DNA of 36,197 bases from a virus, in the IMG/VR virus record IMGVR_UViG_3300047510_003084, positions 1 to 36,197 of that record, one strand, 5' to 3'. Positions within the stretch are counted from its first letter, which is position 1, and each line of letters starts with the position of its first letter. This document shows positions 1 to 36,197 of the stretch, piece by piece. Position numbers and translations under genes: made by a program. A model generated the notes under the pieces. It was not told where the DNA came from and did not search any database. It worked only from the letters and a program-made list of their open reading frames with translations.

Positions 1-1
1 T

Positions 2-271
2 CAATACATACAAAGTTTACCTCCATCTCGAGACTATTTTCCTGCAGATGCTCTTATTTATGGAGCTATAACAGATGGAATGAGATACGCTGCAGTATGT
101 TTAATGCAGGAACGATACCCTCGTACTAATTCTGCAGAATATGCAGATTCATTTCGACCTGGCGCTGAAGTAGCTTGGGAAATTTGGTGGAAATATTATG
201 AATCAATTAAGAAAGCTGGTGATGAAATACGAGATGCTTCTAAAAAGGCTGATATTGACCTAGACATATGA
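2..271 (+). CDS. Tagged small protein, family A (5' end outside window)
   Basis: The reading frame is open from the window edge at base 2, so the ATG at 80 is internal and the true start lies upstream. The visible 89 residues align with the C-terminal half of the next gene: YIQSLPPS here against YIESLPPS there, then a shared W-x-x-WW-x-YY-x-x-I/L-K block. The protein ends KADIDLDI, one of the C-terminal LDI tags in this window. The stop TGA overlaps the ATG of the next gene (ATGA). Function is unknown. From its neighbours it probably also carried the N-terminal MRxQYKxLxEKY tag, but that part is not visible. Membership of the family is well supported; a role as a packaged internal protein is inference. 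Confidence 0.8.
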   Translation, partial: QYIQSLPPSRDYFPADALIYGAITDGMRYAAVCLMQERYPRTNSAEYADSFRPGAEVAWEIWWKYYESIKKAGDEIRDASKKADIDLDI

Positions 272-756
272 GAAACCAATATAAAGTTTTATCTGAAAAA
301 TATAGTCTTGTAAACGAGTCTCAAGTAGGGCCAGTTAAAGACTTGCTCGATGATTTATTACAAGCAGAAACTTTCGAAGAGTTTATTAACATAATAAAGA
401 CAAACCCGCTTTTTATTTATATGGTAAAAGAGCGGCCTGATGAAATTATAAATTACGCTCTAAGAATTGGAGAAACTTTATTTAAACACCCATATATAGA
501 AAGTCTACCTCCATCAAAATATGGTTATCCAGGAGATGGTATTTTTTATAGGGTCGTAAGGAGTATGATAGATTATGCTCAAAAAGATAGTTTGTATAAA
601 ATGTATCCGCATCTAGGTTATAGACCTCCAGAAGAATATTTGATTGATGTGGGATTGGCTTGGACAAACTGGTGGGAATATTATGAGCCCATTAAAAAAG
701 CTGCAGAACAAATGAAAAAAGCCGAAGATGAGGCTAATATAAAACTAGACATATGA
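268..756 (+). CDS. Dual-tagged small protein, family A
   Basis: This 162-aa protein starts MRNQYKVLSEKY and ends EANIKLDI. The L-S-E at residues 8-10 lies where T4 internal proteins carry I-A-E in MKTYQEFIAE, the capsid-targeting sequence cut by gp21. The middle (SLPPS, then W-x-NWWEYYEPIKKA) matches the partial gene upstream and the gene at 971, so the three are paralogues. It overlaps both neighbours by 4 bp (ATGA), which suggests translational coupling. No Shine-Dalgarno sequence is visible. The body matches no family I recognise. A packaged, processed and injected protein is inferred from the tag alone. Confidence 0.88.
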   Translation: MRNQYKVLSEKYSLVNESQVGPVKDLLDDLLQAETFEEFINIIKTNPLFIYMVKERPDEIINYALRIGETLFKHPYIESLPPSKYGYPGDGIFYRVVRSMIDYAQKDSLYKMYPHLGYRPPEEYLIDVGLAWTNWWEYYEPIKKAAEQMKKAEDEANIKLDI

Positions 757-965
757 GAACACAATATAAAATTCTATCTGAAAAGTATTTCAATGAAGTA
801 GTAAAAGCTGCTAAAGAAGAAGAGGTTGATAGCGAAGAACTAGCTATGGGTATTAAAACCGAAATGGAACATACCAATGATAAAGAAAAGGCTAAACATA
901 TAGCATTACAGCATTTAGCAGAAGATCCTCATTATTATAGTAAGTTAAAGAAAGCTAAACTCTAA
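753..965 (+). CDS. N-tagged small protein, DUF5661-like
   Basis: This 70-aa protein begins MRTQYKILSEKY and continues with a charged helical domain (ELAMGIKTEMEHTNDKEKAK, then IALQHLAEDPHYYSKLKK). From memory that domain resembles DUF5661, a small domain of unknown function in phages and bacteria, where the H-T-x-D-x-x-x-A-x-x-I-A pattern is typical. It has the N-terminal tag but not the C-terminal LDI tag, ending KKAKL, so the two tags are separable. It overlaps the upstream gene by ATGA, and 5 bp separate it from the gene at 971. The domain assignment is moderately secure and the cellular role is unknown. Confidence 0.85.
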   Translation: MRTQYKILSEKYFNEVVKAAKEEEVDSEELAMGIKTEMEHTNDKEKAKHIALQHLAEDPHYYSKLKKAKL

Positions 966-970
966 TACAT

Positions 971-1480
971 ATGCGCAACCAATATAAAGTCTTATCAGAG
1001 AAGTATACACTTATTAATGAGGGTATATCAGAGCCCATGAGAACATTATTTAAGAATGTGTTAAGAGCTTCTAACCTTAAAGAGGCTATTGGAGCAATAC
1101 AATCATCTCCGCTCTTTCCTGGTATGTTAAAAATGGGAATGAGTTATGGACATAATATGGGGTACAGTGAAGCTTTAAATAATTTTCCTTTAATATTAAA
1201 TTTACACCCATCCCCCCGTGGTAACCCTGCAACATATCTCTTTTATAGTCTTTTGACTAGAGCAACAACATATGCCCAACAAGACGGATGGCATAAAAGA
1301 AATCCTAATGAAAATTCGCCAGGTCAGTATCTTCCTGATGCTCAAGGAGCTTGGAATAGCTGGTGGAACTACTATGAACCGCTTAAAGATAGTGTAATGA
1401 AAATTATTAAGAAAGAAGATGAAGCTGCAGAAGAAATAGAAAGAGCTTCAAATAAAGCTCAAGTCAATTTAGATATATGA
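971..1480 (+). CDS. Dual-tagged small protein, family A
   Basis: This 169-aa protein begins MRNQYKVLSEKY and ends NKAQVNLDI. The C-terminal third (GAWNSWWNYYEPLKD) aligns with the genes at 2-271 and 268-756, which makes it the third family A paralogue. A long charged helix (KIIKKEDEAAEEIERASNKA) precedes the LDI tag. The start ATG follows 'aatacat' without a Shine-Dalgarno sequence. Its last codons (GAT ATA TGA) overlap the next ATG, so stop and start are fused. No enzymatic motif is apparent. Delivery with the phage DNA is an inference from the N-terminal L-S-E motif. Confidence 0.88.
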   Translation: MRNQYKVLSEKYTLINEGISEPMRTLFKNVLRASNLKEAIGAIQSSPLFPGMLKMGMSYGHNMGYSEALNNFPLILNLHPSPRGNPATYLFYSLLTRATTYAQQDGWHKRNPNENSPGQYLPDAQGAWNSWWNYYEPLKDSVMKIIKKEDEAAEEIERASNKAQVNLDI

Positions 1481-2067
1481 GAACCCAATATAAAATCCTA
1501 GCAGAGAAGTACGATCAGGTAGCTGAAGCAGCACCTGCTTTAACTATGGATAAAATAGTATCTGAATTAGCTAAAGAGGTTGAAAACTGGACAAATTATG
1601 TAGATATAGGCGATGCCACATACGATATTACCTATCAAGGATTTTTAGACTTTGTAATAGGTAGTACTTTTTTAAAACGTAATATAAAAGCGGCTTGGAA
1701 TGCAATGACCTCTTTTGATAAGAAACAGACCTATAATATGGTCATTAACGAATTGAAGATTAGACATAGTTTAAGAGAGAACTTCGAAGCGGCAGTAATT
1801 AAAGCCTTAAACTATAATAAAAAAGAGTTAAAAAACTTTACTTTATGGCTCTTTTCTAAATACAGTATGGATTATAATACGGACACTTTACAAGATTGGT
1901 TCTGGGGTAGAGTAGGAGATTATGAATATGAACAACCAGACGAGGATCCAGATCAATTAACCCTTAACCTTCTATTAAAACATATAGGGGAATGGCGTAA
2001 TTACCTAAAGGCCGGTAAAGAGATTAAGAAAGCCTCTGATACAGCTCAGGTCAATTTGGATATATGA
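1477..2067 (+). CDS. Dual-tagged small protein, family B
   Basis: This 196-aa protein starts MRTQYKILAEKY and ends SDTAQVNLDI. It is clearly homologous over its whole length to the next gene: TLQDWFWGRVGDYEY, NLLLKHI and EWRNYLKAGKEIKKASDTAQ all have counterparts there. This is therefore a recent tandem duplication. The sequence is rich in Trp and Tyr and predicted mostly helical, and I recognise no family. The 4-bp overlaps on both sides imply a single polycistron. Family B shares only the tags with family A, so different bodies are mounted between the same ends. Confidence 0.9.
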   Translation: MRTQYKILAEKYDQVAEAAPALTMDKIVSELAKEVENWTNYVDIGDATYDITYQGFLDFVIGSTFLKRNIKAAWNAMTSFDKKQTYNMVINELKIRHSLRENFEAAVIKALNYNKKELKNFTLWLFSKYSMDYNTDTLQDWFWGRVGDYEYEQPDEDPDQLTLNLLLKHIGEWRNYLKAGKEIKKASDTAQVNLDI

Positions 2068-2648
2068 GAGATCAATATAAAGTCTTAGCGGAGAAGTATA
2101 ATCAAGTAGCTGAAGCAGTTCCCGCTTTAACTATGGATACAATAATATCCGTATTAGCTAAAGAAGTTGAAGACTGGACATATACAGGCGATGCTCCATA
2201 TGATATTAGATATCAGGAATTTACAGACTTTGTAATACGCGGTCTTCCTTTAAAAAATAATATAAAAGCGGCCTGGGATGCAATGACCCCTGAAGATAAG
2301 AAAAGGACCTATGAAATGGTCATAAACGAATTAGTAATTAAGTATGCGTATGCAGAAAACATTGAGTCAGTAGCTCTTAAAGCATTAAACTACGATAATA
2401 AACAGTTAAAGGAGTTTACTAGGTGGCTCTTTTCTCAATGGAACTCATTAGATCCGGAACGCGACACTTTACAAGATTGGTTTTACGGTCGCGTAGGGGA
2501 TTACGAATGTACTAATCCTGACGAAGATACAAAGCGGCTAGCTTATAACCTTCTGTTAAAAGAAATAGAGAGATGGCGTAATTATCTAAAAGCCGGTAAA
2601 GAGATTAAGAAAGCTTCTGATACAGCTCAGGTTGATCTAGATATATAA
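2064..2648 (+). CDS. Dual-tagged small protein, family B
   Basis: This 194-aa paralogue of the preceding gene begins MRDQYKVLAEKY and ends SDTAQVDLDI. The region TLQDWFYGRVGDYEC is conserved with its neighbour; the most divergent part is around residues 115-140. It has lost an Asn-Tyr-Val stretch near residue 40 relative to its twin, a small in-frame indel. The end of its coding sequence overlaps an exact TATAAATA (2644-2651) that may drive the next gene. Function is unknown. Duplicated, diverging bodies would fit effectors under selection from host defences, but that is speculation. Confidence 0.9.
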   Translation: MRDQYKVLAEKYNQVAEAVPALTMDTIISVLAKEVEDWTYTGDAPYDIRYQEFTDFVIRGLPLKNNIKAAWDAMTPEDKKRTYEMVINELVIKYAYAENIESVALKALNYDNKQLKEFTRWLFSQWNSLDPERDTLQDWFYGRVGDYECTNPDEDTKRLAYNLLLKEIERWRNYLKAGKEIKKASDTAQVDLDI

Positions 2649-2651
2649 ATA
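2644..2651 (+). promoter_or_regulatory. T4-late-promoter-like TATAAATA
   Basis: This is an exact match to the T4 late promoter core TATAAATA. It overlaps the upstream stop codon and ends 6 nt before the ATG at 2658. T4 late transcripts start a few bases downstream of this box, so an mRNA from here would be nearly leaderless. In AT-rich DNA an 8-mer like this can occur by chance. Confidence 0.4.
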
Positions 2652-2657
2652 TATAAA

Positions 2658-2972
2658 ATGCGTAATCAATATAAAGTACTCTCAGAGAAGTATGTAAAGG
2701 AAATTGCTATTAGCCCCGAGCAAGATCCAAGACTGAATAAACTGTTTATAAAAAAAGCTAAGATACAATTATTAACTGCAATTGAAGCTTTAATTGATGC
2801 GGGCGTATTAAAAGCATCGGGCGAATATGAAAAAGCTGATGGTACAATTGGTAATATAAGTGATGTAATGATGAAGATAGGAGATGCTAAGGATGGTTAC
2901 GAACTTGATCAAGTATGGGATGATAGTCAATTAGAAATCTATACAAAAGGATTAACAGATTCTTTTCAATAA
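2658..2972 (+). CDS. N-tagged small protein
   Basis: This 104-aa protein begins MRNQYKVLSEKY, the N-terminal tag with L-S-E at residues 8-10. It lacks the C-terminal LDI tag, ending KGLTDSFQ. The body is helical at first (LNKLFIKKAKIQLLTAIEAL), with a glycine-containing stretch (KADGTIGNISDVMMKIGDA) and an acidic C-terminal half. No family is recognised. It is separated from the preceding cassette by 9 bp and may have its own late promoter at 2644-2651. The DNA encoding the tag is similar but not identical to the other copies, so tag conservation looks like protein-level selection as well as duplication. Confidence 0.85.
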   Translation: MRNQYKVLSEKYVKEIAISPEQDPRLNKLFIKKAKIQLLTAIEALIDAGVLKASGEYEKADGTIGNISDVMMKIGDAKDGYELDQVWDDSQLEIYTKGLTDSFQ

Positions 2973-2973
2973 A

Positions 2974-3273
2974 ATGCGTAATCAATATAATATCCTAAAA
3001 GAGGCCTATGAACAAATACAGGCTATTCCAGTAAAAGGTAAGTATATCTACTTTGTGGATGGTAACGAACTATACCAAATAAATCCATATAAAGAGATAC
3101 AACCAGAAGGTATGATAATGACAATGGGTAATAACTGGAGAAAAGCTCTAGTAATGCACGGAGAAGATATAAGAGATGTATTAGGTCAACAAGTAGTTAA
3201 TGTTAATAGTTGGTATGAAGTAGGTAATCAGGTACCAATGGATCATGCCTTTGTAGTGTATATTGGAACATAA
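2974..3273 (+). CDS. N-tagged small protein
   Basis: This 99-aa protein begins MRNQYNILKEAYEQI, a diverged N-terminal tag with L-K-E still at residues 8-10. The body looks beta-rich (GKYIYFVDGNELYQI, then an AFVVYIGT end) and is unlike its neighbours. There is no C-terminal LDI tag. It starts one base after the stop of the previous gene and is the last tagged member of the left array. Function is unknown. The neighbouring context suggests another packaged protein; nothing in the body indicates an activity. Confidence 0.82.
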   Translation: MRNQYNILKEAYEQIQAIPVKGKYIYFVDGNELYQINPYKEIQPEGMIMTMGNNWRKALVMHGEDIRDVLGQQVVNVNSWYEVGNQVPMDHAFVVYIGT

Positions 3274-3284
3274 TTCAAATAGGT

Positions 3285-3440
3285 ATGGAGATTCAAACCC
3301 TTGTAAAGATTCAAACAACCAGAAACGATCTAGAGCTTCTCAAAAGAGTGCCGCAAGAGCACTATACCGAGTACAATGGTAAGAGTATATTAGTAAAGGA
3401 CCTAATAAAGATACTGAAGAAGATAGTAGAGAAGGGATAG
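3285..3440 (+). CDS. Small hypothetical protein (51 aa)
   Basis: A 51-codon frame runs from ATG 3285 to TAG 3438-3440. The protein starts MEIQTLVKIQTTRNDLELL and ends in a Lys/Ile-rich amphipathic helix (LVKDLIKILKKIVEKG). It begins 11 bp after the preceding gene on the same strand, and its composition is protein-like. Its first 11 codons are nearly repeated at 3570-3603 downstream, where the frame is decayed. Function is unknown. Shortness limits confidence, but the duplication of precisely the start region supports a real element. Confidence 0.5.
   Translation: MEIQTLVKIQTTRNDLELLKRVPQEHYTEYNGKSILVKDLIKILKKIVEKG
3287..3320 (+). repeat. 34-bp direct repeat, copy 1
   Basis: The 34 bases match 3570-3603 at 27 positions with no gaps, and all seven differences are transitions. 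This copy encodes the N-terminus of the 51-aa gene. Confidence 0.7.
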
Positions 3441-3447
3441 AGGGATA

Positions 3448-3471
3448 GGTAATAGGGTAGGTAATAGGGTA
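3448..3471 (+). repeat. 12-bp tandem duplication
   Basis: GGTAATAGGGTA occurs twice in direct succession just after the 51-aa gene. It probably arose by slippage and no function is apparent. Confidence 0.7.
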
Positions 3472-3530
3472 GAAGATGTTGGCTATAGGTAACTTGGTAA
3501 TTATATCCGTATTAACCTTAGGTAATCCAC

Positions 3531-3559
3531 GATTTTTTTTGCAAAATTTTTCCGCGAAA
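3531..3559 (+). repeat. T-rich repeat element, copy A
   Basis: GATTTTTTTT is followed a few bases later by AATTTTTCCGCG. Related sequences occur at 10096-10120 and 10153-10188, on the other side of the GC-richer gene block. The 3441-3641 gap holds this element, the tandem duplication and the decayed repeat copy, with no gene I can support. The role is unknown; candidates are a transcription boundary or a recombination site. Confidence 0.45.
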
Positions 3560-3569
3560 AGTCTATATT

Positions 3570-3603
3570 GGAAATTCGAACCCCCGTGGGGATTCAAACA
3601 ACC
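3570..3603 (+). repeat. 34-bp direct repeat, copy 2 (decayed gene start)
   Basis: This is the second copy of the repeat at 3287-3320. Translated in the equivalent frame it gives EIRTPVGIQTT, against EIQTLVKIQTT in the intact gene. The ATG is replaced by TTG and the frame stops after about 20 codons. It is probably a gene remnant. Confidence 0.55.
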
Positions 3604-3641
3604 TGTGGTATTCGAATAGTTCCTAGATAATTATAAGCACT

Positions 3642-3992
3642 ATGAGTATATGGCACACCAGTACCCCAACCACCCAAGACTTCCCCATATGGGCTTTGTT
3701 CTCTGGTGATAATGACCCGGTGCTTATACGTGATGAAAGTGATTATACGGACATTAAAGAGTTCTCTTCTCGGTACAATATTACCTGGACTCGTGCTAGT
3801 ATTCCCCAACCTCCTCAGAAAGACCTAGTTAAAGAAGAATTCTGGAAGCTCCAGGACATGACGTGCTCTATAGGGTGGTTACCCGAGGACTGGTTCAGAG
3901 CCGGTTATGAGTGTGCCCGGAATCATTCATGTTCGTTTGATCCTTGGGACAATATGGAGCCGTATGAGTCAGCATATGATGAGAGGGTATAG
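3642..3992 (+). CDS. Hypothetical protein (116 aa)
   Basis: This 116-aa soluble protein starts MSIWHTSTPTTQDFPIWAL. It is rich in Trp (seven) and acidic residues, with a central VKEEFWKLQDMTCSIGWLPEDWF segment and a Tyr/Asp-rich C-terminus. It carries neither tag and no Shine-Dalgarno sequence is visible. A run of small hairpins follows its stop directly. A protein annotated only as 'phage hypothetical' with an SxWH...PIWA start is my vague memory of similar sequences; function is unknown. Codon use is intermediate between the AT-rich array to the left and the GC-rich block to the right. Confidence 0.75.
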   Translation: MSIWHTSTPTTQDFPIWALFSGDNDPVLIRDESDYTDIKEFSSRYNITWTRASIPQPPQKDLVKEEFWKLQDMTCSIGWLPEDWFRAGYECARNHSCSFDPWDNMEPYESAYDERV

Positions 3993-4000
3993 GTTTTATT

Positions 4001-4058
4001 TGTTATATCCGCGGATAACAAGTTCTCATCATTAGAACCTGTAATCACTCAGGATTAC
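4001..4058 (+). ncRNA. Three consecutive stem-loops, candidate structured RNA
   Basis: Three inverted repeats follow one another within 58 bp: TGTTATATCCGCGGATAACA (4001-4020), GTTCT-catcatt-AGAAC (4022-4038) and GTAATC-actcag-GATTAC (4041-4058). They begin 8 bp after a stop codon and no U-tract follows, so they do not look like intrinsic terminators. They may be a structured 3'UTR, a processed small RNA or protein-binding sites. The 302-bp gap 3993-4294 holds these, the stem at 4124-4153, a GCCCGGGC palindrome (4169-4176) and a promoter, but no gene I can support. Confidence 0.35.
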
Positions 4059-4123
4059 GAGTACTAATGGTCCTGCTATAAGAGAATATTAAGTCCTACC
4101 TTTCCGAATAAGTCAATAAAAAA

Positions 4124-4153
4124 GTGCGGATTTGTGCAGAAAGTAATCCGCGT
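4124..4153 (+). other. Stem-loop, 7 bp plus two wobble pairs
   Basis: GCGGATT (4126-4132) pairs perfectly with AATCCGC (4145-4151) around a 12-nt loop, and two G-T pairs extend the stem outward. It lies in the same gene-free interval as the hairpins at 4001-4058. Confidence 0.4.
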
Positions 4154-4257
4154 AGGGTGGGTGATTGCGCCCGGGCAGTCCCATTCGATACGGACAATGG
4201 TACGGATATCTGCACGGTCTGCAAGTCTAATCTTCGAGAAAAATCCGGATTTAAAGC

Positions 4258-4285
4258 TTGCCAAAGTGCCACAATAGATTAATTT
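4258..4285 (+). promoter_or_regulatory. Early promoter P1
   Basis: TTGCCA (4258-4263), a 16-bp spacer and TAATTT (4280-4285), preceded by the recurrent AAGC. The -10 ends 9 nt before the ATG at 4295. The downstream TAATTTTG with TTG 19 bp upstream also fits the Bacteroidota pattern TTG-N19-TAnnTTTG. Confidence 0.55.
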
Positions 4286-4294
4286 TGTGGGGCA

Positions 4295-4519
4295 ATGAAA
4301 GAACATTACCAAGACCAGGTCTTCTTCATCAACATCCTCAACAAGGCCTCGAACACGATCTCCCGTAAGCGCACCGTCCTCACCAAGTACGATCATCAGA
4401 TGACCCGAGATATCCCGATCGAATTCGAGTACGAGGACGCTCATCAGATCATCATCGGAGTCTGCGATGATCGTGAGATCTTCACCCGAAACCACGTCGG
4501 CATCTTTGAGCTCATTTAA
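4295..4519 (+). CDS. Small early protein (74 aa)
   Basis: This 74-aa protein starts MKEHYQDQVFFINIL. It is the first gene of the GC-richer block of small genes, each with its own promoter. It is a mixed alpha/beta sequence (IPIEFEYEDAHQIIIGV), with no membrane segment or recognised motif. The start is set by promoter P1, whose -10 ends 9 nt upstream, so the mRNA should be almost leaderless. The next promoter (TTGCAA at 4522) begins two bases after its stop codon. A long open frame on the other strand exists only because of the codon bias of this block. By position it may be a host-takeover protein; that is inference. Confidence 0.75.
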   Translation: MKEHYQDQVFFINILNKASNTISRKRTVLTKYDHQMTRDIPIEFEYEDAHQIIIGVCDDREIFTRNHVGIFELI

Positions 4520-4521
4520 GC

Positions 4522-4550
4522 TTGCAAGTTGCCACAAACGGTACCATAAT
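4522..4550 (+). promoter_or_regulatory. Early promoter P2
   Basis: TTGCAA (4522-4527), a 17-bp spacer and CATAAT (4545-4550), directly after the upstream stop (TAAGCTTGCAA). The distance to the ATG at 4572 is 21 nt, longer than for most promoters in the series. Confidence 0.7.
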
Positions 4551-4571
4551 CATCGCACAATTAAGTTACAT

Positions 4572-5171
4572 ATGCTCAAGTACAAACAAAAGCGCGATCT
4601 TAGCGACGAAAGCAAAGCCCCGACCGGTCTCGGCTTCTACCCGACGTTCGAGACGTGCGAGCCGACGATCGGCATCTCTATCGTACGTTTCTATAGTATG
4701 CACGGCGCTTATCTCGGCTGGTGCGACGAAGCCGCTGCGAAGAAGTTCTTCTACGGCAAGCTCTATTACAAGACGAAAGGCGCTTACACGATCAAGACGC
4801 GTCGCTCTTATCGTCGGCGCGCTACGCGCATGATCTTTATCTACGAAAAGGCTTCGAAAGGTCTTGCGGCGTATGCGGTTAAGCGAGCGCTCGACGATAA
4901 CGATATGGTCGATATGAGCGATAAGCGTGCGCTTGCCGTCGCGACGCTTAACACCTTCAAGACGATGACTTACTACGCTAGCGGTCTCGATAGCTTTAAT
5001 GACCCTTACAACATCGTGCCGAACGAGATCCGCACTAAGTTTCGTAACGACTTAGCTAACTTCGTCGAGCTCAAGCGTAACGAGCTTATCGCTATCTGCC
5101 AGCGCGAAATCGATGCTAGCGACGTACTTAACGAAGCGTCTACGGCCGCTAACGTAAGCCTCGATATTTAA
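4572..5171 (+). CDS. C-terminal LDI-tagged early-block protein
   Basis: This 199-aa protein starts MLKYKQKRDLSDES. The start is chosen because promoter P2 and the previous gene lie upstream, although the frame stays open back to 4467. It ends TAANVSLDI, the same C-terminal tag as the array at 1-2.6 kb. The codons are entirely different (GTAAGCCTCGATATTTAA), so the tag is conserved as protein. The N-terminus has L-S-D at residues 10-12, like the protein at 19127. The centre is very basic (IKTRRSYRRRATR). The body contains a Tyr/Lys-rich region and a helical C-terminal half. Function is unknown. It links the early block to the tagged family. Confidence 0.82.
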   Translation: MLKYKQKRDLSDESKAPTGLGFYPTFETCEPTIGISIVRFYSMHGAYLGWCDEAAAKKFFYGKLYYKTKGAYTIKTRRSYRRRATRMIFIYEKASKGLAAYAVKRALDDNDMVDMSDKRALAVATLNTFKTMTYYASGLDSFNDPYNIVPNEIRTKFRNDLANFVELKRNELIAICQREIDASDVLNEASTAANVSLDI

Positions 5172-5173
5172 GC

Positions 5174-5201
5174 TTGCAAGTCAGTTCAAACGTTACATCA
5201 T
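5174..5201 (+). promoter_or_regulatory. Early promoter P3
   Basis: TTGCAA (5174-5179), a 16-bp spacer and CATCAT (5196-5201). The -35 begins two bases after the upstream stop. The -10 ends 10 nt before the ATG at 5212. Confidence 0.6.
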
Positions 5202-5211
5202 CATCTACGTA

Positions 5212-5451
5212 ATGAAAAGCAAACTCGCAATTCTGCTCGCTGATCGCGCTAGCAAGTACAAGACCCGGTACGCCAATGCTGGCTGCGATTCGAACGTCAT
5301 CCATGACGATTACGATGCTCTGATGAGCATTGCGCAGATGATCGAAGATAGCGCTGATAAGAACGCGATCACGCGTGCGATGTGGCGCCTCGATACTGCT
5401 GTTCGTGATGAGATCCCGGACGAGGTCTTCTGGGCTTTTAACGGTAAATAA
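5212..5451 (+). CDS. Small early protein (79 aa)
   Basis: This 79-aa, mostly helical soluble protein starts MKSKLAILLADRASKYKTR, with a central helix DALMSIAQMIEDSADKNAI and an acidic C-terminus. No family is recognised. The start is fixed by promoter P3, 10 nt upstream, and no Shine-Dalgarno sequence fits between promoter and ATG. The next promoter abuts the stop codon. It is one of a set of similar-sized genes with GC-rich codons, which suggests an early accessory function. Confidence 0.72.
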   Translation: MKSKLAILLADRASKYKTRYANAGCDSNVIHDDYDALMSIAQMIEDSADKNAITRAMWRLDTAVRDEIPDEVFWAFNGK

Positions 5452-5453
5452 GC

Positions 5454-5481
5454 TTGCAATTGGTCCAGAAATCCTCACACT
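5454..5481 (+). promoter_or_regulatory. Early promoter P4
   Basis: TTGCAA (5454-5459), a 16-bp spacer and CACACT (5476-5481), a weaker -10. It directly follows the upstream stop. The -10 ends 10 nt before the ATG at 5492. Confidence 0.5.
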
Positions 5482-5491
5482 CATATCCGTA

Positions 5492-5656
5492 ATGAACAAG
5501 ACTATCACCCCCGAAGATATCCTTCACGTACTCGAGAGCGCTGAGTTCGATCGCTGGTACCAAGAAGAGTTCAATGACTTCGTGGTCGGTGATTCGCGTA
5601 AGAAGGACACGCCTTCTCGCGAAGAAATCCTTAAGGACATTGCGAATCTCTTCTAA
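5492..5656 (+). CDS. Small early protein (54 aa)
   Basis: This 54-aa acidic protein starts MNKTITPEDILHVLESAEF, with aromatic RWYQEEFNDFVV and a C-terminal helix (SREEILKDIANLF). The start at 5492 is preferred over in-frame upstream ATGs because those lie inside the previous gene and upstream of promoter P4. No family is recognised. Leader length is predicted to be a few bases at most. Confidence 0.7.
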   Translation: MNKTITPEDILHVLESAEFDRWYQEEFNDFVVGDSRKKDTPSREEILKDIANLF

Positions 5657-5664
5657 GAAAAAGC

Positions 5665-5692
5665 TTGCAGGTCACCGCAAAAGTTACATCAT
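5665..5692 (+). promoter_or_regulatory. Early promoter P5
   Basis: TTGCAG (5665-5670), a 16-bp spacer and CATCAT (5687-5692), preceded by AAGC. The -10 ends 10 nt before the ATG at 5703. Confidence 0.6.
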
Positions 5693-5702
5693 CATCTACG
5701 TA

Positions 5703-5960
5703 ATGAAAATTAAGCTTACCGACGAACAGCGTTTGCAGATGGATAGCATTTGGGCTGCGATGGACGCCCTTCAGAAGGATAAGCAGTTCATGAAGCTCAT
5801 GAAGCACTGCTGCGATGCGAACTTCAATGACGAGAAGGTCACCGCAGAGAACGAAGACGATTACTCTCGCATCGTTAACTTCTACGACGATCTCCTCGAT
5901 CGCGCTAACTCATTCAACCTCTTCACCTATCCCGTCGAAGAAGACCCCAACTGCGCTTAA
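5703..5960 (+). CDS. Small early protein (85 aa)
   Basis: This 85-aa helical acidic protein starts MKIKLTDEQRLQMDSIWAAM. It has a CC pair (KHCCDANFNDE) and a DDYSRIVNFYDDLLDRANSF helix. No family is recognised. The start is set by promoter P5, 10 nt upstream. The gene ends 7 bp before the first tRNA, so the two tRNAs are probably transcribed from P5 by read-through and processed from that transcript. Confidence 0.72.
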   Translation: MKIKLTDEQRLQMDSIWAAMDALQKDKQFMKLMKHCCDANFNDEKVTAENEDDYSRIVNFYDDLLDRANSFNLFTYPVEEDPNCA

Positions 5961-5967
5961 CTCTTTC

Positions 5968-6043
5968 GGGCGGTTAGCTTAACGGTCAAAGCAGAGGACT
6001 CATAATCCTTTGAGTGGGGGTTCGAATCCCTCACCGCCCACCA
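5968..6043 (+). tRNA. tRNA with CAT anticodon (Met, or Ile reading AUA)
   Basis: A full cloverleaf can be folded. The acceptor GGGCGGT pairs with ACCGCCC, the D stem is GCTT/AAGC, and the anticodon stem GAGGA/TCCTT carries the loop CTCATAA, so the anticodon is CAT. The T arm GGGGG-TTCGAAT-CCCTC is normal, the discriminator is A and CCA is encoded. The first pair is G-C, so it is not an initiator tRNA. Elongator Met and lysidine-modified Ile cannot be told apart by eye. The Ile identity would help translate the ATA-rich genes outside this block. Confidence 0.93.
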
Positions 6044-6046
6044 ATT

Positions 6047-6121
6047 GGTGCTTTAGCTCAACGGTAGAGCTGGAGCCTTTTAAGCTCTAGGTTGTGGGTT
6101 CGAATCCCACAGGCACCACCA
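6047..6121 (+). tRNA. tRNA-Lys (TTT)
   Basis: The acceptor GGTGCTT pairs with AGGCACC (one G-T pair) and the D stem is GCTC/GAGC. The anticodon stem GGAGC/GCTCT carries the loop CTTTTAA, so the anticodon is TTT. The T arm is GTGGG-TTCGAAT-CCCAC, the discriminator is A and CCA is encoded. Three bases separate it from the previous tRNA. It reads AAA, a frequent codon in the AT-rich part of this genome. Confidence 0.95.
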
Positions 6122-6140
6122 CTTTCTCTAACTCATTCAT

Positions 6141-6329
6141 ATGGATAACGTCGAAAAAATCTGTGTCGCGGCAATTGTTCTTATTGTCTTGGTTGCAGCT
6201 CTTGCCGGGTATGTGTTTGGTCAGAATAACATCCAGAAGGAGGCTATCCTGCTCGGTCATGCGCACTACGCGTACAAGAGCGATGGTGCTCCGGAGTTTA
6301 AGTGGAACGAGTGCATTCAGTTGCACTAA
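6141..6329 (+). CDS. Small single-span membrane protein (62 aa)
   Basis: This 62-aa protein starts MDNVEKICVAAIVLIVLVAA, followed by LAGYVFGQ. The short acidic N-terminus and one transmembrane helix (about residues 8-27) are followed by a soluble tail of about 35 residues containing His, Tyr and one Cys. It follows the tRNAs by 19 bp with no evident promoter, so it probably shares their transcript. A small inner-membrane protein in an early block may affect host membrane functions or superinfection; that is inference. Confidence 0.72.
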   Translation: MDNVEKICVAAIVLIVLVAALAGYVFGQNNIQKEAILLGHAHYAYKSDGAPEFKWNECIQLH

Positions 6330-6333
6330 AAGC

Positions 6334-6362
6334 TTGCAGTTCGGTAACGTTTGAGCCATTAT
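6334..6362 (+). promoter_or_regulatory. Early promoter P6
   Basis: TTGCAG (6334-6339), a 17-bp spacer and CATTAT (6357-6362), preceded by AAAAGC. The -10 ends 9 nt before the ATG at 6372. Confidence 0.65.
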
Positions 6363-6371
6363 ATTTTCAAC

Positions 6372-6650
6372 ATGAATAACGGAATCCATACCTACGTTTA
6401 CGATAACCGGAACCATCCGGTTGGCGTTCTTGCCGCTGCTCCGAGCGATGGCAATGAAGTGTACATTGGCTGGTCGCGGTGCAATCGAGGCGCCGGCGAC
6501 CACTTTAACAAGTTCGAGGGCACCAGGATCGCTTACCGGCGATCGGTGGTTGGTTCGCGGACTCCCGTGCCGGATTCGATGCACGATGAGTACCTGAACT
6601 TCCATGCCCGGTGCACCCGGTACTTCAAGAACAAGTCCGTCGCTCTTTAA
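6372..6650 (+). CDS. Small early protein (92 aa)
   Basis: This 92-aa protein starts MNNGIHTYVYDNRNHPVGVL. The ATG at 6372 is preferred to a TTG at 6351 because promoter P6 has its -10 at 6357-6362. The sequence is beta-rich (NEVYIGWSRC) and basic in the middle (GTRIAYRRSVVG), with two Cys. The pattern 'VYD..NHPVGVLAA' followed by an 'IGWS+CN+' block looks like a small compact domain, but I cannot name it. Four bases separate its stop from the next gene, with which it forms a two-gene unit. Confidence 0.72.
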   Translation: MNNGIHTYVYDNRNHPVGVLAAAPSDGNEVYIGWSRCNRGAGDHFNKFEGTRIAYRRSVVGSRTPVPDSMHDEYLNFHARCTRYFKNKSVAL

Positions 6651-6654
6651 TAAC

Positions 6655-6855
6655 ATGCCTAAGAAGAAGATCAAGCATATCGATACCATGCCTGTCGACC
6701 TGTTCGAGCGCGAGCACCGTAAGGAGATCGAATGGCGCACCGAGCAAATCCTCGGTAATGGGCCGTACGGCGACGATTACAGCGACGCCTACGATGCTGC
6801 TTACGAGCAGGCCGTCGAAGAGATCGCCGAGAGCAAGGGTGTTACCCTTTTGTAA
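6655..6855 (+). CDS. Small early protein (66 aa)
   Basis: This 66-aa protein starts MPKKKIKHIDTMPVDLFERE. A basic N-terminus is followed by an acidic, Tyr-rich C-terminal half (YGDDYSDAYDAAYEQAVEEI). It is the second gene of the P6 unit and starts 4 bp after the previous stop. The ATG at 6655 is used because the frame upstream overlaps the preceding gene. No family is recognised. The acidic patch might mimic DNA, as in several phage inhibitors, but this is only suggested by composition. Confidence 0.7.
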   Translation: MPKKKIKHIDTMPVDLFEREHRKEIEWRTEQILGNGPYGDDYSDAYDAAYEQAVEEIAESKGVTLL

Positions 6856-6863
6856 GAAAGAGC

Positions 6864-6892
6864 TTGCATTTTAAACCAAAAGATCCGATACT
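6864..6892 (+). promoter_or_regulatory. Early promoter P7
   Basis: TTGCAT (6864-6869), a 17-bp spacer and GATACT (6887-6892). The -10 ends only 7 nt before the ATG at 6900, the shortest distance in the set. Confidence 0.62.
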
Positions 6893-6899
6893 TTACATC

Positions 6900-7151
6900 A
6901 TGAAGAACATCACTAACGTCTACGTTGACTCCAACAGCTCGCGCGCTATCGTTACCCGTGACGGGGTCACCCGTTCGCGCCGCTTCCTCCACTCGAAGTT
7001 CGGTGGCAAGAAGACGGCTACGGCTAAGGCGGCCGAGTACGCGAACTACATCAAGAACGAGGCTACGTTCGAGCAGTTCATGAACGCCTGGCGTCCTCAG
7101 GGCCGTCCGTTGAAGACCGAGTTCTTCGGTCGTCGCATCATCAAGAACTAA
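6900..7151 (+). CDS. Small basic early protein, AP2-like pattern
   Basis: This 83-aa strongly basic protein starts MKNITNVYVDSNSSRAIVTR. The stretch SRAIVTRDGVTRSRRFLHSK, followed by F-G-G-K-K-x-A-x-A-K-A-A-E-Y-A, resembles the three beta strands plus helix of AP2-like DNA-binding domains in homing endonucleases and integrase arm domains. That is a by-eye similarity, not a search result. It could bind DNA as a small regulator. The start is fixed by promoter P7, 7 nt upstream. It stands alone between P7 and the next promoter. Confidence 0.7.
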   Translation: MKNITNVYVDSNSSRAIVTRDGVTRSRRFLHSKFGGKKTATAKAAEYANYIKNEATFEQFMNAWRPQGRPLKTEFFGRRIIKN

Positions 7152-7172
7152 TCAGAAAGTTACCAAAAGTAG

Positions 7173-7200
7173 TTGATTTATTCCCTCATCCATCCATAAT
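7173..7200 (+). promoter_or_regulatory. Early promoter, variant without AAGCTTGC
   Basis: TTGATT (7173-7178), a 16-bp spacer and CATAAT (7195-7200). The leader is longer (22 nt from the -10 to the ATG at 7223) and no Shine-Dalgarno sequence is visible. Confidence 0.5.
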
Positions 7201-7222
7201 TGTAACGTAACAAATCAATACT

Positions 7223-7480
7223 ATGAATACCGATATCAAGAACACTCAGACCCCCGAGGCTAAGGCTAAGCGTGCTGCTACCGTCGCGACCAAGCGCGAG
7301 CAGAAGGCTTCCGAGCGTGGCTACACTCTTCCGTTGGTTCTCACCTGCAAGGTGACCGGTAAGAGCGTGAAGTACACCAGTGCGGCGTACATCGATAAGT
7401 GCATCGCGAAGGCCGGGTCCCTCGAGGCTCTGCAGACCAGTTACGTCAGTCGTGAGGGTAAGCGTTCGAATAAGTCCTAA
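7223..7480 (+). CDS. Small early protein, paralogue of the gene at 9672
   Basis: This 85-aa basic protein has a Lys/Ala-rich N-terminal arm followed by a domain LVLTCKVTGKSVKYTSAAYI, then C-I-A-K-A-G-S-L-E-A-L-Q. The same domain occurs at 9672-10001 (IILTCTITGKTVTWTNKKII, then Y-G-S-L-E-A-F-Q), so the two genes are paralogues flanking the second half of the block. From memory, similar 'LTC.VTGK' domains are common in phage hypothetical proteins. The single conserved Cys argues against a zinc site on its own. A strong terminator follows at 7502-7529. Confidence 0.78.
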   Translation: MNTDIKNTQTPEAKAKRAATVATKREQKASERGYTLPLVLTCKVTGKSVKYTSAAYIDKCIAKAGSLEALQTSYVSREGKRSNKS

Positions 7481-7501
7481 ACTACTCTAGCGTAACACTT
7501 A

Positions 7502-7529
7502 AGCCGGCTCGAAAGGGCCGGCTTTTTTT
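7502..7529 (+). terminator. Intrinsic terminator
   Basis: AGCCGGCTC-GAAA-GGGCCGGCT forms a 9-bp stem (one G-T pair) with a GNRA tetraloop and is followed by a run of seven T. It ends the unit of the gene at 7223-7480. It is the only strong plus-strand terminator seen in this block. Confidence 0.92.
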
Positions 7530-7530
7530 G

Positions 7531-7558
7531 TTGCCTTTCAATCAAAAGGTCCCATACT
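7531..7558 (+). promoter_or_regulatory. Early promoter P8
   Basis: TTGCCT (7531-7536), a 16-bp spacer and CATACT (7553-7558), directly after the terminator. The -10 ends 10 nt before the ATG at 7569. Confidence 0.65.
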
Positions 7559-7568
7559 TGTCTTCGTA

Positions 7569-7742
7569 ATGAATTACGAAACCCTTACCGGCGATCTCAG
7601 CGCGATGTGCCGCGATGCTCTTCTCTCTGATGAGCCTCTTAGTCTCCAAGAAATCCCCCATTTTGAAACCATTTATGAAACCGAACACGTCCACTCCGAT
7701 GAAGAATATGCTCTCTGGCTTGCTAAGTACCTTTATGACTAA
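7569..7742 (+). CDS. Small acidic early protein (57 aa)
   Basis: A 57-codon frame starts MNYETLTGDLSAMCRDALLS and ends EEYALWLAKYLYD. It is acidic and helical. The start is fixed by promoter P8, 10 nt upstream, and the coding style matches its neighbours. The next gene's ATG lies within its last codons (8-bp overlap), so the two should be translated together. No family is recognised. Confidence 0.72.
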   Translation: MNYETLTGDLSAMCRDALLSDEPLSLQEIPHFETIYETEHVHSDEEYALWLAKYLYD

Positions 7743-7905
7743 CCTTCGTAACTTCTTCAGCTCGATCGATGGTCGTAGCTTCTTCATCAGCTGCTTCACC
7801 GTCCTGAGCGTGATCAACATCGTCTCCGGTCTGGTTGGTGCCAATCCCTGGCAGGTCAATTGCGGTGTGACGCAGCTGTTCCTGGCCGTGGCACTCTGCC
7901 GGTAA
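7735..7905 (+). CDS. Small membrane protein (56 aa)
   Basis: This 56-aa protein starts MTNLRNFFSSIDGRSFFISC. A hydrophobic segment (about residues 17-35, FISCFTVLSVINIVSGLVG) and a second apolar stretch near the C-terminus (TQLFLAVALCR) suggest one or two membrane passes. The ATG at 7735 overlaps the end of the preceding gene; the frame is open further upstream but would run through that gene. It is the second gene of the P8 unit. Function is unknown. Confidence 0.65.
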   Translation: MTNLRNFFSSIDGRSFFISCFTVLSVINIVSGLVGANPWQVNCGVTQLFLAVALCR

Positions 7906-7913
7906 GAAAGAGC

Positions 7914-7941
7914 TTGCCATTCGGAACAGTTCAGCCATACT
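7914..7941 (+). promoter_or_regulatory. Early promoter P9
   Basis: TTGCCA (7914-7919), a 16-bp spacer and CATACT (7936-7941), preceded by AGAGC. Unlike most of the set, it is followed by a real leader of about 20 nt. Confidence 0.72.
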
Positions 7942-7958
7942 ATTCTAACACTTAAAAC

Positions 7959-7965
7959 AAAGGAA
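7959..7965 (+). promoter_or_regulatory. Shine-Dalgarno site, exceptional in this block
   Basis: AAAGGAA lies 4 nt before the ATG at 7970. It is the only clear ribosome-binding site among the early genes, and it occurs just where the promoter is far enough upstream to leave room for a leader. Confidence 0.7.
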
Positions 7966-7969
7966 CAAT

Positions 7970-8443
7970 ATGGGACTCGACATGTATCTGACCGCTGAGA
8001 AGTATCTCTCCAATTGGGATCCCGCCGATGCCGAGAACAAGGCGTCGTTCGCCAAGGTCATCGAGGCTGCTGGATTCGATATCGAGGATGTGCCTCCGGG
8101 CTCGCCAGGCGTCACGATCGAGGTCAACGTCATGTACTGGCGTAAGGCGAACGCCATCCACAACTGGTTCGTCCAGCGTGTCCAGAACGGTACCGATGAT
8201 TGTGGCCGCTATCGGGTCACTCGCGATCATCTCACACTCCTGAAGGAGGCCTGCGAGGAGGTGATCGACAATCCGAACGCCACTCACGAGGTCCTTCCGA
8301 CTAAGTCCGGGTTCTTCTTCGGAGGGACCCTGTACGATGAACGGTACTGGAACGATCTCGAGGAGACGGCTGTGCGTATCGGTAAGATCTTGAACGATCC
8401 GAAGTACCAGAAGTGCACGTTCTACTACCAGTCCAGCTGGTAA
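7970..8443 (+). CDS. Conserved phage protein, MGLDMYL family
   Basis: This 157-aa protein starts MGLDMYLTAEKYLSNWD and contains MYWRKANAIHNWFVQRVQNG, followed by D-x-x-G-R-Y-x-V. I recognise this arrangement (MGLDMYL... YWRKANxIHxWFV...) from many phage and some bacterial proteins of unknown function; I cannot name a Pfam entry with certainty. The conserved Trp, Arg, His and Asp-Cys-Gly suggest a compact binding domain. It is the largest untagged gene of the block and the only one with a visible Shine-Dalgarno sequence. EKY at residues 10-12 resembles the tag by coincidence, because no L-x-E precedes it. Confidence 0.88.
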   Translation: MGLDMYLTAEKYLSNWDPADAENKASFAKVIEAAGFDIEDVPPGSPGVTIEVNVMYWRKANAIHNWFVQRVQNGTDDCGRYRVTRDHLTLLKEACEEVIDNPNATHEVLPTKSGFFFGGTLYDERYWNDLEETAVRIGKILNDPKYQKCTFYYQSSW

Positions 8444-8451
8444 GAAAGAGC

Positions 8452-8479
8452 TTGCCAATCGGATCAACTCAGCCATACT
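8452..8479 (+). promoter_or_regulatory. Early promoter P10
   Basis: TTGCCA (8452-8457), a 16-bp spacer and CATACT (8474-8479). The -10 ends 9 nt before the ATG at 8489. Confidence 0.72.
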
Positions 8480-8488
8480 ATCTGCACA

Positions 8489-8680
8489 ATGATCGACCAC
8501 AAACAAATCGAACACGATCTGGATATCAAGAGCCGCATCATCGATTATATGGACGAGCTCGACAAGATGTCCGAGGACGTCGACCCGGGAGAGGTCCGGC
8601 ACCATCTCCGGAGCATCCTCGAACGGTCTGAGGACGCTCTCTTCGAGCAGAGGGTCCGGGCTTTGTTCGGTTCCGAATAA
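8489..8680 (+). CDS. Small early protein (63 aa)
   Basis: This 63-aa all-helical, highly charged protein starts MIDHKQIEHDLDIKSRIIDY, with heptad-like hydrophobic spacing and an EVRHHLRSILERSEDALFEQ helix. It may dimerise as a coiled coil. An internal DLDI near the N-terminus is unrelated to the C-terminal tag. The start is fixed by promoter P10, 9 nt upstream. No family is recognised. Confidence 0.72.
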   Translation: MIDHKQIEHDLDIKSRIIDYMDELDKMSEDVDPGEVRHHLRSILERSEDALFEQRVRALFGSE

Positions 8681-8682
8681 GC

Positions 8683-8711
8683 TTGACATATCCTGCAATT
8701 GTAACCATACT
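8683..8711 (+). promoter_or_regulatory. Early promoter P11
   Basis: TTGACA (8683-8688), the perfect sigma70 -35, with a 17-bp spacer and CATACT (8706-8711). It starts two bases after the upstream stop. The -10 ends 9 nt before the ATG at 8721. It is the best match to the consensus in the series. Confidence 0.78.
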
Positions 8712-8720
8712 GTACTCACA

Positions 8721-8951
8721 ATGATGAACGATAACTGGACCATTTGTTTCAATCAGTACAATGCTATGTCCGAGATGGCTCGGCATATCCTGCGCCGGTG
8801 TGCTGCTGATCGTCTCAGCTCATTCGGTGCCGAAGAGATCGGCTCGTCCGATATCAATCACGAGCTGTATGCGATGTGGAGCCAGTCCAATAAGGATTGG
8901 CGAGAGGCGATGATCAATGAGGCCGAGGCCTTCATCAGCAACCCTAGCTAA
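8721..8951 (+). CDS. Small early protein (76 aa)
   Basis: This 76-aa helical protein starts MMNDNWTICFNQYNAMSEMA, with RHILRRCAADRLSSFGAEEI and three Trp residues. No family is recognised. The first ATG at 8721 is placed by P11; the second Met (8724) is equally possible. Its stop is one base before the next gene, forming a two-gene unit. Confidence 0.7.
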   Translation: MMNDNWTICFNQYNAMSEMARHILRRCAADRLSSFGAEEIGSSDINHELYAMWSQSNKDWREAMINEAEAFISNPS

Positions 8952-8952
8952 C

Positions 8953-9174
8953 ATGGAAGAGCACGAATACTACAACTTATCCAATCACTCTCACGGTGAT
9001 GACCTCATTGAGGCCAAACAATACATCCTCAGCCTGATGGTGGCTCATCTCCGGACCGAACATCAGATGAAGATGGTGGACATCCACAATCGTCTGGGTG
9101 TGCCGATGAAGTTCATCCGGGAGGTCATCGAGGAGCTGCCGTCGTCCGATCGTCGGGATATCCTCAACGGTTAA
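8953..9174 (+). CDS. Small early protein with possible helix-turn-helix
   Basis: This 73-aa protein starts MEEHEYYNLSNHSHGDDLIE. The segment MKMVDIHNRLGVPMKFIREV, followed by IEEL, has the spacing of a helix-turn-helix: a first helix, a Gly-Val turn, then a recognition-like helix. It could be a small transcription regulator or sigma-like fragment. This is by-eye reading. It is the second gene of the P11 unit, starting one base after the previous stop. The frame upstream of 8953 runs through that gene. Confidence 0.7.
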   Translation: MEEHEYYNLSNHSHGDDLIEAKQYILSLMVAHLRTEHQMKMVDIHNRLGVPMKFIREVIEELPSSDRRDILNG

Positions 9175-9176
9175 GC

Positions 9177-9204
9177 TTGCCACCTAGCATAAGGTAGCCA
9201 TACT
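9177..9204 (+). promoter_or_regulatory. Early promoter P12
   Basis: TTGCCA (9177-9182), a 16-bp spacer and CATACT (9199-9204), beginning right after the stop codon. The -10 ends 9 nt before the ATG at 9214. Confidence 0.72.
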
Positions 9205-9213
9205 GTAAGCACA

Positions 9214-9435
9214 ATGAAGACCGGTATCACAATGATCCCAAAGAACGGTGCCAAGTACATGATGGTCACCTACTGCTCGACTCATTGGGCTAACAAGATC
9301 GAACACTTCCGCAAGAGCGATCTGGAGGCGGTTGATCCTAAGAAGCATCATTGGTTCCGGTGCTCGTACCTGTACGCCTGCCGTGACGGTAAGATCATTC
9401 GCATCCGGTCCAATGGCACTCCTTGGTCGAAGTAA
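9214..9435 (+). CDS. Small basic early protein (73 aa)
   Basis: This 73-aa basic protein starts MKTGITMIPKNGAKYMMVTY. It has three Cys and several His (YCSTHWANKIEH, KKHHWFRCSYLYACRDGK), so metal binding is conceivable, although spacing matches no zinc finger I know. The C-terminus KIIRIRSNGTPWSK is beta-like. The start is set by P12, 9 nt upstream. It is followed after 7 bp by a second small gene in the same unit. Confidence 0.7.
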   Translation: MKTGITMIPKNGAKYMMVTYCSTHWANKIEHFRKSDLEAVDPKKHHWFRCSYLYACRDGKIIRIRSNGTPWSK

Positions 9436-9442
9436 TCCAACT

Positions 9443-9625
9443 ATGAAGTACCAATTCATGACCATCGACAAGACATGTGTAGGTGACAGCACCGATCAGA
9501 TCATCTCGGACGTCACCCTCAAGGAGTACCTGCGAGCGTTCCCAAAGGATGATTGCATGACGTTCGGTGAGTACTGGTATGGGTATGATGATGGTGATCA
9601 TATCTACATCTGGCGTAAGGTCTAA
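9443..9625 (+). CDS. Small acidic early protein (60 aa)
   Basis: This 60-aa protein starts MKYQFMTIDKTCVGDSTDQI and ends in a Tyr/Asp-rich region (EYWYGYDDGDHIYIWRKV). The net charge is negative. No family is recognised. The ATG at 9443 follows the previous gene by 7 bp, and the frame upstream of it overlaps that gene. It is the second member of the P12 unit. Confidence 0.68.
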   Translation: MKYQFMTIDKTCVGDSTDQIISDVTLKEYLRAFPKDDCMTFGEYWYGYDDGDHIYIWRKV

Positions 9626-9633
9626 CTAAGAGC

Positions 9634-9662
9634 TTGCACATCCAATAGGTTGGTAACATAAT
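9634..9662 (+). promoter_or_regulatory. Early promoter P13
   Basis: TTGCAC (9634-9639), a 17-bp spacer and CATAAT (9657-9662), preceded by AGAGC. The -10 ends 9 nt before the ATG at 9672. Confidence 0.68.
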
Positions 9663-9671
9663 ACATCCACA

Positions 9672-10001
9672 ATGAACGTACCTAACAAGATCATCCTCAC
9701 GTGCACCATCACCGGTAAGACGGTGACGTGGACCAATAAGAAGATCATCCAGAAGAAGATCGAGCAGTACGGCTCACTGGAGGCATTCCAGGCTCAGTTC
9801 ACCTGCAAGGGTGCGAAGAAGAAGGAGAAGAAGCCATCAGCAGTCGCCATCAAGCCCATCCTGGTGCAGGGTGTGGCGATGGGTAAGATGTCGCAAGAGG
9901 AGTACAATGCTAAGTACGTCGACCGGACGTACATCTGGCCGGATGGTACTACGTCACGGGTAGCTGCTCCAGTACCTGTTCAATCGAACAATGTAGTCTA
10001 A
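9672..10001 (+). CDS. Small early protein, paralogue of the gene at 7223
   Basis: This 109-aa protein has an N-terminal domain KIILTCTITGKTVTWTNKKI, then Y-G-S-L-E-A-F-Q-x-x-F-x-C, that matches the domain of the gene at 7223-7480. It adds a Lys-rich linker (GAKKKEKKPS) and a C-terminal extension of about 60 residues ending in Pro/Val-rich sequence. It is the last gene of the GC-rich block, and the coding direction reverses after it. Two duplicated copies with different tails suggest adaptation of one binding domain to two partners, but no partner can be named. Confidence 0.78.
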   Translation: MNVPNKIILTCTITGKTVTWTNKKIIQKKIEQYGSLEAFQAQFTCKGAKKKEKKPSAVAIKPILVQGVAMGKMSQEEYNAKYVDRTYIWPDGTTSRVAAPVPVQSNNVV

Positions 10002-10055
10002 TACACCATGGGGTTTAAACCAACCTAAGCGCAGAAATTAGTCTAGTAATACCTA

Positions 10056-10079
10056 GCGCGAGAAACCGTGGTTTCGCGC
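10056..10079 (+). other. GC-rich stem-loop between convergent gene groups
   Basis: GCGC-(GA)-GAAAC-CGTG-GTTTC-GCGC forms a stem with a 2-nt bulge. It has no adjacent T-run on either strand, so it is not a canonical terminator. The 10002-10213 gap holds this stem, the palindrome GGTTTAAACC (10011-10020), a direct repeat of CCCGTTCTCC (10127 and 10143) and two T-rich repeat copies, but no gene. Confidence 0.5.
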
Positions 10080-10095
10080 ATGCCAACTTTCCCGC

Positions 10096-10120
10096 GGATT
10101 TTTTTAGCCCAATTTTCCGG
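10096..10120 (+). repeat. T-rich repeat element, copy B
   Basis: GGATTTTTTT followed by AGCCCAATTTTCCGG; it resembles copy A at 3531-3559 and copy C at 10153-10188. Confidence 0.45.
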
Positions 10121-10152
10121 TATGCCCCCGTTCTCCCGAAATCCCGTTCTCC

Positions 10153-10188
10153 AGAATTTTTTTGCGCGAATTTTTTAGGCCAAATTTC
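10153..10188 (+). repeat. T-rich repeat element, copy C
   Basis: AGAATTTTTTTGCGCGAATT, continuing into a second T-run and CCAAATTTCC. It is similar in layout to copies A and B. Together B and C bound the right side of the GC-richer block. Confidence 0.4.
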
Positions 10189-10213
10189 CTATATAGGGGT
10201 TCTCGAGATATCC

Positions 10214-10624
10214 TCAGATCTCGCCGCGCGCTTTGAGTATAGCCGCGTTCTTTTGGTGGGCCTCTTGTACGAGCTCTTTATTCTGGCCGACGTACGTAAC
10301 CGCGTAGTTATTATTGATAAGCCAGTTATTGACGTTAACGCCGAGCTCGTTGGTGACAAAACCGAGTATCCGCCCGAACTTTTCGTTCGGGTCGAGTGTG
10401 GTGGTGATGGTTAACCGTTTACCGGCGAGGATTTCTTTAAGCTTGGCTTTACTTAATTCGCCGCGGATCTTTTCTTCTTTGATAGTAGTTCTGGATTCGG
10501 GGGTATCGATTCCGGCTAAACGGATACGTTGATTACGGAGCCAGACCCCGAAGCCCAGATCAAAATCGACTTCAATGGTGTCGCCGTCAATTACTTTTAA
10601 TAGTTCTGCGGAATATGTATACAT
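10214..10624 (-). CDS. Staphylococcal-nuclease-like (SNase) nuclease
   Basis: This 136-aa protein matches the thermonuclease/SNase fold (OB-fold). It has VIDGDTIEVD near residue 11, RLAGIDTPESR near residue 35 (the Asp and Arg region of the active site), a helix of charged residues, GRILGFV near residue 83 and a C-terminal helix with NNWLINNNYAV. Family members hydrolyse DNA or RNA using Ca2+. There is no signal peptide, so it should act in the infected cell or in the virion. It is the last gene of the minus-strand group with the glycosyltransferase and methyltransferase. Roles in host DNA degradation or in defence are possible; neither is shown. Confidence 0.9.
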   Translation of the reverse strand: MYTYSAELLKVIDGDTIEVDFDLGFGVWLRNQRIRLAGIDTPESRTTIKEEKIRGELSKAKLKEILAGKRLTITTTLDPNEKFGRILGFVTNELGVNVNNWLINNNYAVTYVGQNKELVQEAHQKNAAILKARGEI

Positions 10625-10633
10625 TTCGTATAC

Positions 10634-11230
10634 TTATACAGGAGCAGCGCTTAAGGGTCGGGTAAGAGATGGGCTCCAGGGCTTAGGGGATCCATGATAC
10701 ACTACAACTCCTGCTTCTGGTATATCTCCGTGTTTTTTATAACTAACTACGGTAGGCGGTATTATTAAAGACCAGGATTTAAGATGCTGCTGTATCCACC
10801 ATTGATCACCAGCGCGTCTAATTTTTTCGTCCATATTCTTTAATACATCTACATTAAAATCAGTTGCGATATCCTGTTTTGTACCCTGCCAAAGCATTAC
10901 ACTACTATTAATACATCCCGCATAATAAGCATCTCTCATTACATGAAATGAATTCGTATCAATAGCTAACTGATCTACCCAATCGATTTTTTTTATAGTA
11001 ACATCTAAATCAAAATAGCAACACTTGCCATAGTCGTTTATAAACAGTTCAAGTTTAGACCACCAACCCGGCCAGTTATTTTTTAAAGGTACTACCGGAT
11101 CAGTTATACTCGGATCGTCTGTTAGACATATTAAAGGTTCGTTAGTAAACTGTTTTAATTGATTTCGTAGACGATCTACATGAAATTTTTTATATATACC
11201 GCCTGTTTTTAACACGCACAGATAGTTCAT
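10634..11230 (-). CDS. Putative glycosyltransferase (GT-A, DxD)
   Basis: This 198-aa protein has CYFDLDVTI at residues 71-79, a DxD motif (D74, D76) typical of GT-A nucleotide-sugar transferases. Preceding it is N-x-W-P-G-W-W-S-K-L-E-L-F and following it N-S-S-V-M-L-W. The C-terminus (VVYHGSPKPW) holds the conserved H-G-x-x-K-P-W seen in GT8-like and capsular-polysaccharide-type transferases. It overlaps the FkbM methyltransferase upstream by 4 bp and lies 9 bp before the SNase gene. The likely task is sugar transfer to a surface glycan, a virion protein or DNA; the acceptor cannot be told. Confidence 0.82.
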   Translation of the reverse strand: MNYLCVLKTGGIYKKFHVDRLRNQLKQFTNEPLICLTDDPSITDPVVPLKNNWPGWWSKLELFINDYGKCCYFDLDVTIKKIDWVDQLAIDTNSFHVMRDAYYAGCINSSVMLWQGTKQDIATDFNVDVLKNMDEKIRRAGDQWWIQQHLKSWSLIIPPTVVSYKKHGDIPEAGVVVYHGSPKPWSPSLTRPLSAAPV

Positions 11231-11844
11231 AGAGTAAACACTACGTCTCTTCCAATACGACTTTTTACTTTATATCCGCATAGATCTTCGAGCCATTTTA
11301 TTGTATAGTCATCCGGATATCCTCGCGAGCGGCCTAGTCCTTTAAGTTCAAGAGATATAGTTGGCTTGTATTTAAGTATAGTTTCGCGGCCGCCTTGTAG
11401 AGCATCTTGTTCCCAGCCCTCTACATCTAACATAAGAAAATCTAAAGAGGAAAGATTAAACTCGTCTATTTTAAATATCTTAATCCCGGTATCCGTAATT
11501 CGTACTTGAGTAGCTCCGTAATTACATTTTTCACTAATTGGTCTATATGTACTAACAGTACCTGTAGTACACCCTAGAGCGCCATTTATTTTTTCTATTT
11601 TACTATTTGTTACGTTTAAATCCAAACAAGCATAATTTTCTGGATCTGGTTCCACGGTTATTACCTTTTCGAAATGATTAGCTAGTATATTTGAGTATAC
11701 TCCTACGTTGCCGCCGGCTTGTATACATGTTGTGAATTTGCTTACAAACTTAAGATAAAGTGGTATGCGTAAAGATTCTCCTAATACTATCTCTGGGGTC
11801 CGTAAATCATTATCTGGCCAGTAATAATCTTTTATTGTGCGCAT
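11227..11844 (-). CDS. FkbM-family SAM-dependent methyltransferase
   Basis: This 205-aa protein has the FkbM layout. The SAM-binding motif AGGNVGVYS is at residues 43-51, the acidic loop VEPDPEN at 64-70 and the family hallmark LDVEGWEQDALQGG from residue 139, followed by ISLELKG. FkbM enzymes O-methylate sugars, including phage- and bacterium-encoded surface glycans. It is co-transcribed with the GT-A transferase (4-bp overlap), which supports methylation of a phage-modified sugar. An AATAAATA box lies 6 nt before the start. Identification is strong; the substrate is unknown. Confidence 0.93.
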   Translation of the reverse strand: MRTIKDYYWPDNDLRTPEIVLGESLRIPLYLKFVSKFTTCIQAGGNVGVYSNILANHFEKVITVEPDPENYACLDLNVTNSKIEKINGALGCTTGTVSTYRPISEKCNYGATQVRITDTGIKIFKIDEFNLSSLDFLMLDVEGWEQDALQGGRETILKYKPTISLELKGLGRSRGYPDDYTIKWLEDLCGYKVKSRIGRDVVFTL

Positions 11845-11850
11845 TTATTT

Positions 11851-11858
11851 TATTTATT
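11851..11858 (-). promoter_or_regulatory. T4-late-promoter-like AATAAATA
   Basis: On the minus strand this reads AATAAATA (7 of 8 of TATAAATA) and ends 6 nt before the ATG of the FkbM gene, the same spacing as at 2644-2651. Confidence 0.3.
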
Positions 11859-11862
11859 GTAA

Positions 11863-11877
11863 TAGATATATTATCTA
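11863..11877. promoter_or_regulatory. Perfect inverted repeat between divergent genes
   Basis: TAGATA-TAT-TATCTA is a perfect 6-bp dyad in the 82-bp interval between the divergent genes at 11844 and 11927. A dyad in such a place is a candidate operator. AT-rich composition makes chance occurrence possible. Confidence 0.3.
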
Positions 11878-11926
11878 CTATTTCTTCTTTCATGTATATA
11901 ATATGTAAAAGTTCCTAAATAATAAT

Positions 11927-12583
11927 ATGTCTTTATTTGACGCTACCGCAAATTATATCCTGGAGTCTCTTAATGAGTCTATTATTTTAACAGAGTCGCG
12001 TAGGTTTCCGATATCCGTACGTAATAAGAACTATAAGAACCTAGAGAGAGAGTTTATTACGGATCCAGCGTTTAAGGCCGCTGCGGATGAGATATGGAGA
12101 AAATTTAATGATAACCCGGAAGATCCTTCGATAGACTTTAGCTTTTTAGGAAACAATATCAAGAACGCCCACGGTACTTGGTACAAGCTAAGTTTACGTA
12201 TCCCCGGGAGCCGGACCCATTACCGGTTACTTGGATTTGAACCTAGGGAGGCGCGCGGTTTAATTATCTGGGATTGGATTGGGACCCACGAAGATTATAA
12301 TAAGATCTGGGCTCAGAAAGCCGGGAGTCTTCCGGGTGGGTGGTACTTAAGTAAAGGTGGCCTTGTTAATTACGATAAGCTTGAACCCTGGCTCCAGGCT
12401 GCCGTTGATGCTACAAAGAATGCTAAGGAAAAGAACTTACCTTATGGACAGGCCGAGCTAGATGCTAAGGCCAAGAGAGCCGCGGTATCTAAATCTAAAC
12501 AAGCCTTAAACCTAGCGAAGCGGAAATGGGGATCGGCTACGCCGTGGAACGCGGGGGCGACTGCGTCGCCAGAGAGTAAGTAA
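11927..12583 (+). CDS. HigB/RelE-like protein with putative packaging tag
   Basis: This 218-aa protein starts MSLFDATANYILESLNES, with I-L-E at residues 11-13, a possible tag and cleavage site. Residues of about 85-130 read GTWYKLSLRIPGS, then THYRLLG, then IIWDWIGTHEDYNKIW. The W-Y-K-L...R-L-L...I-G-T-H-E-D-Y-N-K-I order is that of HigB-type toxins of the RelE fold, where I-G-T-H-x-x-Y-D-K-I is a hallmark; such toxins are ribosome-dependent mRNA interferases. The C-terminal 70 residues are Lys/Ala-rich and extra relative to HigB (about 100 aa). No antitoxin gene lies next to it; the next gene is the tagged LRR protein. The resemblance is by eye. Confidence 0.72.
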   Translation: MSLFDATANYILESLNESIILTESRRFPISVRNKNYKNLEREFITDPAFKAAADEIWRKFNDNPEDPSIDFSFLGNNIKNAHGTWYKLSLRIPGSRTHYRLLGFEPREARGLIIWDWIGTHEDYNKIWAQKAGSLPGGWYLSKGGLVNYDKLEPWLQAAVDATKNAKEKNLPYGQAELDAKAKRAAVSKSKQALNLAKRKWGSATPWNAGATASPESK

Positions 12584-12591
12584 TACTGAGT

Positions 12592-14310
12592 ATGAATTAT
12601 AGTCATAATATCCTTTTTGAGAAGTATATGAGTAGTGTGGTTAGATCTACTCTAAATGAAGCGCGTAAGGGGCCGAGTACTGCTGTAATTGATTTAGGTA
12701 CAAAGCCTATGACTTTAAAGTTTGGTAAATATAATCTTGTTAAAGGAGAGGATACTGCTGTAACTACTTTCGATAAAGCAGTGCAAAAAGGTTACATTGC
12801 TTCGGGATCTCTAGAGAACATTAACACTTTAATTGGGATCGGGTTTAAATTTGATAAGGCTTATTTTATCGTAAAGTCGGTCGGTGCTCCTTCTACTATG
12901 GTCCATGGAGTAGATCCCGATGGGGAAGAACTATACTTTATACGTAAGGGAGGCAATTCTATGGTACCTCCATATTTGTATTATAAAACTAAATACGGAC
13001 CCGCTGGTACTTTTTATAAAGAATTTGTTGCTAAGAATCCATCATTGGCGGGTACCGTACCTCCGGAGGAGATATTAAAGAACTTTCTTGGAAATACGGG
13101 TCGCAGTAAGGACTCTAAAATAACATTAAATGCAGATGGTTCGTACGATATTGTAGGAGAGTTACATCTAAGAAATGTTTATCAATCCGGTATCAAAAAA
13201 ATACCTTTACCTACTATACCTATTAAGTTCAATAAGGTTACCGGGGGATTTTATGATCACTCCAATGGCGCACTTCCTTTAGAAAACTATCCTCGAGAAG
13301 TTGCTGGTTATCTTCATGTACAGACTAACGAAGCCAGTCTTGAAACTTTGCGCAATACTGTTGTAAAGAACAAATCCCGGGTAGGTTTTAATGCAAGTGT
13401 GGGTGGAGACTTTGACTATGATGCTAGTAGTATACAAATAACTAACTGCCCGAATTTAGTTAGTTTAAATTTTTTCCCTAAAACAGATAGTTCTACATCA
13501 GTAGATATTAGTCATTGTCCTAAATTAGCTAATTTAGAAGGACTACCTCGAGTCGTATCAGGGGGCTTAAATGTACAGTACTGCGATGGGTTAAGGTCTC
13601 TTAAAGGTGCACCGGACCGTTTTGAACCGTCAAGTAAGTACGCGGTAATTGGCGGGAGCGCGAGTTCGCTAAGATTATACCATTTAGATAATCTAGAGAC
13701 TTTACATTATACCCCAGCCTTCGACGGAAGTCTTACTTTACAGCATTTACCTAACCTGAAAACTTTAGAAGGAGCTAGTAGAATAAAGTTGAGCTATTTT
13801 GCTCTTGACAGTTTAGGGATAGCCAGTCTCGAAGGTCTACCTTCAATTATGAGGGAAACAAGCGATCTCTCTCCAGGCTCTTCTTCATTTCCGAGTGTAA
13901 GATCAATGCGTAATAGTATTCGCAATTGTGACAATTTAGTTAATTTACGCGGCACACCAGACGGTTTACAGACCTTATACGTAATAAATTGCCCGGCTTT
14001 AAATAACCTTAATGGTTTACCGCGTAGTATGTCTTTCTTAACAATTGAAAGTTGCCCGTCTCTAAATACTCTTGAAGGCTTACCAGATGTTATTGAAGGA
14101 GATCTTCAGATAGTCGACTGCTCAGGTATAACAGAAAGTACACTAACTTATTACGCGGTCGGAGATGTTGTTAAGGGAGATATTTATTTTGGCGGGGAAG
14201 GAACCAGCCGCTTTAATACCAGACCAATTGATAAGTCTAGATATACTAGAGCAGTAAGAGACGCTATAACTAAAGGCAACATAGATGCCGATGTAAATCT
14301 AGACATTTAA
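12592..14310 (+). CDS. Dual-tagged leucine-rich-repeat protein
   Basis: This 572-aa protein starts MNYSHNILFEKY (L-F-E at residues 8-10, like the left array) and ends DADVNLDI (the C-terminal tag). From about residue 280 to 520 it has repeats of the form C-P-x-L-x-x-L-x-G-L-P: ITNCPNLVSL, ISHCPKLANLEGLP, HLPNLKTLEGA, INCPALNNLNGLP and IESCPSLNTLEGLP. This is a leucine-rich-repeat solenoid like the BspA-type or 'NCP' LRRs. The first about 250 residues form a separate domain with GSYDIVGELHLRNV. LRRs bind proteins, so an injected host-binding protein is a natural guess. Both tags on a large protein far from the array show the tags are not just local duplication. Confidence 0.9.
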   Translation: MNYSHNILFEKYMSSVVRSTLNEARKGPSTAVIDLGTKPMTLKFGKYNLVKGEDTAVTTFDKAVQKGYIASGSLENINTLIGIGFKFDKAYFIVKSVGAPSTMVHGVDPDGEELYFIRKGGNSMVPPYLYYKTKYGPAGTFYKEFVAKNPSLAGTVPPEEILKNFLGNTGRSKDSKITLNADGSYDIVGELHLRNVYQSGIKKIPLPTIPIKFNKVTGGFYDHSNGALPLENYPREVAGYLHVQTNEASLETLRNTVVKNKSRVGFNASVGGDFDYDASSIQITNCPNLVSLNFFPKTDSSTSVDISHCPKLANLEGLPRVVSGGLNVQYCDGLRSLKGAPDRFEPSSKYAVIGGSASSLRLYHLDNLETLHYTPAFDGSLTLQHLPNLKTLEGASRIKLSYFALDSLGIASLEGLPSIMRETSDLSPGSSSFPSVRSMRNSIRNCDNLVNLRGTPDGLQTLYVINCPALNNLNGLPRSMSFLTIESCPSLNTLEGLPDVIEGDLQIVDCSGITESTLTYYAVGDVVKGDIYFGGEGTSRFNTRPIDKSRYTRAVRDAITKGNIDADVNLDI

Positions 14311-14363
14311 AGGCTGTATAAGAATGGGGGTTGAGAGCCGGGTGTCAATTGATAAGTATAGTT

Positions 14364-14489
14364 ATGTTAATCGCGACCTCTATTTGTATATTTCTATCTG
14401 TAGCTGCGGCCGGCTACGTAATGGCGTATATTGATCGGCCAGACTCTCTACAGAACAAGGATGATAAACCTAACGACTTTTATTTCTAA
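14364..14489 (+). CDS. Small single-span membrane protein (41 aa)
   Basis: A 41-codon frame starts MLIATSICIFLSVAAAGYVM and ends PDSLQNKDDKPNDFYF. It has one transmembrane helix (about residues 2-22) and a charged, Asp/Lys-rich tail. It lies between the LRR gene and a GTG-started gene, ending 2 bp before the latter. The shape (N-terminal anchor, short polar tail) is that of many phage membrane microproteins. No Shine-Dalgarno sequence is visible. A different frame from ATG 14324 is also open for 36 codons but is less protein-like. Confidence 0.55.
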   Translation: MLIATSICIFLSVAAAGYVMAYIDRPDSLQNKDDKPNDFYF

Positions 14490-14491
14490 CC

Positions 14492-15706
14492 GTGTCTAAA
14501 CTAGATAACTTATATTCTCGTATTTTAAACCGTATCCCTTTTACTAGCCGGTCGCATTTTAGGGATGTGTATAGTTATGAGATCTTAAATGAAGAAGCAC
14601 CGGTTGTAGTATACCCAGATGGCTTTCAGTATATAGAAGCTACTGGTACTATTTCATCTAGCTGGGATCAATTACAGGCCTCTTTATTTGATAGACAAAA
14701 TGAAGGTAGTGGTCGTGGAGAGTACTCAGTTGCAGCATTGCTCATTTCAAAACTAGACCCGGCTAAATATAATGAATTTATACAAGCCGGAGTCGATGGA
14801 CCTGGAGCTATAGGTACTATTAATGCAGCAAAGTATATTGATGATTTCGGTATCGTACAGGGTGGTAGTGTATCATATGACGTAAACTATCCCAACACGG
14901 ATCTGAAATACGAAGTTAAAGAGATTGGAGAAGGTAAAGGAGAAGCTCGTACCGGTACAGAAGGTAAACGCGCCGCTAAGACATTATTAGATAAGATTCA
15001 TTCTGGGGTTAACAATCTTTACGAAAAGTATACGGTACTCGATTCTCAGAGCAAAGAAATAGTTAACCAGTTTAAAACCCCTTCCGGTCTTACTATTGGT
15101 TCTATTTTACAAACTGCTCACAAATACTTTAGTATTAAGACTGGCGAACTACCTATGGGCGCAGTCTTTTCTAGAGAGAAGAAAGTAAAAGTAGTAAAGA
15201 ACCCCAGAAAGAAACCAACTCCAGAACCTGAACCGGCATCTTCTGAAGAAAGTATATCTGTTCCTAAACTTTCGTTTTTAGCGGATCTTATCTTTGAACT
15301 GGTAATGGATCCACGTATTGAAGAGATAATACCGCAGACCGCTGAGCAAATAAAAAATATATATAAGACAAACGATTTTGAAGCTCGTTTTATTGATGCC
15401 TATATAAGAAACTATTTAAAAGATATTGCTACAAACGACCCTAAAGTTAAGCTCAGTGATTTTATTTTATACTGCTCTGTTTCGATATTCAGAAACGATA
15501 CAGCATTTAAAAAAGAAGTACAAGATTACTTCACCCCGGGTACAGAGCAACATAAGAGAGCCGTAAAGGAAGCGCTTCCAGTTACTGGAGTATTCGCCGT
15601 AGACCCAGGACGTTTCTATTATACCGGTGCTAATGAACTAGAAAAAGGTATAAGAGTGACTCGTATTAGTATGGGTGGTTTTAAGATCGGTAAAGCTGAA
15701 GAATAA
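14492..15706 (+). CDS. Hypothetical protein with PD-(D/E)xK-like signature
   Basis: This 404-aa protein starts at GTG 14492, 2 bp after the preceding small gene. Near residue 34 it has YEILNEEAP (L-N-E), a possible processing site. Around residues 125-140 the sequence SYDVNYPNTDLKYEVKEI shows D-x10-E-x-K, the spacing of PD-(D/E)xK nuclease active sites, next to a Gly/Lys-rich stretch and a helix (GKRAAKTLLDKI). A Pro/Lys linker (KKPTPEPEPASSEES, near residue 245) divides it into two domains; the C-terminal one is helical. A packaged nuclease is a possible reading, weakly supported. The family is not recognised. Confidence 0.85.
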   Translation: MSKLDNLYSRILNRIPFTSRSHFRDVYSYEILNEEAPVVVYPDGFQYIEATGTISSSWDQLQASLFDRQNEGSGRGEYSVAALLISKLDPAKYNEFIQAGVDGPGAIGTINAAKYIDDFGIVQGGSVSYDVNYPNTDLKYEVKEIGEGKGEARTGTEGKRAAKTLLDKIHSGVNNLYEKYTVLDSQSKEIVNQFKTPSGLTIGSILQTAHKYFSIKTGELPMGAVFSREKKVKVVKNPRKKPTPEPEPASSEESISVPKLSFLADLIFELVMDPRIEEIIPQTAEQIKNIYKTNDFEARFIDAYIRNYLKDIATNDPKVKLSDFILYCSVSIFRNDTAFKKEVQDYFTPGTEQHKRAVKEALPVTGVFAVDPGRFYYTGANELEKGIRVTRISMGGFKIGKAEE

Positions 15707-15727
15707 TTATTTTTTGTTTTCTTATAA

Positions 15728-16399
15728 ATGAATAAATTTATTTTATATTATTCTCATAATTCTCTACCAATTTTAATGGAAGAATTTTTTCAAAAAAAAC
15801 TTATTGAAACTGTTAGCGGTATACCTATAGTTTCAGTAATAAAAAACCCTCGTACTGAGTATAGCGGTACTTTCGCTGATATAAATCTTAAAATAGATTT
15901 TAAGTATAATAATTGGAGCAGTATATATCAACAAATGGGAGCGGGTATTGATGCTATACTTAAAATTAAAGAAGATGTGATAGTTTATATTGCGGAGCAC
16001 GATGTTATATATCCTCCTTCGTATTTTGCAAATTTACCGCCAGACGAAATGACTTTTTTGAAAAATTTAAATTTATATTTTCTTATGAAAAGGGGCTATA
16101 TTGGCCCTTTCGGAAATTATATACAATCTCAAACTATAAGCACAGCAAGATTATTTAAATCTTGGTTAGACGAAGTAACTAAGATTAAAGGTCCAAGCGG
16201 CTATAAACTAAAAAAATTTAATAACGAACATTCTTCTTTAGATGTGAGACACGGGTTTAACTACACGGGGCCTCGATACGCTCGTACAGAAAAAAATTAT
16301 ATAACTTCTTTGCCTTATTGGGGAAATTATAAAGATATACTCAATACAATACCAGGAATTATACCTTTTAGGCAAGACAAGTCTCAAGGAATAGAATAA
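15728..16399 (+). CDS. Putative glycosyltransferase-like protein
   Basis: This 223-aa protein starts MNKFILYYSHNSLPILMEEF. It has SIYQQMGAGIDAI followed by VIVYIAEHDVIYPPSYF. The E-H-D motif after a hydrophobic strand sits where GT-A enzymes bind the nucleotide sugar, and similar 'AEHDVIYPP.YF' proteins occur in glycan clusters. The neighbours support this, as two GT2 genes follow on the opposite strand, ending convergently 2 bp away. The gene is strongly AT-rich, with ATA and AAA codons. The assignment to a glycosyltransferase is moderate. Confidence 0.72.
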   Translation: MNKFILYYSHNSLPILMEEFFQKKLIETVSGIPIVSVIKNPRTEYSGTFADINLKIDFKYNNWSSIYQQMGAGIDAILKIKEDVIVYIAEHDVIYPPSYFANLPPDEMTFLKNLNLYFLMKRGYIGPFGNYIQSQTISTARLFKSWLDEVTKIKGPSGYKLKKFNNEHSSLDVRHGFNYTGPRYARTEKNYITSLPYWGNYKDILNTIPGIIPFRQDKSQGIE

Positions 16400-16401
16400 C
16401 A

Positions 16402-17082
16402 CTACTTACCATAGCGCTCTTCTACTATCTTCATATTACGAGCAAAGATAGTTTCTTGCATTGGATTCTTAGTTACTGTAGCTCCACCCTCGTGATAAAT
16501 CGGGAACGGGCCAGCTACCTTATTGGTACCAGCAATTCCGTCTAGATGTATTTCAGGTACCTGGTGTATACTAAACCCAGCCAGATGAGCACGTACGCAA
16601 TAATCAATATCTTCACCGCAACCCGGAGTGAATGTTTCATCGAGTAGACCAATTTTATTTATTACTTCTCTTTTTATAGCAGCACAGAAAAATAGAACCC
16701 AAGGCTTACCACCTTGATAGCGTTTAATTAGACCGGTTATACCAGCTTTAGGGTTAGTTAAAAGCGGTTCAACTAACTTATTGTACCAGGTATTGTCATA
16801 GAGAACTGTGTCGTTATTCAACAGAATAACTATATCTCCAGTAGCAACAGACATGCCCATATTAACTGCCTTAGGGTACCCTAAAGGCTTATGCCACTCT
16901 ACCATATGAAAATATTCGTTCTTATACTCTGTATTAAAAAGTACTCGAGTATAATCAGTACAGCCGTTTGACACAACAATAACTTCTCCGTCAGTTAAGT
17001 CAGTATTGTCTCGAATACTTTTGAGACACTTATTTAAAAGATCCCAACGACTGAGTGTAGGTATAATAATAGAAAATTTCAT
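16402..17082 (-). CDS. Family 2 glycosyltransferase
   Basis: This 226-aa protein has the GT2 pattern. It opens SIIIPTLSRWDLLNKCLKSI, then has IVVSNGCTDYT (nucleotide site), a conserved L-G-Y-P-K-A-V-N-M-G, the LLNNDTVLYD motif (N-N-D at 89-91) in the DxD position and GEDIDYCVRAHLAGF near residue 155, the acceptor-side E-D motif. The length is usual for a single-domain GT2. It is a paralogue of the next gene, whose stop overlaps its start by one base (TAATG). It probably acts with that paralogue and the FkbM methyltransferase on a surface or virion glycan. Confidence 0.93.
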   Translation of the reverse strand: MKFSIIIPTLSRWDLLNKCLKSIRDNTDLTDGEVIVVSNGCTDYTRVLFNTEYKNEYFHMVEWHKPLGYPKAVNMGMSVATGDIVILLNNDTVLYDNTWYNKLVEPLLTNPKAGITGLIKRYQGGKPWVLFFCAAIKREVINKIGLLDETFTPGCGEDIDYCVRAHLAGFSIHQVPEIHLDGIAGTNKVAGPFPIYHEGGATVTKNPMQETIFARNMKIVEERYGK

Positions 17083-17762
17083 TAGGGTGGTCCGTATAAT
17101 TGGGTTAAGCGCGCTTCATTTGCCTTAGTAATCTCAGCCATATTAGGTATAGTGTTACAGGTTACTCCGCCAATATGGTATATCGGAAACAAGAACGGTC
17201 TTCCTGGACTCGTTAAGTTACCTTGAAAAAGAGGAACCATATAATTGGTATAGCCTTTAAAATAAGCCTTAATACAGAAATCAGTATCTTCTCCGCCGCC
17301 TGCTCCAAACGATTCGTCAAGATAACCTAATTCTGCAAAGACATTTCTTTTAATCATTACACAGAAGAAGATCAACCATGGTATACCAGCTCGTGTTAAA
17401 CTTGAAGGTCCTGTCGCGCACACGTTGGTAAACCGGGTAAACGGCTCTTCAAGCATGCTTATCCAGTTTGAGTTTAACAGCTGTGAGTCATTATTAAGTA
17501 AGATTAAATACTCTCCAGTTGCAACGGCAGCACCTAAATTTATTGCCTTAGCATACCCCAAGGGCTGTTCCCATCTAACAAGTTTAAATGGAGACCCGAG
17601 ACTATTAACATAGTCTACTGTCCCATCTTTACAGCCATTACTTACAACAATAATTTCAGAACTATTAATTACAGAAATAGAAGTATTAGCTATAATACTA
17701 TCAATACATTGCTTAAGAATATCAACCCGGTTGTAGGTGGGTATAATAATAGAATATTTCAT
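17082..17762 (-). CDS. Family 2 glycosyltransferase, paralogue
   Basis: This 226-aa GT2 protein opens SIIIPTYNRVDILKQCIDSI, then has IVVSNGCKDGTVDYV, L-G-Y-A-K-A-I-N-L-G, ILLNNDSQLLNSNW and GGGEDTDFCIKAYFKGY. It aligns with its downstream neighbour throughout, including the C-terminal FPIYHIGG block, so the two arose by duplication and perhaps transfer different sugars in sequence. It starts in overlap with the MGMFDTV gene upstream (4 bp). There is no membrane segment, so it should act in the cytoplasm. Confidence 0.93.
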   Translation of the reverse strand: MKYSIIIPTYNRVDILKQCIDSIIANTSISVINSSEIIVVSNGCKDGTVDYVNSLGSPFKLVRWEQPLGYAKAINLGAAVATGEYLILLNNDSQLLNSNWISMLEEPFTRFTNVCATGPSSLTRAGIPWLIFFCVMIKRNVFAELGYLDESFGAGGGEDTDFCIKAYFKGYTNYMVPLFQGNLTSPGRPFLFPIYHIGGVTCNTIPNMAEITKANEARLTQLYGPP

Positions 17763-18316
17763 ATTTTATATCCAATATGAGCGATAAAACCACCAACGCT
17801 TATAAACGCTCGGCTTATTTTGCGTGTGACCGTTCTATAAATTCGAGTATTAAAGAAATACTTATTATACCACTTCTTTCTCTGTCTTTCGTCTTCTTCC
17901 TGGTATTTTTTTTCTCGAATCTTTCTTTCTGCATTATCAGTAGCTTCAAATTTCTCCAATTCGCACTTCTCGACCTGACCTCGAGTAAAGGTCAGCTTGA
18001 ATTCAATCCAACAATCGTATTTTTCTGTTTCTATAAAATTATAAACAAAGACAGTTCCGTGATGATAAACTTCTTCAAGATATGATTCTCTACTCTCATT
18101 AGAAGAGTTGAATGTAGCATTTGATTCTTCCTTATCTTTCCAGTTCTTAATATAGAGTTTACCATTCTGGATAGTGTACTCCGCCAGAATGTTTTCCAGG
18201 CATTTAGTTTGAAAAGGTCTGGTATTATCCTTTAGACCGAGCTTGATCATTTCCTCCGTAAAAGGAAGGCTATCAAAGTCATTACTTGCCATATAGACTG
18301 TATCGAACATTCCCAT
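17759..18316 (-). CDS. MGMFDTV-type phage hypothetical protein
   Basis: The frame is open from 18343, but I place the start at 18316. That gives MGMFDTVYMASNDFDSLPFT, the usual opening of a widespread phage protein family of unknown function. The 185-aa protein has a beta-rich middle (AEYTIQNGKLYIKNW and FVYNFIETEKYDCWIEFKLT) and a highly charged helix (DNAERKIREKKYQEEDERQR) before a basic, partly hydrophobic C-terminus. In this family an N-terminal zinc-ribbon-like region is common but is not obvious here. It is the first gene of the minus-strand unit with the two GT2 genes. Confidence 0.75.
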   Translation of the reverse strand: MGMFDTVYMASNDFDSLPFTEEMIKLGLKDNTRPFQTKCLENILAEYTIQNGKLYIKNWKDKEESNATFNSSNESRESYLEEVYHHGTVFVYNFIETEKYDCWIEFKLTFTRGQVEKCELEKFEATDNAERKIREKKYQEEDERQRKKWYNKYFFNTRIYRTVTRKISRAFISVGGFIAHIGYKI

Positions 18317-18371
18317 AATTAAATATATTATAGAACATTGCAAACTATTCCATGTTTTTTAGGTAAAAAGT

Positions 18372-18379
18372 AATAAATA
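18372..18379 (+). promoter_or_regulatory. T4-late-promoter-like AATAAATA
   Basis: AATAAATA (7 of 8 of TATAAATA) ends 9 nt before the ATG at 18389. Confidence 0.3.
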
Positions 18380-18388
18380 TATACAACT

Positions 18389-18799
18389 ATGGCTACATAT
18401 TCTCAGCAAATCACACCTGGTAGTAATAATCAATTTGCTATCGCATCCAACTCAGTTTCCTCTTTATTAGTTTATCCAGCTGTAAGCGGTAACAATAATA
18501 ACGTTTTTATAGCTTATAACACAACTGGCTTAGGTACTCCTTCCGTGTCAGCAAGCTCTGCTGTTAACATAACAACTACATGGGGAGATGTGGTTAGAGT
18601 ATTAGTTTACCATAACCGTAGTACAAGCGGGGTAACTTTTGTTGTTGCAAGTAAATCGAGTCGTCAAGTTAATACGGTTGCATTCGGCTTTAATACCTCA
18701 ACAGGTGCAATTTCAAGTGGCCCGACAGTTGCAGCAGCTTCAATTGGCTCTGCAATTTACCCAGATTTTCTACGTAAGCATAATTTAGGATATTTTTAA
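18389..18799 (+). CDS. Putative virion structural protein (136 aa)
   Basis: This 136-aa protein starts MATYSQQITPGSNNQFAIAS. It is very rich in Ser, Thr, Asn, Val and Ala, with almost no charged residues, and predicted all-beta. The composition is typical of phage tail-fibre, decoration or spike segments. It ends RKHNLGYF, and its last base overlaps the first base of the next ATG. It may be a small head-decoration or neck protein. No family is recognised. A late-promoter-like box lies just upstream. Confidence 0.78.
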   Translation: MATYSQQITPGSNNQFAIASNSVSSLLVYPAVSGNNNNVFIAYNTTGLGTPSVSASSAVNITTTWGDVVRVLVYHNRSTSGVTFVVASKSSRQVNTVAFGFNTSTGAISSGPTVAAASIGSAIYPDFLRKHNLGYF

Positions 18800-19125
18800 T
18801 GCCTAAAACGTTTACAATATTAGCTGAGAAGTATCGAACTGTTACAGAAGCTCCGTTAGAAACTGAAGTCATTTCTAACGGAGAGCATAAATCCGATCAT
18901 AACGTATCTATGGCTCGTACTAAAGCTCTGCAAGCTGCAGAAGTATCTGCAGAGCTTTTTGAGTTATTAGAAACTATGTCTGAGGATGCTCCTATGCACG
19001 CTTGGAAAGTAACTAATGTTACTCAAGCAGCGGATATGTTACAAGACGTACTGGCTTCAATTAAAGCAGATCTAGTGAGCGGAGACGAAAATGAAATTAT
19101 TCAAGTAGTCGATCAAGAAGATTAA
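18799..19125 (+). CDS. N-tagged acidic protein (108 aa)
   Basis: This protein starts MPKTFTILAEKYRTVTEAPL. L-A-E is at residues 8-10 followed by KY, which is the left-array tag with a different first half. The rest is an acidic, helical body with SAELFELLETMSEDAP and AADMLQDVLASIKADL. There is no LDI tag; it ends VVDQED. It overlaps the structural gene upstream by one base and is followed one base later by another tagged protein. Being next to structural genes supports the idea that tagged proteins enter the virion. Function is unknown. Confidence 0.85.
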   Translation: MPKTFTILAEKYRTVTEAPLETEVISNGEHKSDHNVSMARTKALQAAEVSAELFELLETMSEDAPMHAWKVTNVTQAADMLQDVLASIKADLVSGDENEIIQVVDQED

Positions 19126-19126
19126 T

Positions 19127-19360
19127 ATGAAAAAAAATTATAATTATAATAAGCTGTCCGACAAATATGAAATGCTAGTAGAAAAAGCTAGCTTAACTTT
19201 AAGAAAAGAAATGTTTAGAGAAGAGTGCTGGGACGCATCCAGTGACCGCCCTATACCGGAATGCTGGACTGAAACAGGCGACATTAAAGAAGAATGCTGG
19301 TCCTCAGGACCAGGCGGGTCTAGTAGTATAGACGGCGGTGCTATAGCAGATTCAGTTTAA
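19127..19360 (+). CDS. N-tagged protein with three ECW repeats (77 aa)
   Basis: This protein starts MKKNYNYNKLSDKYEMLVEK. The tag is diverged (L-S-D at residues 10-12), with a second L-V-E at 17-19. The body contains three units: EECWDASSDRP, PECWTETGD and EECWSSGPGG, each with a Glu-Cys-Trp core spaced 12-17 residues apart. The C-terminus is a flexible Gly/Ser tail. Repeated E-C-W could bind metal or interlock by disulfides; no known motif fits. It converges with the gene at 19357-21249, overlapping it by 4 bp. Confidence 0.78.
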   Translation: MKKNYNYNKLSDKYEMLVEKASLTLRKEMFREECWDASSDRPIPECWTETGDIKEECWSSGPGGSSSIDGGAIADSV

Positions 19361-21249
19361 AGAGATTTTAAAGTTTTCCAAACCGCTTCTTTATCTACCC
19401 CTGTAGGCAGCAGTCTAAACGCGCTGTATTTGTCTCCAGCATCAAGGTATGCTCTAAATTCAGTACCAGATGCTACTCTTGGTGTTGGTTTAATTTCTAC
19501 TTTCTTTAAATTTGTAGAGTATCTTTCTATATTTTTATATCTACTGGCTTCATCTATATCAGTATAAAGGTTAATTGTTATGTCAGAAGCTTCTGGGGAT
19601 TCATTCAAGGTAGCAATATATTCGTAAATTGTACCAATCGGGGAAATTTCAGCAACAATAAGATGTATTTTAGCTCTGTATTGTTCAAGTAATGGTACGT
19701 AATGATTCCACACATTAACTTTTTTAGTTATGTTTATACCTGTACCGCCTCGTTCTTGCGGAGAAATAATTATATAAACATCATCATTTTCTTTAGCAGC
19801 AATTATTGCAGCATCAAAATGCCCTACGTGTGGCGGGTTAAAACCACCACCAAAGAATCCTATAGAATAACTTTTTTCTTCTTCTGCGGATTTATTTTCT
19901 TCTTCTTCATCTATTTGCTCTTTAGGTTGAGGTATAGAGCGGCCACGTTCTCCGCTGTATAAGAAGTTATTAGCGCTGAAATCTAGTCTATCAACAATCT
20001 TGACTTGATTAGGTGTATCCCCTACATACAACACATGACCTTCTCCAGGTACAGTAATAAATTTATCTCCTACCGGTATAAAAGATTTCATGTCATCTAA
20101 TTTACCCTTTACCTGGGCCAGTAATTGCAGAAAGTATTCTTTTATTTGAGCCATGTTGTATGTAGCTCCAAGTAGATTATAAAAAGAATCTTTATTTGTT
20201 TCTATAAAGACTTTTATATCTTCTTTCTTTTTACTAGCGTTTGCTTTACCACGAGTACCGAGTTTTTCTGAAGCTTTATCTACTTTAAAATTAATAAAAG
20301 CTACAAAACCACTAAAAAATTTAGCACCTTCAAAAGACTCCCCTGCTCTTACCGCCTTAAACATGCCACCACCTTCTCTGACCATACTGTTAAGATATTG
20401 TTTTAAATAACCTGTAACAACTGTATTACTTAAATATTGAGCATCAAATTCAGGCGTAATACTATTTATTTTAGTAGTTGCTGAAACTAATAATGCGTTA
20501 ATTGTTCTTCTTGTAGGTTCGTCTATAGTTAAATTTAATGTATTATAGTTAGAACCTTCTGCAAAGACCCCTACTTTTTTTAGAGAAAGTACAACACTTG
20601 TAACATCTCTTCCTGCAGGAGAAGAAATAATTTTGTTGCCGTCTGCTTGTATATTAAAACCTGCATGTACCACTATTCCTACTTTTGCGTTAGATACTTG
20701 GTTAAATAGTTTAGAATTTGGATCAGCAGGTATTGCGTATGTGATTAAATTTGGCTGAAAAGTAATAAAATTTTCATTGTTTATATTTTTTATTACAGGG
20801 GGTCTAGAAGGAGAAAAAAGTAAATCCCCTTGATACATTTTACCTGAACCGTCGTAGCCTTGTTGAAAGTAAGGAAATATTGTTTTTAAAAGGTCTCTTA
20901 AACCGGGAGCCGCGTCTCCGTATAGTGCATCTACTTCTTCAACGCTGTGTATTAAGTTGGGAGTATTTGAAAATACAGTCTTAGTACCAATAAAAAACTT
21001 ACCTTCGTACTCTGGCCTTGGATCTATACCAAAAAATAAAGCTGGAGCCCCGTCTATTTTTAAATTTACTGAGGTTTTACTACGAATACCTTCAAGATAA
21101 TTAACAAAGTTCTCAACCTGTTCTACGAATTTAGTATAACCAGCTCTACCTTCTTCTATAGCCAAGTCTTCAAGATGGGTGAGATGGGCTTTTAAAGTCG
21201 CGTTTTCTGCTGATTCAACTAAAGTGTAGTACTGTTTAAACTTAAGCAT
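19357..21249 (-). CDS. DUF6267-like protein: KxDG domain fused to HxGH nucleotidyltransferase
   Basis: This 630-aa protein has two parts. Residues 1-450 begin with HLTHLEDLAIEEG, then SVNLKIDGAPALFFGIDP with K64-x-D66-G67, then GKFFIGTK and MYQGDLLFSP (141-145). The order K-x-D-G...G-D-L resembles motifs I and III/IV of covalent nucleotidyltransferases (DNA/RNA ligases). From memory this matches DUF6267 proteins of T4-like cyanophages. Residues 461-630 are an HxGH nucleotidyltransferase: FFGGGFNPPHVGH (H474, H477) and the later S-G-T-E-F-R, as in NMN adenylyltransferases. The N-terminus has L-V-E at 10-12, a possible packaging tag. A role in nucleotide or RNA repair, or NAD metabolism, is plausible. 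Confidence 0.88.
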   Translation of the reverse strand: MLKFKQYYTLVESAENATLKAHLTHLEDLAIEEGRAGYTKFVEQVENFVNYLEGIRSKTSVNLKIDGAPALFFGIDPRPEYEGKFFIGTKTVFSNTPNLIHSVEEVDALYGDAAPGLRDLLKTIFPYFQQGYDGSGKMYQGDLLFSPSRPPVIKNINNENFITFQPNLITYAIPADPNSKLFNQVSNAKVGIVVHAGFNIQADGNKIISSPAGRDVTSVVLSLKKVGVFAEGSNYNTLNLTIDEPTRRTINALLVSATTKINSITPEFDAQYLSNTVVTGYLKQYLNSMVREGGGMFKAVRAGESFEGAKFFSGFVAFINFKVDKASEKLGTRGKANASKKKEDIKVFIETNKDSFYNLLGATYNMAQIKEYFLQLLAQVKGKLDDMKSFIPVGDKFITVPGEGHVLYVGDTPNQVKIVDRLDFSANNFLYSGERGRSIPQPKEQIDEEEENKSAEEEKSYSIGFFGGGFNPPHVGHFDAAIIAAKENDDVYIIISPQERGGTGINITKKVNVWNHYVPLLEQYRAKIHLIVAEISPIGTIYEYIATLNESPEASDITINLYTDIDEASRYKNIERYSTNLKKVEIKPTPRVASGTEFRAYLDAGDKYSAFRLLPTGVDKEAVWKTLKSL

Positions 21250-21257
21250 TAAAATAC

Positions 21258-21557
21258 TTATTGCTCTACAAGGCCAAAACGTTCAATAGCCTGTACTACA
21301 AATACTGAGGGCAATATAATTCCTTTTTCAGCATGAAATTTCAAAGCTTTAGTTATAGTAGCAATTTGACGTTCAGTAAGCGGGCACGCTATAGTTTTTA
21401 AAAACTCTTCTTTAGTGTTATTTTCTGGATCAGGAAGTGTTTCGATTAGTTTGCCTGCATTATATATATCTATAATTTCATTAGCCCATCCACCTAGAGA
21501 TAGTAAATCTTTAATAAGTTTTATTGTACCGTAATATAAAACGTAGTTTTTTTGCAT
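21258..21557 (-). CDS. Hypothetical protein (99 aa)
   Basis: This 99-aa helical protein starts MQKNYVLYYGTIKLIKDLLS. It contains LTERQIATITKALKFHAEKG in the second half and ends IERFGLVEQ. It lies between a large structural gene (gap of 19 bp) and the DUF6267-like gene (gap of 8 bp). No membrane segment or known motif is visible. It may be a small assembly factor, chosen only because of its baseplate-gene neighbours. Confidence 0.75.
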   Translation of the reverse strand: MQKNYVLYYGTIKLIKDLLSLGGWANEIIDIYNAGKLIETLPDPENNTKEEFLKTIACPLTERQIATITKALKFHAEKGIILPSVFVVQAIERFGLVEQ

Positions 21558-21576
21558 ATAAAGTAATTACTATTTT

Positions 21577-23874
21577 TTATAATAAATCCAGTCCCTTATA
21601 AATGTAATAACTATAAATGTTCTCTAATATACCGCCATCTCTATACCATTCTTCTACAGATGAATTAGATTCAGAAAGTGTTGTTGAAAGACTATCAGCA
21701 TTATTATTCCAATCAATTAAATTATTAACAGTTACGTTATTATAAACGTCGTTAAATACCCAAAATTTGTAATAATTTGCTACGGGGGTCTTCACACCCC
21801 ACCCGTAAAAAGAACTTAACGGGTAAGCTGTAAGAGGATAAGTCATTCCTGAAGTAAAATAGCTCTGCATATTAGCAGCGGTAACACTGGCATAAGAGTT
21901 GATTACCGGCACTTCTAATAGCTCGTAAAAACTAGATTCAAAAATACTATTTAGTACTATTTTTTGCCCGGCACTAACTATAGTAGTATTGATATTATAT
22001 GCAGTTAAAGCAGTACCGAGATTAACATGATACAGTTTATTATTAAAATCAGTATTGTACTTCTCTCTTGTACCCCATAGCCGTTCATGCGGGGTCGAGA
22101 ATAAATCGAATGCTCTCTTTAAAACAGGTGGCGGGTTTAAATTATAATCATCAAACTCGTTATCAATAATTTTTGCTAAGGAATAAAGACTGTTTACATT
22201 ACTATTATCAATATCTTGTGTGTTTATTACAAAATTAGATATTTTTTCATATGCTTTAGTACCGAAATTATCTTCTGTAGTATAACTATTACCAGCTATA
22301 GCTGAAAGAAAAGTAAATAAATTATTGTTAGACGCTATGGTTGGCTGTAAGGCATAAGCCTGTAATTGCGCGCCATAGTTAAAGTTTTCATTAATTTTTC
22401 TTACAAAATATGTTTTGTCAAAATCTATAAAAGTGTGTAAAGACGAACCAGTAACTGATATTACTTGCAGGGTACCTGCTGTACTGGTCGCGGCGGCAAC
22501 TCGAGTGAAAGGATTGTACCCAGAAAGCGGATCAGGGTCCGGTTCAATTATAGTAGTAAAATTTGGAGCTACAGCTTCAAAAGAAGCGGTTAATGAGCCG
22601 CTTGATAATAAGCTAGATGCATTTGAAAGAGTATAAAAAATATTTTTATAAAACCCCCCTGTATCTCTTCCAAGAGAATCAGTACGAGAAAAATTAAAGG
22701 TACTATCTTTAAAAGTAGCAGCTCCAGATACACTAGTAGAAATAGCTATAGGGCTACTACTTACAGGGTAATTTAAAAGAGTTTTATTTGCAAAATTACT
22801 AAGTGTATTAGTAGCACTAACACTATTAATAGTAACAAAAAATGTTCCGCTTGTACTCGGCCACAGAGTGCTAGGTAGATTTATATTACCACCGTTTACT
22901 GTAATATTAAAATGATCTGCAGAAAGATTCTTTATATAGAATAGACTCGTTAATGAAACTGTATTGTTTGAAAAAGACTGAAAAGAATTATCGTTTTTAT
23001 CTTGGTAATTAGGATAAGCTTGATTATTATAATTTATCCAAATTAAAGGAGCATTAACTGTAAAGTTGGTACCGCTGTAATTTAAAGAAGGAATGTCATC
23101 TATATAATAGATGTCTATAGCCCCTGTATAGCCAACAACTGTCTCTGTCGAACTGTCGTAGCCTGGTGCAAAGGGTGTAGCACCATTTTTGTCTATTAAA
23201 ACCGCTTGTAACTGGTCTATAGTGGGTCTAACATTAGAAATTATATTACCATCTAGGTCTGTAAATCTCCATCGTGGTCTTAAGTTAGCATACTTGTTTT
23301 CGTATGTAGGTACATCCCATGGCTGGGATAAAGAGTTTTGAGAATATAGATCAAACGAAATTCTATCACTTAAAGTGGTAGATGTTGTAAAGCGAAATGT
23401 AATAGGAGTCGCTTCGTTAAGAGGTCCAGGCGGACAGGATTGGTACCCGTGTGGTACCGCTCCAGCGCTAAGATTTGTACTTGAAAGTCCATCCCAACTA
23501 GAGAAGTCCCATTGTAGTGTGTCTCCGCAAAAGTTTACTACACTAAGAGTCTTACTAAAGGTAATACTTGAGACGCCGTCATTACTAATGGCGCTTAGCT
23601 TTACTTCATACTGCCCGGGCCAGTTATAAGTATGAGAAGTACTTTGTAAAACGCTGTTTTCAACATCTTGTATTTGATATATTGTACCATCTCCAAAGCT
23701 CCAAATTAAGGTACAAGAATTTAATATTTCTGCCGGAGAAGAACCAGAAGTTAAATTTATTCTTGCAACAAAAGGGGTTGCATGAGTGTAGCCTTGAGAC
23801 ACAGAAGAAGTATATACATCTTCTACATAGATTGAAAAACTACTAATCTTAGATAGTGCTTCAAAGTCAGCCAT
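21577..23874 (-). CDS. Baseplate/tail structural protein with PKD-like domain
   Basis: This 765-aa protein is low in charge and rich in Ser, Thr, Asn and Tyr. Near residues 60-115 it has LIWSFGDGT, then SHTYNWPGQYEVKLSAISND, the pattern of a PKD-type immunoglobulin-like domain. The C-terminus has VNNLIDWNNNADSLS and SSVEEWYRDGGILENIYSYY, then IYKGLDLL. From memory this ending is found in large baseplate-associated proteins of marine T4-like phages. It lies 4 bp downstream of gp6 in the order gp25-gp6-this, as in T4-like baseplate clusters. Assignment to a particular T4 gene (such as gp7 or gp8) is not supported. Confidence 0.82.
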   Translation of the reverse strand: MADFEALSKISSFSIYVEDVYTSSVSQGYTHATPFVARINLTSGSSPAEILNSCTLIWSFGDGTIYQIQDVENSVLQSTSHTYNWPGQYEVKLSAISNDGVSSITFSKTLSVVNFCGDTLQWDFSSWDGLSSTNLSAGAVPHGYQSCPPGPLNEATPITFRFTTSTTLSDRISFDLYSQNSLSQPWDVPTYENKYANLRPRWRFTDLDGNIISNVRPTIDQLQAVLIDKNGATPFAPGYDSSTETVVGYTGAIDIYYIDDIPSLNYSGTNFTVNAPLIWINYNNQAYPNYQDKNDNSFQSFSNNTVSLTSLFYIKNLSADHFNITVNGGNINLPSTLWPSTSGTFFVTINSVSATNTLSNFANKTLLNYPVSSSPIAISTSVSGAATFKDSTFNFSRTDSLGRDTGGFYKNIFYTLSNASSLLSSGSLTASFEAVAPNFTTIIEPDPDPLSGYNPFTRVAAATSTAGTLQVISVTGSSLHTFIDFDKTYFVRKINENFNYGAQLQAYALQPTIASNNNLFTFLSAIAGNSYTTEDNFGTKAYEKISNFVINTQDIDNSNVNSLYSLAKIIDNEFDDYNLNPPPVLKRAFDLFSTPHERLWGTREKYNTDFNNKLYHVNLGTALTAYNINTTIVSAGQKIVLNSIFESSFYELLEVPVINSYASVTAANMQSYFTSGMTYPLTAYPLSSFYGWGVKTPVANYYKFWVFNDVYNNVTVNNLIDWNNNADSLSTTLSESNSSVEEWYRDGGILENIYSYYIYKGLDLL

Positions 23875-23878
23875 ATAA

Positions 23879-25711
23879 TTATAGATTTATTACAGAAGTG
23901 TCCTCTGACACATCATAGTCTATTATTATTCTAGAAACTAAAGTGTCTATATCGTAAAAATATATTGCTTGAAAGTTCTGCAAAGTATAATTTTTAGTTA
24001 CAATTTCATTATCGTTTTGCGGATAAGATGGGTTCCACACTAATAAGGAAATACCTTCTACAATATCGCCTGTATCTAGACGTTGGGTAAAAATACTCTT
24101 TACTCCTGGTATGTCTTTAATTAATGCGGTAAGTTCAACTAAGTTTACCGTATACCCTAAGCTGAGTTTAGTTGCGTCGAAGAAGGTCTCAAAAATGGTT
24201 TTGACCTTGTTTTGTACTGTTTGAGTTGAGACCTTAGCATTGCGATTTAATTTTACTATTAATCTAGACTGCTCTATTGCCGTATTAAGCTCATTGTCTC
24301 CTGTAGCTTTATAAGCAACTGTTACAGTCTTAAAGACTGGATCTGTTACGATTACCTCTGCAGTTAGAGGTTTTTTAGAATTAGCTGATGATAGAATTAA
24401 GCTTTTTTGGGACGGAGTTAAATAATTGATCTTACCGGTGGGGGTACTACGCGGCAAAGCATAGACATAAACGTTGTTAAAGTTACAAGAAGTTGAAAAC
24501 GCAATTTGATTATATAGTACTCGAGAATCTTGATTGGGTACAGTAAGACCTATGTCATACAAATACCGTAAATGATTGTTAACATAGTCATTGTTGTTAT
24601 AAACTTTTACGTCTTGTATAATATTGCTAAATGAAGTTTTTACAAAATTTTCAAAGTCAACGTTAGTAATAAGTCTGAACTGAGAACGAAATGCACCCGG
24701 GGCATTTTTTCTTATACTTTCAACATTTTCAGCTCCAGTGTATACGGTAGAAGGGTTTTTATTATTAAAAGAAAGAGTGTTTATATTGGTGTCGTCTATA
24801 TACAATAGATCTACACTAAATACATCTGCTTTAATTTGATTAAATTGTGCTGTTGAAAATATTACAGCCGGTAAAGTTGCTAATTCTTCTGCTCCTATTT
24901 GTCCTTCTGTACCTTGAGATTGTATATAATAAACAGCAACTATATCGCCTAGATTCAATCTTTTACCGTTTATATCATCTCCAAATTTTATTTCATAGTT
25001 ACGAGATTCATTATATCGTACTTCATATTTTTTAGACGTTGAGCTTTCCAGGTATAAAGAATCCGTTCTCTCCCATTGCTCCCACTTATTCGTATTGATA
25101 TTTCTCACATAAACATCTATATTAAAATGATCAATTAAAATTCCGCTACCAGGGGCAACAAAGACCGTTTCATTATTAACACCAGCCGCAGTATAGAGCG
25201 GGTATTCAGTCCACTTGCCTTGATAAAGTAAAGTCTGGGCACCTACACTATCTAAGGATTGCTCTCCTGATATGCTTTTTGTAAAAGTAATATCTTTATT
25301 AAAATTATACGACCCGTTGTTTACTCTTAAAAAAGTGTACCGCGGTATAGTATAGGCCCCAATTGAAAGAGTTGAATTAGCGCTGCATTCAAAGGTTAAT
25401 GTTGAAGTCTGGGACCCTACAGGAGAATAATTTACGAGTTTAACAATTCGATTTATATTTTCATATATTTGAGCTTCACTAAACATAGATTCAGATGAAG
25501 TCTTGTTTAAATAAAACATTAACGTATGAAAAGAGTACGCTATAATATTCGTTATAGCGGTTAAATTAGAACCTTCGAGGTATTGATCTGTGAATAGACC
25601 GCTTTCGGTAAGACGCGTACGAATAAACTCTCTTAATGAGATAGCGTCAAAAGCTATATACTCATTAGTGTTTATGTTAAGATCTGTTGTGTCTGTTGTT
25701 AAATTTGACAT
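23879..25711 (-). CDS. gp6: Baseplate wedge protein, gp6-like
   Basis: This 610-aa protein is a T4 gp6 homologue (baseplate-J type), forming the inner wedge ring around the tail tube. Evidence: the N-terminal F-D-A-I-S-L-R-E-F-I-R-x-R-L followed by LEGSNLTAITNIIAYSFHTL, FYLNKTSSESMFSEAQIYEN, the region YEIKFGDDINGKRLNLGDIV (hallmark F-G-D...G) and the C-terminal ELTALIKDIPGVKSI. The length is near that of T4 gp6 (660). It starts one base after gp25, in the same order as T4-like phages, and is followed by the large structural protein. The start follows an A-rich stretch without a Shine-Dalgarno sequence. Confidence 0.95.
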   Translation of the reverse strand: MSNLTTDTTDLNINTNEYIAFDAISLREFIRTRLTESGLFTDQYLEGSNLTAITNIIAYSFHTLMFYLNKTSSESMFSEAQIYENINRIVKLVNYSPVGSQTSTLTFECSANSTLSIGAYTIPRYTFLRVNNGSYNFNKDITFTKSISGEQSLDSVGAQTLLYQGKWTEYPLYTAAGVNNETVFVAPGSGILIDHFNIDVYVRNINTNKWEQWERTDSLYLESSTSKKYEVRYNESRNYEIKFGDDINGKRLNLGDIVAVYYIQSQGTEGQIGAEELATLPAVIFSTAQFNQIKADVFSVDLLYIDDTNINTLSFNNKNPSTVYTGAENVESIRKNAPGAFRSQFRLITNVDFENFVKTSFSNIIQDVKVYNNNDYVNNHLRYLYDIGLTVPNQDSRVLYNQIAFSTSCNFNNVYVYALPRSTPTGKINYLTPSQKSLILSSANSKKPLTAEVIVTDPVFKTVTVAYKATGDNELNTAIEQSRLIVKLNRNAKVSTQTVQNKVKTIFETFFDATKLSLGYTVNLVELTALIKDIPGVKSIFTQRLDTGDIVEGISLLVWNPSYPQNDNEIVTKNYTLQNFQAIYFYDIDTLVSRIIIDYDVSEDTSVINL

Positions 25712-25712
25712 T

Positions 25713-26153
25713 TTATGTTAAAGTAAAACCTGTTTTGTCTAAAGTACCGGGGAGTCTAATAGTCGTATTTAGAGCGGGTATTTCTATATTTAATAGAATA
25801 TAGTAAGTTTGCTCTTCTTCATTAAGCTCTATTGTAACATTTGCTACAGTTACTCTAGGTTCAAATAAAGATACTCCGTTTACTATATCGTTACCGATAA
25901 GTCTACCGGTAGATTCGTCTAGAGGTTCAAAAAGATATTTTGTCAAATTTAATCCATAAATTGGATTTAATAAATTCTGTCCAGGAGTGGTGTTGAATAA
26001 GTTTAAAATTGAATTTCTTATAGCACTTTCATCAAAGTCAGCTCTTAAATCTCTAGAAATAGGGTTAGAAAAATCCAAATGCAAATCTGAATAAGTATAG
26101 GCGTTAGTAGTTACTTGTAACTTTTGTAAACCTGTAAAAGTAAGAGACGGCAT
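25713..26153 (-). CDS. gp25: Baseplate wedge protein, gp25-like
   Basis: This 146-aa protein is a gp25/GPW homologue, the wedge component that nucleates sheath polymerisation. Evidence: the LDFSNPISRDLR start, D-E-x-A-I-R-N-S-I-L-N-L-F-N-T, and the signature TPGQNLLNPIYGLNLTKYLF, then E-P, with E-P-R-V-x-V near residue 95. The length is usual for the family (132 aa in T4). It heads the minus-strand baseplate unit, overlapping the divergent interval with the gene at 26191. Confidence 0.96.
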   Translation of the reverse strand: MPSLTFTGLQKLQVTTNAYTYSDLHLDFSNPISRDLRADFDESAIRNSILNLFNTTPGQNLLNPIYGLNLTKYLFEPLDESTGRLIGNDIVNGVSLFEPRVTVANVTIELNEEEQTYYILLNIEIPALNTTIRLPGTLDKTGFTLT

Positions 26154-26190
26154 CGTAAATTACTTAGGGAGAGAGTAAGTAATAATACAC

Positions 26191-27183
26191 ATGAAAAACA
26201 GTAAGTTTAATCCACTTTTTGAAACAATTTATAGTCGTTTTCAAAACGGAGCGGGGTTCCTAGCAGGAGATGTAGTTAAGCTTAAGTCTAATTATAAAAA
26301 TTTAGAATGCTATAAAGCCTTAGGGGAAAACGTAAAACAACGTATAGAAGATATAACTAAGACTGGTAATAATATTCGCGTCGGTCGTTTACATAATTCT
26401 CATTTCAGTAACAGTTACGGCGCTATGGGCGGTACAGATGCTCCTGCAACACTTGCAGATTGCTATGAAGAAGTTGCTCCAAGTTTTTGGCGTAATTTAG
26501 TAACTATCCCGGTCGAGTGTTTAGAAACGGCTAATCCGCTTGTTGACTTACCACCTGTACCTGCCAATCAAAAAGACAAGCAACGGGCGTATCAAAAGCC
26601 ACTTGAAGCAAGTAAAGATAAACCAAACAAAGGAACTGAAATAGACGAGCAGACTAAAGTAGGCAAAAAACAGACTCATGCTCCAAAAGGAGATTATGAA
26701 CTTGCAACAAAAAATACTAAATTAGATAATTCCAATAATTACGATGATAGCAAGCCTTCGAAACCAAAGGGCATGGAAAAGGCAAAAGAGCTAAAAGAGT
26801 CGTACGAGAATATATATGGTAAAATGCTTACTGAGGATATTGGAGCAATGGGCGCCGGTGCCAATTATGAAGAAGTAGGCTACGAAGAAGTGGAGGGAGA
26901 CCTTGACTCAGAAGTAGATCAAACAGACACAGAAGATCTTGCAGGTATGGAAGATCCTACAGGCATGGATGGTAGTTCTGAAGAATTAACTAATAAAGTA
27001 GCTCTAGCAAGTAAATTGTCTAGACAGGCTATGGGGCTAGACTCGCAATTAGCTTCAGAGGAAGATATGGACAATTCTGAAGAGGCTTTAGTAAAAGAAA
27101 TACCTGCAAAGCCAGGTAATGCAAATGATCCTTTTCTTAACTGGCCACCTTGGACTGCTACTAAAACTGAGCCAGAGCAATAA
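26191..27183 (+). CDS. Putative virion protein with FNPLFE N-terminus (330 aa)
   Basis: This 330-aa protein starts MKNSKFNPLFETIYSRF, with L-F-E at residues 9-11, again resembling the packaging tag. Residues 20-110 form a domain with GAGFLAGDVVKLKSNYKN and IRVGRLHN. The middle is a Lys/Pro/Asp-rich linker. The last third is acidic, with ESYENIYGKMLTEDIGAMGA and many Asp/Glu. From memory, proteins starting 'FNPLFE..Y.RF..GGFL.GD' occur near baseplate or structural genes in pelagiphage-like and cyanophage genomes, without known function. A weak purine stretch (GGGAGAG) lies 19 nt upstream, too far to be a good Shine-Dalgarno site. Confidence 0.82.
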   Translation: MKNSKFNPLFETIYSRFQNGAGFLAGDVVKLKSNYKNLECYKALGENVKQRIEDITKTGNNIRVGRLHNSHFSNSYGAMGGTDAPATLADCYEEVAPSFWRNLVTIPVECLETANPLVDLPPVPANQKDKQRAYQKPLEASKDKPNKGTEIDEQTKVGKKQTHAPKGDYELATKNTKLDNSNNYDDSKPSKPKGMEKAKELKESYENIYGKMLTEDIGAMGAGANYEEVGYEEVEGDLDSEVDQTDTEDLAGMEDPTGMDGSSEELTNKVALASKLSRQAMGLDSQLASEEDMDNSEEALVKEIPAKPGNANDPFLNWPPWTATKTEPEQ

Positions 27184-27202
27184 TACGGTACTTTAAGTTA
27201 TT

Positions 27203-27778
27203 GTGAACTCTGGTGTTTATCGTATATTAAGTCCAACTGGACATTATTATATAGGTTCAACTAAAAACTATACTAAACGCTGGAAAGAGCATTTAAAAAA
27301 GCTTACCACGGGTAAGCATAATAATACACATATGCAGAACCGATATAGCAAGTATCCGGAAGGATGGTTGTTCGAGATTGTAGAGTGTGTGTCTTTAGAA
27401 ACTAAAAAACTTCTAGAAGTTGAACAAAAATACCTCTCGGCGTGTGTTGGTAAAGATGTATTATGCATGAATATTAATAAATCCGCTGGTCACCCGTCTA
27501 GGCTCGGAATTAAAATACCACATACCCAGCAAACAAAAAATAAAATAAGCCTCGCACACAAAGGTATGCTTGCGTCAGCAGAGACACGCACAAAAATGAG
27601 CATAGCTCATAAAGGCAAAGTTAAGACTGAAACACACAGAGCTAGTCTCAGTAAATCCTGCACTGGGAGAAAACTCTCAGAAGAAACAAAATTTAAAAAA
27701 AGTTTAGCTCTAAAGGGTAAGCCTTGGTCTGAGTCTCGTAGACTTGCACATCTACGTAAAAAATTACAGTTGGCTTAA
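27203..27778 (+). CDS. GIY-YIG homing endonuclease with NUMOD3 motifs
   Basis: This 191-aa protein starts at GTG 27203. The GIY-YIG domain shows GVYRIL (4-9), HYYIGST (14-20), the catalytic-type Arg in TKRWKEH (R26) and the Glu in LLEVEQKYL (E74). It is followed by helical DNA-binding NUMOD3 repeats (TKNKISLAHKGM, TKMSIAHKGK, LSKSCTGRKLSEETKFKKSL). It is a free-standing, mobile endonuclease of the seg type that spreads by cutting genomes lacking it. It is inserted between the gene ending at 27183 and the clamp loader gene, whose stop it overlaps by 15 bp. Confidence 0.94.
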   Translation: MNSGVYRILSPTGHYYIGSTKNYTKRWKEHLKKLTTGKHNNTHMQNRYSKYPEGWLFEIVECVSLETKKLLEVEQKYLSACVGKDVLCMNINKSAGHPSRLGIKIPHTQQTKNKISLAHKGMLASAETRTKMSIAHKGKVKTETHRASLSKSCTGRKLSEETKFKKSLALKGKPWSESRRLAHLRKKLQLA

Positions 27779-28705
27779 AGCTATAATGCAAGAAAACATA
27801 TTAATTTCTTGATCCATAACTAAAGCGCTTTTATAAAGATTATCCGAGACTTGCAGCAATGCAAGTCTCTTTTTATCTTCTGGTAAAGAGCTCTTGTAAA
27901 CAGAATTAAATAAGTCTTTAAGAAGCTTAGGGTAGTCGTTACCGAACGATTGCTCGTTTTCAATAACAAGTCTACGCAAAGACATCAGGTCTTCTTTGTT
28001 AAGCAGTTTTTCTAGAATCTCTTGCGCAAAGTCTTCATTGTTAATCGTATCTTTAATACAGAGTTTATTCTGTATAACATTACGCTGTACAAAATTAATT
28101 ATCTTGCGTAGGTCGGGGTAATTATACCTAATAACTTCTTTAAGTCTATTAACTTGCTTTTCATCAAAAGAAACACTTTCAGTTTTAAGAATATAAACAA
28201 TTCGCTTAGCGTATTCTCTAATAGGCGGAGTAAAGTCGGTAAAGACCTGACACCGAGACTGAATAGGCTGAATAATACGATGAAGATAATTACCGGTAAG
28301 AATAAAACGAGTATTGCCTGCGTACTCTTCCATAACATTACGCAATGCGCGCTGTCCAGCATCAGTAAAGTTATCAAATTCATCTAGAAAAATAACTTTA
28401 ATTTTTCCATCTATACTCTTAGTTTGAGCAAAAGTCAAAATGGAAGTACGGACTTCATCAATACCATTTTTCTCGCTAGCGTTAATATAGAGATATTGCG
28501 CATCTAGAATCTCGTTAATGAGAATCTTAGCTAGCGTTGTCTTACCTGTGCCTGCGTTACCTACTAAGAGTATATTGGGTATCTCCTGCTTTCGCTGACA
28601 CTCTTCTACAAAAGAACGAAGAGTGTCAGATAAGACCATATCGACCAGTTTAGTTGGTCGATATTTTTCTACCCAAATATTTTTGAGCTGTTCGTTAATA
28701 GACAT
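27764..28705 (-). CDS. gp44: Sliding-clamp loader ATPase subunit (gp44/RFC-small type)
   Basis: This 313-aa AAA+ ATPase has WVEKYRPTKL at the N-terminus, Walker A GNAGTGKTT (49-57), Walker B IFLDEFD (D108, E109), sensor-1 ILTGNY near 135 and the SRC motif (150-152) with the arginine finger. This is the T4 gp44/RFC small-subunit pattern; it loads the sliding clamp on primer-template during phage DNA replication. The length is close to T4 gp44 (319 aa). The start overlaps the dUTPase stop by one base. The partner subunit (gp62-like) and clamp (gp45-like) are not in this window. Confidence 0.97.
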   Translation of the reverse strand: MSINEQLKNIWVEKYRPTKLVDMVLSDTLRSFVEECQRKQEIPNILLVGNAGTGKTTLAKILINEILDAQYLYINASEKNGIDEVRTSILTFAQTKSIDGKIKVIFLDEFDNFTDAGQRALRNVMEEYAGNTRFILTGNYLHRIIQPIQSRCQVFTDFTPPIREYAKRIVYILKTESVSFDEKQVNRLKEVIRYNYPDLRKIINFVQRNVIQNKLCIKDTINNEDFAQEILEKLLNKEDLMSLRRLVIENEQSFGNDYPKLLKDLFNSVYKSSLPEDKKRLALLQVSDNLYKSALVMDQEINMFSCIIALSQL

Positions 28706-29154
28706 TATTTTTTGTCGGAGGAACCAAAGCCCTTTTCTCCACGAGCTGACTCAACTACTTGATCGGTCCATTGTACATCTGCTTGAATAAGAGGGTAAAC
28801 AATAAGTTGAGCTACTTTATCTCCGGGCTTAAACACCTGATCTTCAGTACCGAAATTATAGAGCTTAATGCCCATATCTCCACGGTAAGGATTATCGATA
28901 ATACCGAAATGCGGAAAGATATGCTTCTTAAACCCCACCCCAGACCGGCCTTCGACTCGAATCCAATAGCCAGGTGTAATATAGCCAAGCTTTAGACCTA
29001 CAGGTGCAATAGCCCAGCTTTTTGCTGGTACGGTAACCTCGCTAACTGCAGTAACGTCTAAGCCGGAATCTCCAACATAAGGATCGTTATGATTACACTT
29101 AGGTAGTACTGCCGCATCATGAGTCTTAACAAATTTAATAGTTACAGGGAACAT
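28705..29154 (-). CDS. dut: dUTP diphosphatase (trimeric dUTPase)
   Basis: This 149-aa dUTPase has all five motifs: DSGLDV (29-34), GRSGVG (69-74), GIIDNPYRGDMG (84-95), KPGDKVAQLIV (109-119) and RGEKGFGSSDKK at the C-terminus. It hydrolyses dUTP to dUMP, keeping uracil out of phage DNA and feeding thymidylate synthesis. The start at 29154 (MFPVTIKF) is chosen because the 12 codons upstream are poor and the protein then has the usual length. It is coupled with the clamp loader downstream. Confidence 0.96.
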   Translation of the reverse strand: MFPVTIKFVKTHDAAVLPKCNHNDPYVGDSGLDVTAVSEVTVPAKSWAIAPVGLKLGYITPGYWIRVEGRSGVGFKKHIFPHFGIIDNPYRGDMGIKLYNFGTEDQVFKPGDKVAQLIVYPLIQADVQWTDQVVESARGEKGFGSSDKK

Positions 29155-29209
29155 ATAGACGTAGTGTATAGTACAATATTGATAAATCAATTATTGCCAA
29201 TAAGTATTC

Positions 29210-29794
29210 TTGATGAATCCTCCGCTGCCGGACAACAAACCTTCTGATAACCAGAATGTTATTAACCAGATAGATGACTTTATAAAAGGTTTGGATGTAC
29301 CTCAAGGTACAACGGTTGCCACAGCTGTAGTAACTCGTACTAATGATAAGAGTGAAGAGAATGTAGCAGTAGAAGTACCTAAAAGTGAAGCAGAAATGCA
29401 AGAGTTTGTATTAAAGCATTCAGCTAAGCTTGCTGAGTTAAGTCTTAAAAGTATACAAGAATTGCAAAAAGTTACTGTTGCAACAGGGGACCCTGATCAG
29501 ATGGCTGGGCTTGCTAGCTTAATAACTGCTGGTGCAGGTGCAATAGACGCTATCAATAAAATACATATACAGAATAAAAAAACCGAAGCAGCTAAAGAAA
29601 TAAAAAAACTTGAAATAGAAGGTAAAAAAGAGATACAGAAATTAAAAAATGACGGTTATTTAAACTTACCACAAGGCAATACAAACGTATTAATTGCAAC
29701 TCGAGAAGAAATTATAGCTCAGTTGACCGGTAAAGCAAAGAATAAGCCTGTCGAAGAGGTAGTTGAAGTACCTATGCTAAGTTCAAGTTCTTAA
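29210..29794 (+). CDS. Candidate small terminase subunit (gp16-like)
   Basis: This 194-aa protein starts MMNPPLPDNKPSDNQNVINQ. Its central part (FVLKHSAKLAELSLKSIQEL, then GDPDQMAGLASLITAGAGAI and DAINKIHIQNKKTEAAKEIK) is a long helical hairpin. Its end (QGNTNVLIATREEIIAQLTG) resembles the T4 gp16 layout: central coiled coil then [20 protein letters not shown]. This is a pattern match by eye. Small terminases form rings that recognise DNA for packaging. The large terminase is not in the window. It converges with the lipoprotein gene, overlapping it by 23 bp. Alternatives are another coiled-coil packaging or scaffold protein. Confidence 0.6.
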   Translation: MMNPPLPDNKPSDNQNVINQIDDFIKGLDVPQGTTVATAVVTRTNDKSEENVAVEVPKSEAEMQEFVLKHSAKLAELSLKSIQELQKVTVATGDPDQMAGLASLITAGAGAIDAINKIHIQNKKTEAAKEIKKLEIEGKKEIQKLKNDGYLNLPQGNTNVLIATREEIIAQLTGKAKNKPVEEVVEVPMLSSSS

Positions 29795-30812
29795 GTTTTT
29801 CTTTTATCTTACCTTTCAATTCAGGCATATCTTTAATCCAGTCTTCAATTACCGGTCCTACCTCGGCTTTAAATTTATCTGAGCCTATTTTACTCTTAGT
29901 TTCTTCTATACTACCAACCAGTCTGTCAGCAAGCTCTTTCTCTACTAATTCGCTTTTATGTGTAAGATAGAGTTTATAGAGGATACCTGCTACAATAAAC
30001 AGGCCTATAACCACCGCTGCGGTTATAATAGCCCACATAGGTAAAGTCGCTATAAAAATACTTAAACCAAAAGCCCCCATAGAAGCTAAAGCAAGTACCA
30101 AGCTTCGTGTTGCATAGGCTCCAATAGCCGCGCCTACGCCAATACCTACAAATATTTTTATTAGGTATTTTATAAGCTCAGCTTTTTCTTGTTCATGTTT
30201 AAGCCTTTCTTCGAGCTTTGCTTTTTCTATAGAGTCTTTTTCAGCCTTAGCATCAGCTAAAGCCAATAAGGCGGTAGCTTTATCAGCATTAATACTATCA
30301 AGTTCTTTCTTTTTTGTATTAATTTCGTTTTGTATTTTCTCTATAGTCTCTTTGTCTGCCTTAGCCTGTTGTAATGCTACATCATATTTTTTCTGTAGAT
30401 CTTGTAGAGTGGTATTTTTGTCGTCCAGTTCTTTCTTTAACTCTTCATTAACCCGTAGTAATTCCTCTGTAGTTAAATTAGGTAGACGGGTAACTAATTC
30501 CTTAGATTTAAAATTTAACAGCGTATCTGGCCTTGTTCTTTGGTCAGCAGGCTTGAGCTCGCTTATTTGTAATATACCGTACGCAAGACCTGAAGCTTTC
30601 TGTAAATTAGCTGCTTGAACTGTTTCTTTTTCCTTAACCTTAGCTTCAATTTCTGTTACTGTCTTTTTAGTTTTTTCATCATACTCTTTTATAAGAGCTG
30701 TTTTTTCCTGTTCCCAATGACGCTTTGATACAAAAGTAAGATTATCAGGTAGTAAATTGCAACCAGTTAAAAACAATAATCCTAATGTTGCAAGTATACT
30801 TGTTGTCTTCAT
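29772..30812 (-). CDS. Lipoprotein with coiled coil and three membrane helices (spanin-like)
   Basis: This 346-aa protein has a signal peptide with lipobox LTGC (C18), a periplasmic coiled coil (about residues 115-212, Lys/Glu/Ala-rich), then three apolar helices (about 216-233, 237-258, 261-282) and a charged cytoplasmic tail. An outer-membrane lipid anchor joined to an inner-membrane anchor by a coiled coil is the layout of unimolecular spanins, which fuse the two membranes at lysis. Here the membrane part is larger than in T1 gp11 and the tail is unusual. It may instead act in superinfection exclusion. A terminator lies just upstream. Confidence 0.78.
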   Translation of the reverse strand: MKTTSILATLGLLFLTGCNLLPDNLTFVSKRHWEQEKTALIKEYDEKTKKTVTEIEAKVKEKETVQAANLQKASGLAYGILQISELKPADQRTRPDTLLNFKSKELVTRLPNLTTEELLRVNEELKKELDDKNTTLQDLQKKYDVALQQAKADKETIEKIQNEINTKKKELDSINADKATALLALADAKAEKDSIEKAKLEERLKHEQEKAELIKYLIKIFVGIGVGAAIGAYATRSLVLALASMGAFGLSIFIATLPMWAIITAAVVIGLFIVAGILYKLYLTHKSELVEKELADRLVGSIEETKSKIGSDKFKAEVGPVIEDWIKDMPELKGKIKEKLKNLNLA

Positions 30813-30825
30813 TTAATTACTTACA

Positions 30826-30853
30826 ATAAAAAAGGGAGAGATTTCTCTCTCCC
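30826..30853 (-). terminator. Intrinsic terminator after hsp20
   Basis: On the minus strand GGGAGAGA-GAAA-TCTCTCCC forms an 8-bp stem with a GAAA loop and is followed by TTTTTT. It lies downstream of hsp20 and upstream of the lipoprotein gene, so it separates their transcripts. Confidence 0.92.
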
Positions 30854-30876
30854 TTGGGTATCAACTGGCAGAACGA

Positions 30877-31296
30877 TTAACTAATATCGATAATCTTCTT
30901 GCCACCGTTTTCCACTTTGTTCTTAGGAAATACCAAAGTAAGAACGCCATCTTTTTGTTCAGCCTTAGCTTTATCTAGATTGTAAGAGTTGCCAACTGTG
31001 AAGCTGCGACTAAAGGTTTCCTCTTGTGATCCACCTTTATGAATCACTTTGCGAATCCCTTCAATCGAAACAACTCTACCCTCTACTGAGACGGTTGTTT
31101 TATCCTTGGATACCCCGGGAAGATCCACCTCTACAGTGAGTTCGTCCCCCTCTTTAAACCTTACAGTGTCTCCTGTACGGCTCACGTCACCCCAAAAGAA
31201 AGGGTGATCGAATGGATCCCTACTGAAGAAAGCATCAATAAGGGATGTTTTATATGCTGCTGGACTGTTACTATTGTAGTTAGTTAGTTTTTGCAT
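30877..31296 (-). CDS. hsp20: Small heat-shock protein Hsp20
   Basis: This 139-aa protein has the alpha-crystallin domain. It shows ELTVEVDLPGVSKDKTTVSV, then V-V-S-I-E-G-I-R-K, then SFTVGNSYNLDKAKAEQKDG-V-L-T-L-V-F-P-K, with the C-terminal I-x-I motif (KKIIDIS). Hsp20 holds unfolding proteins; in T4-like marine phages it is a common accessory gene thought to help virion assembly. It has its own sigma70-like promoter and a terminator, so it is a single-gene unit. A GC hairpin lies 4 nt upstream of the ATG, and no Shine-Dalgarno sequence is visible. Confidence 0.96.
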   Translation of the reverse strand: MQKLTNYNSNSPAAYKTSLIDAFFSRDPFDHPFFWGDVSRTGDTVRFKEGDELTVEVDLPGVSKDKTTVSVEGRVVSIEGIRKVIHKGGSQEETFSRSFTVGNSYNLDKAKAEQKDGVLTLVFPKNKVENGGKKIIDIS

Positions 31297-31300
31297 AGTA

Positions 31301-31314
31301 TGCGCGTGTGCGCA
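31301..31314 (-). promoter_or_regulatory. Hairpin in the hsp20 leader
   Basis: On the minus strand TGCGC-ACAC-GCGCA forms a perfect 5-bp stem ending 4 nt before the hsp20 ATG. In the ribosome-loading zone it could act as a translation switch such as an RNA thermometer, which is typical of hsp20 genes; that is conjecture. Confidence 0.4.
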
Positions 31315-31320
31315 ATAATA

Positions 31321-31347
31321 ATTATAAAACTAAATCTAAAAAATCAA
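31321..31347 (-). promoter_or_regulatory. Sigma70-like promoter for hsp20
   Basis: On the minus strand TTGATT (31342-31347), a 15-bp spacer and a perfect TATAAT (31321-31326). It sits exactly between the nrdA stop and the hsp20 leader. Confidence 0.55.
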
Positions 31348-33000
31348 TTAAGACTCACAACTATAACATGTTAAGATAGAACGAGCTAACTCTTGTGCGG
31401 GATTTGCCGAGCGCTGGTAATAGAGACTCTTAATACCGCTTTCCCAAGCAAATATAAGTAAGTCATTTACGTCCTTAGGCTTGGTATTAGGTGGAATCAT
31501 TAGATTAAGGGATTGGCCTTGATCAATATACTTCTGACGAGCAGCTGCCTGAATAACGATTTCTTTTTGACTGATTTCTCCGAATGTCTTAAACACGTCT
31601 TTTTCTTCTTGTGAAAGAAACTCGAGATGCTGTACAGATCCGCCCTTTACAAGTATGGACTTCCAAGTACCATCCGTATTCTTACCTTTCTTTTCAAGGA
31701 GCGCTTCGAGGTAAGGATTCTTATAAGTAAACTTACCCTTAGCAAGATCCTTAACGAAATAATTCGAATTAAGAGGTTCTACTGAAGGAGATGCTTGCCC
31801 GAGTATGAACGAACTTGAAGTTGTAGGCGCTACTGCTAGTGTGGTTACGTTGCGCCGCTTGTACCCCTTTAACAAAGGCGGCTCGCCAAGCAAAGCAGCT
31901 AGTTTTTCAGTAGCTTCATCAGCTCTAGCACGGACAAACTTCCAGATACGATTGTTAAGAAGCTTAGCTTCCATAGACTCAAACGCAATCATATTAGACT
32001 GTAGATAGGTATGCCACCCGAGCGCGCCAATACCAAGCGCTCTTTGATTGATAGCAAAATTTCTTGGATGAGCCATAAACTTCATCTTTTCAGTCTTATT
32101 AATAAACTCAGTCATTACTGAATCGAGAAAGTAAACGAGAGTCTCTACTGCATCTGTATCTTTCCATTCGTCCCATTTTTCGAAATTGAGCGAGGAAAGA
32201 TCACATACAAACGATTCCTCAGTGCCGTTTGAAAGCATAATCTCGGTACAGAGATTACTGTGATGAATTTTAAGGTTCTTATCCTTATACACTTCAGGGG
32301 CTTGCTTATTAGCATTATCCGTAAAGAAGATATAAGGGTAGCCTGATTCAAAGCGCTTCTTAATAACTAGACCCCAAATGCGGCGCTTTTCTTTATCACC
32401 ATCAACCATTTCTTTAAACCACTTATCATCTACACATACACCAATAGAAAGATTTTGAATAGTATCTCCTTCCTTACGAATGTTAAGAAACTCTTCAATG
32501 TCTTTATGATCAATAGGTAGGTACGCAGCAAATGAGCCACGACGGACATTGCCTTGAGAGATATAATCAGTAAGAGACTCAAATACTGTAAGCTGATGAT
32601 GTACCCCGGTTGATTCCCCGCCAGAGCTAATCTTAGCTCCACGTGGGCGTATAGCTCCAAAGAAACCGGAAGTACCACCACCGGCTTTGGACATAGTCCC
32701 TACCTCTGAAATCTTATACAAGATAGCGTCCATGTCGTCGTCGACATACGAACCGAAGCACGAGATTGGTAGCCCACGCTTACGACCAAAGTTTGCCCAA
32801 ATAGGAGAAGCAAGAGAATAAAATCCCTTATGCATATACTTCTCAAATCTATCCGCAAACCCTTTCATGTCAAGATATTTCTCTGCAGCTTCAGCGATAT
32901 CTCTGATACGTTGTTCTGCTGTTTCATCTTCTAGAAGATAGCCACGAGCGAGAAACTTTCTTGAATCGGTATTCAGCCAATAAATGTCCTTGTTAGTCAT
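31348..33000 (-). CDS. nrdA: Ribonucleotide reductase, class I large subunit
   Basis: This 550-aa enzyme reduces ribonucleoside diphosphates for phage DNA synthesis. Evidence: PISCFGS (C81) and SFVCDLSSLN (C266) forming the redox pair, SNLCTEI with N249, C251 (thiyl radical) and E253, the radical-transfer LYYQR (Y527, Y528) and the C-terminal C-x-x-C (C545, C548). T-M-S-K-A-G-G-G-T-S-G is typical of phage NrdA. The roughly 90-residue ATP cone of E. coli NrdA (761 aa) is missing, so overall dATP inhibition is not expected. It is followed on the same strand by hsp20 and preceded by nrdB after 31 bp. Confidence 0.97.
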   Translation of the reverse strand: MTNKDIYWLNTDSRKFLARGYLLEDETAEQRIRDIAEAAEKYLDMKGFADRFEKYMHKGFYSLASPIWANFGRKRGLPISCFGSYVDDDMDAILYKISEVGTMSKAGGGTSGFFGAIRPRGAKISSGGESTGVHHQLTVFESLTDYISQGNVRRGSFAAYLPIDHKDIEEFLNIRKEGDTIQNLSIGVCVDDKWFKEMVDGDKEKRRIWGLVIKKRFESGYPYIFFTDNANKQAPEVYKDKNLKIHHSNLCTEIMLSNGTEESFVCDLSSLNFEKWDEWKDTDAVETLVYFLDSVMTEFINKTEKMKFMAHPRNFAINQRALGIGALGWHTYLQSNMIAFESMEAKLLNNRIWKFVRARADEATEKLAALLGEPPLLKGYKRRNVTTLAVAPTTSSSFILGQASPSVEPLNSNYFVKDLAKGKFTYKNPYLEALLEKKGKNTDGTWKSILVKGGSVQHLEFLSQEEKDVFKTFGEISQKEIVIQAAARQKYIDQGQSLNLMIPPNTKPKDVNDLLIFAWESGIKSLYYQRSANPAQELARSILTCYSCES

Positions 33001-33031
33001 AAAGCGTAAATTCTACTTATAACCGGTTTAA

Positions 33032-34003
33032 TTAAAATATATCGTCTTCTGAAAAGCTTTGTGACTTTTTTGAATACTCGACGGGACGAGAGTGGAAGAA
33101 GTCAGTCATATTATTACCGAGAAGCTCTTCATTAAACCATTGCGTCTCTTTAAGTAGTTTAGAGTCTGTATCAAAGGCAGCAGGAAAATTAACACCGCGT
33201 AGAGATTCATTAATACGGTCCTTAATAAACTCTTTAAGGTGCGCGGCAGAAAGACCTTCTTCTTTTACACCATTGACCATCCAGTCAACAATCTTAGCTT
33301 CACTGTTGTAAGCTTCAATTGCTTCAGATAGGATTCTCTCTTCAAGCTCTTTATCGAAGAGCTCTGGGTACTCTTCTCTAATGGTGTTAATAATCTTCAT
33401 ACCAACAAGAGCGTGTATATTTTCTTCGTTGCGTGTGTATTTAACTTGTTGGTCAGTGTCTTTGAGAACATTTTTATTGCGCGCAAACCAGTTAATAATA
33501 TAGAACTGGCTCATTAGCGAAACGTTCTCTACGAAAAGCGTAAAGAGAATAATGGCATAGAGATATTGCTTTCTAGAATCTTTATAGTAACGATGAGTAT
33601 ACTTCTTGAGATACTTTACACGGCCTTGAATCCATTCTAGTTTAAGATTTTCTTCGAACACATCCTCAAGTTCAAGTACAGTAAGAAGTCTTTCGTATGC
33701 ATTATTATGAATAACTTCTGTATTAGCCATTACATACCCAAGATCCTGTAAAGCCGGGTGAGGAAGATTTTCACCCAGCTTAGCCCAAAAGGTCTTTACT
33801 GCAACTTCTATTTGACCGATAGCTGATAGTGTACGAATAATGATCTCTCTTTCCTGTTCGGTAAGATTAACCTTGAATTGCTGCACATCGGATTTAAAGC
33901 TGAATTCTTTATCAGTCCAAAAGCCGTTGTGCATAGATTCGATAAAATCTTCCGTCCAAGGATAGCGATTAGGTTTACGAGAGACTTGTTCGTCGAAAAT
34001 CAT
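33032..34003 (-). CDS. nrdB: Ribonucleotide reductase, class I small subunit
   Basis: This 323-aa radical-generating subunit has the metal ligands E96, H99, E159, E194 and H197 (in TEVIH, LFVEN and EENIH). The radical Tyr is at 103, seven residues after E96, as with Y122 in E. coli. The first ligand appears to be Glu (E66), where E. coli has Asp84; this needs an alignment. The C-terminus, with acidic SFSEDDIF, is the expected peptide that docks on NrdA. It lies between phoH (69 bp) and nrdA (31 bp). A minus-strand TATAAT at 34020-34025 may belong to its promoter. Confidence 0.97.
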   Translation of the reverse strand: MIFDEQVSRKPNRYPWTEDFIESMHNGFWTDKEFSFKSDVQQFKVNLTEQEREIIIRTLSAIGQIEVAVKTFWAKLGENLPHPALQDLGYVMANTEVIHNNAYERLLTVLELEDVFEENLKLEWIQGRVKYLKKYTHRYYKDSRKQYLYAIILFTLFVENVSLMSQFYIINWFARNKNVLKDTDQQVKYTRNEENIHALVGMKIINTIREEYPELFDKELEERILSEAIEAYNSEAKIVDWMVNGVKEEGLSAAHLKEFIKDRINESLRGVNFPAAFDTDSKLLKETQWFNEELLGNNMTDFFHSRPVEYSKKSQSFSEDDIF

Positions 34004-34071
34004 AGGTATATTATTTAGAATTATACAGGGGGTTCCGCAGAATTCTCGTGTTAAAAAATATAAAACTTAAA

Positions 34072-34839
34072 TTACTTGTTATGGTTGTATAAGTTAAGCT
34101 TTTTTACAATAAACTTGACAAGTTCACTACGCACTATATCTTCTTCAGTAAGATAAAATACATGAATACCGTTTTTTTTGCTTTCTTCATCGTCGAATAT
34201 ATTACATATTTCTGCAAAGCCGGATTTACCATTAATATCTGACTGCATAGGGTCTCCACAAATAAATAACCTGCTAAACTGTCCTACTCGAGTTAATAAT
34301 GTAATAAGTTCTTTCCGGGTACTATTTTGGGCCTCGTCCATTATAATACCTTTTGCGTTCCAGCTTAGTCCTCTAAGATATCCCGTGGGCTTACCGTCAA
34401 TCCGCTTGTCTTTAAGTAAAGCATTAACGTCTGCAGCAAATAATAATTCATCTAGCTTTTCCATTAATGGCTCTATATATGGAGTAAGCTTTTCTTCAGC
34501 ATTACCTGGAAGGTATCCCATTTTATTTTCACTACTTTCTACAATAGAACGTATATAAATTAAATCACTAACCTTTTTAAGATTCATCAGTTCTAATACC
34601 GCTAAAGTAGCAAGAAAGCTTTTACTACTTCCAGATGGGCCAGATAAAAAGATAACCTTAGTGTTATTATCTAAAGCTAGTTTTAAAAATTCTTTTTGTT
34701 TGTTTGTTAAATCCGGTCTTTGTCGTATTTGAACCGGTCTTTCTAATTTTTCGGCCTGATGGACTACTGGACTTTTGTCCTTGGCATTTTCGTTATTGTG
34801 AGTTTGCTTTTGTTTTAACAACCGCTTTTTTTTGCTCAT
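34072..34839 (-). CDS. phoH: PhoH-like ATPase
   Basis: This 255-aa protein has the PhoH P-loop: FLSGPSGSSKSFLA (G67-S74), I-I-M-D-E-A-Q-N-S-T (Walker B D168, E169) and RLFICGDPMQSD, with KQKEFLKLAL before the P-loop. PhoH proteins are ATPases or helicases related to superfamily I, frequent in marine phages and once linked to phosphate stress. The role during infection is not settled. The basic N-terminal 40 residues are variable and may be disordered. The gene heads the minus-strand phoH-nrdB-nrdA-hsp20 stretch and diverges from the gene at 34874. Confidence 0.95.
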   Translation of the reverse strand: MSKKKRLLKQKQTHNNENAKDKSPVVHQAEKLERPVQIRQRPDLTNKQKEFLKLALDNNTKVIFLSGPSGSSKSFLATLAVLELMNLKKVSDLIYIRSIVESSENKMGYLPGNAEEKLTPYIEPLMEKLDELLFAADVNALLKDKRIDGKPTGYLRGLSWNAKGIIMDEAQNSTRKELITLLTRVGQFSRLFICGDPMQSDINGKSGFAEICNIFDDEESKKNGIHVFYLTEEDIVRSELVKFIVKKLNLYNHNK

Positions 34840-34859
34840 CTATAATACTTACTCAAAAT

Positions 34860-34867
34860 GATAAATA
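34860..34867 (+). promoter_or_regulatory. T4-late-promoter-like GATAAATA
   Basis: GATAAATA (7 of 8 of TATAAATA) ends 6 nt before the ATG at 34874, the same distance as at 2644-2651. Confidence 0.35.
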
Positions 34868-34873
34868 TTACAT

Positions 34874-35173
34874 ATGTTTAATAAATTTGAAACCCTTATT
34901 AAGGAGTTTACGGATACATTTCCAGTTGAGGTACAGGAAAAAAAGGGTGCTAGATGCACAAAAGTTACCGGTCAACAAAGCTCTACCCGTTCAGACAAAA
35001 AGTATATGCGCTGTACACGCGTGGGTGGTAAACTTAAAAGAGTACACTACGGAGATCCAAACTTACGTATTAAGAAATCAAATCCTAAGAGGCGTAGCTC
35101 GTTTAGAAAACGCCACAAATGTTCTACTGCTAAACCAGGCACACCGAAGTATTTTAGCTGCAAAAATTGGTAA
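34874..35173 (+). CDS. Small basic Cys-containing phage protein (YGDP...SFR.RH)
   Basis: This 99-aa basic protein has the sequence RVHYGDPNLRIKKSNPKRRS, then S-F-R-K-R-H-K-C and a C-terminal Y-F-S-C-K-N-W, with C-T-K and C-T-R earlier. From memory, this 'YGDP...IKK...RR.SFR.RH.C...Y(W/F)SC..W' block is frequent in proteins of marine T4-like phages; the four Cys plus His suggest a small zinc-bound fold. Its function is not known to me. The N-terminus MFNKFETLIKEFTDTF lacks a clean L-x-E. It converges with the tail gene, 3 bp apart. Confidence 0.88.
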   Translation: MFNKFETLIKEFTDTFPVEVQEKKGARCTKVTGQQSSTRSDKKYMRCTRVGGKLKRVHYGDPNLRIKKSNPKRRSSFRKRHKCSTAKPGTPKYFSCKNW

Positions 35174-35176
35174 TAA

Positions 35177-36197
35177 TTAAGACTTAATAAACGCGTTTGC
35201 AGAAACGTATAACGGGACAGTACCACCGAGACCAAGTGCAGCAATAACTAATGTGCTCGGGGTACCATTTATTTTAGTACCGAATCTACCAATCAGGCCT
35301 TCTAGGGCCTGAACCCCGGTACCAGATGATGTACCTTGACTTTTTGGTACAAACCCTGAGTATAAACTATAACCACCACTTAAACTTAAACTAGATGAAC
35401 CATAAGCGAATTCAAAATAGGAGTCGGAAGGTTTGTGCCAGCTTAGACTACCGCCTGTTATTACCGGATCTCTATATAAAATAAATTTTGCGTTTGAAGT
35501 GTTATCTGTATTAAATATAGAAAACTCTTTTAAAAATAAAGATAGATTAGAAGCTCCTGGAGCCAGTCTAAGCGCTAAAACTGGAGTTATAATATTATTC
35601 TGAACAGTTATTGTAGCTGAAGTAGCAGCCGTAACCGAATAACCTATTTCTTCAGGCGCGCCTTCTTCTACAACCGTGGAGCAAATATGTTTCATTGTGC
35701 CTGTACCCGGGCCAGTCTGTCTTATTTCATACCTCACAGGCTGGTTTGGAGAGGTCATATACGGCGCCGATAAAGCATTAAAATTAGTTGTATAATGCGC
35801 GTAGTATAATTTACCCTGCAAGTAAAAACCAAATCGGATTCTACCAAGACCGAGCCATTCATAATCCGCAGCAAAAATTTGCCCTTTAGTAAAGTCTATT
35901 GTAAGACCGGATGGCCCGGAACCATCAAGCTTATCTACGTTCCAACTCGATTGAGGTACAGTTACTGTGTTTACTGTACCTTGAGTTTTTACTATATTAA
36001 AACTTGGACCGTTTGATCCTATTTCTAAGTAAAACCCGTCAGATGGTGTATAAGGGGAGGCAGATAAACCTTGAAATAACCCTAATCTTTTTATAACATT
36101 AGCTTCTGGTGCTGCTACAAAAGTTAAATTTGTAAACATGCTTTTGCCTGGCTGGTAGTTAAAGCGAGCAGTTGACTGTCTTATTACAAAACCACTC
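35177..36197 (-). CDS. Tail/baseplate structural protein, 5' end outside window
   Basis: The frame runs open through the window edge. Upstream of the Met at 36139 it reads SGFVIRQSTARFNYQPGKSM, with no stop, so this Met is internal and the gene continues beyond 36197. The 'RQS..RF.YQPGKS' stretch, followed by an EWLGLGRIRFGFYLQGKLYY segment (about 110 residues later), is what I remember from large structural proteins of marine T4-like phages. The sequence is beta-rich and low in charge. It ends APEE...SANAFIKS. It is probably a tail-fibre or baseplate component; no specific T4 counterpart can be named. Confidence 0.82.
   Translation of the reverse strand, partial: SGFVIRQSTARFNYQPGKSMFTNLTFVAAPEANVIKRLGLFQGLSASPYTPSDGFYLEIGSNGPSFNIVKTQGTVNTVTVPQSSWNVDKLDGSGPSGLTIDFTKGQIFAADYEWLGLGRIRFGFYLQGKLYYAHYTTNFNALSAPYMTSPNQPVRYEIRQTGPGTGTMKHICSTVVEEGAPEEIGYSVTAATSATITVQNNIITPVLALRLAPGASNLSLFLKEFSIFNTDNTSNAKFILYRDPVITGGSLSWHKPSDSYFEFAYGSSSLSLSGGYSLYSGFVPKSQGTSSGTGVQALEGLIGRFGTKINGTPSTLVIAALGLGGTVPLYVSANAFIKS

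Follow-up and report, generated by a model that had tools for sequence, protein, structure and literature searches.

How are the small genes between positions 4295 and 10001 expressed, when promoter-like boxes stand so close to their start codons that almost no leader would remain? On our reading of the contigs, the window (the whole stretch of DNA analysed here, 36,197 nt) represents part of a T4-type myovirus from a deep, uncultivated and apparently freshwater clade. Working from sequence comparison, we consider it quite probable that the array is the early-type region of a phage in which leaderless or near-leaderless mRNAs serve to express much of the genome.

Thirteen −35-like boxes lie on the + strand between 4254 and 9672: twelve are AGCTTG[C/A] (at 4255, 4519, 5171, 5451, 5662, 6331, 6861, 7911, 8449, 8680, 9174 and 9631), and the thirteenth is the TTGCCT at 7531. 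In dinucleotide shuffles of 4250-9680, AGCTTG[AC] occurs 0.58 times on average (maximum 4) against 12 observed, and the full pattern of TTG[AC], N16/17 and −10 matches 13 times in the array against a shuffle mean of 0.46 (maximum 3). The preliminary description counted thirteen promoters of one design. Twelve boxes do have a −10 element, at the 16-17 bp that it gave, but the first (4258) has no credible one; all 12 complete sites have the form of a sigma-70-type promoter, with a TTG-like −35 and a −10 within the 16-18 bp expected of that class. Its two −10 sequences, CATACT and CATAAT, are exact in only seven cases, the others being CATCAT (twice), CACACT, CATTAT and GATACT. We note that C at the first −10 position is unusual for a sigma-70-like consensus. 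The T4-type affiliation of the clade, and the resemblance of TTGC to part of the MotA box (TTGCTT, 11-13 bp from the −10), might suggest that these are T4 middle rather than early promoters. We reject this reading as very improbable on spacing: the array box stands where a −35 normally does, 16-17 bp from the −10, and its consensus is TTGCMA.

Table 1. Promoters, genes and other features of the window
Feature	Position	Strand	ATG	Gap to ATG (nt)	Remark
Lone −35-like TTGCCA	4258..4263	+	4295		no convincing −10
Promoter TTGCAA-N17-CATAAT	4522..4550	+	4572	21	short leader, no SD
Promoter TTGCAA-N16-CATCAT	5174..5201	+	5212	10	
Promoter TTGCAA-N16-CACACT	5454..5481	+	5492	10	
Promoter TTGCAG-N16-CATCAT	5665..5692	+	5703	10	
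Promoter TTGCAG-N17-CATTAT	6334..6362	+	6372	9	
Promoter TTGCAT-N17-GATACT	6864..6892	+	6900	7	
Promoter-like TTGATT-N16-CATAAT	7173..7200	+	7223	22	
Promoter TTGCCT-N16-CATACT	7531..7558	+	7569	10	
Promoter TTGCCA-N16-CATACT	7914..7941	+	7970	28	AAAGGAA SD; leadered exception
Promoter TTGCCA-N16-CATACT	8452..8479	+	8489	9	
Promoter TTGACA-N17-CATACT	8683..8711	+	8721	9	
Promoter TTGCCA-N16-CATACT	9177..9204	+	9214	9	
Promoter TTGCAC-N17-CATAAT	9634..9662	+	9672	9	
About 19 small array ORFs	4295..10001	+			54-199 aa; almost none assigned to a known family
tRNA (CAU, perhaps Ile2) and tRNA-Lys (UUU)	5968..6121	+			within array
Intrinsic terminator	7501..7524	+			10-bp stem and T tract, fused to next promoter; PeSL-resembling composite
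T4-type late promoter TATAAATA	2644..2651	+	2658	6	
Late promoter AATAAATA	11851..11858	-	11844	6	
Late promoter AATAAATA	18372..18379	+	18389	9	
Late promoter GATAAATA	34860..34867	+	34874	6	

The −10 ends 7-10 nt before the ATG, with no SD, at 10 of the 12 complete promoters; the short gap first described for eleven of thirteen is real and belongs to ten units. In bacteria, leaderless genes can be recognised in silico by a TA-like box some 10-12 bp upstream of the start (PMC3160421), and the same 10 of 12 carry a −10-like box at the ~5-10 nt that marks TA-led genes in that work. In the relative G001, the frequency of such boxes is 0.27 at gap 5-10 vs 0.13 at 25-30; T4 shows the opposite. The companion mark, lack of an SD, also holds, as had been claimed for the near-leaderless genes: an SD 4-mer is absent at 18 of the 19 array starts. 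Leaders in the window are predicted at 1-4 nt, not exactly 0. The two exceptions in spacing (ATG 4572 and ATG 7970) have leaders of ~15-22 nt, and one of these has an SD, the AAAGGAA already singled out in the preliminary description. The array ATGs appear to be real starts, because substitutions between the window and the relative G003 concentrate at codon position 3 (121/37/23 at positions 3/1/2), also in the first 15 codons alone (20/3/3). Since ORFs were called mechanically and each was taken to start at its first ATG, some assigned starts will be wrong.

Is each gene separately driven, as was first thought? Promoters do recur unit by unit, but genes 6655, 7735, 8953 and 9443 have none of their own and start at or adjoining the preceding stop codon, and gene 6141, likewise without a promoter, comes after two tRNA genes. 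Because several genes lack a promoter and only one clear terminator was found in the array (7501-7524), transcriptional read-through is possible. A role of these genes in host takeover is unsupported, nearly all array proteins being without family matches; ORF 7970-8443 matches phrog_7971, of unknown function. Early timing is probable, given promoters of sigma-70-like form that differ from the NATAAATA late ones, and given an array codon usage unlike that of the rest of the phage (GC3 0.64 vs 0.27). The codon usage of the array (AAG, ATC, CTC) also invites the speculation that the host is an actinobacterium.

The relatives retain both the array and the short promoter-ATG spacing. A scan of viral contigs with the promoter pattern returned 61 stretches, most of them probably chance, with relatives G002, G003, G004, G008 and G009 among them, and promoters of the same kind are present in G001 and G008. 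Orthologue gaps differ (9 to 6 nt for gene 8721, 10 to 8 nt for gene 5703) yet stay within 6-10; in G008 the gap is exactly 6 for most genes between 5727 and 9353, which would place +1 on the A of the ATG. By terminase, the clade comprises 232 related contigs. The relatives' terminase matches those of T4-type phages at 29-38% and their tail sheath at 36-43%; the tail tube was found in G001 and a gp55 homologue in G006 (iterative profile), so that across clade records the marks of a T4-type myovirus (terminase, tail sheath and tube, gp55) appear to be present. Window gene 27764-28705 is common to all of them at ~30-38%. At the nucleotide level, phages yielded little beyond tRNA matches. Bacterial genomes scanned with an array protein family, and then with the clade terminase, contained no relatives.

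The preliminary description took leaderless design to be special to early genes. This is not supported, as late promoters in the clade lie equally close and SD motifs are at chance genome-wide. In the clade, 46 of 61 T4-type late promoters (NATAAATA) stand 4-11 nt from an ATG, vs 2 of 130 in T4, S-PM2, S-CRM01, P-SSM2, C48C1 and phiM12 (Fisher p ~1e-28, computed with orthologues not removed). Among 80 terminase-selected loci, 18 of 22 late promoters have the short gap, some contigs being shared with the 46/61 set; one control pattern in that test, NTATTTAA, overlaps with genuine late promoters, which makes it invalid as a control, while TATTTATA, the control in another late-promoter/SD comparison, is clean. 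In relatives, the NATAAATA box stands ahead of genes for the tail tube (G001), the baseplate hub (G006) and tail fibres. The T4 late box is 8 bp long and begins at −13 (PMC2988020), so a gap of 5 would set +1 on the A of the ATG. SD motifs in the clade score z −0.9 to +1.1, but each of the eight comparison phages shows enrichment (z 3.5-15.6). Late-promoter spacing and chance-level SD together make leaderless or near-leaderless expression look like a genome-wide translation strategy.

Could the genes instead be translated without an SD from long read-through RNAs with unstructured A/U-rich leaders, the nearby promoters being an accident of compact spacing? Chance-level SD motifs would fit, as would intergenic gaps of only ~40 nt and the rarity of array terminators. 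Against this, the weak-SD phages S-CRM01 (a freshwater cyanophage) and P-SSM2 keep their late promoters 12-30 nt from the ATG, one short gap is common to two unrelated promoter types in the clade, and 43-52% of free-standing genes in G001, G006 and G008 are preceded by a −10-like box at gap 5-10, vs 10% in T4. We regard leadered translation as improbable.

A second alternative is that the repeats are mainly PeSL-like recombination cassettes kept for small-gene shuffling, with closeness to the ATG a by-product. According to PMC4503421 and PMC4177764, which cite Arbiol 2010 and Comeau 2014, T4-type early regions and PeSL promoter-terminator cassettes resemble the array in their small uncharacterised genes, each unit having its own early promoter, in their shuffling between relatives and, in some units, in a stem-loop with a promoter. 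Shuffling is evident here too: in G003 the 5492 gene sits behind the promoter of 5212, the intervening gene gone, and segment 8953-9435 is absent from G003 and G004. It also speaks for cassettes that a terminator stem-loop directly precedes an early promoter at 7501-7569 in the window and twice in G002. However, only these units have it; unlike PeSL as so described, most units here have no stem-loop, and their promoters run straight into the ATG, leaving neither leader nor SD. Moreover, boxes and gap are kept while spacers and discriminators vary, and late promoters, outside any cassette, are spaced alike. As the main explanation this is unlikely, though somewhat less so than leadered translation; it is compatible with leaderless expression, and both can be true.

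We propose that each array promoter is probably read by the host's RNA polymerase carrying the main sigma factor, that the RNA would begin 0-4 nt before the AUG, and that ribosomes would attach straight to this AUG at the 5' end, with no need of an SD, by 70S-type initiation. Promoter and ATG would form a single compact cassette abutting the preceding gene's stop codon, and second genes of a unit would depend on stop-start coupling. The NATAAATA promoters, at an equally short distance, would be used later in infection by a gp55-type late sigma, and the late genes would thereby be leaderless as well. We lean, with less assurance, towards the stronger proposal that the clade has abandoned SD-led initiation entirely, its proteome coming from leaderless mRNAs and stop-start coupled genes and its host-type early and gp55-type late promoters being fixed at 0-4-nt leaders. 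Two possible phage-encoded causes, a sigma-70 region 2 (Sigma70_r2) and ribosomal protein S21, were sought in clade records and gave no match.

Leaderless genes in phages are known, as are promoter-terminator cassettes in T4-type phages; what appears to be new is that both promoter classes are fixed at leaderless spacing. Promoters this close to start codons, in the array and at late genes, are unusual for phage T4 relatives. T4 itself retains an SD at 70% of its genes and places its late promoters 12-30 nt away, although its late promoter (TATAAATA, used with gp55, gp33 and gp45; PMC2988020) has the identical 8-bp box. The array shares with TA-led leaderless genes of Actinobacteria and Deinococcus (PMC3160421, PMC4633059) a −10 some 10-12 bp before the start and no SD; unlike in those bacteria, it is a T4-type phage that holds host-like and phage late promoters both at such spacing. 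A further parallel is Pelagibacter phage HTVC008M, whose 11 late promoters lie 5-8 nt from the ATG, eight of them at exactly 5 nt. HTVC008M encodes S21, which was not found in the clade records searched. It also has a strong SD in its other genes (60%, z 10), and the leaderless mode would thus be only partial there.

Finally, a leaderless phage gene, such as lambda cI, is usually seen as an isolated curiosity. The present clade, which is widespread, appears to apply leaderless initiation to early-type and late genes both. If this is true, these phages would offer an experimental system for initiation by 70S ribosomes or at an AUG end, gp55 promoters would be shown to be settable for leaderless output, and small-gene swapping would be explained by a promoter-ATG cassette able to work without a ribosome-binding site. 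Cultured HTVC008M displays the late half of the pattern, which makes it directly testable.

How close do the promoters of this T4-type virus lie to the start codons they serve? In the array of small early-type genes (window 4295-10001, plus strand), ORFs are preceded by 12 promoters with a −35 box of the TTGCMA type and a −10 box of the CATAMT type, 16-17 bp apart, and most of these promoters overlap or adjoin the stop codon of the preceding gene. The −35 word occurs 12 times in the array versus 0.58 by chance, and the full promoter pattern 13 times versus 0.46. The preliminary description had proposed thirteen such promoters, each driving its own gene; the array stands, except that the first box (4258) lacks a good −10 and that five array genes have no promoter of their own, four of them starting at the previous stop codon or next to it. 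In eleven of the thirteen, the −10 had also been placed 7-10 nt before the ATG. This gap is found for 10 of the 12 promoters, the exceptions being gene 4572, with 21 nt and no Shine-Dalgarno (SD) site, and gene 7970, whose 28-nt gap bears AAAGGAA, as had been described for a leadered unit at 7914-7970. If transcription starts at the seventh base after the −10, the predicted array leaders are 1-4 nt long, that is, near-leaderless. Between the window and its relative G003, substitutions in orthologues cluster at third codon positions already within the first 15 codons, indicating that the array ORFs are coding from the ATG onward. Separately, gene 6141 begins 19 nt past the CCA end of tRNA-Lys (window 6122-6141) with neither promoter nor SD, and its mRNA 5′ end might be created by tRNA 3′-end processing.

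The 36,197-base viral contig encodes T4-type phage proteins (a DUF6267/cytidylyltransferase-like protein, ribonucleotide reductase subunits and structural proteins), and one window gene is common to all T4-type phages tested. Searches with array and other proteins recovered related contigs G001 (140 kb), G002 (28 kb), G003, G004 and G005, and then G006-G010. The terminases of G001, G003, G004 and G006-G009 form a single, fully supported clade in the terminase tree, with about 73-77% identity to that of G001 versus 29-38% between the clade and known T4-type phages. The window fragment contains no terminase, and we place it with this clade on its nucleotide identity to G003-G005, about 80-95% across long stretches. 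A terminase profile search found 232 relatives among viral contigs; the contigs are fragmentary, with gene starts assigned mechanically at ATG only. From the series to which the contigs belong, we read their origin as apparently freshwater.

Features of the window and of related contig G002
Feature	Position	Strand	Remark
Terminator	window 7501-7524	+	leads straight into the promoter of 7569
Segment outside the main gene calls	window 3495-3598		76% identity to G001 2876-2982, two genomes that share little other DNA; contains ATTCGAACC and GATTCAAACAACC, words resembling tRNA T arms
630-aa protein	window 19357-21249	-	DUF6267 domain plus cytidylyltransferase/NMN adenylyltransferase-like domain; match spans two neighbouring annotated genes in several cyanophages
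ORF	window 10214-10624	-	matches Melnitz (43%) and C48C1 (48%); GC3 0.57, high among non-array genes
ORF block	G002 (L081) 1551-2963		AT-rich and purine-biased, unlike the remainder of the phage; strong AAAGGAG ahead of the ATG in two ORFs; looks like a foreign insert

The spacing recurs in the relatives. In G002 orthologues the gap has been altered by insertion or deletion, yet it is kept at 6-10 nt. Similarly, eight AGCTTGM sites precede ORFs in G001, and seven of them are followed by a −10 at about the expected distance with 6-10 nt between it and the ATG, although the −10 at site 6274, one of these seven, is weak. In G008 (5727-9353) the gap is exactly 6 nt in most units, which with a six-base discriminator predicts +1 on the A of the ATG.

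Late promoters show the same proximity. In T4 the late promoter box spans 8 bp and starts at −13 (PMC2988020), and this box, NATAAATA, lies 4-11 nt from nearby gene starts in the window (4/4), G001 (15/20), G006 (15/19) and G008 (4/4), including tail tube, baseplate hub and tail fibre genes. Overall, 46 of 61 boxes in the clade have this gap versus 2 of 130 in T4, S-PM2, S-CRM01, P-SSM2, C48C1 and phiM12 (Fisher p about 1e-28, which overstates the independent events because orthologues are counted). In 80 loci fetched by terminase, a partly overlapping set since some contigs also belong to the first, the count is 18 of 22.

Is this simply a consequence of lacking SD sites? Scoring 4-mers of the anti-SD complement at −20 to −5 against shuffles of the same stretches, SD is at chance level in the clade (z −0.9 to +1.1) and enriched in eight other phages (z 3.5 to 15.6). 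In cyanophages whose SD signal is weak, late promoters still lie 12-30 nt from the ATG; thus, the lack of SD alone does not draw the promoter up to the ATG. Among free-standing genes, a −10-like box lies at a gap of 5-10 nt in 43-52% of those in G001, G006 and G008 versus 10% in T4; 41% of the T4 genes carry such a box at 25-30. About half of the called genes in G001 and G006 start −30 to +20 from an upstream stop, which suggests translational coupling for these remaining genes.

Early timing of the array is indicated indirectly by its sigma-70-like promoters, unlike the late box, and by distinct codon usage. Median GC3 is 0.64 in the array versus 0.27 elsewhere (about 0.6-0.8 versus 0.2-0.36 in most other genes), lysine is encoded by 101 AAG and 11 AAA codons versus 118 and 197 elsewhere, and ATA is absent versus 148 occurrences elsewhere. 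The array encloses tRNA-Lys(UUU) and a CAU tRNA that may be an Ile2 species reading AUA; AAA and ATA, the codons for the former and perhaps the latter, are heavily used outside the array. It is as if early genes used host codons while the array tRNAs served later genes.

Units also appear to differ between relatives: in G003 the gene of 5492 sits directly after the promoter that serves 5212 in the window, and segment 8953-9435 is missing. PeSL stem-loop/promoter cassettes have been described for T4-type phages (as cited in PMC4503421 and PMC4177764). Likewise, window 7501-7569 and two similar G002 composites join a terminator directly to a promoter. Most window units, however, lack a stem-loop, and we therefore refrain from classing the array with PeSL as the citing papers present it.

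In bacteria, a TA-like box some 10-12 bp upstream of the start codon is the mark of leaderless genes (PMC3160421), phage transcripts have been described as frequently leaderless (PMC5312081), and a 5′-terminal AUG can be a start point for 70S ribosomes (PMC9031893). Our searches, which covered mainly open-access literature, yielded no account of a T4-type phage in which early-type and late promoters alike are set at leaderless spacing. Phage HTVC008M (KC465899) resembles the clade in having late promoters close to the ATG (11 at 5-8 nt, of which eight have a gap of exactly 5), but its other genes have strong SD sites, unlike the chance level in the clade. Its eight NATAAATA-N5-ATG genes, e.g., 6279, 7561, 31131 and 49759, have no SD. 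Since HTVC008M is a cultured Pelagibacter phage, it offers a candidate leaderless late set open to direct testing.
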